Assembly: GCA_022432975.1 (NCBI GenBank)
Contig: CM039512.1
Span: 34,841,730-34,905,729, forward strand
DNA: 64,000 bases
Origin: Begonia masoniana
Lineage: Eukaryota > Streptophyta > Magnoliopsida > Cucurbitales > Begoniaceae
Direction: 5' to 3'
In this document: positions 1-64,000 of the stretch, in pieces
Numbering within the stretch: the stretch's first letter is position 1
How the letters are laid out: the number at the start of each line of letters is the position of its first letter
Program-made: the position numbers and the translations under genes
The notes under the pieces: model-generated
The model's input: only the letters and a program-made list of their open reading frames with translations
Told to the model about the DNA's origin: nothing
Database searches by the model: none

Positions 1-1139
1 TTTAAGCTAACAAATTCCCGACCTAAAACTTAAGAATTAAAACTCTTAAACTAAATGTCATTCCTAACGTTTAGTAATGAAGACTACGAGTGGAGTTGTA
101 CGAGAACCACCACAAACCCAAGAGACAAACCATGAGCTAAACTGGGGTAAGAACGTACATCCAACCGAACCCTACACTCATCAAGAGGGTGAGTCAAACA
201 TGAAAGGACAAATCAATGGCTTGACTAAATTATTCGGCACCCTAACACAACAACTGAAGGACATGTCCCTTGAACTATGACATCTCTGGGAACGATCGAT
301 TCAAAACCCACATAGAAAAGACAATTGGAGATACACCTCCCAGGAAACTTCATTGACGAGAAGGACGGAACACCCTAGGGAAAGAATTTATGACCGAGGT
401 CCTCAAGAGGACGAAGAATGGGTCGAACACCTAGAAGGAGAACCTGAGGCTATGACTACTTAGAAGATGATGAATGGACATTAGACAAAGAGAAAAACTT
501 TCGTCCAAATCGTCGTGAGGACAACGATGATCTTTGGAATGCCAAGTTATCTATTCCCCCTTCCTCTAGAACATGTGATGGAAACACATTCATAGATTGG
601 GTAGACAATGTAGAAAAGGTCTTCGATTGCCATGACTACTCCGAGAGAGTTAAGATACAATTGGTAGCTCTCAAACTATCTGGCCATGCTGCACTATGGT
701 GGTCAAACCTAAAAGGCCAAAGGATGCAGGAAGTAGGATACCCCATCCCTACCTAGAGAGAGCAATGAAAAATCTCATGCACAAGAGGTTTGTACCCAAG
801 CATTATAAACACGAACTTTTTCAGCAAATACACAACCTCCGATAATATGGACAATCTATAGATGAATACCTCACTGAATTCAAAATGCTTAAAATGCATG
901 GCAGATTAGAAGAACCTGGGGATTAGGTTGTGGCTAGGTTTATACGAGGGTTAAACTGGGACAATGGATATATTGTGGAGTTGCAACGATTTGAGACCAT
1001 GGATATGGTAGTACAGCTGCCCTCACCGTTGAGAGGCAACTCAAGAGAAAAAGAAAGGTGAACTACCCACCCAAGAATACAACAAGACTACTACTCGGAC
1101 TGAAAGGATTGAAGGAAAGAAGCCGGTTAACTGTAACTG
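1..1139 (+). pseudogene. Decayed Ty3/gypsy gag, element O, part 1
   Basis: Start of the oldest plus-strand element, which continues in pieces to about 32,932. An open stretch from the ATG at 77 (67 codons) ends at 277. Past it, translation in shifting frames gives a retroelement capsid signature: a WVDNVEKVF-like segment near 600 and GHAALWWSNLKG near 685-715. Stops and frameshifts are frequent, so no Gag can be made. Element A inserts at 1140, and Gag resumes with its basic and zinc-knuckle part at 17405. The LTR and primer-binding site of O lie left of the window. Assignment to Ty3/gypsy rests on the pol pieces further right. Confidence 0.75.
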
Positions 1140-1689
1140 TGTAACACCCAAGTTTTTCAGGTTTCCGCTCCAAGGGTATTTTTGTAAATAAGTAAATTAG
1201 GTCCGTTTTGTGAGCGGGAGATTTTATTAAGGCCCTAGGAATTTATGTAGATTTTTAGAAGAATAAGTAAATTTTTAGAATCCAAATCGATAGCGTAACG
1301 CCGAATTACGATTTTCTTGTCTATAGTGTTTTAAGTCGTAAAAATAGTAAATTAGGTCCGTTTTGCAAACGGAGAGTTTCGTTAGAACCCTAGGATTAAA
1401 CTGAAATATTCAGAGGTTTAAGGAAATTTTTGGAAAGCCAAATTGAGTGATGAAATAGAGAATTGAAAAGGGAGATTCATGGAGGGGCAAACTTGTAATT
1501 AGTTAAGTCAAATTTTTATAATTTACAAATACCCCTCCCCCTTCATTTCCTTCTCCAGATCGTGGATGCTTCCCCCTTTTCTCCCTTGGCGCCATTCTTC
1601 TCCTCCTACGCCGATTCTTCAAGCACCGATCGACACTCCCTCTTCCAACATTTCTCCTTTGGTTTTTCTTCCCCAAGTCGATACTCTAG

Positions 1690-1734
1690 GTGGACATGAC
1701 TTTTGGACGGTGCTCGGCTTGCTACGGACGCCAG
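1690..1734 (+). other. Candidate LTR exon 2 (element A, 5' LTR)
   Basis: A 45-nt segment ending CGCCAG|GTAAGT. It matches exon 2 of LTR H (53596-53640), but here it is joined directly to the upstream leader without an intron. In the frame used by exon 3 it reads through without a stop and ends LLRTPG. A 57-codon frame from the ATG at 1566 runs into it in the same phase. Splicing is inferred, not shown. Confidence 0.55.
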
Positions 1735-2295
1735 GTAAGTGGGTGCTAGGTTTTCGGCCCTTAAGGCTCTACATCGTGTCAACGTTAGGCTTTTGTGTTT
1801 CGATGATGATTTTCTGATTGTGGGGTTACTGAGTCGGGTAGTCTAGGATGTTAGCTATTAGTTGTTTGTAAAGTTCATTAAAAGTATTGTATGTCCATGT
1901 ACGTTGTGAATTGTTTGGTGATATGTTTGATGGTATGTTATACGTGAATTCCTCATGCATCATGTTTTCTCAAAAGTCATACGAAATGTCTTCATGCATG
2001 AATTATGTAAAGGAAAAGTAATGATAAGTGTGGGTGGGACTGTATGGCCATAACAACAAAACTATTGTCACTATCCACGCGATGGATCATGAATACGACC
2101 AAAAGGACTATGTACACGCACTTGGTCTACACTCCCTGACAAGATGCCCACCTTAATCCATGTTAACGAAAAAGAAAAAGAATAAGAATAAGTAAATGAA
2201 CATGTTTTATGAAAAGTCATGCATTCATGCATACGTCATCTATAGTGCATTCCCTTGCTAAGCATTAGGCTTAATGTTTATGTTGAATGATGTAG

Positions 2296-2339
2296 GTGAT
2301 AGGTGTGAAGGTGAGAGTTCTCTCGATGGTAAGGAATAG
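2296..2339 (+). other. Candidate LTR terminal exon 3 (element A, 5' LTR)
   Basis: Follows the acceptor-like TGATGTAG. Read in phase with the donor at 1734/1735 it gives GDRCEGESSLDGKE and then TAG. The first 15 nt are followed by GTGAGA, which could also be a second donor. The 3' LTR repeats it at 16490-16533. Confidence 0.5.
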
Positions 2340-3259
2340 GTGGTCGACAGATGGTGCTTGTGGCGACGGGGTGTGTTTTGGCAAGGCTCGGCGACAATGG
2401 TGTGCTCCGAGATGTTTTGGGTAATTAATGTGAATTTGTTTTGATGTTAAAGATGTGAGGGGTTTTAAAGATACGTAGAGAATGTTGATATTTTGGGATT
2501 TGTTTAGTGGATGTAGGTTAGAAGTGTGTCGTTTTGAATGATTTGATAATGTATGTCTTTGGTGATGTTTTAAGGAAATTTCATGTTTATGTTCGATGTT
2601 TGTTTTGAGGATTTGATTGGGTTTTATTTGACGATTTTAGATGATTTACGACTGTATGGATTGGCTCGGTTTTAGAGCGATCCATGCGGTCAGTTTTCGT
2701 GAAATTTGGAAGTGAATAGGCTAAGTTAGAGTTGTGTTGAGTATTGATTAATGTCGGGTGATGTGTGTTGTGGGATGAGTTGTTGTGGAATTGAGTAGTG
2801 CACGTTAAGTAATGGTTGAGGTGTAAATGTAAAATGCAGGGCGTGAGGAAATGAAGGAAGAAAAAAAGAAAGAAATAAGGGAGGAAGAAGTCGCTGCTCT
2901 CTAGAGAAAATCCAGAGAGGGTGGCGACTGATCGCCACAAATTGTTGCGATCAGTCGCCATAGGCAATTTTGCAACAGGCGACTGGTCGTCTGTTGCAAA
3001 TCGCCAAGGGCGATCAGTCGCCACCTTTATTGGCAATTGATCGCCATGGCTTTATGTATTTTATTTGGTTTATATTAATTAGTTAATAGTTTAATTGATT
3101 TAATTGTTTTAAGTTTTAATTGTTTCAGTATTTGCTTCAAACGATTTACTAAATGAACTTCGATTTCAATTGGGATTTAGTCTTAAGTACAGTTGAGTTA
3201 AAAGTTTTAAAAAAAATAAAAAATAAAAAATACTAATGGTACGGTTAAGGGTCGTGACA

Positions 3260-3429
3260 ATTATGGTATCAGAGAGACGGAGTTTTAAAAGCGACTTATG
3301 TGAAGTGCCTGCCAAAAACACACCGCCGCACGAGGACTCTCCATCGACTGTAAGTATTTAAGTTTAAGTTTGATTTATAGATGTTTATATTGTTTTGTCT
3401 TGTGTTTGTATTGTGTCTAGGAACAAGAA
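3260..3429 (+). promoter_or_regulatory. PBS and spliced leader of element A
   Basis: Directly after the 5' LTR, TGGTATCAGAG (3264-3274) matches the 3' end of plant initiator Met-tRNA, the usual primer of these elements. A 71-nt intron-like segment, 3350-3420, starts GTAAGT and ends TTGTGTCTAG, nine bases before the gag-like ATG at 3430. B (11590-11653) and F (42521-42583) have an equivalent 63-64-nt segment at the same place, which supports a real leader intron. Confidence 0.7.
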
Positions 3430-4044
3430 ATGCTGAGAGCACCTAGGCAACTCCGAGTGGATCCCATTAGCCAGCTTACAGATATGGTGAGAGTTTTTGA
3501 GCTAAAGGAATAGCAGCTACCAGTTAGGGGCATAAAAAGAGTTTGTGAGGATTTAATTAGTGTGGTAGATGAGAAACGTGCACGAAGGCTTGTGCAGTTC
3601 CCTCAATGCCAGATGTGTAAGAAGTGCCATGGTGGGGTGTGCAAGGCAGGTTCTGGCCGATGCTTTGCGTGTAACGGACTGGGTCATCTCTCTAAGAACT
3701 GTCCAATGAGGCTTTTCCGAGAGGTGAAACCGCAACAAAAACAGGGTTGGCAACTACAACGACGGGGCGCTACGAGGCCCAACGATGCACCGTTTATACA
3801 GGACAGAAGTAAACGGCCACAAGGGGCTCAACAAGCTCCTCGATGCCGTATATGTCTGAAGAATCACTTCGGGGAGTGCAAGTTGCATTCCGGTCGATGT
3901 TTTCGGTGCGACAAGGTGGGGCACAAGGCCATAGATTGTCTAGGACCGAATAAGATACCACCGTGTTGTCCTTCGAGGATGTCTACCTTGATCGAAGAGG
4001 AGGGAACCGCTCAACCATCAGTTATTCCAGGTATATTCATATAG
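3430..4044 (+). pseudogene. Short gag-like frame with two nucleocapsid modules (element A)
   Basis: From the ATG at 3430 one frame runs to 4044, broken only by a TAG at 3508 (GAA-TAG-CAG). It has no capsid core. It does carry two tandem copies of the paired nucleocapsid module seen once in B and F: CxxC...HxGxC followed by a CCHC knuckle. The knuckles are CFACNGLGHLSKNC and CFRCDKVGHKAIDC, both CX2CX4HX4C. A linker rich in Q, R and K separates them. Nucleocapsid modules bind RNA during packaging, so this could be all that remains of Gag. With the stop, only the part after an internal ATG (3562) could be made intact. Whether it is expressed is unknown. Confidence 0.65.
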
Positions 4045-5737
4045 TGGCTATTAATAAGATAAAGAGTGTTAGAGTAGAAATGTAATTAGAGTAGGGGTTT
4101 AAAACGTAACTTTCGTATATTGGATAGAAGGAGGATCATGAATAGAGAAAGTTATGCATGGAGATGAATAACCTGGGATAGTTGTGCGAGTGTGTACATA
4201 CTTAGAATTTATTACCATTGGAGGGATACGACTTAAGAGATATAACGGTGGAATAGATATAAACTGGACTTTAGTTGACAAACCTCCTAAGTATTTAAAT
4301 GAAGGAAATAACCAGAAGTCTAGCTTAGGTGAATTGTCGAATAAGGAGCATTTGACTTAGTAAATATCAGTGAAGAGAATAAGGATATTGAGGCGAAGTT
4401 GTTAGATTGACAAACTTAGAGACGTTAGAAAATAGGGAATCTTATGTAAGGTGGTACTCAAGTTACAAAAATTAGACGTTTGCTGGGAGATATGTACCAC
4501 TTTAGAGGGTTAGTCAATAAAGGAGGATTTGTTTCTCTTTTTGATGTGTAAGGTTTACGACCAACGCGATAGGGGAGAAAACTTAATTAAGCTAAGAGAG
4601 ATCTGTAAGTAATAGACGCGTCAAGTCATGAGTGCAATGTTAGGCGTAATAGTGGTCCAACAGAGTGAGCAGCAATTAGGAAAAGTAACGAGTAGTTGAT
4701 TTCGAACTTTTGGTTTAGAAAGATAATAGATAAGTAGTAAGTCTAAAGTTGATACAGTTCGAGTTAAACCCCGGAACCTGTGACTTACCTCCAAGATGGA
4801 AGTAGGAACTTTAGTGCTTACAGGACCCGAGAGGTAGATCGTAGCGAAGGGTCATTTCCATATTTTGGGGGAAAAGATTTGACTGAGAGTTTAGGTGGTG
4901 ACCAATTAAGTGGAACTCGAAGTGCGTATGAGTGATCGAACGATAGAGTGTGAAGCTGGAAAATTTTAGAACTTTGGGGATGTAGAAATAGTCATTACTC
5001 AATAGGTGGCTAAAGCCATAAATCAGCCAAAATTTAACGCCTATGTAGTAATTCAGGAGATCGGGAGAGTGAGATCAAATTAGGTGGGTTGGAAAACTTG
5101 GCCTATAAGGGATTAAGTGAAGGCCGATTCATGTGAGAATTTAAGGAAGTGGACTCGATTACTTTATTAATTGCCTGGGGACTCGAGAATTGATAGGGCT
5201 TGTGGTATGAGCAATGACATGCTTAGTTCCATTAAAGGTAATGGATGCTTCTAAGTTTTAGGAAAAATAGAAGGACAAGATTTGGGAATTTTAGAAGATT
5301 AGGATTAAGATTGTAAATATATTTACAACAAGTTTGCTAACAAGAAGTTGTTAGATAAATCATTGTGAAGAAGCCAAGGAGAATATTTAGAATCTGACTA
5401 GAAAGAATGAAAGATAGTAGGCTAGTTAATAACTTCGAGGAAGTCCTTGTGGAATGTTAAGAATAAGTGTAGGACTTTGTAAATTAAATAAAAGGTTTAG
5501 ATATGAAGTTAAGCTTGAATGCGAAGTCTTGCGAATCAAGGGATTGGAGAGTTATCAAGTACACTAGGAATAAGATTAAATTAGGAATTTCAAAGGCTCG
5601 ACCCATATGTACCGAAGTCGACGCCAAAGATTTTGTAAATAGCTAAGGTTAAGGTTGATAAACGTAAGTGTGTGAAGTAGATCACAACTTGAGGAAATAG
5701 AGACTACGTGGTGTAAGATAAAAGGACGGTTAGGTAG
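4045..5737 (+). other. Purine-rich non-coding internal region of element A
   Basis: About 1.7 kb with no frame above 63 codons and no recognisable Gag-Pol motif in any frame. The plus strand is rich in A and G (many GAAG, TTAGG and GATAG words). It may be extremely decayed pol or filler typical of non-autonomous derivatives; I cannot tell which. It ends at the GGTAG target site of element B. Confidence 0.6.
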
Positions 5738-6816
5738 TGTAACACCCCTAATACTGTACCCTTATTTTACCCGTATAAATTTTTCATTTTCATTTTTGTA
5801 CTTATTTCTTTCCTCTACTTTAATTAAAACCTTATGCGGAATTTAAACTATGGTTGAAATCGGAACTGAATCGGAATTAAAACTGAACCTTAAATGCATT
5901 TAAAACAAATCTTTATTAAAACTTAAAAGAAAACCTTTAAAAGAAAACTTTAAATTAAATTAAACAAGTGGGAGGGCAGAATTGGAACTCTGTCCTCAAA
6001 ATGAAACAGGCGACCGATCTCTGCACTGCAGCAGAGATCGATCGCTGCCATGCATTACAGCAGGGGCGATCGATCTCTGCTGCAGAGCAGAGATCGATCG
6101 CTGCTAGCTGTGCAGCAATCCGATCGCTGCTAACTATAGCAGCGATCGATCTCTGCTCTGCAGCAGAGATCGATCGCTGCAAGCATGCAGCGATCCCTTC
6201 TCCCTTTCAGACTTCAAACCTCTAACACTTCGCATTTCACAAGCAGCGACCGATCTCTGCATTGCTGCAGAGATCGATCGCCGCACACTTTCAGTGCAAC
6301 GATCAGTGAAAACTTCAGCGACCACTTCAGCGACCACCTCCTACTTCAATCGCCTTCACTTTTCTTTACACTGCTTTCTGGAATTCCAGAGAGCAAACAC
6401 TTAACAATACTCTCTGGAATTCCAATTCCAGAGAGCGATTCATGCTACTGGAAACTCTCTGGAACCTGATTCCAGAGAGCAAACATTACTTAATTTAACA
6501 CCAATTTCTTCCAATAACATCGACCAACTTTACAGCGGACTTTGCGAAATCCGACTGCGTGGATGCATCTAAACATCGAGCATAACCGTATCAACCTAAA
6601 ACCAATCAAAACATTTCCATAACATTCATTAAACAGTTTAAACCAAAACGTTTTACATACAATTATCAAAACGTTATCTAATCCCTATCCAGATTCAACA
6701 ACCTAAATATTCTATACAATTATCAACTCAAAACATCCCAAAATAACCCCAGAGTCCAGACATACATCCCCACGGGTCAGAAAGCGCCTCGACTACATAG
6801 CGCACTCCCACGGCCG

Positions 6817-6872
6817 TCATCCATCAACTGCATCAGACGGAGGAACGCCGTCCTCACCTGGTTCGATATCAC
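6817..6872 (-). other. Candidate LTR terminal exon 3 (element B, 3' LTR)
   Basis: On the minus strand it follows CTCTTAG. In phase with exon 2 it reads GDIEPGEDGVPPSDAVDG and stops with TGA. The first 15 nt are GTGATATCGAACCAG, followed by GTGAGG. The 5' LTR repeats it at 12758-12813. Confidence 0.5.
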
Positions 6873-7483
6873 CTAAGAGGTTACCTACACCATACAGACA
6901 CATATGAGATATTGAAATCTCAGTAAGCTACGTAAATGCAAATGCATGCGTGCGTATGCCATTCAGAAATCATGCTCAGATTCAGATTACAGATACAGAA
7001 TTACAGATTACAGATTCATTACGTCACAGACAGACAGAATTGTCACCGAAACCTCGACCCACTAACCCAAGGGGGCCCGTCCGGCGGTTGGACTACCCCG
7101 TGGGGTTAGAGAGGGGGGGTACACGCTTGCAACACGCACAGCCGTGCCTGAGCCCCATCTCGCATGACCAGAAACAGACAGATTACGTTTATTCATTCAG
7201 ATTTCGTTACAGATTTCATTTCAGATATACGTTCCTTTTCTTAAAAAACACGTGCAGAAATTCCTTTTCATGACTTTCGAAAACCGTGATGCATGAACAG
7301 TTCATATCAGCGGAAAGTAAACAAACAACGTGCATACATTCATGGCAGTAAAGCAGAACCTATAAACAACTAACCTAACTACCCAACCAGAGTAACATAA
7401 AACAAACAGTTCCTCGAGTATTCCCGAGACGACGACGAAGTATGGTGCAGACCTTTGGGTCAAAGTAAGTCACGAAAACTTAC

Positions 7484-7528
7484 CTGGAGCGCACTGAATG
7501 GCTAGCTTCGTCCACGGGAGTCGCGTGT
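7484..7528 (-). other. Candidate LTR exon 2 (element B, 3' LTR)
   Basis: A 45-nt segment between an acceptor-like TTTTCCTCAG and a donor GCTCCAG|GTAAGT. Open in the exon 3 frame, with PWTKLAIQCAPG at its end. It aligns in position and length with 22577-22621 in LTR C. Confidence 0.5.
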
Positions 7529-8482
7529 CTGAGGAAAACACGATATTTACCATTAAAACTAATTTAAACAATTAACGTCCAAATCTAAAAACTTAACTAA
7601 AGAATTTCTCCTAAATTCTTTATTTAGCCAATCAAAGCGTTTATAACGTTAATTAACGTTCGATAATTCGAAATCCCAATTAACGAGTTTTTCTCAAAAA
7701 CTCGGAAAATAAACCAATTTTTAACTTTTTCGCAAATTGATTTTTCTTCGTCCAATAACGTCAAATACGTTCAATACATACTTAATCAAGGCCAACCTAT
7801 TAATTACGAACCCTAATTCGTATTTTCGTCGAAACCCTAATTGAAACCCTAACACTAATCGGACCGAAAACTCGAAATAAACGTTCAGAGACTGTAGGTA
7901 CATACAGAGGGTAGCGAGAGGAGAAGAAAGCGTGAAGAAATCGGGACGAACGGAGGTCGGATGATGAACGAACGCCGGCGGCCTAAGGAGAGGAGTGCTC
8001 TCTGTTTCGTGCGCAGGGAGAGGAGAAGAAGAAGTGAGGAGAGAGAGGGAATTTGTGATATTTAATAAAATTGATTTGTAAATTACCAAAACGCCCTTCT
8101 TTGATTTCTATATAGATTTCGTTCTTCGGTTCGTTAATCGTCCAACTATTCGGATTCTCGAAAGTTCCATATTTTGCCAACAACTTCTATTCATTGCCAG
8201 GGATTTATTAAAACTGTCCGTTCGCAATTTGGACCTCGTTCGCTATTTTTACGAGAACGTCTTTTACATTACGAAAAGCGTATTTACTCGGAATATAGTG
8301 TTTGATCTCCGAAAATTTCCGTAAATTCCTTAAAATTCTTATTATTCGTTAGAATCGTAATGACGCTTTCCTTTTGTGAAACGGACCTGATTTGACATAT
8401 TTACCAAAAATGCCACTAATAATATAATAATAATATAATCAAAGGTCCGTACAAACCGGATATTACATTCTACCCCCCTTAT

Positions 8483-9733
8483 TCAGAATTTTGTCCACAA
8501 AATTGAATTACACAACAGATCAGGATACTTAGTCATCATATCCTGCTGTCGCTCCCAGGTAGCCTCTTCCACCTCGTGATTCCGCCATAGAACTTTGACT
8601 AGCGGAATTTCTTTGTTGCGTAGAACCTTGATGGAATGCTCCAAAATACGTACTGGCCTCACCTCATAGCTCAAGGTAGGTTGCACCTCGATTTCGGTAG
8701 TCTCTACGATATGCGACGGATCGCGCAAGCACTTCCGAAGCATAGATACGTGAAATACGTCGTGGATACCCTCCATAGAAGCCGGAAGCTGCAATCTGTA
8801 CGCCAACTTCCCGATCCTCTTCAGAATAGGAAAGGGTCCCACATATCGAGGGTTTAACTTACCCCTCCTTCCGAATCTCGCAACGCCTTTGAACGGAGAA
8901 ACTTTAAGGTAAACCTCGTCACCTTCCTCGAACTCTAGCTCTCTCCGTCTGGTGTCAGCATAGCTCTTCTGTCTGCTCTAAGCTACCTCAATGCGCTGTC
9001 GGATAACGGCAATCTTCTCTGCCGTCTGCTGCAGAATCTCAGGTCCAACGACGCTGGCCTCGCCAACCTCGTCCCAATACAGCGGAGATCTGCACTTTCG
9101 ACCATATAAGGCTTCATACGGAGCCATACCGATAGTAGCCTGGAAGCTGTTGTTGTACGAGAACTCGATCAGTGGCAAATACCTGCTCCACGATCCTTGA
9201 AACTCAAGCACACACGCTCTGAGCATATCCTCCAAAATCTGATTCGTCCTCTCTGTCTGACCATCAGTCTGAGGATGGAACGCTGTGCTGAAGTTAAGCT
9301 GAGTCCCCATAGCTTTGTGCAGACTCTTCCAGAACTTCGATGTAAACCTCGGATCTCGATCCGAGACAATAGAAACCGGCACTCCGTGCAACTTCACAAT
9401 CTCTTGTACATAGAGCTCGGCGAGCTGATCCATAGACGATGTCATCTTCACAGGCAAAAAGTGAGCCGACTTTGTCAATCGGTCCACAATAACCCAAATG
9501 CCGTCATGGCCTCTCGTAGTCCTCGGGAGCCCCACAATGAAATCCATGGAGATCTGCTCCCACTTCCACTCCGGAATCGGCAGTGGTAACAGCGTTCCAG
9601 CGGGTCTCCGGTGCTCCGCCTTTACTTGCTGACATACTAGGCAGGTCTCAACGTACTTGGCAACCTCCCTCTTCATGTTCGGCCACCAGAAGTGCTGTCT
9701 CAAATCCCGGTACATCTTGGTACTCCCCGTAGT
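8483..9733 (-). pseudogene. Integrase with chromodomain-like tail, element B
   Basis: Read downward from about 9733: the end of the zinc-binding region (CLVCQQ), then the catalytic core with the first Asp in [12 protein letters not shown], the second in SDRDPRF and the Glu in TDGQTERTNQ, so the DDE triad is intact. Then come SPLYWDEVGEA, a GPFPILKRIGKLAYRLQLP segment and a C-terminal VLWRNHEVEEATWE, typical of chromodomain-bearing plant gypsy integrases. One nonsense codon (TAG where relatives have CAG, before SRQKSYAD, near 8976) splits it. The HH part of the zinc finger is gone with the internal deletion. Confidence 0.88.
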
Positions 9734-10067
9734 CAATGCACATCCTGAGGGTCCCGCCTTTCTTCTTGTCGAATAGAACAGGCGCACCCCAGGGTGAAAC
9801 ACTGGGTCGAATGAAACCTTTCTCCAATAACTCATCGAGCTGAGTCCTCAACTCACTCAACTCGGCTGGTGCCAACCGGTATGGGTTCTTAAACCTCGGT
9901 GCAGAGTTAGGATAAACGTCAATAATGAACTCAATCTCCCGGTCTGGTGGTAATCCGGGACGATCATCAAGGAATATGCCAGAGAACTCTCTGACAACAG
10001 GAATGTCGCTCGGCTTCACTCCGCTGAGCAACTGACAATTAAAGACAGAGGCCACTAAATAGAGCAC
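9734..10067 (-). pseudogene. Reverse transcriptase N-terminus, element B, truncated by deletion
   Basis: Carries the start of the RT region ([53 protein letters not shown]) up to MCIDY. The palm, the catalytic DD box and all of RNase H are absent. At about 9733 it jumps out of frame into integrase. The retained ends in F around the equivalent breakpoints share GGGAG, so a microhomology deletion is likely. A frameshift near 10060 separates it from the protease frame. Confidence 0.85.
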
Positions 10068-10746
10068 GCACCTTTGAACTGCTCGTTGACCTCCATAGAA
10101 TAAGAGATAGGCGATCCAGTCAATCGGTTCCTCGCCTGATAGGAAAACTCGGCTTTATCCGGGGGTCGGAAGGTCACAATCCCGGAGCGACAATCGATGG
10201 TGGCGAAGTGCTGTGCTAGCCAGTCCATCCCCAAAATAAGATCGTACCGCTCTATGCTCATAACTATCAAACGAGCATAAAGGGTAATACTCCCCACCGA
10301 GACGATATTGCCCTGGAGAATACGATCTGAACGCATATGCTCTCCCGAAGGCAGCATCACACTGTACCCATACTCTGACGGCCCAGACTCTAACCCCAAT
10401 CTAGCCATACATGCAGTCGATACGAAGGAGTGCGTAGCTCCAGTATCCATCAAAGTAAACACAGTAGCGCCCATAAGCAAAATAGTACCTGCAATCACGG
10501 CAGGCTGAGCCTCATCATCAACATCGCCAGGCCCGATCAACGCAAAGACCCTCGGCATAACTCTCCGCTGATCTCCGCCTATCTGATCTCGGCTCTGTAG
10601 TGGACAATCTCTGACAAAGTGGCCGATATCTCCGCATCTAAAACATTTGTTCGTGCCAACTCGGCACTCGCCGCTGTGCTCCTTCTGGCATCTAGGGCAC
10701 CAGGGCATCTGAGAAGCACCCTGTACCTGCTTTCCCTTACCCCGGT
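10055..10746 (-). pseudogene. Gag nucleocapsid and aspartic protease, element B
   Basis: The frame starts with the paired zinc modules CPRCQKEHSGEC and CFRCGDIGHFVRDC (CX2CX4HX4C). It continues into an aspartic protease with the catalytic LMDTGATHSFV and the later LILGMDWL. In the intact family Gag and Pro lie in one frame. Here a shift in a C/G run near 10746 separates capsid from nucleocapsid, and another near 10060 separates protease from RT. The catalytic residues are preserved, which fits a young copy. Confidence 0.85.
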
Positions 10747-11576
10747 CAACAACCCCCCTCGAGAGGTCTCTTCACACCCCTAGGCTGTGGCTGAGGTGGC
10801 GGTGCTCCAGGTTGCCATCCCTGATTCCGAGGCTGAGGTCGGATCTCTCTGAAGAAGCCCTTAGCTGGCTCCCTCGGTCGAACACAAGTGGCCCTGGCAG
10901 CCTCTATATCCAGAGCTCTAGCTGTAATGTCAGAAAAGGGCACATCAATAATACCTGAGACAACCACGTGCATCCGAATCTCAGGATTAAGCCCCTCCAT
11001 AAACTGATGCACCTTCTCCTCATTGTCGCTGACAAGGCGTGGTGCAAATCTAGATAGTGCATCGAACCTCCGAATATAATCAGCAACTGAACCGGTCTGC
11101 TTCAGCTGTATGAACTCGTTCCTCTTAGCCACTCTCATCGTGCGGCTGAAATACTTATCGAAGAATAGGAACTTGAATCGATCCCATGTCATAATAGATA
11201 CGTCCGTCGTCACCTTGATTGAATCCCACCAGAAACGGGCATCCATCGCTAAGTGAAAGGTAGCATAAGCCACCTTGCTCCCGTTGCCGACCTCTGCATA
11301 ATTTAGCATATCCTCCATAACTCTGATCCACTCCTCGGCACGAGTCGGATCCGATGACTGACCGTCAAATACTGGAGGACGTAAGCCTTGGAACCTCTGC
11401 ATACCCTGATTAACAGGGACTACTAGCTCCTGGGCCCTCTGATTCTCTCGCTGTGTCTCCCGATTTACTAAATCCGTAATCTGCTGCGCTTGCCGGTCCA
11501 TATGCTGAGACTGGCGGTCCATCAAATCGGTAAGACGATCCATCGCGTCGTCTCTAGGATCTCTTCCTCGAACCAT
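10746..11576 (-). CDS. gag: Gag capsid region, element B
   Basis: A 276-codon frame from an ATG 13 nt after the leader-intron acceptor. The N-terminus has repeated MDRQxQ heptad-like units (residues ~12-45), suggesting a coiled coil. The retrotransposon Gag core follows: PPVFDGQSSDPTRAEEWI, FWWDSIK, WDRFKFLFFDKYF, GSVADYIRRFDALSRF and FMEGLNPEIR. It ends in a basic, proline-rich stretch where a frameshift cuts it from the zinc knuckles. Gag forms the virus-like particle; this copy lacks its RNA-binding tail in frame. Confidence 0.85.
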   Translation of the reverse strand: MVRGRDPRDDAMDRLTDLMDRQSQHMDRQAQQITDLVNRETQRENQRAQELVVPVNQGMQRFQGLRPPVFDGQSSDPTRAEEWIRVMEDMLNYAEVGNGSKVAYATFHLAMDARFWWDSIKVTTDVSIMTWDRFKFLFFDKYFSRTMRVAKRNEFIQLKQTGSVADYIRRFDALSRFAPRLVSDNEEKVHQFMEGLNPEIRMHVVVSGIIDVPFSDITARALDIEAARATCVRPREPAKGFFREIRPQPRNQGWQPGAPPPQPQPRGVKRPLEGGC

Positions 11577-11740
11577 ATTTATAAAAATCCTATAAAATTT
11601 AAAACAAGTAATCTCTAAGAAACAAAATCAAATAAAGCTATAAACAGACTTACAGTTGATGAAGGATGTCCGCGTAGTGGCTGTGCAGTCGAGCAGTCTA
11701 CAGAATCGATTTTAAAACCCGGGGGCTCTGATACCATAAA
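11577..11740 (-). promoter_or_regulatory. PBS and leader intron of element B
   Basis: The minus strand reads TGGTATCAGAGC at 11736-11725, complementary to initiator Met-tRNA, four bases inside the 5' LTR. A 64-nt intron-like segment, 11653 down to 11590, starts GTAAGT and ends TTTTATAG just before the gag ATG at 11576. The same arrangement appears in A and F. Confidence 0.75.
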
Positions 11741-14414
11741 TGTAACACCCCTAATACTGTACCCTTATTTTACCCGTATAAATTTTTCATTTTCATTTTT
11801 GTACTTATTTCTTTCCTCTACTTTAATTAAAACCTTATGCGGAATTTAAACTATGGTTGAAATCGGAACTGAATCGGAATTAAAACTGAACCTTAAATGC
11901 ATTTAAAACAAATCTTTATTAAAACTTAAAAGAAAACCTTTAAAAGAAAACTTTAAATTAAATTAAACAAGTGGGAGGGCAGAATTGGAACTCTGTCCTC
12001 AAAATGAAACAGGCGACCGATCTCTGCACTGCAGCAGAGATCGATCGCTGCCATGCATTACAGCAGGGGCGATCGATCTCTGCTGCAGAGCAGAGATCGA
12101 TCGCTGCTAGCTGTGCAGCAATCCGATCGCTGCAAGCATGCAGCGATCCCTTCTCCCTTTCAGACTTCAAACCTCTAACACTTCGCATTTCACAAGCAGC
12201 GACCGATCTCTGCATTGCTGCAGAGATCGATCGCCGCACACTTTCAGTGCAACGATCAGTGAAAACTTCAGCGACCACCTCCTACTTCAATCGCCTTCAC
12301 TTTTCTTTACACTGCTCTCTGGAATTCCAGAGAGCAAACACTTAACAATACTCTCTGGAATTCCAATTCCAGAGAGCGATTCATGCTACTGGAAACTCTC
12401 TGGAACCTGATTCCAGAGAGCAAACATTACTTAATTTAACACCAATTTCTTCCAATAACATCGACCAACTTTACAGCGGACTTTGCGAAATCCGACTGCG
12501 TGGATGCATCTAAACATCGAGCATAACCGTATCAACCTAAAACCAATCAAAACATTTCCATAACATTCATTAAACAGTTTAAACCAAAACGTTTTACATA
12601 CAATTATCAAAACGTTATCTAATCCCTATCCAGATTCAACAACCTAAATATTCTATACAATTATCAACTCAAAACATCCCAAAATAACCCCAGAGTCCAG
12701 ACATACATCCCCACGGGTCAGAAAGCGCCTCGACTACATAGCGCACTCCCACGGCCGTCATCCATCAACTGCATCAGACGGAGGAACGCCGTCCTCACCT
12801 GGTTCGATATCACCTAAGAGGTTACCTACACCATACAGACACATATGAGATATTGAAATCTCAGTAAGCTACGTAAATGCAGATGCATGCGTGCGTATGC
12901 CATTCAGAAATCATGCTCAGATTCAGATTACAGATACAGAATTACAGATTATAGATTCATTACGTCACAGACAGACAGAATTGTCACCGAAACCTCGACC
13001 CACTAACCCAAGGGGGCCCGTCCGGCGGTTGGACTACCTCGTGGGGTTAGAGAGGGGGGTACATGCTTGCAACACGCACAGCCGTGCCTGAGCCCCATCT
13101 CGCATGACCAGAAACAGACAGATTACGTTTATTCATTCAGATTTCGTTACAGATTTCATTTCAGATATACGTTCCTTTTCTTAAAAAACACGTGCAGAAA
13201 TTCCTTTTCATGACTTTCGAAAACCGTGATGCATGAACAGTTCATATCAGCGGAAAGTAAACAAACAACGTGCATACATTCATGGCAGTAAAGCAGAACC
13301 TATAAACAACTAACCTAACTACCCAACCAGAGTAACATAAAACAAACAGTTCCTCGAGTATTCCCGAGACGACGACGAAGTATGGTGCAGACCTTTGGGT
13401 CAAAGTAAGTCACGAAAACTTACCTGGAGCGCACTGAATGGCTAGCTTCGTCCACAGGAGTCGCGTGTCTGAGGAAAACACGATATTTACCATTAAAACT
13501 AATTTAAACAATTAACGTCCAAATCTAAAAACTTAACTAAAGAATTTCTCCTAAATTCTTTATTTAGCCAATCAAAGCGTTTATAACGTTAATTAACGTT
13601 CGATAATTCGAAATCCCAATTAACGAGTTTTTCTCAAAAACTCGGAAAATAAACCAATTTTTAACTTTTTCGCAAATTGATTTTTCTTCGTCCAATAACG
13701 TCAAATACGTTCAATACATACTTAATCAAGGCCAACCTATTAATTACGAACCCTAATTCGTATTTTCGTCGAAACCCTAATTGAAACCCTAACACTAATC
13801 GGACCGAAAACTCGAAATAAACGTTCAGAGACTGTAGGTACATACAGAGGGTAGCGAGAGGAGAAGAAAGCGTGAAGAAATCGGGACGAACGAGGGACGG
13901 AGGTCGGATGATGAACGAACGCCGGCGGCCTAAGGAGAGGAGTGCTCTCTGTTTCGTGCGCAGGGAGAGGAGAAGAAGAAGTGAGGAGAGAGAGGGAATT
14001 TGTGATATTTAATAAAATTGATTTGTAAATTACCAAAACGCCCTTCTTTGATTTCTATATAGATTTCGTTCTTCGGTTCGTTAATCGTCCAACTATTCGG
14101 ATTCTCGAAAGTTCCATATTTTGCCAACAACTTCTATTCATTGCCAGGGATTTATTAAAACTGTCCGTTCGCAATTTGGACCTCGTTCGCTATTTTTACG
14201 AGAACGTCTTTTACATTACGAAAAGCGTATTTACTCGGAATATAGTGTTTGATCTCCGAAAATTTCCGTAAATTCCTTAAAATTCTTATTATTCGTTAGA
14301 ATCGTAATGACGCTTTCCTTTTGTGAAACGGACCTGATTTGACATATTTACCAAAAATGCCACTAATAATATAATAATAATATAATCAAAGGTCCGTACA
14401 AACCGGATATTACA
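11741..14414 (-). repeat. 5' LTR of element B
   Basis: A near-identical partner of 5738-8467. In LTR sense it starts TGTAATATCCGG (at 14414) and ends GGGGTGTTACA. It lacks the 50-nt and 12-nt pieces present in the palindrome block of the 3' LTR and has one 7-nt insertion near 13893 in the leader. Exon 3 of the shared LTR layout is 12813-12758. This is the copy that would act as promoter for B transcripts. Confidence 0.94.
12758..12813 (-). other. Candidate LTR terminal exon 3 (element B, 5' LTR)
   Basis: Same frame and sequence as in the other B LTR: it opens with GTGATATCGAACCAG, reads GDIEPGEDG..., and ends in TGA. Confidence 0.5.
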
Positions 14415-15333
14415 GGTAGACTTTTGAGCTTTGGATTATGTCATGCGGGTAAGTGAGAAGATTAACTAGATCAAATGGAAGATTGATATAAGGGTCAAGT
14501 AGTGAAGGTTATGAAATTTGGAGCATATTGGATGAAGGGAAGAGAGGTTTGCACGAAGACTGTGCAAGTTAGTTTAGAAGTGAAATTAGAACAAGAGGTA
14601 TTGGGGATGTGGCGACTCGTAAGTTACGTCGATTTATTTGTACACCCTTTAAGTGTTGGGTGAATAATTTAAAGAATTAGTTTAGACTTAAGAATTTGTT
14701 TGTGATTGATAAAGACCGAGAAAAAAACTGGACAAAATGGGCGTCGTGGGCGTTATTATAGAAACTTCAAGGATGTCGTGAAAGCGTCCAGGGGTAGATT
14801 TAAGCGTTTAAAGCCCTGTGTATAAGAATAGCACTAGAGTGACTAAGGAAGTGTAGTGATTGCCCAAGGTATGTAATTATAGGAGATGAGAGCGTTAAAT
14901 AGGAAATAAGATAGTAGTATGAAGAAGAGTTCAAAATGGAGGATTAGGATGAGAGATCTAAGTATCAGGTCCTTAGTATTATAGGATTGAAGAAACCTTG
15001 AGGGCTTGACGTGTTAATGTCATGAGATTAGAAGAGTTAGAAACCGAATGAACTTAGCTCGAGGTTAAGTTAGAGGAAATTCGAGGTTCTAAGTGACAAA
15101 GGATCTAGTCGAAGTCGATGAGTGAAGGAGCGATTGAATTACGAAGTGCGTAGTTAGAAGGATTTAGAGCTTTAGAGATAAAGGAAGCTATCAAGACCCA
15201 AATGGTGAGTAAGACCATAAGGGTTTCAAGGATTAGTATTACGAGCATCGTACTTGGATAATGTGAGGGTGAGTAATTAGAAGTTGACCAAACAGCAATT
15301 TTGGGGACAAAATTCCAATTAAGGAGGGAAGGA
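14415..15333 (+). other. Internal region of element A, 3' part, with polypurine tract
   Basis: Continues the purine-rich non-coding body of A after the nested B insertion. No protein is recognisable. The last bases resemble the end of chromovirus pol (a TTTTGGGGACAAAATTCC-type stretch), followed by the purine tract AAGGAGGGAAGGA (15321-15333) directly before the 3' LTR. That tract is the expected plus-strand primer. Confidence 0.75.
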
Positions 15334-17404
15334 TGTAACACTCGGGTTTTTCGGGTTTCCGCTCCAAGGGTATTTTCGTAAATAAGTAAATTAGGTCCGT
15401 TTTGTGAGCGGGAGGTTTTATTAAGGCCCTAGGAATTTATATGGATTTTTAGAAGAATAAGTAAATTTTTAGAATCCAAATCGATAGCGTAACGCAGAAT
15501 TACGGTTTTCCCGCCTATAGTGTTTTAAGTCGTAAAAATAGTAAATTAGGTTCGTTTTACAAACGGAGAGTTTCGTTAGAACCCTAGGATTAAACTGAAA
15601 TATTGGGAGGTTTAAAGAAATTTTTGGAAAGCCAAATTGAGTGACGAAATAGAGAATTGAAAAGGGAGATTCATGGAGGGGCAAACTTGTAATTAGTTAA
15701 GTCAAATTTTTATAATTTACAAATACCCCTCCCCCTTCATTTCCTTCTCCAGATCGTGGATGCTTCCCCCTTTTCTCCCTTGGCGCCATTCTTCTCCTCC
15801 TACGCCGATTCTTCAAGCGCCGATCGACACTCCCTCTTCCAACATTTCTCCTTCGATTTTTCTTCCCCAAGTCGATACTCTAGGTGGACACGACTTTTGG
15901 ACGGTGCTCGGCTTGCTACGGACGCCAGGTAAGTGGGTGCTAGGTTTCCGGCCTTTAAGGCCCTACATCGTGTCAACGTTAGGCTTTTGTGTTTTGATGA
16001 TGATTTTCTGATTGTGGGGTTACTGAGTCGGGTAGTCTAGGATGTTAGCTATTAGTTGTTTGTAAAGTTCGTTAAAAGTATTGTATGTCCATGTACGTTG
16101 TGAATTGTTTGGTGATATGTTTGATGGTATGTTATACGTGAATTCCTCATGCATCATGTTTTCTCAAAAGTCATACGAAATGTCTTCATGCATGAATTAT
16201 GTAAAGGAAAAGTAATGATAAGTGTAGGTGGGACTGTATGGCCATAACAACAAAACTATTGTCACTATCCACGCGATGGATCATGAATACGGCCGAAAGG
16301 ACTATGTACACGCACTTGGTCTACACTCCCTGACAAGATGCCCACCTTAATCCATGTTAACGAAAAAGAAAAATAATAAGAATAAGTAAATGAACATGTT
16401 TTATGAAAAGTCATGCATTCATGCATACGTCATCTATAGTGCATTCCCTTGCTAAACATTAGGCTTAATGTTTATGTTGAATGATGTAGGTGACAGGTGT
16501 GAAGGTGAGAGTTCTCTCGATGGCAAGGAATAGGTGGTCGACGGATGGTGCTCGTGGCGACGGGGTGTGTTTAGGCAAGGCTCGGTGACAGTGGTGTGCT
16601 CCGAGATGTTTTGGGTAATTAATGTGAATTTGTTTTGATGTTAAAGATGTGAGGGGTTTTAAAGATACGTAGAGAATGTTGATATTTTGGGATTTGTTTA
16701 GTGGATGTAGGTTAGAAGTGTGTCGTTTTGAATGATTTGATAATGTATGTCTTTGGTGATGTTTTAAGGAAATTTCATGTTTATGTTCGATGTTTGTTTT
16801 GAGGATTTGATTGGGTTTTATTTGACGATTTTAGATGATTTATGACTGTATGGATTGGCTCGGTTTTAGAGCGATCCATGCGGTCAGTTTTCGTGAAATT
16901 TGGAAGTGTATAGGCTAAGTTAGAGTTGTGTTGAGTATTGATTAATGTCGGGTGATGTGTGTTGTGGGATGAGTTGTTGTGGAATTGAGTAGTGCACGTT
17001 AAGTAATGGTTGAGGTGTAAATGAGAAATGCAGGGCGTGAGGAAATGAAGGAAGAAAAGAAGAAAGAAATAAGGGAGGAAGAAGTCGCCGCTCTCTGGAG
17101 AAAATCCAGAGAGGGTGGCGACTGATCGCCACAATATGTGGCGATCAGTCGCCACAGGCGATTTTGCAACAGGCGACTGGTCGCCTGTTGCAAATCGCCG
17201 TGGCTTTATGTATTTTATTTGGTTTATATTAATTATTTAATAATTTAATTGATTTAATTGTTTTAAGTTTTAATTGTTTCAGTATTTGCTTCAAACGATT
17301 TACAAAACGAACTTCGATTTCAATTGGGATTTAGTCTTAAGTACAGTTGAGTTAAAAGTTTTAAAAAATAAAAAATACTAAGGGTACGGTTAAGGGTCGT
17401 GACA
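15334..17404 (+). repeat. 3' LTR of element A
   Basis: Partner of 1140-3259: starts TGTAACACTCGGG and ends GTCGTGACA, followed by the TSD AACTG. Substitutions are scattered, for example in the U3 near 15500, and it lacks about 40 bases of the inverted-repeat block near 17190. Candidate exon 2 is 15884-15928, with the donor at 15928/15929. The long reverse frames through it are shared only because the LTRs are copies. Confidence 0.95.
16490..16533 (+). other. Candidate LTR terminal exon 3 (element A, 3' LTR)
   Basis: Follows GATGTAG and opens GTGACAGGTGTGAAG. Reads GDRCEGESSLDGKE and stops with TAG. It differs from the 5' copy by silent changes (GAT to GAC and GGT to GGC). Confidence 0.5.
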
Positions 17405-17737
17405 AACTGGGCACCCAAAGAAGTGAGTAATAAACCCATGCAAGGGAGTAAACCCCTAGGAAACATCTACAACACACAAAAGGCACGTGACACCCAGTGC
17501 TACAAGTTCTTAGGTAAGGGTCGTTATGCTAATGAATGTCCTAACCAACACGTGATGGTTATTAAGGAGTCCACTGGAGAGTGGGCAAATGAGGATGACC
17601 AAGGGCAATGTGATAAGGAAGATGAATAGGACATAGTAGAGGAGAATGACACTGAAGACAATGCATGTCCAGCTCAAGAAGGTCCTCCACTTATGGTTAT
17701 TAGACGAACCTTCATGACCAAGAACACAAAAGAAGAC
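17405..17737 (+). pseudogene. Gag C-terminus of element O
   Basis: Continues the gag interrupted at 1140. Contains a zinc-knuckle remnant, CYKFLGKGRYANEC, in which the second Cys has become Phe and the His has become Tyr. An acidic stretch follows, with one TAG near 17629. The frame resumes with VIRRTFMTKNTKED and is cut at 17738 by the Cassandra complex. Confidence 0.7.
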
Positions 17738-19279
17738 TGTAACGACCCCATTTTCCAGCAAGATATTGTTCGCTCTGGGGATTGGGCCGTAGCACAATAT
17801 CCTCCCCTCACGGCTTTGTTTGGCGAGAACTTTCCAGAAGGTCACCCAACCTGGGATTGCTCTCGCCGAAGCACTTTTAACTTCGGAGTTCTTATGAGAT
17901 CCGTTGCCAATCGTGCTCCAAAACGCATCTTGCTATGTTGGGAGGGTCTCTTTACATATGTTTCATTTCCACATACTTCCCCAAGCGATGTGGGATTGTG
18001 ACAACCCCCTCTTTACGACATGTCCCCTTTCGGTTCGCCCCTGCGGACGTACCGCCATCCAGGTTCCGGTTCGTGCAGCCATCGTACCATACGTCCACAT
18101 TCGGGTCATCACAATCACCCCCTTTCGGGGGCCCAACGTCCTCGTTGGCCACATTTCTGGTTGGGTACAGGCTCTGATACCATTTGTAACGACCCCATTT
18201 CCCAGCAAGATATTGTCCACTCTGGGGATTGGGCCGCAGCACAATATCCTCCCCTCACGGCTTTGTTTGGCGAGAACTTCCCAGAAGGTCACCCAACCTG
18301 GGATTGCTCTCGCCGAAGCACTTTTAACTTCGGAGTTCTTATGAGATCCGTTGCCAATCGTGCTCCAAAACGCATCTTGCTATGTTGGGAGGGTCTCTTT
18401 ACATATGTTTCATTTCCACATACTTCCCCAAGCGATGTGGGATTGTGACAACCCCCTCTTTACGACATGTCCCCTTTCGGTTCGCCCCTGCGGACGTACC
18501 GCCATCCAGGTTCCGGTTCGTGCAGCCATCGTACCATACGTCCACATTCGGGTCATCACAATCACCCCCTTTCGGGGGCCCAACGTCCTCGTTGGCCACA
18601 TTTCTGGTTGGGTACAGGCTCTGATACCATTTGTAACGACCCCATTTCCCAGCAAGATATTGTCCACTCTGGGGATTGGGCCGCAGCACAATATCCTCCC
18701 CTCACGGCTTTGTTTGGCGAGAACTTCCCAGAAGGTCACCCAACCTGAAATTTCTCTCGCCGAAGCACTTTTAACTTCGGAGTTCTTATGAGATCCGTTG
18801 CCAATCGTGCTCCAAAACGCATCTTGCTATGTTGGGAGGGTCTCTTTACATATGTTTCATTTCCACATACTTCCCCAAGCGATGTGGGATTGTGACAACC
18901 CCCTCTTTACGACATGTCCCCTTTCGGTTCGCCCCTGCGGACGTACCGCCATCCAGGTTCCGGTTCGTGCAGCCATCGTACCATACGTCCACATTCGGGT
19001 CATCACAATCACCCCCTTTCGGGGGCCCAACGTCCTCGTTGGCCACATTTCTGGTTGGGTACAGGCTCTGATACCATTTGTAACGACCCCATTTCCCAGC
19101 AAGATATTGCCAGAAGGTCACCCAACCTGAAATTTCTCTCGCCGAAGCACTTTTAACTTCGGAGTTCTTATGAGATCCGTTGCCAATTGTGCTCCAAAAC
19201 GCGTCTTACTATATTGGAAGGGTCTCTTTACATATGTTTCATTTCCACATACTTCCCCAAGTGATGTGGGATTGTGACG
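17738..19279 (-). repeat. Cassandra left arm: LTR-int x3 plus deleted LTR
   Basis: LTRs at 17738-18003, 18185-18450, 18632-18897 and 19079-19279; internal domains at 18004-18184, 18451-18631 and 18898-19078. Units 2 and 3 are almost identical to each other and differ from unit 1 at a few sites (for example ATTGTTCGCTC against ATTGTCCACTC), so they were probably copied recently by unequal exchange. The fourth LTR lacks about 65 nt after CAGCAAGATATTG. The reverse frames that repeat at 447-nt spacing are by-products. Confidence 0.9.
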
Positions 19280-19329
19280 TCCTCCTTCTTACGACCTGTC
19301 ACTTTCCGATTTGCTCGCGCGGACGTACC

Positions 19330-20379
19330 AAAGAACTCCGAAGTTAAAAGTGCTTCGGCGAGAGCAATTCCAGGTTAGGTGACCTTCTGGGAAGTTCTCG
19401 CCAAACAAAGCCGTGAGGGGAGAATATTGTGCTACGGCCCAATCCCCAGAGCGGACAATATCTTGCCGGGAAACAGGGTCGTTACAAATGGTATCAGAGC
19501 CTGTACCCAACCAAAAATATGGCAAATGAGGACGTTGGGCCCCCGGGGGGGTGATTGTGATGGTCCGAATATGCAAGTATGGGTACGATGGCTGCACGAA
19601 CCGGAACCCAGATGGCGGTACGTCTGCGCGGGCGAATCAGAAGGTGACAGGTCGTAAAAAGGGGGACGTCACAATCCTACATTGTTTGGGAAAGTATGTG
19701 GAAATAAAACATATGTAAAGAGACCCTCTCAATATAGTAAGACGCGTTTTTGAGCATAATTGGCAACGGATCCCATAAGAACTCCGAAGTTAAAAGTGCT
19801 TCGGCGAGAGCAATTTCAGGTTGGGTGACCTTCTGGGAAGTTCTCACCAAACAAAGCCGTGAGGGGAGGATATTGTGCTGCGGCCCAATCCCCAGAGCGG
19901 ACAATATCTTGCTGGGAAACGAGGTCGTTACAAATGGTATCAGAGCCTGTACCCAACCGGAAATGTGGCCAACGAGGACGTTGGGCCCCCGAGAGGGGGT
20001 GATTGTGATGACCTGAATGTGCACGTATGGTACGATGGCTGCACGAACCGGAACCCGGATGGTGGTACGTCCGAGCGGACGAACCGGAAGGTGACAGGTC
20101 TTAAAGAGGGGGTTGTCACAATCTCACATCGCTTGGGGAAGTATGTGCAAATGAAACATATGTAAAGAGACCCTTCCAACATAGCAAGACGCGTTTTGGA
20201 GCACAATTGGCAACGGATCCCATTAGAACTCCGAACTTAAAAGTGCTTCGGCGTGAGCAATCCCAGGTTGGGTGACCATCCGGGAAGTTCTCGCCAAACA
20301 AAGCCGTGAGGGGAGGATATTGTGCTACGGCCCAATCCCCAGAGCGGACAATATCTTGCTGGGAAACGGGGTCGTTACA
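19330..20379 (+). repeat. Cassandra right arm: partial LTR, then int-LTR-int-LTR
   Basis: A truncated LTR at about 19330-19486 starts inside the 5S-like part at AAGAACTCCGAAG. Then come an internal domain 19487-19667, LTR 19668-19932, an internal domain 19933-20113 and LTR 20114-20379. The PBS follows each LTR at AATGGTATCAGAGCC. The arm is more diverged from the left arm than the left units are from each other. Confidence 0.9.
20205..20295 (+). ncRNA. 5S-rRNA-derived segment in Cassandra LTR (representative)
   Basis: The segment from GGCAACGGATCCCAT through TTCTCGCC matches plant 5S rRNA from its early part on: GGATCCCAT-AGAACTCCGAA, an A-box-like region (CTTAAAAGTGCTTCGGCG), an intermediate element (GGTTGGGTGACC) and a C-box-like GGGAAGTTCTCG. 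Equivalent copies lie in every Cassandra LTR here. Such segments are known to retain pol III promoter boxes. It is not a 5S gene: the 5' end is replaced and no T-run terminator or 5S spacer follows. Confidence 0.8.
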
Positions 20380-20384
20380 AAGAC

Positions 20385-20806
20385 TATCAAAGGAAAAATA
20401 TTTTTCACAGTCGTTGCACAGTCAAGGATAAAGTGTGTTCAGTGATTATCGATGGTGGAAGCCGTGTTAATGTCACATCTCAAAAGATGGTTGATAAATT
20501 AGGGTTAAAGACAGTCATACACCCTAGACCTTATAAGTTAAGTTGTTGGATGACAGAGATGACATAAAGGTCACTAAGCAAGTAACCTTTGATTTTCCCA
20601 TAGGCAAGTATACAGACTCCATCCTTTGTGATGTAGTGCCGATGAATGCCAGCCACCTCCTGCTAGGACGACCTTGGCAGTATGACCACAAGGTGACCCA
20701 AGATGGATTCCTAAACCACTACACCTTAAAGTTCGGCGGTAGATCAATCAACTTGCTCAAGACGATGTGGTTAGGAGAGAAGAAAAGAACAAGGATAGTC
20801 TTTTAA
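20385..20806 (+). pseudogene. Aspartic protease of element O
   Basis: Resumes exactly after the Cassandra TSD. Contains CSVIIDGGSRVNVTSQKMV. The active-site motif is D-G-G rather than the usual D-S/T-G, a form also seen in plant gypsy copies. Later LLLGRPWQYD matches the protease C-terminal LGRPW signature. A frameshift near 20543 splits the domain into two overlapping frames. Confidence 0.75.
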
Positions 20807-21143
20807 TGTCAAAGCAAGAATTAAGATCAACTGTATTCAAAGGAAAACTTATTCTTCTGTTAATAAAAGATCGGATTATGGAACTTGGTGAAATACTCAT
20901 GCCTGTCCAAAACCTACTTAAGTTATATCAAGACGTTTTTCCTAAAGAACTAACAAAAGGATTACTACCCTTGCGTGGTATAGAACATCAAATAGACCTT
21001 CAACTAGGAGCCATGTTACCAAACAAGCCAGCTTACAAGATGAGACCTAAAGAAACTAAGGAGTTATAGGTTCAAGTACACGAGCTATTGGACAAAGGAT
21101 ATATAAGAGAATCCATGAGTCTCTGTGCTGTACCTACTTTACT
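20807..21143 (+). pseudogene. Pol linker and RT N-terminus of element O
   Basis: Reads LLKLYQDVFPKELTKGLLPLRGIEHQIDLQLG, the typical segment before RT, then ELLDKGYIRESMSLCAVPTLLV after a stop at 21067. Solo LTR D interrupts it inside the LLVPKKDG motif, and the rest continues at 27508. Confidence 0.8.
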
Positions 21144-22576
21144 TGTAACGACCCGAGAGGATCGTCACATAATCCGTATCTTTCTTAATCATTTAATCCT
21201 TATTACTCACACATGATTCATTATTAGCAGTGTATTTCTTTTTTTTGAAACATAGTTTGACTCAAGATGTCATATGCGATTCGCTAAGCCTCAATCGGCA
21301 AAGGAAAACATTACATATCTGCCGGCGGGCAGTACAATGTGTATCGACTAGTGAAGGGAAAACTTTAAGTTATAGACTACATCTACCGATAGAAGAATGA
21401 ACCACATCTACCGGTCACTAGACGACAAAACCGTGTTTATACCATCCGGTGGAGAAGCTCTCTACATCATCCGATGAAATAAGGGTACATCATCCGGTGG
21501 TCATGTGCATCTCACGTGAATAATTAAAACATGACCCAGTCACTAAACGACAAATAACATTCTCATCATCCGGTGACTTATTACACTACATCTGCCGATC
21601 ACTAGACGACAAAATAACACTCTTATCGTCCGATGGCTTTGTAATATCCAGCTTTTCTGGATATTATTATTTTAATATATAATGGCATTTTTATAAATAT
21701 GTCAAAACAAGCCCGTTTCTCAAGAAGAAAGCGTCATTACGATCCTAACGATTAATAGGAATTTTAAGGAAATTATGAGAGCTTTCGGAGTTTAAACGCT
21801 ATATTCCGAGTAGATACATTTATCGAAATGTAAAAGACGTTCTCGTAAAAATAGCAAACAAGGTCCGTTTTGCGAACGGATAGTTTTGTTAGATCCTAAA
21901 TAATAAGTTGGACATATTGTTAAAATAAGGAAATTTGGTGAACCCGAATAGTTGGACGATTAACGAACCGAATGACGAAACGAATATAAAAAACTATGGA
22001 AGGGCATTTTAGTAATTTGCAAAACCAAAATTTATAAAATTAACCAAAATCCCTTTTCTCTTCATTTCCTCTCTTCCTTCGTGATTTCCAGAGAGCTTCT
22101 CTCTGCTCTCTCCCTCTGGTCGCCGACGCCGATCAACGGTCCGACCTCCGTTCTCCTCCGTTTCTCTTCCGTTCTTCGTGATTCTTCCTACCCTAGGTAT
22201 GAACCTACGATCTTAGAGTGTTTATTTCGATTTCTACGAAGTTTAAATAATTAGGGTTTCGATCGATTTTCATTAAAAACGCGAATTAGGGTTCGTAATT
22301 AATAGGTTAGCCTTGATTAAGTATATATTAAACGTATTTGACGTTATTGGACGAAGTTAAATTGAATTGTGGAAAAACGTTAAATTCGAGAATTTAGGGA
22401 TTTTCGAGAAAGGTTCGTGAATTGTGATTTTGAACCATCGAGCGTGAATTGGTCGTTTAAACGTCTCGATTAATTAAGTTAGAACTTTAGGAAAGTTCCT
22501 TAGTTAAGAATTTTATTAAATTGGACAATTGGGAGTTCTGATGTGTCATATTGACAATATTGTAAATTTGCCTCAG

Positions 22577-22621
22577 ACAAACGACGCTCGTGGACGGAGC
22601 TTGAGCTGCTTTGGACACGAG
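22577..22621 (+). other. Candidate LTR exon 2 (LTR C)
   Basis: A 45-nt segment between TTTGCCTCAG and the donor GACACGAG|GTAAGT. In the exon 3 frame it is open and reads ...SWTELELLWTRG. The preceding 380-nt intron-like segment starts at CCCTAG|GTATGA (22196/22197). Confidence 0.55.
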
Positions 22622-23152
22622 GTAAGTTCTCGTGATCTTCTCTGGCCGATTGGCCTACACCGTACTTCGATGTAGCGTCGAGGATCTCAATGGATTAGTT
22701 GTTTTAAATTATTTGTTTTAAATCGCTTTGGGTCGGGTAGATAGGTTTATAGTTGTTTTAGGTTATTCTATTTCGGTCTCGATGGTATGCATGATGGTTG
22801 TTTACTTTATGTTCATATCTGTTCATGCATCACGTGTTTTAAATGTCATGAAAACGAATTTCCGCACGACGTTTTAAAGTAAATGCAAAGAAAGAATGAC
22901 CCTCCGGTATACAGTTTAAATGACCCTTCGGTATATAGTTTAAATGGCCCATCGGAATACAGTTTATAGCAAAGCAAAGCAAAGAAATCGGTATACAGTT
23001 TATAGCAAAGCAAAGCAAAGCAAAGCAAAGTAAAGTAAAGTAAAGTAAAGAAAACAATGCATGATTTATAGATTCATATGCACAGCACGCATTTGCATTT
23101 ACTAGAGCTTACTGAGATTTTTTTTTATCTCATAGATGTCTGTATGGTGTAG

Positions 23153-23199
23153 GTGACGTAAACCCAGGTGAGGACGACGTTCCACCTTCTGATGTTTGA
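23153..23199 (+). other. Candidate LTR terminal exon 3 (LTR C)
   Basis: Follows a TTACTGAG branch-site-like word, a T-run and ATGGTGTAG. It opens GTGACGTAAACCCAG and reads GDVNPGEDDVPPSDV, then TGA. Confidence 0.55.
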
Positions 23200-24070
23200 G
23201 GCGGTTGATGGATGATGGCCCGTGGGAGTGCGCTGGGCAGTCGAGACGTGTTTGACCCGTGGGGGAAGTATGTATAGATTTTGGGATTTTGTGATGTTTG
23301 GGCTGACGTCAATTTGTATAGAACATATTAGGATACTTGGTCTGGTAGTTGATAGGTTTACTTTGACGTTTCAAATGTTTTGGTAATCGTATTTAAAACG
23401 TTTTGTTAAGTATTTTATTTAAATGTTATAGAAAATGTGTTAAATGGTTGTAGGGTTGGTTACGGACATGCTCGGTTCTTAGAGCTATCCACGCGGTTGG
23501 ATTTCGCAAAGTCTGCTGCAAATGGATTGAGTTTAGAATACGTATTAGTTAAGTTTAAATGATAAATTGATTGTGATTAGTGGTGGAAGTGGAAAATGCT
23601 AAAAGTGGCAGGATGATGTTCTGCTCTCTGGAATTTCCAGAGAGCACTTGTAAAAATAGAGAGAAATGAAGTAGGAGATCGCTCTTTGGAATCTCGGATT
23701 CCAGAGAGTGGGAGAGAGAGGAGAAAATGGTCGCTGCAATGTGCAGCGATCGGGCGCTGCACATTGCAGCGCCTAGGCGCTCAGTCGCCGCACCTGCTTC
23801 CCTCCGTTTTTCCGGTTTTGCCCTTCCGCAATTTGTTTACTGTTTTAAATGATTTTAATTGTTTTAAATAGTTTACTTTATTTACTTTTAATTGTTTTAA
23901 ATTGGTTTAAAAGCTTCGAAAGTTAGATTTAATTTCTGATTTCGGTTTAGGTTTAGTTTACAGTTTAATTAAGTTTGTTTAAAATGATAAGTTAAAGATA
24001 TGAGTATAAAGTGTAAAATAAAAATGAAAAATTTATACGGGTAAATGGGTACAGTATTAGGGGTGTTACA

Positions 24071-24320
24071 GGCTTAAACACTCTACATCTGCCGATCGCT
24101 AGACGACAAAATAACACTTTCATCATCCGATGGCTTAAACACTCTACATCTGTCGATCGCTAGACGACAAAATAACACTTTCATCATCTGATGGCTTAAA
24201 CACTCTACGTCTGCCGATTGCTATACGACAAAATAACACTTTCGTCATCCGATGACTTAAACACTCTACATCTGCCGATGACGTCAGCCGGATGATTGCC
24301 TCATCCAGCTTCTATCATAC
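24071..24320. repeat. 61-nt tandem repeat in LTR D
   Basis: About four copies with starts at 24071, 24132, 24193 and 24254, each containing CATCTGCCGATCGCTAGACG. The same units lie on the other side of nested LTR C (about 21540-21639), so C landed inside the array. LTR J has related CATCTGCCG/CATCCACCG words at 54580-54980. Confidence 0.85.
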
Positions 24321-24672
24321 GGCAGTAAAACACTATAATCATCAAACATTTTCATTCGAAAGAACATATCACAACTCACCCGATTCCTAACTTAGTAACC
24401 ATAAACATCAAAGAGTAAAAATCATAAACTCATCTAAAATACGCATAGCGGAAGACTCAAACAAAACAAACAAAGCATTCATTAATCCTTAAAATCATAT
24501 TCAGACTCTAAAGACAAGCTTTTCAAATCCAAATCTCATTGTTATAAGAAATTCTGTTCTACTTAGTCATCTGTTCATCGTAAACTTTTCTAACTTACTA
24601 TGAGCATAACCAGGGAGCTTAATCGCATATCCAGCCTTCACTGTCACACTGAGCATCCTCCAGCAACCAAGC

Positions 24673-24719
24673 TTAGTCATCCTCATTAACCTTGAGTTCC
24701 TCACCTGAAAACTCGTCAC
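24673..24719 (-). other. Candidate LTR terminal exon 3 (solo LTR D)
   Basis: Minus strand, after TATGATGTAG. Opens GTGACGAGTTTTCAG and reads GDEFSGEELKVNEDD, then TAA. Confidence 0.5.
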
Positions 24720-24825
24720 CTACATCATAAGGTTTAAACTATAAGCCTAATGCTTAGTAGGATGCAAGACTAACATGGATCATGAATGATAGTTTGGGAA
24801 AATCACATGCTCATAAATTCATCGT

Positions 24826-26460
24826 TCATAGTCATTGATCATATTCATCGTTCATAGTCATTGATCATATTCATCGTTCATAGTCATTGATCATATTCAT
24901 CGTTCATAGTCATTGATCATATTCATCGTTCATAGTCATTGATCATATTCATCATCGTTCATAGTCATTGATCATATTCATCGTTCATAGTCATTGATCA
25001 TATTCAACATTCATAGTCATTGATCATATTCATCGTTCATAGTCATTGATCATATTCATCGTTCATAGTCATTGATCATATTCATCGTTCATAGTCATTG
25101 ATCATATTCATCATTCATAGTCATTGATCATATTCATCGTTCATAGTCATTGATCATATTCATCATTCATAGTCATTGATCATATTCATCGTTCATAGTC
25201 ATTGATCATATTCATCGTTCATAGTCATTGATCATATTCATCATTCATAGTCATTGATCATATTCATCGTTCATAGTCATTGATCATATTCATCATCGTT
25301 CATAGTCATTGATCATATTCATCATTCATAGTCATTGATCATATTCATCGTTCATAGTCATTGATCATATTCATCATCGTTCATAGTCATTGATCATATT
25401 CATCATTCATAGTCATTGATCATATTCATCGTTCATAGTCATTGATCATATTCATCATCGTTCATAGTCATTGATCATATTCATCATTCATAGTCATTGA
25501 TCATATTCATCGTTCATAGTCATTGATCATATTCATCATCGTTCATAGTCATTGATCATATTCATCATTCATAGTCATTGATCATATTCATCGTTCATAG
25601 TCATTGATCATATTCATCATTCATAGTCATTGATCATATTCATCGTTCATAGTCATTGATCATATTCATCATTCATAGTCATTGATCATATTCATCATCG
25701 TTCATAGTCATTGATCATATTCATCGTTCATAGTCATTGATCATATTCATCGTTCATAGTCATTGATCATATTCATCATTCATAGTCATTGATCATATTC
25801 ATCGTTCATAGTCATTGATCATATTCATCGTTCATAGTCATTGATCATATTCATCATTCATAGTCATTGATCATATTCATCATTCATAGTCATTGATCAT
25901 ATTCATCATTCATAGTCATTGATCATATTCATCATCGTTCATAGTCATTGATCATATTCATCATCGTTCATAGTCATTGATCATATTCATCGTTCATAGT
26001 CATTGATCATATTCATCGTTCATAGTCATTGATCATATTCATCGTTCATAGTCATTGGTCATATTCATCGTTCATAGTCATTGATCATATTCATCGTTCA
26101 TAGTCATTGGTCATATTCATCGTTCTTAGTCATTGATCATATTCATCATTCATAGTCATTGATCATATTCATCATCGTTCATAGTCATTGATCATATTCA
26201 TCATTCATAGTCATTGATCATATTCATCATTCATAGTCATGATCATATTCATCGTTCATAGTCATTGATCATATTCATCGTTCATAGTCATTGATCATAT
26301 TCATCATCGTTCATAGTCATCGTTCTTAGTCATTGATCATATTCATCATTCATAGTCATTGATCATATTCATCATCGTTCATAGTCATTGATCATATTCA
26401 TCGTTCATAGTCATTGATCATATTCATCGTTCATAGTCATTGATCATATTCATCATTCAT
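24826..26460. repeat. 26/29-nt minisatellite in LTR D
   Basis: About 60 head-to-tail units built on TTCATAGTCATTGATCATA. Three unit types differ before the core: CATCGTT (26 nt), CATCATT (26 nt) and CATCATCGTT (29 nt). A higher-order order of 29+26+26 nt repeats about four times near 25265-25620. It lies between the donor and acceptor of the shared LTR layout. There are no unique spacers. Confidence 0.95.
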
Positions 26461-27507
26461 ATAAGTTGTGTGGATTAAGAGAGGATTTGTGCCGGTAAAG
26501 GGGGTTTGACAGTGAGTTTGATCTTGTTCCCTGCTGCGGGTCGTATTCATATGTCCCTCTTTGGACTGTAACATACGCCGAACCGCCCCCAACCTTCACT
26601 TAGTCCACGTTGCATAAATCCTATATATATACATATATACATACATATTCTGTTCATGGAAAACATGCATTAAAACATTTTCTTATGCTTGAGAATCATT
26701 CATGATGCATGAACATGAGAACTTTTAACCCATCAGACTATGACAAGGATCATACCAGAGCAGACAACTTCACATTCACTAGCAGGTCATCAAATAGTAT
26801 AACTCACAACATTCATCAGTCCTTCAAGTGCAGACAAGCTCATTATCATAAGGTAAACATTAGACATCCAAACAACCTAGTACTCCCACGATATAGGGCT
26901 CTATTAGCCGGAAATCTTAATACATTCACTTACCTGGTCTTCTTAGCACTTGAACTCCTTTCTCTTTAAACTTCTTCACCTAAAACATTTAAATTGCAGT
27001 AGTTAAAACAAATTCCTAATAGTTCTAATCTCAAGTTATCCTAAGATTTAATAGCTAAAGTCATTCCCACTCTCAGATTTCAAATGTCCTTATTATTAGT
27101 CGGCCATTGGAAGATCCAAAACGCCAATGCCGAGTAGAAAACAGGGCTAACAAACTAACAGATAGCTACGTTGTCTATTGCATACCTCGGGCACAGAGTA
27201 GTCGAGTGGTGGCAGAGAAACCGATCGTCGAAGAGAGTATGCTGAAGCAGAGAGCAAGAGCTTGGGAGAGAAGAAATCGCCGAAAAGGAAAGTGTCGGCT
27301 ACAGTGGTTCAAGTGAGGTTTAAAACATTTCCTTTTTCTTTATATATTGGTCATCACCCTCCATTATTACAACTTTGCCACTCAACCTAGTTTAAATCCA
27401 CATAAAATAAATTATTCTTGGTATAAAACTCTAAACCGTTAAGATTGAATATTTATGACCGTTAATACAGTTAGGAAGTCACCTGGCTGAAGTTTTCGGG
27501 TGTTACA

Positions 27508-28170
27508 TTACTTGTTCCCAAGAAAGATGGTACCATCAGGATGTGTGTCGATAGTCGAGCCATTAACCAGATTATGGTTAAATACTGATTTCATATTCCC
27601 AGGCTTGAGGATATGCTAGACGAGCTCAGTGGAGCGTTTATATTTTCCAAGGTAGATCTGAAAAGTGGTTACCACCAGATTATTATGAAAGAAGGTGATG
27701 AATAGAAAATCGCTTTCAAGACAAAGTACAAATTATTTGAATACATGGTGATGTCATTCAGACTTACAAATGCCCTTAGTACCTTCATGCGGTTGATGCA
27801 CCATGTTCTCAAGGATTTCCTCGGATAGTTTATTGTTGTTTATTTTGATGACATATTAGTCTACAGCCTTGACCTTCTACAACACTTAAACCATCTTAGC
27901 ATCCTCTTGCAAACTCTTAGAACTTATAAATTATTTGGAAACTTAAGCATGTGTTCATTCGCCCAGGATAAGGTATACTTTCTAGGATTTATCATTTCGA
28001 AGAACGGACTGGAAGCTGACGAAGACAAAGTCAAAGCCATTAAGGAATGACCAGCACCTAATGGAGTATTTGAGGTATGCAGCTTCCATGGATTAGCCTC
28101 TTTCTACAGGAGGTTTATTAAAGACTTCAGTTCTATTGTCGCTCCCATCACAAACTGTACTAAGAAAGGA
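27508..28170 (+). pseudogene. Reverse transcriptase of element O
   Basis: Continues from 21143: [31 protein letters not shown] (first catalytic Asp), MSFRLTNAL and VVYFDDILVYS (the catalytic DD box is intact), then FLGFIISKNGLEAD. Stops at several positions (for example before FHIPRLEDM and in the thumb) make it non-functional. Confidence 0.85.
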
Positions 28171-28640
28171 GTGGAATTTTTATGGACCCCGGCTTGCCAG
28201 AGGAGTTTTGAATTAATCAAGGAAACACTATGTCAATCACCAGTTTTGGCACTACCTGACTTCAGTAAAGTATTTGAGATTACAAGTGATGCCTCTAGAG
28301 TAGGCATTGGAGCAGTATTGATGCAAGAGAGAAAACCACTTGCATATTTTAGTGAGAAGTTAAAAGGAGCAGCTCTAACCTACTCCACATATGACAAGGA
28401 GTTTTACGCCGTCATACGAGCCCTTGAACACTGGAAACATTACCTCATGTCAAAAGAATTCGTTATACATTCTGACCATCAGTCCCTTAAACACATTAAA
28501 AGTTAGAACAAGCTGAACAAGAGGCATGCCAAGTAAGTGAAATTCTTGGAGAGTTTTCCATACACCCTTAAATACTTAAAAGGAGGAGACAATGTCATCG
28601 CCGATGCCTTATCCAGGAAACAGACCCTTTTAACATAACT
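28171..28640 (+). pseudogene. RNase H of element O
   Basis: The longest clean stretch of O pol (111 codons from 28171). RNase H signature residues are present: [16 protein letters not shown] (catalytic Asp), [15 protein letters not shown] (Glu) and [12 protein letters not shown] (Asp). After a TAG at 28504 it continues to [12 protein letters not shown], which holds the last acidic residue. Confidence 0.87.
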
Positions 28641-29341
28641 AAGAACCAGATTCTTTGGATTTGAATGAATCAAGAAACGTTATGAAACGGGCGAGGACTT
28701 TGGATCGCCTTTCACCGAATGTCTGGACAAGGCAGAAGGAGGATAGTACATTATGGATGGTTTTCTTTTAAGAGGAGGAAAACTGTGTATCCCCAATAGT
28801 AGCCTGGGACAGTGCCTAATTAAGGAAGCTCATAGCAGAGGGGGAGCAGGTCACTTCGAGGAAAAGAAAACTCTTCTAATGCTCCAAGAGCACTTTTACT
28901 AGCCTCATACAATGTGGGACGTGCACCGCCTGATGGAAAAATGTATAATATGTAAGAAGGCAAAAAGTAAAGTCCTTCCCCAGGGATTATATTTGCCGTT
29001 ACTGATTCCAACTCACCCGTGGGTTGAAATCAGTATGGACTTTGTACTGGGATTACCTCGAACTACTAGGAGTAAAGATTCTATTATGGTAATCGTAGAC
29101 CCTTTTTCCAAAATGGCGCACTTTATTGCATGTAACAAAACCGATGTTGCCACTGATACAGCCGTTCTCTTTCTTAAGGAAATTGTCTAACTCCATGAAG
29201 TACCTCATTCAACAATGTCCGATAAAGACACCAAATTCTTAAGCACTTTTTGGACAACATTGTGGAAAAGATTGAGAATCAAACTTTGTTTTAGCGCATC
29301 TTTCCATCCCTAGACCGATGGGCATACCACAGTGGTCAACC
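28641..29341 (+). pseudogene. Integrase of element O, N-terminal and core part
   Basis: Zinc-finger remnant ([22 protein letters not shown]), then the core with [13 protein letters not shown] (first Asp) and MSDKDTKFLSTFW (second Asp). Stops occur near 28747, 28900 and 29190. Where relatives have TEVVN the sequence reads TTVVN, so the catalytic Glu is lost. LTR E is inserted two codons later. Confidence 0.82.
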
Positions 29342-29586
29342 TGTAACGCCCGGGAATTTTTAAAAGGAAAATTGGAGAGAAAATAAAAGAATAAATAAAA
29401 TAGTTGTTTTAAGTAATTTAAAGGAAAAGTGAATAAGATTGGTTAACCTAATTGGTTGATTAATTTAGATTCGGGCACTTCCAGTGAAATTAAGTCGTGG
29501 GTCATAATTAAGAACGAGATTTAACGGAATTTACAGGAGGGCAAAACGATAAATGAGGGTTAATTAATGGTTAGTTTTATTATTAG

Positions 29587-29621
<35 letters not shown>

Positions 29622-29632
29622 AATAATAATTA

Positions 29633-29669
29633 AAATCAACAGAATGGTTAAAAACCATTCTGTTGATTT
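29633..29669. repeat. Perfect 17-bp-arm hairpin
   Basis: Arm AAATCAACAGAATGGTT, loop AAA, then the exact reverse complement. It follows an ATT-repeat/AAT-repeat stretch that can itself fold back, and lies in the transcribed leader of LTR E. No TA or CACTA-type termini or duplication mark it as a separate transposon. Confidence 0.9.
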
Positions 29670-31383
29670 CATCGAGCTCGAGCTCGAGCCCGACGACACC
29701 CGACGCCGAGAGCGAACAGGGGAGGAGGAGGCGACGATTTCCGACGTCCAACCTCGACGTTTACCGGCCAGAAGACGTCGGCGACTCCTGGGCGTGCGGT
29801 TTCCGATCATCCTCGCGCACGAACCGACGGTATGCTCGGTTTTCTCCTCTGTTTTGGTTCGATTTGTGACCATTGGTGGTTTGCTCGAGTGAGCTCCGAT
29901 CTCCGGCCAATTTCGGTCACTTCCGGCGTGGGTTTGCCAACCCTAGGGCCGGCTATTGATGCTTGGCCGCGGAATGCCCAATTTGGGCGAAATTCAGTGA
30001 AACCCGAATTAGGGCTTAGGGTTTTCTTAAATGAAAACTTCGATTTTAGGTTAGTTTATGTTAATTGGATGTTAGGAGGATAGATTGGTGAAGAAATTGA
30101 TGAGTTTTGATGAAAAATAGAAAAAGGGGAATTTTCCGAAAAAGGGCAGTTTCGGGTTTTTGATAAATTGACCTAGCTCTGGTCATTTGTTTTAAAATTC
30201 CTTTTGGCAGATTAAAATAGGTTATTAGAGGAGTACGTGGCCGTTGGAATCGTTCGATTCCAATAACCGACGCAAAAGTTACGCGCGTTTGAGTTTTAGG
30301 TCGGTTTTTGACCAAACCCAAATTAGTGGCCCATTTAATTAGGTTTTAATTGGATTAGGCTAGAAATAATAGTTTAAGATATTTTCACAAAAATGAGAGT
30401 TTAGTTATGCCCGAATGAGAAAATGGAAGTTTTAGGAAAGAATTTCCTTAATTAGGAGATTAGTTTAAGTTTGAAATTAGTTTAATTAGGATTGATTTTA
30501 ATGTACCTTATTTATGAAATGCTTTAGGTAATCCAAGTTCTTCAAGGACGGTGCTCGGCATAGCCACGGACGCCAGGTAAATGGATGTTAGGCTTCCGGC
30601 CCTTAAGGCCCTACATCGTGTCAACGTTAGGTTTTTCTGCTTTGATGATGATTTTCTGATTGTGGGGATTAATGAGTCGGGTAGCTTAGAATGTTAGTTG
30701 TTTGTGAAGTTCGTTAAGAATAGTATATGTCCATGTACGTAGTGAATTGTTTGATGATATGTTTTGATGATATGTCGTACATAGGTTTCTCATGCATCAT
30801 GTTTTAGAAAAAGTACGAAAATGTTTTAGCATATGATTTCATGATTTAAACGTAGAAACGAAAATGTAAAGATGATATGTGTTCTCACGGGAAGCTGAAT
30901 GAAATGTATGATATCTGAGGGAAGTGGTTCACCCCTCAGGTAAAGATTTATATGTGGAACGTCTAGAGATGGAGAAACTAATCCGCCCTTCATTGGTAGA
31001 GGATTACATGTATGATGAAATGAAACGAAATGATTATGTACAACGAAATGAAACGAAACGATCACGTACGATGATATCTGAAGGAAGTGGTTCACCCTTC
31101 AGGTAAAGATTATATGTGGAACGTCTAGAGATGGAGAAACTAATCCGCCCTCCATTGGTAGAGGATTACATGTATGTATGATAGAAACGAAACGAATATG
31201 AATGATGAAATGAAACGAAACGAATATGAATGACGAAACGAAACGAATGAATGACGAAACGAAACGAAATGAATATGAACGATGAAACTGTAGAAACTGC
31301 ATATGTTAAGTAAAATGTTTTAAAGTCATATAGTGCATTCCCTTACTAAGCATTAGGCTTAATGTATATGTTGCATGATGTAG

Positions 31384-31415
31384 GTGACAGGTGCGAAAGT
31401 GAGAGTTTCCCTTGA
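31384..31415 (+). other. Candidate LTR terminal exon 3 (solo LTR E)
   Basis: Follows GCATGATGTAG. Opens GTGACAGGTGCGAAA, reads GDRCESESFP and stops early. Exon 2 of this copy is 49 nt (E2 has 48), so the frame is broken here. Confidence 0.4.
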
Positions 31416-32171
31416 TGACAAAGAACAGGTGGTCGATGGGTGGTGCTCGTGGCGACGGGGTGTGTTTTGGCTTGAAGATCCGATGGTTTGAGTGATGTAT
31501 GTCGAATGGATGTGAGTTAGCCTTGTTGGTTAGTAGGTCTACGTGTCGGTTTGTTTATGAAAATGTTTAAGTATATGGATTAGAGGTTTTGATAGAAAAT
31601 TGTATGATAAGTCGAGTGTTGATGTATATGTATGAAAATGTTTAAGTATATGGATTAGATGCTTTGATAGAAAATGCATGAATAGTCGAGCTTTGATGTA
31701 TACGTAGTGGTAGTAGATTGTTTAGAATGTGAAGTCTTTATTTTGGAGAATATACTGGAACTGTTTGGGCATTTTTAAATGTTTGGTCATTTTAAAACAG
31801 GTATGGATGCGCTCGATTTTTAGAGCGATCCACGCAGTTTGTTTTCTTGAGTATAGGTTATATTAGTGTCGTGTTTTAATTGATCTTACTTTAATTGTTT
31901 TAAATGTTTTATTTGTTTTAAGTTATTAATAGTTTTGAGTCTAGTTTTAAATGTTTTAAAAGTCGAAATGTTTTACGCTCAAATGTTTAATGTTTAAGTC
32001 AAAGTTAGTCCATAAAGGTTGTTAGAGGTGGGTCAATTGTCTAGGTTCGGTTTATTTTATAGTGTCGAGTGAAAAAGAAAAAGTTTATGAGAAAATACGA
32101 GGCCTTAGGTAATAGTTATGTCACGGCAAGTCCGTGGCGGCCCTGATCTGGTTTGGGGTCGTCACACAACC

Positions 32172-32932
32172 AGATAGTGGGTACTCTTTTACGTAGCATT
32201 GTGGGTAAGAAGTTGACAAATTGAGACATATTTTTACCACAATTGAAATTTTGCTACAACAGGAGTTTCTATTCCTCAACTCATCAAACGCCCTTTGAGG
32301 TGGCCTATGGATTTAATCCGTCTACACCATTGGATCTTGTTCCTCTTCCCACTAAGGATCTTGTCAACCCATTAGGAGCCAATAAAGCGAATCAGGTCAA
32401 CAGACTGCATGAAAAGGTGTGCAAAGCTATCGAGAAGAGTAATGAAGGATATGTCAAACACACAAACAAAGGTAGAAAGGAAGTTATATTTAAAGAAGGC
32501 GATTTGGTTTGGCTACATTTACACAAGGAGCTTTTTCTAGCTAAGAGACGTTTTAAATTGCTTTCTAGAGCATAAGGACCATTTAAAATGTTAGAGCGTA
32601 TTAACAATAACACCTACAAGTTGGAACTACTAAGAGATTATGGGGTATCTTCCACATTCAATGTCCAGGATCTGTCACCATACATTGGAGATCAAATTGG
32701 TGATGAGGGGACCGAATCAATGGATTTCAGGTCAAATTCTCAATCACCCGGAGATGATGATATGCCTTGGAGGCCAATCACACGTTCTCAAACAAAGGTA
32801 CTTACTTTAATTAATCTCCTTACTAATGAATTTATTTCTTTTGCAGGTATTGATCTACTTGAAGACTCCACGTGGCAGCCTAGCTTAAAGGACATGGATA
32901 CACCTCTTCACATCTTGACTTGGGATTCATAG
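32172..32932 (+). pseudogene. Integrase C-terminus of element O
   Basis: Resumes after the LTR E TSD: FCYNRSFYSSTHQTPFEVAYGFNPSTPLDLVPLP, LHEKVCKAIEKSNEGYVKH, VIFKEGDLVWLHLHKELF. After one TAA near 32573 comes FKMLERINNNTYKLEL...VSSTFNVQDLSPY. The tail ends with RPITRSQTK. A conserved chromodomain is not obvious. The PFEVxYGFNPxTPLDL style recalls CRM/Galadriel-type chromoviruses, but I would not fix the clade without a tree. Confidence 0.82.
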
Positions 32933-33904
32933 ATGGACTTCACTCAAGACCCAAAGGGAAATTGTCTTCCCGGCCTCAACACCATGTACCATTTATTTGC
33001 ATTTTTTTGGCAAACATTAGCCTCCTTGTATTGGCAAACATTTAGCCATTTATTTTGCATGCATGCGTTAGGTTGTGTTGGAAATTCATAGTTTGGTTCA
33101 CAGTTGGAATCACCATCACCCGAAAACTATGTCAATCAAGAACCAGTTAAAAGGAGCACCAATGATGGAAGATTTTGTTCATGAAAGGAAACATGAAGTG
33201 CACACAAGGATGGATGACATGGCATAGTAGCACCTTGATCATGGAATGGCGCAGGTGGCATCTCAACCATTAGACGGCACGCGCGAATAGAGCATCGCGA
33301 CTGTGGATCTTTTTCTTCATCAATGGTCCATATTTCTCTCTTCTTTTCTAATTCCAAGCCCTTGTTGGCCACCTTAGGTTTCTATTTAAGCATAGCTATT
33401 GGGGTTTGTAAAAAAACATTTGCCAAAATCAATACAAACTCTCTTTTCCTTTCAAACAAGTGTTTGGATTTACCAATAGGTAAGCCACGGTTCTTTGAAT
33501 ACGTGAGGAGTGTGCCTATATTGTTCCTCAAGCTCAAGGTTGCTTGGTGAACTTTTATCATTCCCTCCCTCTCTCTTTGAGATTCTAAAAGATTTGAGGA
33601 AGTAAAACCGGTTCCCAGAGGTGGTTGTCTTTCTAAGGGAAGACATGCGCCCGTTAGCATAACATAAGATAGCTTTCGGGTCTGCTTAGGGTTTCATCTC
33701 CACACTTTCATCTTGTAATCCATATTTTCATTTATCATTTCAAGTTTTTATCTATTTTTCATTCACACACATTCACAACTCATTTGACTCCATTTTTGAT
33801 TCACTCATCATTATTATTCCTTCATTGTTTGTGCAGTTTTCATTGGTTCACTTTCATCCGAGCATAACTTGTTATTTGTGGGTTTAACAAGGTCGATTTT
33901 CAGG
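32933..33904 (+). other. 3' untranslated/LTR-like sequence of old gypsy elements
   Basis: No protein. Starts with the post-pol sequence of O (GACCCAAAGGGAAATTGTCTTCC). TGTTGGAAATTC at 33076 looks like an LTR start and the segment ends near GGGTTTAACA (33890), but I could not find a clear partner or TSD. It may be a truncated LTR between O and the next element. Confidence 0.4.
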
Positions 33905-34400
33905 CCAGCATTATGTCAAGTGTGCATTCATCTATTCAAATGACTCCATTCGAAGTAATGTACGGATTCAATCCACTTACACTGTTGCACTTAGTACCAT
34001 TATCCACAAAAGATCTAACAAACCCAATGGGAGCTAGCAATGCCGAACAAGTCAAAAGCATGCATGAAAAGGTAAGAAAAACCATTCAACAGAAGAACGA
34101 GTTGTATGCCAAACATGCTAAACAAAGGAGATAAGAAGTTATTTTCAAAGAAGGAGACTTAGTGTGTCTTCACCTTAGGAAAGAGAGGTTCTCGAATCAA
34201 TAGAAGTCCAAACTCCTTTCAAGGGCCGACGGGCCATTCAAAATTATGGAACGAATTAACGACAATGCATACAAACTCGAGCTTCTGGGCGAATACGGGG
34301 TTTCAGCAACGTTCAATGTGCAAGACCTATCTCCAGACCTTGGCGATGAGGAAGAAGGGGAAAAAGAAACCTATTGGATTTGAGGTCAAATCTTCAATCA
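33905..34400 (+). pseudogene. Integrase C-terminus of a second, related gypsy element (P)
   Basis: Parallel to 32270-32700 but clearly diverged: SSIQMTPFEVMYGFNPLTLLHLVPL, MHEKVRKTIQQKNELYAKHAK, then after a TAA VIFKEGDLVCLHLRKERF, FKIMERINDNAYKLELLGEYGVSATFNVQDLSP. Only the integrase tail is present; upstream pol is missing. It is a relic of the same clade as O lying directly beside it. Confidence 0.78.
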
Positions 34401-35494
34401 CTCGGAGAGGATGATAAGCCTAGAGGAGCCATTACTCTATCACAAGCAAAATCCTTGGCCGAGACCCTTTTAACTAACGAGTTTGCTCTTTTTGTGGGTA
34501 AGCCACATTTCAAATACTTAATGATGTAACCAACCCCTCATGACATAAAGCAACCTTTCCACTTACTTAGAAGTGTGCCTCTGTCATGCATGAATTTCAA
34601 GGAGGAATTTGTCTTCCTCTTGACAAATGATGTAACCGAGAGTTCCTTAATGTTTTTTGTCAAAACCTTAGCATTTTCTTTGTTAGTTTCTTTATTGTAG
34701 ACTTGTTGAACACTTAAGGGGAAAATTAGGTTTCATAATGGAGGAGAATTGGGGACCACAAAACATGGCCACAAGGTCGAAAGAATGTGTACCCGAGTTG
34801 CCCACCCAAGCACGCGAGAGGCGGCCACATGAGTGCCGTAGTATGGTCGAGATCACAGGAGGAGCGACCACGCGCTCTTCTTCACAAATTGCAGCGGCCA
34901 AATCCTAGGTTTTTACTAAAAAAATGGGCATGGTATTTATACCATTTTGTGAGCCTCATTTCAGAACCTTTGCTTGATAATTTTTATAACTAATTTTGAC
35001 TTCTTGATGTTTTTGCAATTCTTCCTTTCAGTGAGTGATATTTGAAAGATTAGCATGTTTTTTGTTCTATTTTGTGAGAGCCAAAATAGAGCAATCTTTG
35101 TTGCAGCCTTCCTCCTATCTTAATTGGTGTGGAGACTCCCTAGCAAAGTTGCAAGTCATCCCTCTCTTTTGCAAGTTAGAGTGTCTCTTTGTTAAAGGAG
35201 AACCATAGCCCGAGAAGTTGCCAAATAGCATCCTATCAGGCTTCCTGCCTTCCTCCATCCATATATTCCAATCCCTTTTGAGTTATCCCCTAAAACTTTC
35301 AGGGCTTCTATAGCAGGCTCCCGGCAAGCTTGTGTTAAATTTCCACGTTATTTGGATCTTTACAACGAAAGTTATACAACTCTGAACTCTCGAGTGCCTA
35401 ACAACTCTTCCTAGCCACCCGAACATGCCCAATTGATATATGCACAACTTTTTGACTACGGTTATTTTTTCTCTCAAATTTCAAGGGTATTTAC
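34401..35494 (+). other. 3' region/LTR-like sequence of element P
   Basis: No coding. A post-pol segment with GGAGGAATTTGTCTTCC near 34600, then AT-rich DNA. A block beginning near 35100 (GCCTTCCTCCTATCTTAATTGG ... GTGTGGAGACTCCC ... CTTCCTCCATCCAT) recurs at 45925-46085, so both are copies of one old LTR family. Interrupted by element F at 35495. Confidence 0.55.
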
Positions 35495-38069
35495 TGTAGC
35501 GACCCTTACAATATTCCTAATTTTTACTGTATAAATTTTTCTTTTTCTTTTATGCCTAATAAACTTTTAAACCATTTGAAAACCTTTTAGGGAAACGTAT
35601 TTAAAGTAAAGGAAACTAAAGAAAACAATTTAAATTAAAACCATAAAATAATTTAAAAAACAATTAAATAAAACTTAAAGTAACAGAACAATTGGTGGAG
35701 GGCAAAAGGGACAATTGTCCCACAAAATACAGGGGCGATCGATCATCCCAATGCCAGGCGATCGATCGCCAAAATAAAAAATGGAGGGGCGATCGATCGC
35801 CCCTCACACTGGCATTCGATCGCCCAAAATGGGCGATCGATCGGCACGCTCTCTGGAATTTCTAGAGAGTGGCGATCACAATTGCCGATCGATCACCACC
35901 TTAGGTGATCGATCGGCAATCCCCCTGGAAATCTTGGATTTCCAGGGAGTTTGCCTGCCTCTTCTTCTTTCTTTCCTCCTTCTTCCCTGCATAATTTCTT
36001 TACTACACATACATCCTAAAACTTTTCAACATAAATTATTTATAACTTCACTCATTCCTCCCATTCGTAAATCACCAAATAAACAACCCGAAACATATCC
36101 TAGAACGTGTTTAAAAACATAATAAACTTTCGTAAAAATGAACTGCGTTGATCCATTTAAAACCTAAAATATTCTCCTGTTTAAAAGAAAATTCCAAGCA
36201 GTTCCCTGAAATCCGAATAGAAGACTTAACAAAACATTTTATAAATTAAGTTTACCAAAACATCAACTATCAGCTATCCAAATTTCCAAACACCCTAAAA
36301 TGTTCTACCTATACAATCTCATCCACTATCGCGTTTCCAAAATACCTACAAACATCCCCACGGGTCAAAAGCGCACCGACTGCACCAGCACACTCCCACG
36401 GGCCATCTTTCTTCAACTGTTCATTCCTCGGGTGGAGAGATCTCGTCCTCACTTGTATCAAGATCACCTATACCATACAGACAACTATGAGCTAAAGGCT
36501 CAACAAGTTTCGTAAATGCAAATGCATGCAGTGCATATGAAGTTCAGAAATCATGCAGAATACATAACATAACAGATCGTGGCAGACAGATTGTCACCGA
36601 GATCTCAGCCCGCTAGATGGAGAGGTCACGTCTTGCGGTTGGACAACCCTTTCCACATAGCGGGGGGGAGACATGCTTACATCTGTAACAGCCACGCCTG
36701 GACCCCACCTCGCATGACCAGATAACAGATTACGTATATTAGTTTTATTAGATGTGGTATCGTGACAAGCTCCTCTCAGCCTTCACGATAGATCAATAGC
36801 CCCCTTTCGGGCCACATTAGTTTTCCTGAAAACGTAGTGCGGAAATTCATTTTCTATGCTCGTTCGAAAATCGTGATGCATGAACAATTCAATATATAAA
36901 GTAAACAACCAACATGTGTATTATCAAGACGATAAAAACATAACCTCAAAAGGCAACCAATCCTATCTACCCCACCAAAGCATTTAAACAAACAAATCAC
37001 CAATGTTCCTCGGCAAGACTTCGATGTACGGTGTAGGCCAATCGGCCATAGTAAGTCACGAGAACTTACCTCGCGTCAGTTGCAAATTCTAGCTCCGTCC
37101 ACGAGCGTTGTTCACCTAAGGTAAATTCACAACAATTTGTCATTAAAGCACGTTTAAACCATTAAACGTCCAAACCAACAAAACCTTAACTAAGGAAATC
37201 TCCTAAAACTCTAATTTAACTCATTGAGGCATTTTATCGAGCAATTTATGCTCGACACCTCAAAACCTCCATTAATGGAGTTTTCCAAAGCTCCAATTTT
37301 TTCGAAACCCTAACATTCCTCAATAAACCAATTAACTTCATCCAATAACGCCCAATACGTCCATTGTACTCACAAACACAGTAGGTCTATCGATTTCAAA
37401 CTCTAAATCACGTTTTTAACAAAAACCCTAAACAAACCCTAATCGTTTAAACTCTAGAAATCGAAGTAAACCTTCCAAAAACCATAGAATCGTACCTAGG
37501 GTCAGGATTGGAGGAGAAAACATGAAGAGCCGGAGTCGATCGGAAGAGGAATCACCGTCGGAAGAGGAGAACGCCGTAAGGAGAGGAAGAAATCGCCGAA
37601 GGGGAGGGCTTCTAGTGTTTTCGTGAAAGGCAAAGAGAAAATGAGGGAAGAAGAAAGAGATAGGTGGTTTTTAATAAAAATTAACTTCACAAAAGACTAT
37701 TTTGTCCTTCCTTTGATTTTCTATTTGATTCGTCTCTTGTTTCGTTAATTGTCTGACGAATCGGTTTTCTCCAAATTTTCTTATTTCACCAATAACTCTA
37801 ACTTATTATCTGGGCTTAATAAAAACTGTCCATTAGCAAAACGGACCTCGTTTGCTATTTTTACTACAACGTCTTTTATATTACGAGAAACACAAAACTC
37901 CTAAAATTAGCGTTACTAATCCAAAAATTCCTTAATTTCTCCTAAAATCCATTTTAATCATTAGAACCTTAATAACGCTTTCCGTTAAAAAAATAGACTT
38001 AATCTGACATATTTACAAAAATGTCATTGTATATTGGAATTACAAAATCCTGTAAAATCGGGTGTGACA
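35495..38069 (-). repeat. 3' LTR of element F
   Basis: On the plus strand it starts TGTAGCGACCC and ends GGGTGTGACA. In LTR sense: AACGAGGTCCGTTTTGC-like U3 motif near 37850, leader with a CCCTAG|GTACGA donor near 37497, candidate exon 2 at about 37112-37067, exon 3 at 36467-36421, a GGATCAACGCAGTTCA block near 36150, and nearly continuous GGCGATCGATCGCC palindromes at 35735-35950 beside a CTCTGGAATTTCTAGAGAG palindrome. Confidence 0.93.
36421..36467 (-). other. Candidate LTR terminal exon 3 (element F, 3' LTR)
   Basis: Opens GTGATCTTGATACAA after TATGGTATAG; reads GDLDTSEDEISPPEE, then TGA. In F the preceding exon 2 is 46 nt, which shifts the simple joined frame. Confidence 0.45.
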
Positions 38070-38119
38070 TTCCATCCACCTTATTCAAATTTTATCCTCA
38101 AAATTTGATTACACAAATA

Positions 38120-38331
38120 ACTCAGGATACTTAGACATCATATCCTGTTGTCTTTCCCAAGTAACTTCTTCCACGTCATGGTTCTGCCACAAAACTTTGA
38201 CTAGCGGGATTTCTTTATTGCGGAAGACCTTAATGGAAGATTCTAGAATACGTACAGGCTTCTCCACATAAGTCAAGGTAGGCTATACCTCGATCTCTCT
38301 TGCCTCCACAATATGCAATGGATCGCGCAAA
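38120..38331 (-). pseudogene. Chromodomain-like integrase tail, element F
   Basis: Matches the tail of B (8483-8760) and J (57295-57480) but is broken by a stop after SMLQK and by frameshifts. Fragments equivalent to VLWRNHEVEEATWE can be followed on the minus strand near 38210-38130. In such elements this tail is thought to guide integration to chromatin marks. Confidence 0.7.
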
Positions 38332-39501
38332 TCATTTTTGAAGCATAGACACGTGAAATACATTGTGGATACCTTCCATTGAAGCCGGAAGCTGCAGTCG
38401 ATACGCCATCTTCCCGATCTTCTTCAAAATTGGGAAGGGCCCCACATAACGAGGGTTAAACTTGTCTCTCCTTCCAAATCTCATAACACCTTTAAACGGA
38501 GAAATCTTCAAATATACTTCGTCTCCTTCTTCGAACTCTAATTCCCTCCGTCTAGTTTCAGCATAGCTCTTCTGTCGGCTCTGAGCTATCTCGATACGCT
38601 GTCTGATAACGGCAATCTTCTCTACCGTTTGCTGTAGAATCTCAGGACCAACAATACTAGCTTCACCAACCTCGTCCCAATATAATGGAGATCTACACTT
38701 TCGACCATACAATGCCTCGTACGAATTCATACCGATGGTAGCTTGGAAGCTATTGTTGTAAGAGAACTCGATCAGTGGCAAGTACCTGCTCAACGATCCC
38801 TGAAATTCCAACACACAAGCTCTGAGCATATCCTCCAGAATCTGATTCGTTCTCTATATCTGACCAATAGTCTGAGGATGAAAGGCCGTGCTGAAATTTA
38901 GCTGAGTTCCCATAGCTTTGTGCAAACTCTTCCAGAGCTTCGATGTAAATCTCGGATTTCGATCTCAGACAATCGAAACTGGTACTCCATGCAGTCTAAC
39001 AATCTCCTGCACATAAAGCTCGGTGAGCTGATCCATAGAAGATGTCATCTTCACATATAAGAAGTGAGCTTACTTTGTCAATCGGTCCACAATCACCCAG
39101 ATGCCGTCATGCCCTTTCGTCATCCTCGGGAGCCCCACAATAAAATCCATGGAGATATGCTCCCATTTCCACTCCGGAATCGGCAGTGGCTGTAATGTCC
39201 CGACCGGCCTCTAGTGTTCTGCCTTTACCTGTTGACAAACTAAACAGGTTTCCATGTACTTGGCGACTTCTCTCTTTATGTTCGGCCACCAGAAGTGTTG
39301 CTTTAAATCTCTGTACATTTTAGTGCTTCCTGGATGTACAGAGTATGCTGAAGAATGCGCCTCAGCTAATATTTCCTTCCTTAGCTCCTCGTCGTTAGGC
39401 ACGTACCACCTATGCCTGAACTTCAGAATTTCATCATCTGACAAGTTAAAATAAGACAAGTCTCCAGATGTCATGCTCAATCGAAGCTCCTCACACTCCA
39501 T
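38332..39501 (-). pseudogene. Integrase of element F
   Basis: N-terminal zinc-binding region complete in sequence (AEAHSSAYSVHPG ... CLVCQQ), then [11 protein letters not shown] and the [10 protein letters not shown] region. Stops follow CQQVKAEH, lie in DRLTK*AH, and sit before DRNPRF. The Glu segment reads TIGQI*RTN where B has TDGQTERTN, so the catalytic Glu is gone. The last 165 codons (38829-38332) are clean. Confidence 0.85.
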
Positions 39502-39510
39502 ATCTTTCTG

Positions 39511-40000
39511 CTAAGCTTCACGTATCTTATCCAGAATAGTCGGCCTGAGAGAAATGTTGGTGAGCATACTGGACAACTTTGCCACAATCTCCACATCAAA
39601 CTTCTCAATCTCGTACCTCAACGTAACTGACATCGCTGCAAGTGAAGGCTGACTCGCAGTAGGCATTCGGCTCAAAGCATCAGCGACCTTGTTCGCCTTT
39701 CCCAGGTGGTACTTAATCTCAAACTCATAGTCTTTGACGAACTCTAGCCACCTTCTCTGTCGCATGTTTAGCTCCTCTTGCATAAACAAATACTTCAAGC
39801 TTTTGTGGTCTGAATATATCTCGCACTGCTGCTATCTCCAGATCATGCATAGGATAGTTCTGCTCGTACGGCTTCAACTGCCGAGAGGCATAAGCAATAA
39901 CTCTACCTTCCTGCATCAACACACAACCAAGTCCAACTCCAGACGCATCACAATAAGTACTTAATTTATCACCTTCAACAGGCAACATTAGAACTGGAGC
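39511..40000 (-). pseudogene. RNase H of element F
   Basis: [17 protein letters not shown] holds the first Asp and MHDLEIAAV the Glu. A frameshift just after that removes the next helix. The frame returns at [22 protein letters not shown] and ends [11 protein letters not shown] with the last Asp. The SDHRSL box is disrupted by the shift. Confidence 0.85.
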
Positions 40001-41060
40001 TGTGGTCAATTTCTGCTTCAATTCCATAAAACTCCTGTCACAAGCAGCCGACCATATAAACTTCTCATTCTTCCGAGTAGAGCGTGAGAGAGGAACTGCA
40101 ATCTTCGAGAATCCCTCTATGAACTTCCGATAATAGCCAGCCAACCCGAGAAATCCACGTACCTCACACACGTTTTTAGGCTGTGGCCAATCTCTGACCA
40201 CCTGAATTTTACTCGGATCCACAGAAACTCCTTCCTGTGATATGATATGGCCAAGAAAACTGACCTTGTCCAACCAGAACTCACACTTAGAAAACTTTGG
40301 ATATAGATGGTGTTGACTCAGAACTCTCAAGACAAACCTCAGATGCTCCTCATGTTCTTCCTTCGTTTTAGAATAGATCAAAATGTCATCAATAAAAACA
40401 ACGACAAACTTGTCCAAATACTCCTTGAAAACACGGTTCATCAAGTCCATAAACGCTGCAGGGGCATTAGTAAGTCCAAAAGACATAACAAGGAATTCGT
40501 AATGCCCATACCTCGTTCAGAATCTCATTTTCTGAATATCTTCTCTCCGGACCTTCAACTGGTAATAACCCGAGTGTAGGTCAATCCTGGAAAACACTCG
40601 GGCACCCTGCAGTTGATCAAATAAATCATCTATCTGGGGTAGTGGATACTTATTTTTCACTGTAAGCTTATTCAACTCTCTGTAATCCACGCACATCCTG
40701 AGAGTCTCGTCCTTCTTCTTAACGAACAGAACGAGCGCACCCCAGGGAAAAAAACTGGGTCGGATGAAACCCTTATCCAGTAACTCCTCAAGCTGAGTTT
40801 TCAACTCTCTCAATTCAGCAGGCGCCAATCTATATGGATTCTTAGACACTGGCGCGGAGCTCGGATACACATCAATGGTAAATTCGATCTCCCTGTCCGG
40901 CGGTAATCTAGGAAGATCATCAAGGAAGATCTCAGAGAATTCTCTGACTATAGGAAGGTCACTCGGCTTTACTCCACTGAGCGATTGAGTATCAACTACT
41001 GTGGCCAGATAAATCGAGCATTCATCTTTAAACTGCTCGTTGACCTTCATGGAATAGGAA
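40001..41060 (-). pseudogene. Reverse transcriptase of element F
   Basis: All fingers and palm motifs are readable: [60 protein letters not shown] (Asp), [29 protein letters not shown] (DD box), [17 protein letters not shown] and [13 protein letters not shown]. One nonsense codon (TGA where relatives have an Arg codon, before TRYGHYEF, about 40515) divides it, consistent with CGA to TGA deamination. Otherwise well preserved. Confidence 0.9.
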
Positions 41061-41773
41061 GTAGGCGATCCACTCAACCTGTTCATCGCCTGATAAGCAA
41101 ACTCAGCTTTACCCAGGGGCCGAAAAGTCACAATCCCGGATCGACAATCGATGGTGGCGAAGTGCTGTGACAGTCAGTCCATCCCTAAGATAAGATCGTA
41201 TCACTCTATGCTCATAACTATCAGACAAGCATAAAGGGTATTATTCCCCACTGAGACGACATTGCCCTGGAAAATACGATCTGACTGCATATGCTCTCCC
41301 GAAGGCAACATCACTCTATACTAAAATTCTGCTAACTCAGACTCTAATCCCAATCTAGTCATGGAAGCAGTTGAAATGAAGGAATGCGTAGCTCCCGTAT
41401 CCATCAAAGAAAGTACAGCTATGCCTATAATCAATATAGTACCTGATATCACGGACGGCTGAGCCTCGTCGTCGACGTCACCATGCTCAATAAAAGCAAA
41501 GATCCTCGGCATGACCCTTCTCTGATCTTCGTCCAGCTTTGGGCAATCCTTAACAAAATGGCCGACTTCACCGCACCGATAGCACTTATTCGTGCCTATT
41601 CTGCATTCGCCACTGTGTTCTTTCTGGCACTTAGGACACCAAGGTATTTGAGGAGTCCCTTGTACCTGCTTCCCTTTCCCTCGATCATTACCTTCTTCAT
41701 AAGGTCTCTTTACCGCTCTTTGTTGTTGTTGATGGGGTTGTTATACTCTAGGTTGCCAACCTCAGTTTTGTGA
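41061..41773 (-). pseudogene. Gag nucleocapsid and protease of element F
   Basis: Zinc modules CPKCQKEHSGEC and CYRCGEVGHFVKDC near 41640-41550, then the protease LMDTGATHSFI near 41400 and LILGMD near 41185. Stops follow SELAEF, MSIE and LGMD. Layout is the same as in B. Confidence 0.85.
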
Positions 41774-42505
41774 CTAAGGACGGATCTTACAGAAAAAGCC
41801 CTTAGCTAGCTCCCTCGGCCTAACACAAGTCACCATGGCAGCCTCGAAGTCCAGAGCTCTAGCTGCGATGTCTGAATAGGGCACATCTATAATTCCCGAT
41901 ACAATAATGTTTATCCAGATCTCTGGGTTCAGCCCCTCCATAAACTGGTGCACCTTGTCTTCGTTATCACCTACTAGGCATCGTGCAAATCTCGACAAGG
42001 CTTCAAACTTTTGTATATACTCTGCAACTGAACCTGTCTGCTTCAGCTGCGTAAACTCATTCCTCTTTGCAACCCTCACAGTGCAACTGAAATATTTGTC
42101 GAAAAACACGGTCTTAAACCGCTCCCAAGTCATAATTGTCATGTTCGTTGTTGTTTTAATCGAATCCCATCAAAAACGGGCATCCAACGCTAAATGGAAG
42201 GTGACGTAGGCAACCTTGTTTCCGTTCTCTATGCCAGCTTACTCTAGCATATCTTCCATCATTCGGATCCACTCATCGGCTAAAGTTGGGTCTGATGATT
42301 GTTCGTTGAATACTGGGGGTTGCAACTTTTGAAATCTCTCCATGCCCTGATGGTTCGGAACGACTAGCTCTCGGGCCTGAAGATCCTCACGATTTACTAA
42401 ACGCTCAATTTGTTGTGCTTGCCTGTCCATGTGCTAGGACTGACGGTCCAGCAATTTCGTAAGTCAGTCTAAGGCTTCATCTCTAGGATCTTTTGCTCGT
42501 ACCAT
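41774..42505 (-). pseudogene. Gag capsid of element F
   Basis: Begins with an ATG at 42505, right after the leader-intron acceptor. MVRAKDPRDEALD is followed by stops in the coiled-coil region. The core is readable: PPVFNEQSSDPTLADEWI, TWERFKTVFFDKYF, GSVAEYIQKFEALSRF, FMEGLNPEIW. Homologous to 10746-11576 along its length. Confidence 0.85.
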
Positions 42506-42670
42506 TTTAATATATAACGCCTATAAAAGTTAAAACAAATAATCTAAGAAATCAAAATCAAATAAAGCATTAAACAAACTTACAGCTGAGGAAGGATGTC
42601 CGCGTATTGGCTGTGCAGTCGAGCAGTCTATAGAACCGTTTTTAAAACTTGGGGGCTCTGATACCATAAA
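42506..42670 (-). promoter_or_regulatory. PBS and leader intron of element F
   Basis: TGGTATCAGAGC on the minus strand at 42666-42655. An intron-like 63-nt segment, 42583-42521, begins GTAAGT and ends CTTTTATAG shortly before the gag ATG. Confidence 0.75.
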
Positions 42671-45258
42671 TGTAGCGACCTTTACACTATTCCTAATTTT
42701 TACTCTATAAATTTTTCTTTTTCTTTTATGCCTAATAAACTTTTAAACCATTTGAAAACCTTTTAGGGAAACGTATTTAAAGTAAAGGAAACTTAAGAAA
42801 ACAATTTAAATTAAAACTATTAAACAATTTAAAAAACAATTAAATAAAACTTAAAGTAACAGAACAATCGGTGGAGGGCAAAAGGGATAATTGTCCCACA
42901 AAATACAAGGGCGATCGATCTCCCCAATGCTAGGAAATCGATCGCCAAAATAAAAAACTGAGGGGCGATCGATCGCCCCTCACACTGGCATTCGATCGCC
43001 CCAGCAGATCGATCGCCCCTTTTTGGGCGATCGATTAGCATACTCTCTGGAATTTCCAGAGAGTGGCGATATCGATTGCCGATCGATCGCCACCTTAGGC
43101 GATCGATCGGCAATCCCCATGGAAATCCAAAATTTCCAGGGAGTTCGCCTCCCTCTTCTTCTTTCTTTTCTCCTTCTTCCCAGCTTAATTTCTGTACTAC
43201 ACATACACCCTAAAACTTTTCAACATAAATCATTCATAACTTCACTCATTCCTCCCATTCGTAAATCACCAAATAAACAACCCAAAACATATCCTAGAGC
43301 GTGTTTAAAAACATAATAAACTTTCGTAAAAATGAACTGTGTGGATCCATTTAAAACCTAAACAATTTCTCCTGTTTAAAAGAAAATTCCAAGCAGTTCC
43401 CTGAAATCCGAATAAAAGCCTTAACAAAACATTTTATAAATTAAATTTACCAAAACATCAACTATCAGCTATCCAAATTTTCAAACACCCTAAAATGTTC
43501 TACCTATACAATCTCATCCACTATCGCATTCCCAAAATACTTACAAACATCTCCACGGGTCAAAAGCGCACCGACTGCACCAGCACACTCCCACGGGCCA
43601 TTTTTCTTCAACTGTTCATTCCTCGGGTGGAGGGATCTCGTCCTCACCTGTATCAAGATCACCTACACCATACAGATAACTATGAGCTAAAGGTTCAACA
43701 AGTTTCGTAAATGCAAATCCATGCAGTGCATATGAAGTTCAAAAATCATGCAGAATACATAACATAATAGATCGTGGCAGGCAGATTGTCACCGAGATCT
43801 CAGCCCGCTAGATGGAGAGGTCACGTCCGGCGGTTGGACAACCGTTTCCACATAGCGGGGGGGAGACATGCTTACATCCGTAACAGCCACGCCTGGACCC
43901 CACCTCTCATGACCAGATAACAGATTACGTACATTAGTTTAATTAGATGTGGTATCGTGACAAGCTCATCTCAACCTTCACGATAGATCAATAGCCCCCT
44001 TTCGGGCCACATCAGTTTTCCTGAAAATGTAGTGCGGAAATTCATTTTCTATGCTCGTTCGAAAATCGTGATGCATGAACAATTCAATATATAAAGTAAA
44101 CAACCAACATGTGTACCATCAAGACGATAAAAACATAACCTCAAAAGGCAACCAATCCTATCTACCCAACCAAAGCATTTAAACAAACAAATCACCAATG
44201 TTCCTCGACAAGAATTTGACGTACGGTGTAGGCCAATCGGCCATAGTAAGTCACGAGAACTTACCTCGCGTCCGTTGCAAATTCTAGCTCCGTCCACGAG
44301 CGTTGTTCACCTAAGGCAAATTCACAACAATTTGTCATTAAAGCATGTTTAAACCATTAAACATCCAAACCAAAAAAACCTTAACTAAAGAAATCTCTTA
44401 AAACTCTAATTTAACTCATTGAGGCATTTTATCGAGCAATTTATGCTCGACACCTCAAAACCTCCATTAATGGAGTTTTCCAAAGCTCCAATTTTTCTAA
44501 AACCCTAACATTCCTCAATAAACCAATTAACTTCGTCCAATAACACCCAATACGTCCATTGTACTCACAAACACAGTAGGTCTATCGATTTCAAACTCAT
44601 ATTTGTAACAAAAACCCTAAACGAATCCTAATCGTTTAAACTCTAGAAATCGAAGTAAACCTTCCAAAAACCATAGAATCGTACCTAGGGTCGGGATTGG
44701 AGGAGAAAACGTGAAGAGCCAGAGTCGATCGGAAGAGGAATCACCATCGAAAGAGGAGAACGCCGTGAGGAGAGGAAGAAATCGCCGAAGGGGACGGCTT
44801 CTGGTGTTTTCGTGAAAGGCGGAGAGAAAATGAGGGAAGAAGAAAGAGATAGGTGGTTTTTAATAAAAATTAACTTGTCAAAAGACTATTTTGCCCTTCC
44901 TTTGATTTTCTATTTGATTCGTCTCTTGTTTTGTTAATTGTCTAACGAATCGGTTTTTTTCAAATTTCCTTATTTCACCAATAACTCCGACTTATTATCT
45001 GGGCTTAATTAAAACTGTCCGTTTGCAAAACGGACCTCGTTTGCTATTTTTACCACAACGTCCTTTATATTACGAGAAACACAAAACTCGTAAAATTAGC
45101 GTTACTAATCCAAAAATTCCTTAATTTCTCCTAAAATTCATATTAATCATTAGAACCTTAATACCGCTTTCTGTTAACAAAACGGACTTAATCTGACATA
45201 TTTACAAAAATGCCATTGTATATTGGAATTACAAAATCCCGTAAAATCGGGTGTTACA
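42671..45258 (-). repeat. 5' LTR of element F
   Basis: Partner of 35495-38069 with many substitutions and small indels. In LTR sense the U3 motif near 45040 reads AACGAGGTCCGTTTTGCAAACGGAC. Exon 3 of the shared layout is 43662-43616 (GDLDTGEDEIPPPEE, then TGA). The palindrome block is at 42905-43140. Confidence 0.93.
43616..43662 (-). other. Candidate LTR terminal exon 3 (element F, 5' LTR)
   Basis: Opens GTGATCTTGATACAG after TATGGTGTAG and is followed by GTGAGG. Two residues differ from the 3' LTR copy (S to G and S to P), both toward the sequence seen in K. Confidence 0.48.
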
Positions 45259-46513
45259 TTTACTACACACATAAGGTAAATATACCCTAAATTTTCAAAG
45301 CATTTGAACTTCATTTGTTATGGATTCTGTGTGTTGGAATCCGGGGAACCTCAGTGATTACTAATTGGAAATCCGAGAGGAACTAGTGTTTGTGACAACA
45401 CAAGTTGCCAATAGGTGTTAAACCACATCAAACCCTCAGCCAAGATCAAAATGTGAAGGGTAATTTGTTTTTCTTGTGACAAGAGATGTACCCGAACCAC
45501 CTTTTAATTTACTTTTAAAAAAACTTTGGTTTATTTCTTTAGCTTAAATGGCATGTATGGCTTAAGCATGTTTTAGAAGGAAGGAGTGAGCTGCAAATTT
45601 GAAGAAAGCAAGTACAATGGTCATGGGAGAGAGAAAGAGGGCTGTCCTCTTCGGCCACTCTCGACCTTCCATGTGGCTGAGCCACATTGGCCATTTTTGA
45701 ATGGCTTTCTTCTTCTTCCTTTGATGAACCCTAAATGTATTTTGAAGAGGGGTATTTAAACACCTCTTAGCTGTTGTAGCAGCCACTTTTGAATGTCAAA
45801 AATCATGGATTGCTTTGAAGCATTTCATTCCTTCCATTCTTCCTTTTCGGTGAGTCATATCTGAGAGTGTTGAGTGACTTTTTGTGTTGATTTGTCAGAG
45901 CCAAATTGGTGCTATCCTTATTATAGCCTTCCTCCTTCCTTCTTTGGCATGGAGACTACCTAACAAGGTTGTATTTCATCTCTCTCAATAGCTAGTTGGA
46001 GTGCTTCTCTTTAAAGGAGAAAGCCAAGTCTGAGAAGGTGCAAGTTATCACCTTATCGACAAGTTGACCTTCCTCCATCCATTGTTCTTCAATCATACCA
46101 ATTCAGCCCTTTAAATTTTTAGGGTTTTTCATCCACTTATTAAGTAAGAACTTCCTAAAATTGCAGGTTATTTCAAGTTATATAGGAAAAGATATACCAC
46201 TCAGAAGTTAGGACTCTTTCTGTAATAAAGCAGTTTTCCGAGTAGATTTATACATCCAAATTGTTTCTTGCATATCTTTAAACCTCTATGATCTTTGGAT
46301 TGATATTTTAAGGGTGTCGTTTTCACACATTGAGTAAGATTCTCTTAAATTTTCAGCTCATTTGGACTTAATTTAATGAATACATACTGTCTGGAATTTA
46401 GGGTATTCTCATGTAAAAATCGGTTTACCGACCTGTTTTATGTTTTGTTTTATTGCTTGCCTTTTGTCCATAGGTTGAAGCACGTCACCTACTAAGTTAA
46501 TCACTCATCTCAT
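45259..46513 (+). other. Old LTR/UTR sequence of element P, second part
   Basis: No coding. AT-rich DNA. The block at 45925-46085 (CTTCCTCCTTCC, GCATGGAGACTACC, CTTCCTCCATCCATTG) repeats the one at 35108-35270. The next insertion, solo LTR G, begins at 46514. Confidence 0.5.
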
Positions 46514-46774
46514 GTAGCGCCCCGAGTCCCCTCAACCCGATTCGCTACTCATACTACTCACCCGTACGTCAAAATTGCGTGACAAATTTAAAACTTTATT
46601 CATTAACTTAAAATGTCATCGTTTAAAAACAACTAAACACTTGCAGCGGAAAACTTCTTTTGAAAACACGTTGAAATTCTCGTTCAAAGTTGGAAATAAA
46701 AAGGGTGAAAATATAAAAATCTGTAAAAATTTGCACTGTGGCCGCTCAGGCTTTTCTCTCGACACCTACACACA

Positions 46775-48425
46775 ACCTAATCTAATGGGTCGACACCTAA
46801 TCTAATGGGTCGACACCTAATCTAATGGGTCGACACCTAATCTAATGGGTCGACACCTAATCTAATGGGTCGACACCTAATCTAATGGGTCGACACCTAA
46901 TCTAATGGGTCGACACCTAATCTAATGGGTCGACACCTAATCTAATGGGTCGACACCTAATCTAATGGGTCGACACCTAATCTAATGGGTCGACACCTAA
47001 TCTAATGGGTCGACACCTAATCTAATGGGTCGACACCTAATCTAATGGGTCGACACCTAATCTAATGGGTCGACACCTAATCTAATGGGTCGACACCTAA
47101 TCTAATGGGTCGACACCTAATCTAATGGGTCGACACCTAATCTAATGGGTCGACACCTAATCTAATGGGTCGACACCTAATCTAATGGGTCGACACCTAA
47201 TCTAATGGGTCGACACCTAATCTAATGGGTCGACACCTAATCTAATGGGTCGACACCTAATCTAATGGGTCGACACCTAATCTAATGGGTCGACACCTAA
47301 TCTAATGGGTCGACACCTAATCTAATGGGTCGACACCTAATCTAATGGGTCGACACCTAATCTAATGGGTCGACACCTAATCTAATGGGTCGACACCTAA
47401 TCTAATGGGTCGACACCTAATCTAATGGGTCGACACCTAATCTAATGGGTCGACACCTAATCTAATGGGTCGACACCTAATCTAATGGGTCGACACCTAA
47501 TCTAATGGGTCGACACCTAATCTAATGGGTCGACACCTAATCTAATGGGTCGACACCTAATCTAATGGGTCGACACCTAATCTAATGGGTCGACACCTAA
47601 TCTAATGGGTCGACACCTAATCTAATGGGTCGACACCTAATCTAATGGGTCGACACCTAATCTAATGGGTCGACACCTAATCTAATGGGTCGACACCTAA
47701 TCTAATGGGTCGACACCTAATCTAATGGGTCGACACCTAATCTAATGGGTCGACACCTAATCTAATGGGTCGACACCTAATCTAATGGGTCGACACCTAA
47801 TCTAATGGGTCGACACCTAATCTAATGGGTCGACACCTAATCTAATGGGTCGACACCTAATCTAATGGGTCGACACCTAATCTAATGGGTCGACACCTAA
47901 TCTAATGGGTCGACACCTAATCTAATGGGTCGACACCTAATCTAATGGGTCGACACCTAATCTAATGGGTCGACACCTAATCTAATGGGTCGACACCTAA
48001 TCTAATGGGTCGACACCTAATCTAATGGGTCGACACCTGAGGGCGCTGGTCGACACCTAAATGCACTGGTCGACACCTAATCTAATGGGTCGACACCTAA
48101 TCTAATGGGTCGACACCTAATCTAATGGGTCGACACCTAATCTAATGGGTCGACACCTGAGGGCGCTGGTCGACACCTAATCTAATGGGTCGACACCTAA
48201 TCTAATGGGTCGACACCTAATCTAATGGGTCGACACCTATAGGCACAGGTTGACACCTAAGAACATAGGTCGACACCTGAATGCCCTCTGTTTCCATCGG
48301 TCGAAGTCTGGGGTCGACACTTATACCGATTTTTCTCTAATCGGTCGACACTTGAGCGCACTGGTCGACACATGACCAGTTTTAACGCGGTTGAGGGTCA
48401 ACACCTACAAACACTGGTCGACACC
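46775..48425. repeat. 20-nt minisatellite, mostly perfect
   Basis: The unit GGGTCGACACCTAATCTAAT repeats without visible change for about 62 copies (about 46,785-48,035). It continues with variant units (CTGAGGGCGCTGGTCGACAC, AAATGCACTGGTCGACAC) and decays by 48,425. Every unit contains GTCGAC (a SalI site). Confidence 0.97.
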
Positions 48426-48730
48426 TCTACTTCCTGCTGTTACGAAAACTTCACAATTCACAGAAAATTTTGACAGCAAACTTTTAAAACCATAAAAATC
48501 CAGATCCTACTTCAAAATTCAAACTTCCTACCATTTTCAAACCATCCCAAAAGACTTCCATAAAAGAAAATCCCCATTCGTTTGCAAACCGACTACACAA
48601 TTCTTCTATACAATTAAACCAAAGCACAAAATACACCCTCGATTCTTACTTCCAAAACAAAGCCACATCCCAGGTTATGTCGCCGTAACAAACTGCCGGA
48701 TCGTCACACGAGTGCACTCATCCAACCACT

Positions 48731-48777
48731 CTAGTCCTGATCATGCTCTTGTACCTCACCTGCTAATTCTTCGTCAC
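48731..48777 (-). other. Candidate LTR terminal exon 3 (solo LTR G)
   Basis: Opens GTGACGAAGAATTAGCAG (18 nt, then GTGAGG). Reads GDEELAGEVQEHDQD, then TAG. The upstream exon 2 of G has stops in this phase. Confidence 0.45.
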
Positions 48778-48919
48778 CTACATCACCAAACTCAACTATT
48801 AGCCTAACGCTAAGCAAGTAATGCAAATATTAATACAAACACTTCACATCTTAACACATCCAATTTTCTACAATCTCGTTTTATTTCTGTTGTCGTTTCA
48901 TTCTCGGCACATTGTAACA

Positions 48920-49195
48920 TTCTCCTACCCACGTCCCACCCGAGATATCGTGGAGTTTCAACCCTGCACGTCACCCTCCAACCCAAGTTCCACCAGAGAT
49001 TTCGAGGAGTACTGAGCATCATACAACCTCCGGCTCAAGTCCTACCCGGGATATCGCGGAGTTTTAACCCAGTACACGTCACCCTCCAGCCCAAGTCCCA
49101 CCCGGGATATCACGGAGCACTAGGTAGTCCTGCTCATCGAACGACACTACACTCTCCAGCCCAAGTCCCACCTGGGATATCACGGAGTACACAGC
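48920..49195. repeat. Short degenerate tandem repeat in LTR G
   Basis: About four copies of a 70-90-nt unit containing CCAAGTCCCACCCGGGATATC and ACGGAG, in intron 2 of the shared LTR layout. Confidence 0.75.
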
Positions 49196-50273
49196 ATCTG
49201 TTAATTACGTATTTTCATACCATACTACTCATCCAAACCATGGAAATTCATTTTCATCTACTAGTGTACTTTTCAAAAACCATGATGCATGCCAAACTAA
49301 ACACACTGCCAACATACATGATAACCATACAATACATGCATACAAATCACAACCATATATTCCTAATGAACTGTGATGTAGGCCCGAAGGCAACACGCAA
49401 GCATACATTACTTACCTGGCCTCCTTAGCTAACCTCGTACTTGTACGCTATATCAGGAACTCGTCTGAACCTAAAACCATAATGCAATCCATCAGTTTAA
49501 TCCTCCTCATCTAGTACCTAAAGAAAACTAAAAACCACTAAACCCGAATTCTCACCGTTTTTTGCCAAACTTCTTAATCACGTAACTAATCATACACTTA
49601 TCCGTTTTTGATGATTCAAGGCTCTACGGACTCCTTAGGATGTCCACTTGCTAAAAGGTTTGGACAGTTTAACCAAATAATACAATGGGCTCGATCGTTT
49701 TTCACAAAAACCAAACTGCCATGCACACTCAACTTTTCCAGATTTTTGGCCTCTTCCAAAAATCCAACTACTCATCCATACTATCCTCTAATCATCTTTA
49801 AACACCCAATAAGGAAAGATTTCTACAATTCTCCCACCAATTTCGTGCAACCCTAGCCCTCACACAACAACCCTAACTTAAACCCCTCCATAACTCAACC
49901 TAATCCACTCTCAACTCCTTTATCTAGCTAGTAAACGAATAACCCTTGAAAAATTAGAGAGAAACTTACCTAGGATTGAAGAAATCAAAAGAGGAGAATG
50001 AGGGTTCATGTTCTGCAGAGTCACCAACGAAAGGTAGAAGAGAAGAGAAGAGAAGAATGCTTCCTTTTCTTTTTACGCTAAAGCCCATTCCTTCCCCTAT
50101 CTTTTTATTTTATTTAAATTACCATTATGCCCTTGGTTAATTAAATCTTACACTTAATAATTACTTCTACCACATTCCTTTAATCCAATACCTTTTACTT
50201 ACATCAATTCCCATAAATTTGTAATGCACTGTACATTTATAAAAACTAAGCCGATAAATTCTCAGGTGTTACA

Positions 50274-52083
50274 TCGCATCTATAATGGAGGCACTGCGTA
50301 ATCTATTGAGCATTGGTATGTCTCAAAATTCTTTAATGACTCAAGTGGCTTATTTATGAGTTTGCTTGGCTGAACCCGTCGATGTTTGAGAGTAGTGCAA
50401 ATCCGATCGATGCAGAAAATTGGACTAAGAAGATGAAGCGTAACTTTGGATCTCTTCAGGTTTCAAATGAATATCAAGTTGGGATCACTATCAACTAGCT
50501 GGAGAAGTTACCTTTGAGCAGGTGGAATGCAATGAAATCGAGCTTCAATGTACAGTCTATGGAGTGGAAGGATTTCGTTGAAGTGTTCAGAGGACAATAT
50601 AGTAGCAGGAGCCACCATGATTGTTGAGAGCTTTTAACAAGCTGGCTCAGGGGACGATGATGGTGATGGAGTACTAAGCTAAACTCTATGAGCTTCTACC
50701 CTAATTTGAGGAGATTTTTTAGGGCCAGATTATTAAGTTACAGCAGGGCTTGAGGCTAAAGCTACAGCAGGGTGTGGCTATGAATCAATATGACTCTCTC
50801 CTAAAGGTTTGTGAGGCTGCTCGGAGGATGGAGAGAGTGTTTGATGCTAAATATAGGAGTCTGCAAGAGAAGTTGACTAAGAAGGAGGTGAGGAAAGTGA
50901 AAAAGAAGAACTAAGAGAGATTCCAAGGATAGGGATCCAGTGGGAGTCAGACCCCAGGTGCTAGTAGTGGATCGTATAGCAGTGGACGACACAACCCATA
51001 TGTTTATCATACCTAGGGACAAGCATGGCATCTAAAAAGGAATTTCCTGCAGAACCAGAAACAGCAGCCAGCACATAAGTCTTTCTCATCTTCTCAAGGT
51101 AGTGCTGCTCGGACTACTCTTAGAGGCAGACGTTGTTTTGGTAGGTAGTCATTCCAGCAGTATCAGCCGACCAGTCTAGATTTACAGAGGCAGACTGTAT
51201 CATAAGAACTACGGGTCTAGTGCTTACCCGTAGTAGAGGTCAAGCAAGGTTAGAGAGTAGTCTTTTTAGAGAAATGGTGTTGGTCCTAGTTCCTCCAGAG
51301 GAAGCCGTGGAATTGGCCACAAGAGTAAGGAGAAAGCCTCCAGTCAAGCTTATGCAGTTGATGGAACTGAGTACCACTATGATCAAGAGGAAAAGGACAT
51401 CATCGATGATATTATCTTTATTTCTCACTCTTTTTATCGGGTGTTGTTCGATACCAAGTTGACGCTCTCTTTTATTTCTTCTATCCTTGCATCTATTTTG
51501 GGATTTTCTCTAGAGGAGATAGAATCTCCATTAGTGCTTCGCACTCCATTAGGTGTCTAGAGTGGAGTGTCGTCTATTTGTAGGTTAGTTTGTGTGGTCA
51601 TTTACGATTGCAAGTTTTCTACAAACTTAGTGGTCATACCAATGAGTCAGTTTTATGTGATTCTTACTATGACCTGGTTGATGAAGTATAAAGCGACTAT
51701 GGAGTGTCACTGGTGGAGGGTCACAATTGTCTTAAATAGTTGATACATCGTCGTCTACTCAGTAGTTGTAGTATTGTGATGAATAATCCTATTATGAAGG
51801 CTTCTTTGGTTGGCCATAATGAATTAGAGTAGAATGAGAATCTCTAGTTTGCTGATGTGGATGGTGAGACCATTGGCCAAGACATGGGTATCTGATTTGT
51901 TAAAGAGTTTCCATATGTGTTTTCTGATGAGTTGTCAGGGTTGCCTTCAGACCAAGAGATTGAGTTTCATATTGATCTAGTTCTTGGAGTTCTTGGCACT
52001 AACCTAGTTTCAATTCCTTTCTATAAGATGCCACCTGCAGAGTTTTCTGAGTTGAGGAAACAATTGGATGAGTTGATTGGGCA
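50274..52083 (+). pseudogene. Decayed gypsy gag-protease fragment
   Basis: Gag core pieces (ANPIDAENWTKKMKRNF, LPLSRWNAMKSSF, WKDFVEVFRGQY), then Gln/Ser-rich linkers near 50900-51150. A protease remnant follows near 51440 (VLFDTKLTLSFISSILASILGFS, where DTG has become DTK), then FSDELSGLPSDQEIEFHIDL, the segment that precedes RT. Stops and frameshifts are dense. RT and the rest are absent. Whether this belongs with P is unclear. Confidence 0.7.
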
Positions 52084-52701
52084 ATGATGAGTTTGGGTGT
52101 TGTCTCAATCCTAGATTATAGGTTGTGGAATAAGTATTGTTCTTCCTGTTCAAATTTAGATTATGTTGTAATTTCCAACATAGCAAACTGACTCTGGATT
52201 CTAATGAAAATTTGCAAACGAAGACTCTCCTCCACAATAGGTGGAAATGATTGTTGCAACATGTTGATGTGCTCCATGTGTCATATTCTTTATCATGTTA
52301 GCTAACAAGGATACCCTAGTCATGAGTGTTTTCATGGCATCGAACTTGTGTACTCGAGCAACTTTGAGAGTTAGTGCTACTCCACTGATAATTGTTGTTG
52401 AATAACCTTCCTAAATTTTATAGGTCTCATCGTAAGGTTTGGATAAAATTGCACTATTTGATGAAGCATCAATAATGGATTGGGCTTCGACAACTAGGAC
52501 CATTGTAAAACATCTCCATTTGAATCCATTTTGGCATCTCATATTGTGGACATCTTCTCAATAGTTCTTTTAATTTCTCCCACGCTTCATACACTAACTT
52601 TCCATCGAATTGTTAGAAAGAAGAGATGTCATTCCCCAACATGGCAATCTTGGTTTGTGGGAAGTATTTCATCAAAAAATTCTCTGACAAACCTTCCCAT
52701 G
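52084..52701 (-). pseudogene. Athila-like gag fragment
   Basis: Minus strand from 52701: TWEGLSENFLMKYFPQTKIA, then after a TAG QFDGKLVYEAWEKLKELLRRC, MPKWIQMEMFYNG and, after a frameshift, IDASSNSAILSKPYDETYKI. The order matches the Gag of Athila/Tat-type gypsy elements, a different clade from B and F. It is interrupted by LTR H. The N-terminal part would lie beyond H, I and J and outside the window. Confidence 0.7.
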
Positions 52702-54260
52702 TGTAACACCCGATATTTTTTGGCCATGTAACTGCCACTAAATCTATTGGAATGGAAGATATTCTCTATTGATGTAATAAATATTTTTTTGGAATTCGGA
52801 CGCTGAGAATTTTAAGGGTTTAAGAAAAATGGAACGGAAGGAGAAAGTCAAACAGCCCAGAATTTCGGTATTCCGTTTATTAAGGTTAAATTCATAAATA
52901 TAGTAAATTAAGTCCGTTTTGCGAATGAGAAGTTTTGTTAGAACCCTAGGAAATAATTGAAATATTTAGAGGAATAAGAAAATTTCGGAGAATCTAAATC
53001 GATAGGCTAAATAACGAAATAGGTGGAACATTAGGGTAAGGGGCTAAGAGGTAATTTTGAGTTAATGTTATTTTATAAAACCCAAAATTTCCCCCTCCCC
53101 CCTTCTTCATTTATGGTTCTCCTCCAGAGAACATTTCCCCCTCCCCATTTTGGCGATTCCTCCCTCTCTCAACGCCCTCTCCTCACGTGGCCGATTCTCC
53201 TCCAAACTCCGGCAATTTTCTTCCTCCATTTTCTTCCACAATCAAGCCCTAGGTAAGTTTCGTGTAATCTAAATGGTTTAGTTCTGATTTTTAGGGTCGA
53301 AAACGATTAGGGTTTACCGATTTAGGGTTGAGAAACTATAGGTTTATGTTATAAATTGTTAGGTTTTCTGTATTTATGACCTTTGATGATAGATTAAAAG
53401 TTTTCATCGATAGTTAGGTTAAAATCGGTGGTTGAACGATATAAATGCCCTTAATGTTAGCTTAGAGAATTTGTGAGCGCAAAGTGCTCGGTGAAATGCC
53501 TGAATGAGATAATTTGAGATTTTTAGGAGTTTCGTTTAATAATGGAAATTGTTAGTTTAGGATCGGCTCTAATGACGAATTTTGATATGTCTTAGGTGGA
53601 CACGGCTTATGGGAGGTGCTCGACTTGCTAAGGACATCAGGTAAGTTCATACGTATAGGTTGGCCCTTAAGGCCCTACATCACGGGGTACTAGGTTTTTA
53701 CGTTATCGGTTTGTTGACGGGTAGTTAGGTCGTAGATTATGCCCTAAGTAAATGTGTTTGCTTTACGTATTGTATTAATGACCTGTCGTCTATTTGTGCT
53801 TCGAGAATTGTCTTTTCATTACGTTACGTCTATGCACAATGTATGTTCATGCATTACGTTTTTCACTAAATTCATGCAAAACATTTTATGCACGTGATTT
53901 GAAGTAAGAAAGATAAAATATGTAAATGTAAAGTACGGTTAAGTGTGGGACGGGTGCTGGCATATGTTTTGTCCTTCTCTGGGACTTATGTAAAACCGTC
54001 CTCGCTGCGGAAAAACATGTGATTTTATTTCTCCTCAAACATGTATTTTATCCCTCCTTAGGACACGACAAAAGTACTAACCATGTTAACCCACGTCAAG
54101 TACGTAATGTAATGTTTTCCACTCCCTATAAGCCCCACTTATACCACATGTCCACTTGAACATAAATCTAAAGTACTGTTCATGTATTTGAATTGTTCAT
54201 GCATAGCATGTGCATATTTTCGCATTTTATGATCTTACTGAGCTTTAGGCTCATTAGTTG
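52702..54260 (+). mobile_element. LTR H, left part, cut by later insertions
   Basis: Starts TGTAACACCCG after the likely target site CCATG (52697-52701). U3 motif AAATTAAGTCCGTTTTGCGAATG near 52910, leader near 53090-53250, intron 1 at 53253-53595 (AG|GTAAGT ... CTTAG), exon 2 at 53596-53640 with donor CAG|GTAAGT. Intron 2 continues to TTACTGAGCTTTAGGCTC, where insertion I begins at 54261. Whether it is a solo LTR or a full element cannot be seen. It is closest to LTR A. Confidence 0.82.
53596..53640 (+). other. Candidate LTR exon 2 with both introns (LTR H)
   Basis: A 45-nt segment starting GTGGACACGGCTTATGGGAG, clearly homologous to 1690-1734 of element A. Here a 343-nt intron-like segment precedes it (53253-53595). 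It is open and ends LDLLRTSG in the shared frame. Confidence 0.58.
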
Positions 54261-54451
54261 TGTAACACCTAGGAATTTTCTATATCGCACATAGGCCTTG
54301 GATTAGACAGTTAGGGTAGTTTAATGTTAAATGATGAAGGGTTCAAAAGTAATGTAAGGACAAGAAAAGAGTTTTGACAAGTCAAAACAAAAAGAGGTTT
54401 GAAAAGTCAAATTTAGTTATGAACCAATAGGAAGCAAATAGAAAGTTATTA
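54261..54451 (+). mobile_element. Left end of insertion I
   Basis: Starts TGTAACACCTAGG after the presumed target site AGTTG (54256-54260). Only 191 nt precede the J insertion. The terminal sequence fits an LTR start; nothing else can be said. Confidence 0.6.
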
Positions 54452-54579
54452 TGTAACGACCCTTAAAACTATTCCTAATTTTTCAGTATTATATTTTTTT
54501 TTTATAACTTTCTAGTAAATCCCTTTATTAAATTGATAAGTCAAAGTATAAATTGTTGAAACATATTTAAAAATCACTC

Positions 54580-54980
54580 ACAAAACACATCCACGGATCA
54601 CTCACAAAACACATCCACCGGTGACTCACAAAAACACATCCACCGATCACTCACAAAACACATCCACCGGTGAACAGTAACATTCAACATCCACCGGTGA
54701 CGTCAGTCGGATGACTTATTCACCCAGCATCCACCGATCCATAACACTCGACATCCACCAGCGATGTTAGCCGGATGACTTATTCACCCAACATCCACCG
54801 GTCAACAGTAACCGAACACATCTGCCGGTTGACTTTGACCAAACACTTATACAGACTTCTGCCGATCACAAAACGACAAAATCTATTGCCTACATCTACC
54901 GCTCAACAGTAACCGAACACATCTGCCAGTTGACTTTGACCAAACTCTTATATAAACCTCTGCCGATCACAAAACGACAG
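54580..54980. repeat. CATCCACCGGTGA-type repeats in LTR J
   Basis: Irregular tandem units with CATCCACCGATCACTCAC, CATCCACCGGTGA and a longer duplicated block with CATCTGCCGGTTGACTTTG (about 54815 and 54920). Related words occur in the 61-nt repeat of LTR D. Confidence 0.75.
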
Positions 54981-55311
54981 AAGTTTACTACTTAACCATA
55001 ACCCATACAAATTCCCCCCCGTACTTGCACATCATTTACTCAGAAGTTCCAAAACCACTAAAAATAACATTCTCTATTTCCGGAGACATCAAAATGAACA
55101 TTATATACATATATATTCACAAACTATCCATACCTAGCGGAAGCTATCAAAAATATCATCAAAACATAATTTTCAACATATCCAGATACCAAGCATCCTA
55201 ATAAGAGTTTCTATACATTTCATCAAAATATCATCACCCAAAACATTTAACCTATGCTCCAACGGGTCAAGTGTGCATCGACTACGCCAACCGCTCCCCA
55301 AACATCCTCCT

Positions 55312-55367
55312 TCAAGCTGCAAGCTCGTCTGAGAGAGGAAAATCCTCCTCGCCTTGCTCTATATCAC
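55312..55367 (-). other. Candidate LTR terminal exon 3 (element J)
   Basis: Opens GTGATATAGAGCAAG after TGGTGTAG; the second donor-like site is GCGAGG here. Reads GDIEQGEEDFPLSDELAA, then TGA. Confidence 0.45.
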
Positions 55368-56173
55368 CTACACCAAAAAGACACCTATGAGATAAAGATC
55401 TCAATAAATTCTACGTAAATGTCAATACATGATCATGTATGCTCAATGCCAAGAAAACCGTTCATGTTATTTCATATATCGGTACGTGTCAGTTTATGGT
55501 TATCGGAAACGCTCGACAGATGGATAGAGCACATCAAGTAGTTAGAAAGCCCACATCATCTGAAGGGAGGAAAACCCGCTCACCACGGAACGCCAGGTCT
55601 GAACCTCATCCCTGATAACCCCATGCCATGGTTGTTTACTGTGATACTTTACTTGCCTTTACATGCATGTTCTTTTCATGAAACCCATGCGTAAATTCAT
55701 TTTCATGACGTTTTGAAACCATGATGCATGAACAGTTCAATATGCACAATATAACATATATAACGTGAATACCATCAAAACCTCACAAATACAATCAAAA
55801 CATCACAAACACAGACTACAAAGTAACTAACCCTAAACTACCTAACCAAAGCAGTTAAACAGGCAAAGCACCAACATTCACCAACAATCCTCAAGGGACA
55901 AAGCTTGACATATGGTGTAGGTCAATCGGCCATAGTAAGTCACAAGAACTTACCTCAAGTCCTCAGCACACCAAGCACTATCCGTGAGCTTGTTCACCTA
56001 AGACAATTTATAACACACGGCATTAGAACCGAGTTTAAACCAATCCTACTCCATTAATTCCACTTAACTATCCTCCATAATCATAAATGCCTTATTATCA
56101 TTCAACATTCCAATAGCTAACGATTTCTAACTTCCATCGGCAATTTCTAACGAAACCCTATTTGAATAACAAC

Positions 56174-56821
56174 TTTGGCAACGGATCCCATAAGAACTCC
56201 GAAGTTAAAAGTTCTTCGGCGAGAGCAATTCCAGGTTGGGTGACCTTCTGGGAAGTTCTCGCCAAACAAAGCCGTGAGGGGAGGATATTGGGCTACGGCC
56301 CAATCCCCAGAGCGGACAATATCTTGCTGGGAAAAGGGGTCGTTACAAATGGTATCAGAGCATGTACCCAACCGGAAATGTGGCCAACGAGGACGTTGGG
56401 CCCCCGAGGGGGGGTGATTGTGATGACCCGAATGTGCACGTATGGTACGACTGCGGGGCAAACCTCGGGTTGCGGGGCAAACCTCGGGATCTAAGCCGAG
56501 TATAGGCGAATCCCGGACTCGAGTATAGGCGAATCCCGGGTCGTAAAAAGGGGGTTGTCACAATCCCACATTGCTTGGGGAAGTATGTGGAAATGAAACA
56601 TATGTAAAGAGACCCTCCCAACATAGCAAGACGCGTTTTGGAGCACGATTGGCAACGGATCCCATAAGAACTCCGAAGTTAAAAGTGCTTCGACGAGAGC
56701 AATTCCAGGTTGGGTGACCTTCTGGGAAGTTCTCGCCAAACAAAGCCGTGAGGGGAGGATATTGGGCTACGGCCCAATCCCTAGAGCAGACAATATCTTG
56801 CTGGGAAAAGGGGTCGTTACA
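56174..56821 (+). mobile_element. Second Cassandra copy, 5' LTR truncated
   Basis: Partial LTR 56174-56347 starting at GGCAACGGATCCC (the first ~90 nt missing), PBS AATGGTATCAGAGCAT, internal domain to 56555 with purine run AAAAAGGGGGT, and full LTR 56556-56821. No TSD because the left end is lost. Internal sequence near 56448-56540 differs from the other Cassandra copies and contains two small direct duplications (TGCGGGGCAAACCTCGGG twice; GTATAGGCGAATCCCGG twice). Confidence 0.88.
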
Positions 56822-57294
56822 CGTTGAATGTGAAAAAGCGTAGGGGTGGAGAGAATTTTCGTGGCTATGAAATTTAAATGAGAGAAAGAGTGAAAGTGAA
56901 TGTGGTTTCTCGTAAGGGAGGGAAAAGGAAGGTGTTGCCTTCGCCAAGCTTCTCCCACAAGTTTTGACACTTGTCACACTCTCACTTGGTGCTCCCAACT
57001 TCCCCCTTTGTACTTCCTAATTGTCCCCTCCATCCAATTGCTTGTTTGGTTGAATTTAGTTTGGTTTCTCCTACTTATCTCGTTATTTGACTAACTATTC
57101 GTTTTCTCCAAATTTCTTTATTTCACCATAAATTCTAATTTATTATTTAGGTCCCAATAAAACTTTTCGTTCACAAAACAGACTTAATTTGATATTTTTT
57201 CAAAAATGCTATTATTTATTGAAATTAAAAAATCTCGTAAAACCGGGTGTTACATTCTATCCACCTTAATTTAAATTTTGTCCTCAAAATTTGA

Positions 57295-57576
57295 CTATAC
57301 AAACAGTTCAGGATACTTCAACATCATATCCTGCTGCCTCTCCCAAGTAGCCTCCTCAACATCATGATTCCTCCACAAAACCTTTACCAGAATGATTTTC
57401 TTATTGCGTAACTCCTTTATAGAGGTCTCTAGAATCTGCACTGGCCTCTCCACATAGGTTAGTGTTGGTTTCACCTCGATCTCCCTTGTCTCTATGACGT
57501 GTGACGGATCACGCACGCATTTTCTGAGCATGGACACGTGAAATACATCGTGAATACCTTCCATAGATGCCGAGAG
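57295..57576 (-). pseudogene. Chromodomain-like integrase tail, element J
   Basis: MEGIHDVFHVSMLRKCVRDPSH ... RPVQILETSIKELRNKKIILVKVLWRNHDVEEATWERQQDMM. In frame with the upstream integrase except for one TAG at about 57579-57577 where B has CAG or Gln-like sequence. Likely the chromatin-targeting tail. Confidence 0.85.
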
Positions 57577-58687
57577 CTATAACCTGTACACCATAGTCCC
57601 GATCTTCTTCAAAATAGGAAAGAGCTCCACAAAACGAGGGTTCAACTTGCCTCTCTTTCCAAACCGCATAACGCCCTTAAACGGAAAAATCTTTAAGTAT
57701 ACTTCATCACCCTCACTGAACTGCAATTCCCTCTGTCTAGTGTCAGTATAACTCTTTTGGCGGCTCTGTGCTATCTCTATACGTTGTCTAATAACAGCGA
57801 TCTTCTCCGCTGTTTGCTGTAAAATATCTAGGCCGATTATACTAGCTTCGCCAACCTCGTCCCAGTATAGCGAAGATCTGCATTTTTGACCATACAATGC
57901 CTCGTACGGAGCCATGCCAATTGTAGCCTGGAAGCTGTTGTTGTACGAGAACTCAATCAATGGTAAATATCGGCTCGACGAGCCCTGAAACTCCAGCACG
58001 CAAGCCCTAAGCATATCCTCAAGGATCTGATTTGTTCTTTCTGTCTGTCCATCAGTCTGAGGATGAAACGCAGTGCTAAAATTCAACTGAGTTCCCATGG
58101 CCTTATGCAAACTCTTCCAAAATTTCGAATTAAATCTGGCATCTCTATCATAAACAATTAGAGATGGGCACTTTGTGTAATCTGACGATCTCCTACACAT
58201 ACAGTTCAGCTAGTTGATCCATAGAATAGGTCATCTTCACTGGCAGAAAGGGGGCCATCTTTTTCAAACGGTCCACAATCACCCAGATACCATTGTGCCC
58301 ATTCGTCGTTCTCGGAAGCCCAACAATGAAATCCATAGAGATTTGTTTCCATTTCCACTCCGGAATCGGTAGTGGCTGTAAGGTTCCTGCTGGCCTTTGG
58401 TGTTCCGCCTTAACCCGTTGGCAAACTAGGCAGGTTTCCACATACCTGGAAATCTTTCTCTTCATGTTCGGCCACCAGAAGTGTTGTTTTAAATCTCTAT
58501 ACATTTTTGTGCTTCCTAGATGCACCGAGTAAGCCGAAGAGTGTGCCTCGGCCAAAATTTCTTTCTTTAACTCTTCATCGTTAGGCACATACCACCTATG
58601 CCTGAACTTTAATATGCCGTCCTTTGACAAGCTGTAATCGAAAGGATCCTCAGACGTCATGCTCAAACGGTGCTTCTCACACTCCAT
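57577..58687 (-). pseudogene. Integrase of element J
   Basis: Zinc region AEAHSSAYSVHLG ... CLVCQRV, first Asp in [13 protein letters not shown], second in YDRDARF, Glu in TDGQTERTNQ, followed by SPLYWDEV-like and EGDEVYLKIFPFKG. A frameshift at about 58195 divides the core between the two Asp residues. Otherwise intact. Confidence 0.87.
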
Positions 58688-59364
58688 GTCTTCCCGTTGA
58701 GCTTCTTGTACTTTATCAAGTATCGTCGGCCTAAGGAGATGTTCGCGAGCATAGTGGACAACTCGGCCACAATCTCCACATCAAACCTCTCGATCTCAGA
58801 CCTTAGCATTCCCGATATCGATGCAAGCAAAGGCTGACTAGTAGAAGGCATTCTGCTTAAAGCGTCTGCGACTTTATTTGCCTTCCTCGGGTGGTATTTA
58901 ATTTCAAAGTCATAATCTTTAACGAACTCCAACCACCTTCGCGGTCGCATATTAAGTTCTTTCTGCGTAGACAAATACTTTAAGCTTCTGTGATCGGAGA
59001 ACACCTCACACTGCTGCCCATACAGATAGTGTCTCAATATTTTTAAAGCAAAGACAACCGCTGCAAGCTCAAGGTCGTGTGTCAGATAGTTTTGCTCATA
59101 CAGCTTCAACTGTCGAGAAGCATAAGCAATGACCCTGCCTTCCTGCATCAATACGCATCCCAGTCCTACCCTTGAGGCATTGCAATAAATACTAAACTTA
59201 TCACCCTCAACTGGTAGTGTCAGAACTGAAGCGGTAGTCAATCTCTGTTTCAGCTCCATAAAACTCTTTTCACAAGCGGGCGACCATACAAATTTCTCAT
59301 TATTTCTCGTCAAGCGGGATAGAGGGACTGCGATCTTTGAAAATCCCTCAACGAACTTCCTGTA
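58688..59364 (-). pseudogene. RNase H of element J
   Basis: The frame reads [18 protein letters not shown], where B-type relatives such as F have YCDAS: the first catalytic Asp is Asn. The Glu ([14 protein letters not shown]), the Asp of [11 protein letters not shown] and the last Asp of [11 protein letters not shown] remain. A frameshift near 58740 separates it from integrase. The upstream end is cut by solo LTR E2 in the thumb (AGYYRKF). Confidence 0.86.
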
Positions 59365-59479
59365 GTATCTGTGACGACCCCAACCCGGTCAGGGCCGCCA
59401 CGACCAAGCCATGACGTAATCCTAACTTTGATCCCTCAAATAGTTCATGTAAATTTTTTTTTTTTTTTTTTTGTTTTTC

Positions 59480-59690
59480 ACGTTCTGCGATCGAACGCCT
59501 AAGGTTTGGCGTTCGGTCGCAGAACCTTCTGTTTTTTTTTTCTTTTCTGCGATCGAACGCAAGACTTTAGGCGTTTGATCCCAGAACCTTCTGTTTCTCT
59601 TTTCTTTTCTTCCTTCGACTTTTAATTTCTGCGATCGAACGCAAAACCTTAGGCGTTCGATCCCAGAACCTTCTGTTTCTCTTTTCTTTT
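59480..59690. repeat. CTGCGATCGAACGC inverted/tandem repeat
   Basis: Three tandem blocks, each an inverted pair: CTGCGATCGAACGC on one arm and GCGTTYGRTCSCAGAA on the other, separated by CTAAGGT-like loops and T-rich spacers with AACCTTCTGTTT. A poly-T run precedes it. This is the E2 version of the GATC palindrome slot. Confidence 0.88.
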
Positions 59691-60259
59691 CTTCCTTCGT
59701 TTCTTTCCTTCGACACTCCCTCACCCTTGCACACCACACTCACTCCATTCATCAATTTCACCCCACACCATCACCACTTCATTCAATGGCATAACATAAC
59801 AACACATCAACTCATCAACGCTACTACCCTCACTAAATCCCCACTCCACCGATCACCCAAAAACCAACTCAAAACTCGTTTAAAACGCGGTTAAACTTCA
59901 TAAAAATAAACTGCGTGGATCGCTCTAAAAACCGAGCTAATCCATACAACTTAAAATATCTAAAATCATCAAATATCATCCAATCTAATACATAACATCA
60001 ACGCTAAACATAAAAGCAGAAATTCTATAAAATATTCCCAAGACAATAACGTTCCTCCAATCATTCTAAACAAATCTACTCCAAGCCTACATCCATTATA
60101 CAATTACCAAAACATTGAACCTCTCTATACGTCCTAAAATCATCATCCAAAATCGATCCAAATCACACCTATTTACTACAAAACGTTCGGAGTAAACCCA
60201 CGGGTCATCATGCCTAGCCAAAACACATCCTGACCCCACGAGCTCCGCCCATCGACCAC

Positions 60260-60306
60260 CTATGTCTGATCATCAGGAAGAAGTTTCTCACCTTCGTTTT
60301 CGTCAC
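60260..60306 (-). other. Candidate LTR terminal exon 3 (solo LTR E2)
   Basis: Opens GTGACGAAAACGAAG after ATGATGTAG, followed by GTGAGA. Reads GDENEGEKLLPDDQT, then TAG. Exon 2 is open in the same phase (ends LGIARTPG). Confidence 0.55.
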
Positions 60307-60496
60307 CTACATCATACGATAAACACATTAAGCCTAATGCTTAGTAAGGAGGTGCACTAAAACATGAGTATACATAATGCATGGTCTTTCAAAACAAGTT
60401 CGTTTTTCGTTTATTTTTTTTACATAACATATACATATATATCATTAGGCATGAGTAGGCACAGGCACACTCGTCTACCCAGTAGACCAAACACTT

Positions 60497-60640
60497 GCCC
60501 TGAGTTGCCATTTACATATTTTCGTGCCCTGAGTTGCCATTTACATATTTTCGTGCCCTGAGTTGCCATTAACGTATCGTCGTACCCTGAGTTGCCATTA
60601 ACGTATCGTCGTACCCTGAGTTGCCATTAACGTGCCCTGT
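60497..60640. repeat. 29-nt tandem repeat in LTR E2
   Basis: About five units beginning CCCTGAGTTGCCATTTACAT; later units have TAACGTATCGTCGTA instead of TTACATATTTTCGTG. Located in intron 2 of the shared layout. Confidence 0.9.
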
Positions 60641-61888
60641 GCCCTACTCATCCTTCATCATTACTTAACATTACTTGAAAACGTGCATGCAAGAACATTT
60701 CATTAAATCTTAAATGAGAAAACATGATGCATGAAAAAGTGCTCCAAACAATCATCAATCATTCCTTAACATACATAAACGAACCTATCCGATCGAAAAT
60801 AGGAAGCACCCTAGGCTACTCGACTCCATAGAGCCCCAAAATCGTGAAAACATCATTAAGACATTAATTCCTAACATCGATATAATGTAAGGCTTTAAGA
60901 GCCAGAAACCTAACACCACTTACCTGGAGTCCTAGCTATGCCGAGCACCGTCCTTTGAGAACTTGGGTTACCTAAAGCATTTTCATAACACATTATTAGT
61001 ATCGATCCTATGTTACAAAAATCAAGACTAAACGAAACCCCGAGCTAGGACAATTTTTCCTAAAACTCTTATTCACTTCATTCGGGCATTTCGTCGAGCA
61101 CCATGCGCTCAATAATTCAAAAACTCTATTAATGAAGATTTACAACCTTCCACAACCAAAAATCAACTCTAACCTTCACCCAAACACCATTAATCCACTC
61201 AATCTTCCTAAATAACAACGAAGGTAACATCGATGGACAACAATCTAGTAATCCTATCGATTTCTAACGAAATCCGAAAATTCCTCACAAAACCCTAAAT
61301 CAAAACCAACCCTAAAATATCAACTAAACTATGCCAAAGCGTAGAACGTACCTAAAGCGTTGATTTGGAGAAGAAAATCGAAGAGAAAACGGGACGTTAG
61401 ATGGGTGATGATGAAACGCCGTGAAAGGGAGGAAGAATTCGTCAAAAAGGGGGGCAAAGTTCACGATCTGGAAAATGAATGGAGGGGGGGGGGGTGTTTT
61501 TGCTTTTATTTAAATTTTGATTTTCTAAATTACTATTTTGCCCTTAGTTCAATTTCCTTACTCCATTCACAATTCGTATACCGTTTTGGATTCTCCAAAA
61601 CTCCCTTATCCCTCCAAATATTCCAACTTATTCTTAGGGTTCTAACAAAACTCTCCGTTTACAAATCGGACCTAATTTACTATTTTTACACATTAAATCG
61701 CTATAGGGTTAAAAACGAAACTTGGCTCTATACTATACCTTTGAGTTTTCTAAAATTTACTTAATCTTCTAAAAATCCCCTTAAATTACTAGAATCATAA
61801 TAACACTTCTTACTCACTAACGGACCTAAATTTCTTATTTACGAAAATACCCTTGGAGCGAAAACCCGAAAAAAACTCGGGTGTTACA

Positions 61889-62320
61889 GTATCCTGCCAA
61901 TCCGAGAAACCCGCGTACCTCACGCACGTTCTTAGGCTGTGGCCAATCCCTGACAACCTCAATCTTAGCTGGATCCACTGAGATTCCCTCCTGAGAATTG
62001 ATATGGCCGAGAAAGCTTATTCTGTCCAGCCAAAATTCGCACTTAGAGAACTTTAGGTAGAGCTGGCGTCGTTGCAAAACTTCCAAAATTATCCGTAGCT
62101 GTTCTTCGTGTTCCTCTTTCGTCTTTGAATAGATCAATATGTCATCAATGAATACAACCAAAAGTTTGTCCAAATACTCCTTGAAAATGCGGTTCATTAA
62201 GTTCATAAATGCTGTCGGGGCATTCGTAAGTCCGAAAGACATAACGAGAAACTCGTAATGCCCGTACCTCGTTCGGAAGGCCGTTTTCTGTACATCTTCC
62301 CTCCGGACCTTCAACAGATA
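61889..62320 (-). pseudogene. Reverse transcriptase palm of element J
   Basis: [51 protein letters not shown] (DD box intact), [25 protein letters not shown]. No stop within this part. Upstream it is cut by LTR K at 62321 (presumed target site AGATA, 62316-62320), downstream by E2. Confidence 0.9.
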
Positions 62321-64000
62321 TGTAATGACCCTTACACGTACCGTAGATTTTCCGTATAAATTTTTCATTCTATACGTACAAACTTTAAATCTGACATTCG
62401 AGCGGAAATAAAACTTTTAAAATCGGAATTGAAATTTTTAACGGCGTTTGAAAACTACTTTGAAAACTATCTAAAATAAACTTAAAACAATTAATTAAAT
62501 ATTAAAAGAAAACATTTAAATTAAAGTTAATTTTTTTTTATTATTATGTCCTGCCAAAACGGCAGAACCAGTGGCGATTGCTCATGGCGAGCAAACGCCT
62601 TAGGCGATCACACCATCGCCTAGCGATCGCCAGGCAAAGAGGGGCGATTGATCGCCCCAAGTGGCAATCAATCGCCATGCTCTCTGGAATTTTCCAGAGA
62701 GCACAGCTCCCTCCCTCCCTTCTTTCTTTCTTTCTTCGTTTCCTCATACCCTGCATTTCACACTCACAATACACAACTCACCACACAACACACACACACC
62801 TTTCAACATTCTCATTTCCTTCATCACACACCATTACATTTCACAAAACATACTTCTACTCAATAACACTATCACACCCATACATCACACATACTATCGC
62901 TCACCTATTTCCCGACTCAAATATAACCAATTTCATAAAAACGAACCGCGTGATTCCGTTTAAAAGTTTAACATATCCTCCTATTTTTGAAATTCAGTAA
63001 AACATTATAAAATACATTCAATTTCCCAAAAAAAATACTTTCTATTAACTATTCAGATCCCAACATCCTATAATGTTCTAACAATTTCTATCCAAAATAA
63101 TCCAAATACCTATGTACGTCCCCACGGGTCAAAATCACTCTCCGACTGCCAGCGCACTCCCACGGGCCATCTTTCTTCAACGTGCTCATACATCAGGCGG
63201 AGGGACGTCTTCCTCACCTGTCTCAAAGTCGCCTACACCATAGAATTAAACACGTGAGCTAGGGGCTCAGTAAATCTAAGTGAATGCACGTGAATGCTAT
63301 ACTATGCATGTACAGTTCGCAATTCATTTCATTTCATTTCTTTTATCTCTGGGTCACCGGGGCTTCACTCTCGCTAGATAGGAGCGGCACATCCGTCGAT
63401 TGGATAGCCCCTCGGATCTAACCGGGGGAAAAGCATGCTTCATCCGACAGCCATGCCTGAACCACCGCCACCGACTTGACTATCTTTGCATTCATTTACT
63501 TTTCGTCAACTTTTTCATGAAAACATACTTTGAAATTCATTTTTTTGCATGCGTATGTATAAAACAATGCATGGACGTGCTCAATACGATAAAGAAACAA
63601 TGAAAATAAGCATCAGAGACCAACAACGCTAAATGTTCTACAGTTTAAAGTAGTCTAGCTACCCGTCCTAATCACCCGAAACACACAAATATCACCAATA
63701 TCCTCGATCGACTCAATTCGTACGGTGTAGGCCTAGATGGCCAAACAAGTCACAGAGACTTACCTCGCGTCCGTTGCACACCGAGCTCCATCCACGAGTG
63801 TGGTTCACCTAGGGCAAAGCACAACATTTGTCATTTAAATCGATTCTAAACTATCGAGTTTAGAAAATTACAAACTCCTAGCTAAAGAAAATCTCCTAAA
63901 CTCTATTCTAGCTCAAAACATAAAACAATTTCGAAAAATTATAACTTCCTCTACAATTGTCGAAACTGCTTGATTCCAAAGGCCACGGCTTTCTTAAAGT
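62321..64000 (-). mobile_element. LTR K, cut by window edge
   Basis: Starts TGTAATGACCC, like the 3' end of other LTRs on this strand. Contains GATC palindromes and a CTCTGGAATTTTCCAGAGAG palindrome (62570-62705), AATCACGCGGTTCG near 62948, exon 3 at 63232-63186, a GATGCATG-like intron block, donor CGCGAG|GTAAGT near 63766, and exon 2 (45 nt, open) near 63810. The rest lies outside the window. Confidence 0.85.
63186..63232 (-). other. Candidate LTR terminal exon 3 (LTR K)
   Basis: Opens GCGACTTTGAGACAG after TATGGTGTAG; reads GDFETGEEDVPPPDV, then TGA. In phase with exon 2, which reads SWMELGVQRTRG. Confidence 0.55.

Follow-up and report, generated by a model that had tools for sequence, protein, structure and literature searches.

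Nested Ty3 retrotransposons in the window

The window, which is the whole 64,000-nt stretch of Begonia masoniana contig CM039512.1 analysed here, is plant-type DNA with nested Ty3 retrotransposons. Self-comparison and reading of the sequence gave 14 LTR copies from 11 insertions, namely A1/A2, B1/B2, C, D, E, F1/F2, G, H, I, E2 and J, which are all read in LTR orientation (our I, H and J are D, J and K of the original prediction). Element B is nested in element A. C, E, E2 and I resemble solo LTRs, with 5-bp target duplications identified by eye (GGCTT, CAACC, GATAC and AGTAA). Pfam searches with pieces of the elements gave gag and Integrase_H2C2 above their cut-offs in element B, RVT_1 and RNase H in element F, and an rve match below its cut-off; a chromodomain match (PF00385) in one element, neither B nor F, reached E 8e-4 and 19.7 bits against a cut-off of 25.1. 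Directly after the LTRs of A, B and F lies TGGTATCAGAG, which we take to be a primer binding site (PBS) of the tRNA-Met type. The LTRs are assigned to Tekay/Del-like Ty3 retrotransposons. Tekay/Del chromoviruses, for example Retrosat2, are likewise described with long LTRs and similar ends, TGTCACACCC in Retrosat2 versus mostly TGTAACACCC here (PMC3485330, PMC6317226, in part). Retrosat2 also has an extra ORF0 upstream of gag-pol, and the word intron does not occur in the main text of its description (PMC3485330, in part).

No relatives were found in a collection of viral contigs, and a collection of genome contigs gave one match, a 3.2-kb contig carrying an integrase. This contig (L001) is filed under Robertmurraya kyonggiensis, and its plant-like Ty3 integrase (2799-3164, 58% identity) is probably contamination. 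A protein search gave three gag matches, two filed under bacteria and one from Ipomoea nil.

Tandem units of ~447 bp containing 5S rRNA sequence occur at 17738-20496, where minus-strand 5S units are followed by plus-strand units, and at 56156-56940, where the block interrupts intron 1 of LTR G. Several units also hold a PBS-like TGGTATCAGAG, and the units resemble Cassandra elements. All eight Rfam matches in the window are 5S rRNA and lie outside the leader features described below. An array of largely perfect 20-bp repeats of the TTAGGTGTCGACCCATTAGA type extends over 46775-48240, downstream of LTR H exon 3.

Splice-site signals in the LTRs

The original prediction had reported a splice donor, an acceptor and a short frame reading GDxxxGE in 13 LTR copies from 10 insertions. 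All of these are present, and an 11th insertion, LTR D, retains the donor side. Its coordinates are correct, and so are the junctions 1734^2296, 22621^23153 and 53252^53596, the last of which is intron 1 of LTR D. The features of the putative leader are as follows (slash, splice site; P1, H1 and H2, RNA helices described below).

1690..1734, plus strand: LTR A1 exon 2, 45 nt, ending CAG/GTAAGT
1735..2295, plus strand: LTR A1 intron 2, 561 nt
1756..1768, plus strand: A1 hairpin H1, GGCC-CTTAA-GGCT, 21 nt after the donor
1768..1777, plus strand: A1 helix P1, 5' arm
2259..2273, plus strand: A1 hairpin H2, TAAGC-ATTAG-GCTTA, over the branch-site-like CTAAG
2287..2296, plus strand: A1 helix P1, 3' arm, containing the 3' splice site ATGATGTAG/G
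2295..2339, plus strand: A1 exon-3 frame, GDRCEGESSLDGKE and stop
2307..2317, plus strand: A1 second donor-like sequence, GAAG/GTGAGAG, within GDxxxGE
3350..3420, plus strand: element A candidate short intron, ACT/GTAAGT ... TCTAG/G, after the PBS (3264-3274) and before the presumed gag start
6817..6873, minus strand: B1 exon-3 frame, GDIEPGEDGVPPSDAVDG and stop
6885..7528, minus strand: LTR B1, exon 2 7484-7528; intron 2 6885-7483 to the P1-paired AG; intron 1 7529-7905
12826..13468, minus strand: LTR B2 exon 2 and intron 2; intron 1 13469-13845; frame 12758-12814
15884..15928, plus strand: LTR A2 exon 2; intron 2 then runs to 16489
16489..16533, plus strand: A2 exon-3 frame
22577..23152, plus strand: solo LTR C, exon 2 22577-22621; intron 2 22622-23152; intron 1 22197-22576
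23152..23199, plus strand: C exon-3 frame, GDVNPGEDDVPPSDV and stop
24673..24720, minus strand: I exon-3 frame, GDEFSGEELKVNEDD and stop
24720..26979, minus strand: solo LTR I, exon 2 26934-26979; intron 2 of 2214 nt; intron 1 26980-27185
30528..31383, plus strand: solo LTR E exon 2 and intron 2; intron 1 29830-30527; frame 31383-31415, shifted, 10 codons
36468..37115, minus strand: LTR F1 exon 2 and intron 2; intron 1 37116-37495; frame 36421-36468
43663..44310, minus strand: LTR F2 exon 2 and intron 2; intron 1 44311-44684; frame 43616-43663
48778..49470, minus strand: LTR H exon 2 and intron 2; intron 1 49471-49969; frame 48731-48778
53253..53640, plus strand: LTR D, intron 1 followed by exon 2; another insertion truncates the LTR at 54262, shortly before the acceptor; H2 remnant 54231-54263
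55368..55997, minus strand: LTR G exon 2 and intron 2; frame 55312-55368
60307..60971, minus strand: solo LTR E2 exon 2 and intron 2; intron 1 60972-61351; frame 60260-60307
63233..63808, minus strand: LTR J exon 2 and intron 2; frame 63186-63233; exon 1 beyond the window

The pattern SAGGTAAGT occurs 14 times in the window versus 0.63 expected (22-fold), and 13 of these are the leader donor; the donor of LTR E is a variant, GTAAAT. TAGGTGAY occurs 16 times versus 3.97 expected (4-fold), with 12 occurrences at the leader acceptor. Profiles built with the tested family held out re-found all 14 donor sides, with E from 1.4e-4 down to 2e-17, and all 13 acceptor sides, with E from 2.3e-6 down to 2e-15. 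The best other match of the acceptor model was the remnant in LTR D at 54231-54259 (E 2e-4 to 7e-4), and that of the donor model had E 4.6. The remaining matches up to E 10 had E of at least 2.1, and some of them were the complementary P1 arm on the opposite strand. Full models ranked the same copies first, as expected for sequences that were used to build them. Hence, the LTRs have a conserved donor and a conserved acceptor in fixed order, as a spliced LTR should.

Exons and introns of the putative leader

The conserved unit looks like a leader of three exons, with exon 1 after a TATA-like box, followed by exon 2 and exon 3. The original prediction listed one junction of intron 1 and did not describe this intron as a general feature, nor did it describe the RNA helices of intron 2. 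In nine copies the TATA-like box lies 148-215 nt before the exon 1 end, and exon 1, judged by the position of this box, is ~120-185 nt long. Exon 1 ends with CCTAG/GTA in C, D, F and H, and differs in E, E2, I and B (T/GTATGT in B). Intron 1 has 206-698 nt, and its donor was placed in 10 copies of 8 families; in J it lies beyond the window, and in G, where intron 1 is interrupted, it is unplaced. Exon 2 measures 45 nt in 5 of the 11 families, 44-49 nt in five and 55 nt in H. Intron 2 spans 531-2214 nt when counted to the acceptor of the frame, or 598-599 nt in B when counted to the AG paired by P1, and exon 3 starts with GTGAY, or GCGAC in J. Exon 2 has a T content of 0.19, and the first 45 nt of exon 3 have one of 0.23, versus 0.37 in intron 1 and 0.33 in intron 2.

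Family A has no intron 1. Its exon-1-like sequence abuts the exon-2-like sequence at CTAG^GTGGAC, as is expected of a copied (reverse-transcribed) spliced RNA; the computed gap at intron 1 is split and non-unique, so the exactness of this loss rests on the junction as read by eye.

The interior of intron 2 is variable (0.5-2.2 kb), with tandem repeats in some copies. In LTR I, a tandem array based on 13 bp (24800-26500) fills the interior of intron 2 and brings the intron to 2.2 kb, and the intron ends are still complementary. Downstream of the LTR, elements A, B and F each have a candidate short intron, located after the PBS and ahead of the presumed start of gag; in B it precedes the ORF with the Pfam gag match. 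A conserved internal donor able to feed the acceptor of the 3' LTR was not found: the strong donor pattern occurs once in B and not at all in F, the pol stretch of G or the first part of A. A poly(A)-like motif downstream of exon 3 (TTGTATAGAAC...) was considered as a shared feature and rejected, as it is exact in C only and weak in the others. Another conserved block, which could form a hairpin, surrounds GAGCGATCCACGCGGT at 2640-2700 and 31795-31850; it has 20-22 matches of 23 in A, C, E and E2 and 17 of 23 in B, F and J, counts that carry no shuffle control, and it was not seen in G, H and I.

RNA structure of intron 2

In all 10 families, an arm between +32 and +49 downstream of the donor has complementarity to the acceptor GRTGTAG/G. 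This pairing with the 3' splice site itself (P1) comprises 10-14 bp in 11 of 12 copies. Complementarity between the acceptor and the 5' part of the intron was tested in 12 copies, with B2 left out; in 11 of them it exceeds that of dinucleotide shuffles (p 0.001-0.022), always at the same place. In F1, which has a mutated acceptor, P1 is down to 8 bp (p 0.13). About 23-40 nt upstream of the 3' splice site there is a small co-varying hairpin, H2, of only 4 counted pairs, the last of which is lost in A2 and F2.

Considering P1 and H2 together in 13 copies (12 distinct rows), 95.3% of cells are paired versus 89.3% in shuffles (0 of 500 as high), and sliding the arms out of register leaves 26-53% paired. 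Covariation is 0.321 versus 0.194 in shuffles (0 of 500), and five pairs have changed on both sides (8 of 500 shuffles), including C-G/U-A in P1 and G-C/A-U/U-A in H2. By the number of further pair types, the copies do not exceed the shuffles (350 of 500). These shuffle probabilities overstate the evidence because the families share ancestry; moreover, several tests were chosen after the data were seen, and they concern one window and related families.

RNAalifold recovers all 12 P1 pairs unprompted from the 13 copies, and H2 is missing from this fold. Unconstrained folding of the whole intron in 11 copies (B2 and I left out) placed P1 in the minimum-energy structure of nine, with 7 of 7 core bases in seven copies and 6 of 7 in B1 and F1; the minimum-energy structures of E and H do not contain it. 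A further hairpin, H1, adjoins the 5' arm of P1 on its upstream side. It pairs GGCC with GGCC, GACC with GGTC in B, and GGCT with AGCC in I and E2; its statistic is weaker (23 of 500 shuffles, with arms chosen by eye), and one pair each is lost in G and H. No pairing between the ends of intron 1 was found in any of the 7 families tested. In B, P1 pairs an AG located 12 nt upstream of the AG assigned to the frame by the original prediction, so exon 3 of B may start there.

All copies derive from related elements, and it might be argued that these are simply old LTRs whose sequences were kept by chance without function. This explanation is extremely unlikely and already disfavoured, since both arms co-vary while the loops and the interior of intron 2 diverge, and since held-out sites were re-found at E of 1.4e-4 or lower with the best other match, apart from the D remnant, at E 2.1 or weaker. 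Alternatively, the helices and conserved blocks could be an RNA signal for packaging, dimerisation or replication with no splicing involved. Conserved structure in R/U5-like sequence upstream of the PBS would suit such a signal, as would the further conserved block downstream in A, C, E and E2. However, it predicts neither GTAAGT donors and plant-type acceptors nor the composition contrast between exons and introns and the loss of intron 1 in family A, and we regard it as highly unlikely.

Judged from these comparisons, intron 2 shows constraint at the RNA level. A conserved RNA element had been offered as one of two readings of the LTRs, and it is well supported by the co-varying helix that links the ends of intron 2 and by the donor-like frozen silent sites of exon 3 described next.

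Exon 3 and its reading frame

The frame after the acceptor stops after 10-18 codons in all 13 copies, as had been stated. TGA, TAA and TAG are all used, at codon 15 or 16 in seven of 10 families (A, C, F, H, I, E2 and J); the stop is at codon 19 in B and G and at codon 11 in the shifted frame of E. A small acidic C-terminal peptide made from spliced RNA had been the other, and main, reading of these LTRs. In its full form the LTR is a mini-gene, with exons 1-3 encoding, now or formerly, a small protein with an acidic GDxxxGE...D tail.

Several properties of exon 3 agree with this. Across 45 nt in B, C, F, G and J, the minimum numbers of changes at codon positions 1, 2 and 3 are 8, 5 and 23, a third-position excess with p = 0.0002; the three positions are unequal by the very rate comparison that had been proposed as the check. 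In the same families, pN/pS over the 15 codons is 0.34, versus 1.26 and 1.70 in the other sense frames. Amino-acid similarity is significant by a column-permutation test in all five family sets tried (p 0.0005-0.004), and the frames of A and H differ by 3-nt indels. In addition, A, B, C, D, I and E2 have a joined frame of exons 1-3 that runs without a stop over 52-82 codons up to GD.

Other observations stand against a mini-gene. The third-position excess weakens as deeper families are added, with p 0.022 in seven families, 0.14 in C, J, F, I and E2, and 0.37 in nine families over codons 1-7, and it is absent in A, E and E2. In a series of 21 phase tests exon 3 has p 0.0004, to be weighed against control blocks that are also nominally periodic (start of intron 2, p 0.014; sequence after the stop, p 0.027). 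The antisense frame across exon 3 is open as well, and its pN/pS of 0.41, weaker than that of the sense frame, leaves the coding strand uncertain. In B, a 7-nt gap removes the stop of C. Exon 2 has a pN/pS of 0.82 (A, B, C, D and J). The joined frame is closed through exon 2 in 4 of 10 families, E, F, G and H, the same four that had been given as out of frame; the shift in F is present in both of its LTRs and hence predates that insertion. As was also noted before, no ATG is common to all copies, and within the open stretch only A and J have one, so that a start codon and a single frame through all exons are missing. Exon 1 was rejected as coding sequence, since stop-free frames are expected from its C/T-rich composition, and a protein search with the 70-aa joined product of A1 found no relative. 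Thus, the peptide reading has support in exon 3 only and fails for exon 2, the start and the joined frame, and the mini-gene is unlikely, though worth taking seriously.

Exon 3 also carries a second pattern. The third x codon of GDxxxGE ends in A in 10 of 10 families, being four-fold degenerate in six, and the E is GAG in 10 of 10. GTGAG is kept in nine of the 10 families (GCGAG in G), even with the glycine lost (AGT in E and F1). The silent sites of GDxxxGE are frozen to donor-like MAG/GTGAG. Exon 3 could hence be a microexon of 15-18 nt (15 nt in nine families, 18 in H) or an alternative donor, spliced to an acceptor before gag, with GDxxxGE as a by-product of TGTAG/GTGAY followed by MAG/GTGAG. 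Yet the sequence past +15 of exon 3 is conserved and T-poor to about +110, it is codon-like in five families, and the downstream acceptor is a candidate only. Further donor-like sites also speak for a longer exon: exact GTATGT or GTAAGT is found 107 to 121 nt after the exon 3 acceptor in B, C, E, F2 and I (e.g. 23268 and 31497), A, H, E2 and J have close variants, and T content there rises from 0.25 to 0.40. Possibly this site is the true end of exon 3, and the reading as a microexon or alternative donor seems rather unlikely.

A pure leader does not account for the codon-like evolution of exon 3. An upstream ORF may end in exon 3, or exon 3 may be the tail of another spliced product or formerly coding, and it is possible that the GDxxxGE frame is translated as a peptide.

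A proposed spliced leader with a structured intron

These data are best explained by a retrotransposon leader that is spliced and whose intron 2 is structured and probably regulated, and we give this explanation a probability of roughly 0.6. According to our model, much of each LTR would lie downstream of the promoter and form a spliced leader, in the order exon 1, intron 1, exon 2, intron 2 and exon 3, and the RNA would really be spliced at the leader sites. P1 would bring together the ends of the long, length-variable intron 2, tethering the 5' splice site to the branch site and the acceptor across an interior of any length, with the small hairpin H2 sitting over the likely branch site next to P1. 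By covering the AG, P1 may set how often intron 2 is removed, and because of this covering it could also delay the second splicing step. A retrotransposon needs both unspliced and spliced RNA. Control of intron 2 might balance spliced mRNA against the unspliced RNA required for reverse transcription. More speculatively, a donor-like site of exon 3, at +15 or at +107-130, could be spliced to the acceptor that directly precedes gag, and the mRNA would thereby lose the PBS.

A broader version of the spliced-leader model takes the LTRs of a whole lineage of plant Ty3 elements to carry an RNA switch, in which P1 would choose between an unspliced RNA that keeps the PBS and can be copied and a spliced, translated mRNA without it, a short acidic upstream ORF or tail being under selection within this switch as well. 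So far we hold this version to be doubtful.

Relation to known elements and meaning

BARE1 is an element of the Copia superfamily. It is likewise a plant LTR retrotransposon that separates translated, partly spliced RNA from packaged RNA, by one 104-nt intron that alters gag-pol reading, in contrast to the several LTR introns proposed here, and the consulted part of its description, unlike our account of P1, includes no conserved intron helix (PMC3735527). According to the part of a 2025 review consulted, plant LTR retrotransposons are generally without introns, Ogre and EVADE excepted (PMC12786077). These two likewise have spliced introns (PMC12786077, PMC6317226); that of Ogre lies between coding regions (PMC6317226), whereas ours would lie in LTRs, and that of EVADE serves a subgenomic RNA (PMC12786077). 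In these partial texts neither intron is described as located in an LTR. For maize CRM4TR, a Ty3 centromeric case, LTR-UTR transcripts are reported from tandem arrays, three cDNAs being spliced in the UTR and one of them also within the LTR, and no conserved architecture or RNA structure is described in the portion consulted (PMC3648361).

Zipper stems are known in yeast introns, as in RPL7B (PMC12311795) and RPS17B (PMC2536676), both sources again being used in part; as excerpted, they tether intron ends across an interior of any length, as we propose for P1 (PMC12311795). As in such stems, pairing between the 5' and 3' parts of the intron is kept here through compensatory change, with a strength that is overstated because the families are related. 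Unlike the yeast stems as described there, P1 includes the 3' splice site in its 3' arm, has the branch hairpin within its loop and belongs to the LTR of a plant retrotransposon. Our search of the open-licence literature gave no description of a conserved multi-exon leader in an LTR, nor of an LTR intron with an end-to-end helix.

If the LTRs are spliced, a leader with introns would make up much of the length of LTRs of this kind, and it would become testable in a plant Ty3 class how a single RNA can be used for translation as well as replication. Moreover, a helix-tethered intron of 0.5-2.2 kb would suit the study of how RNA structure sets splice-site pairing in plants.
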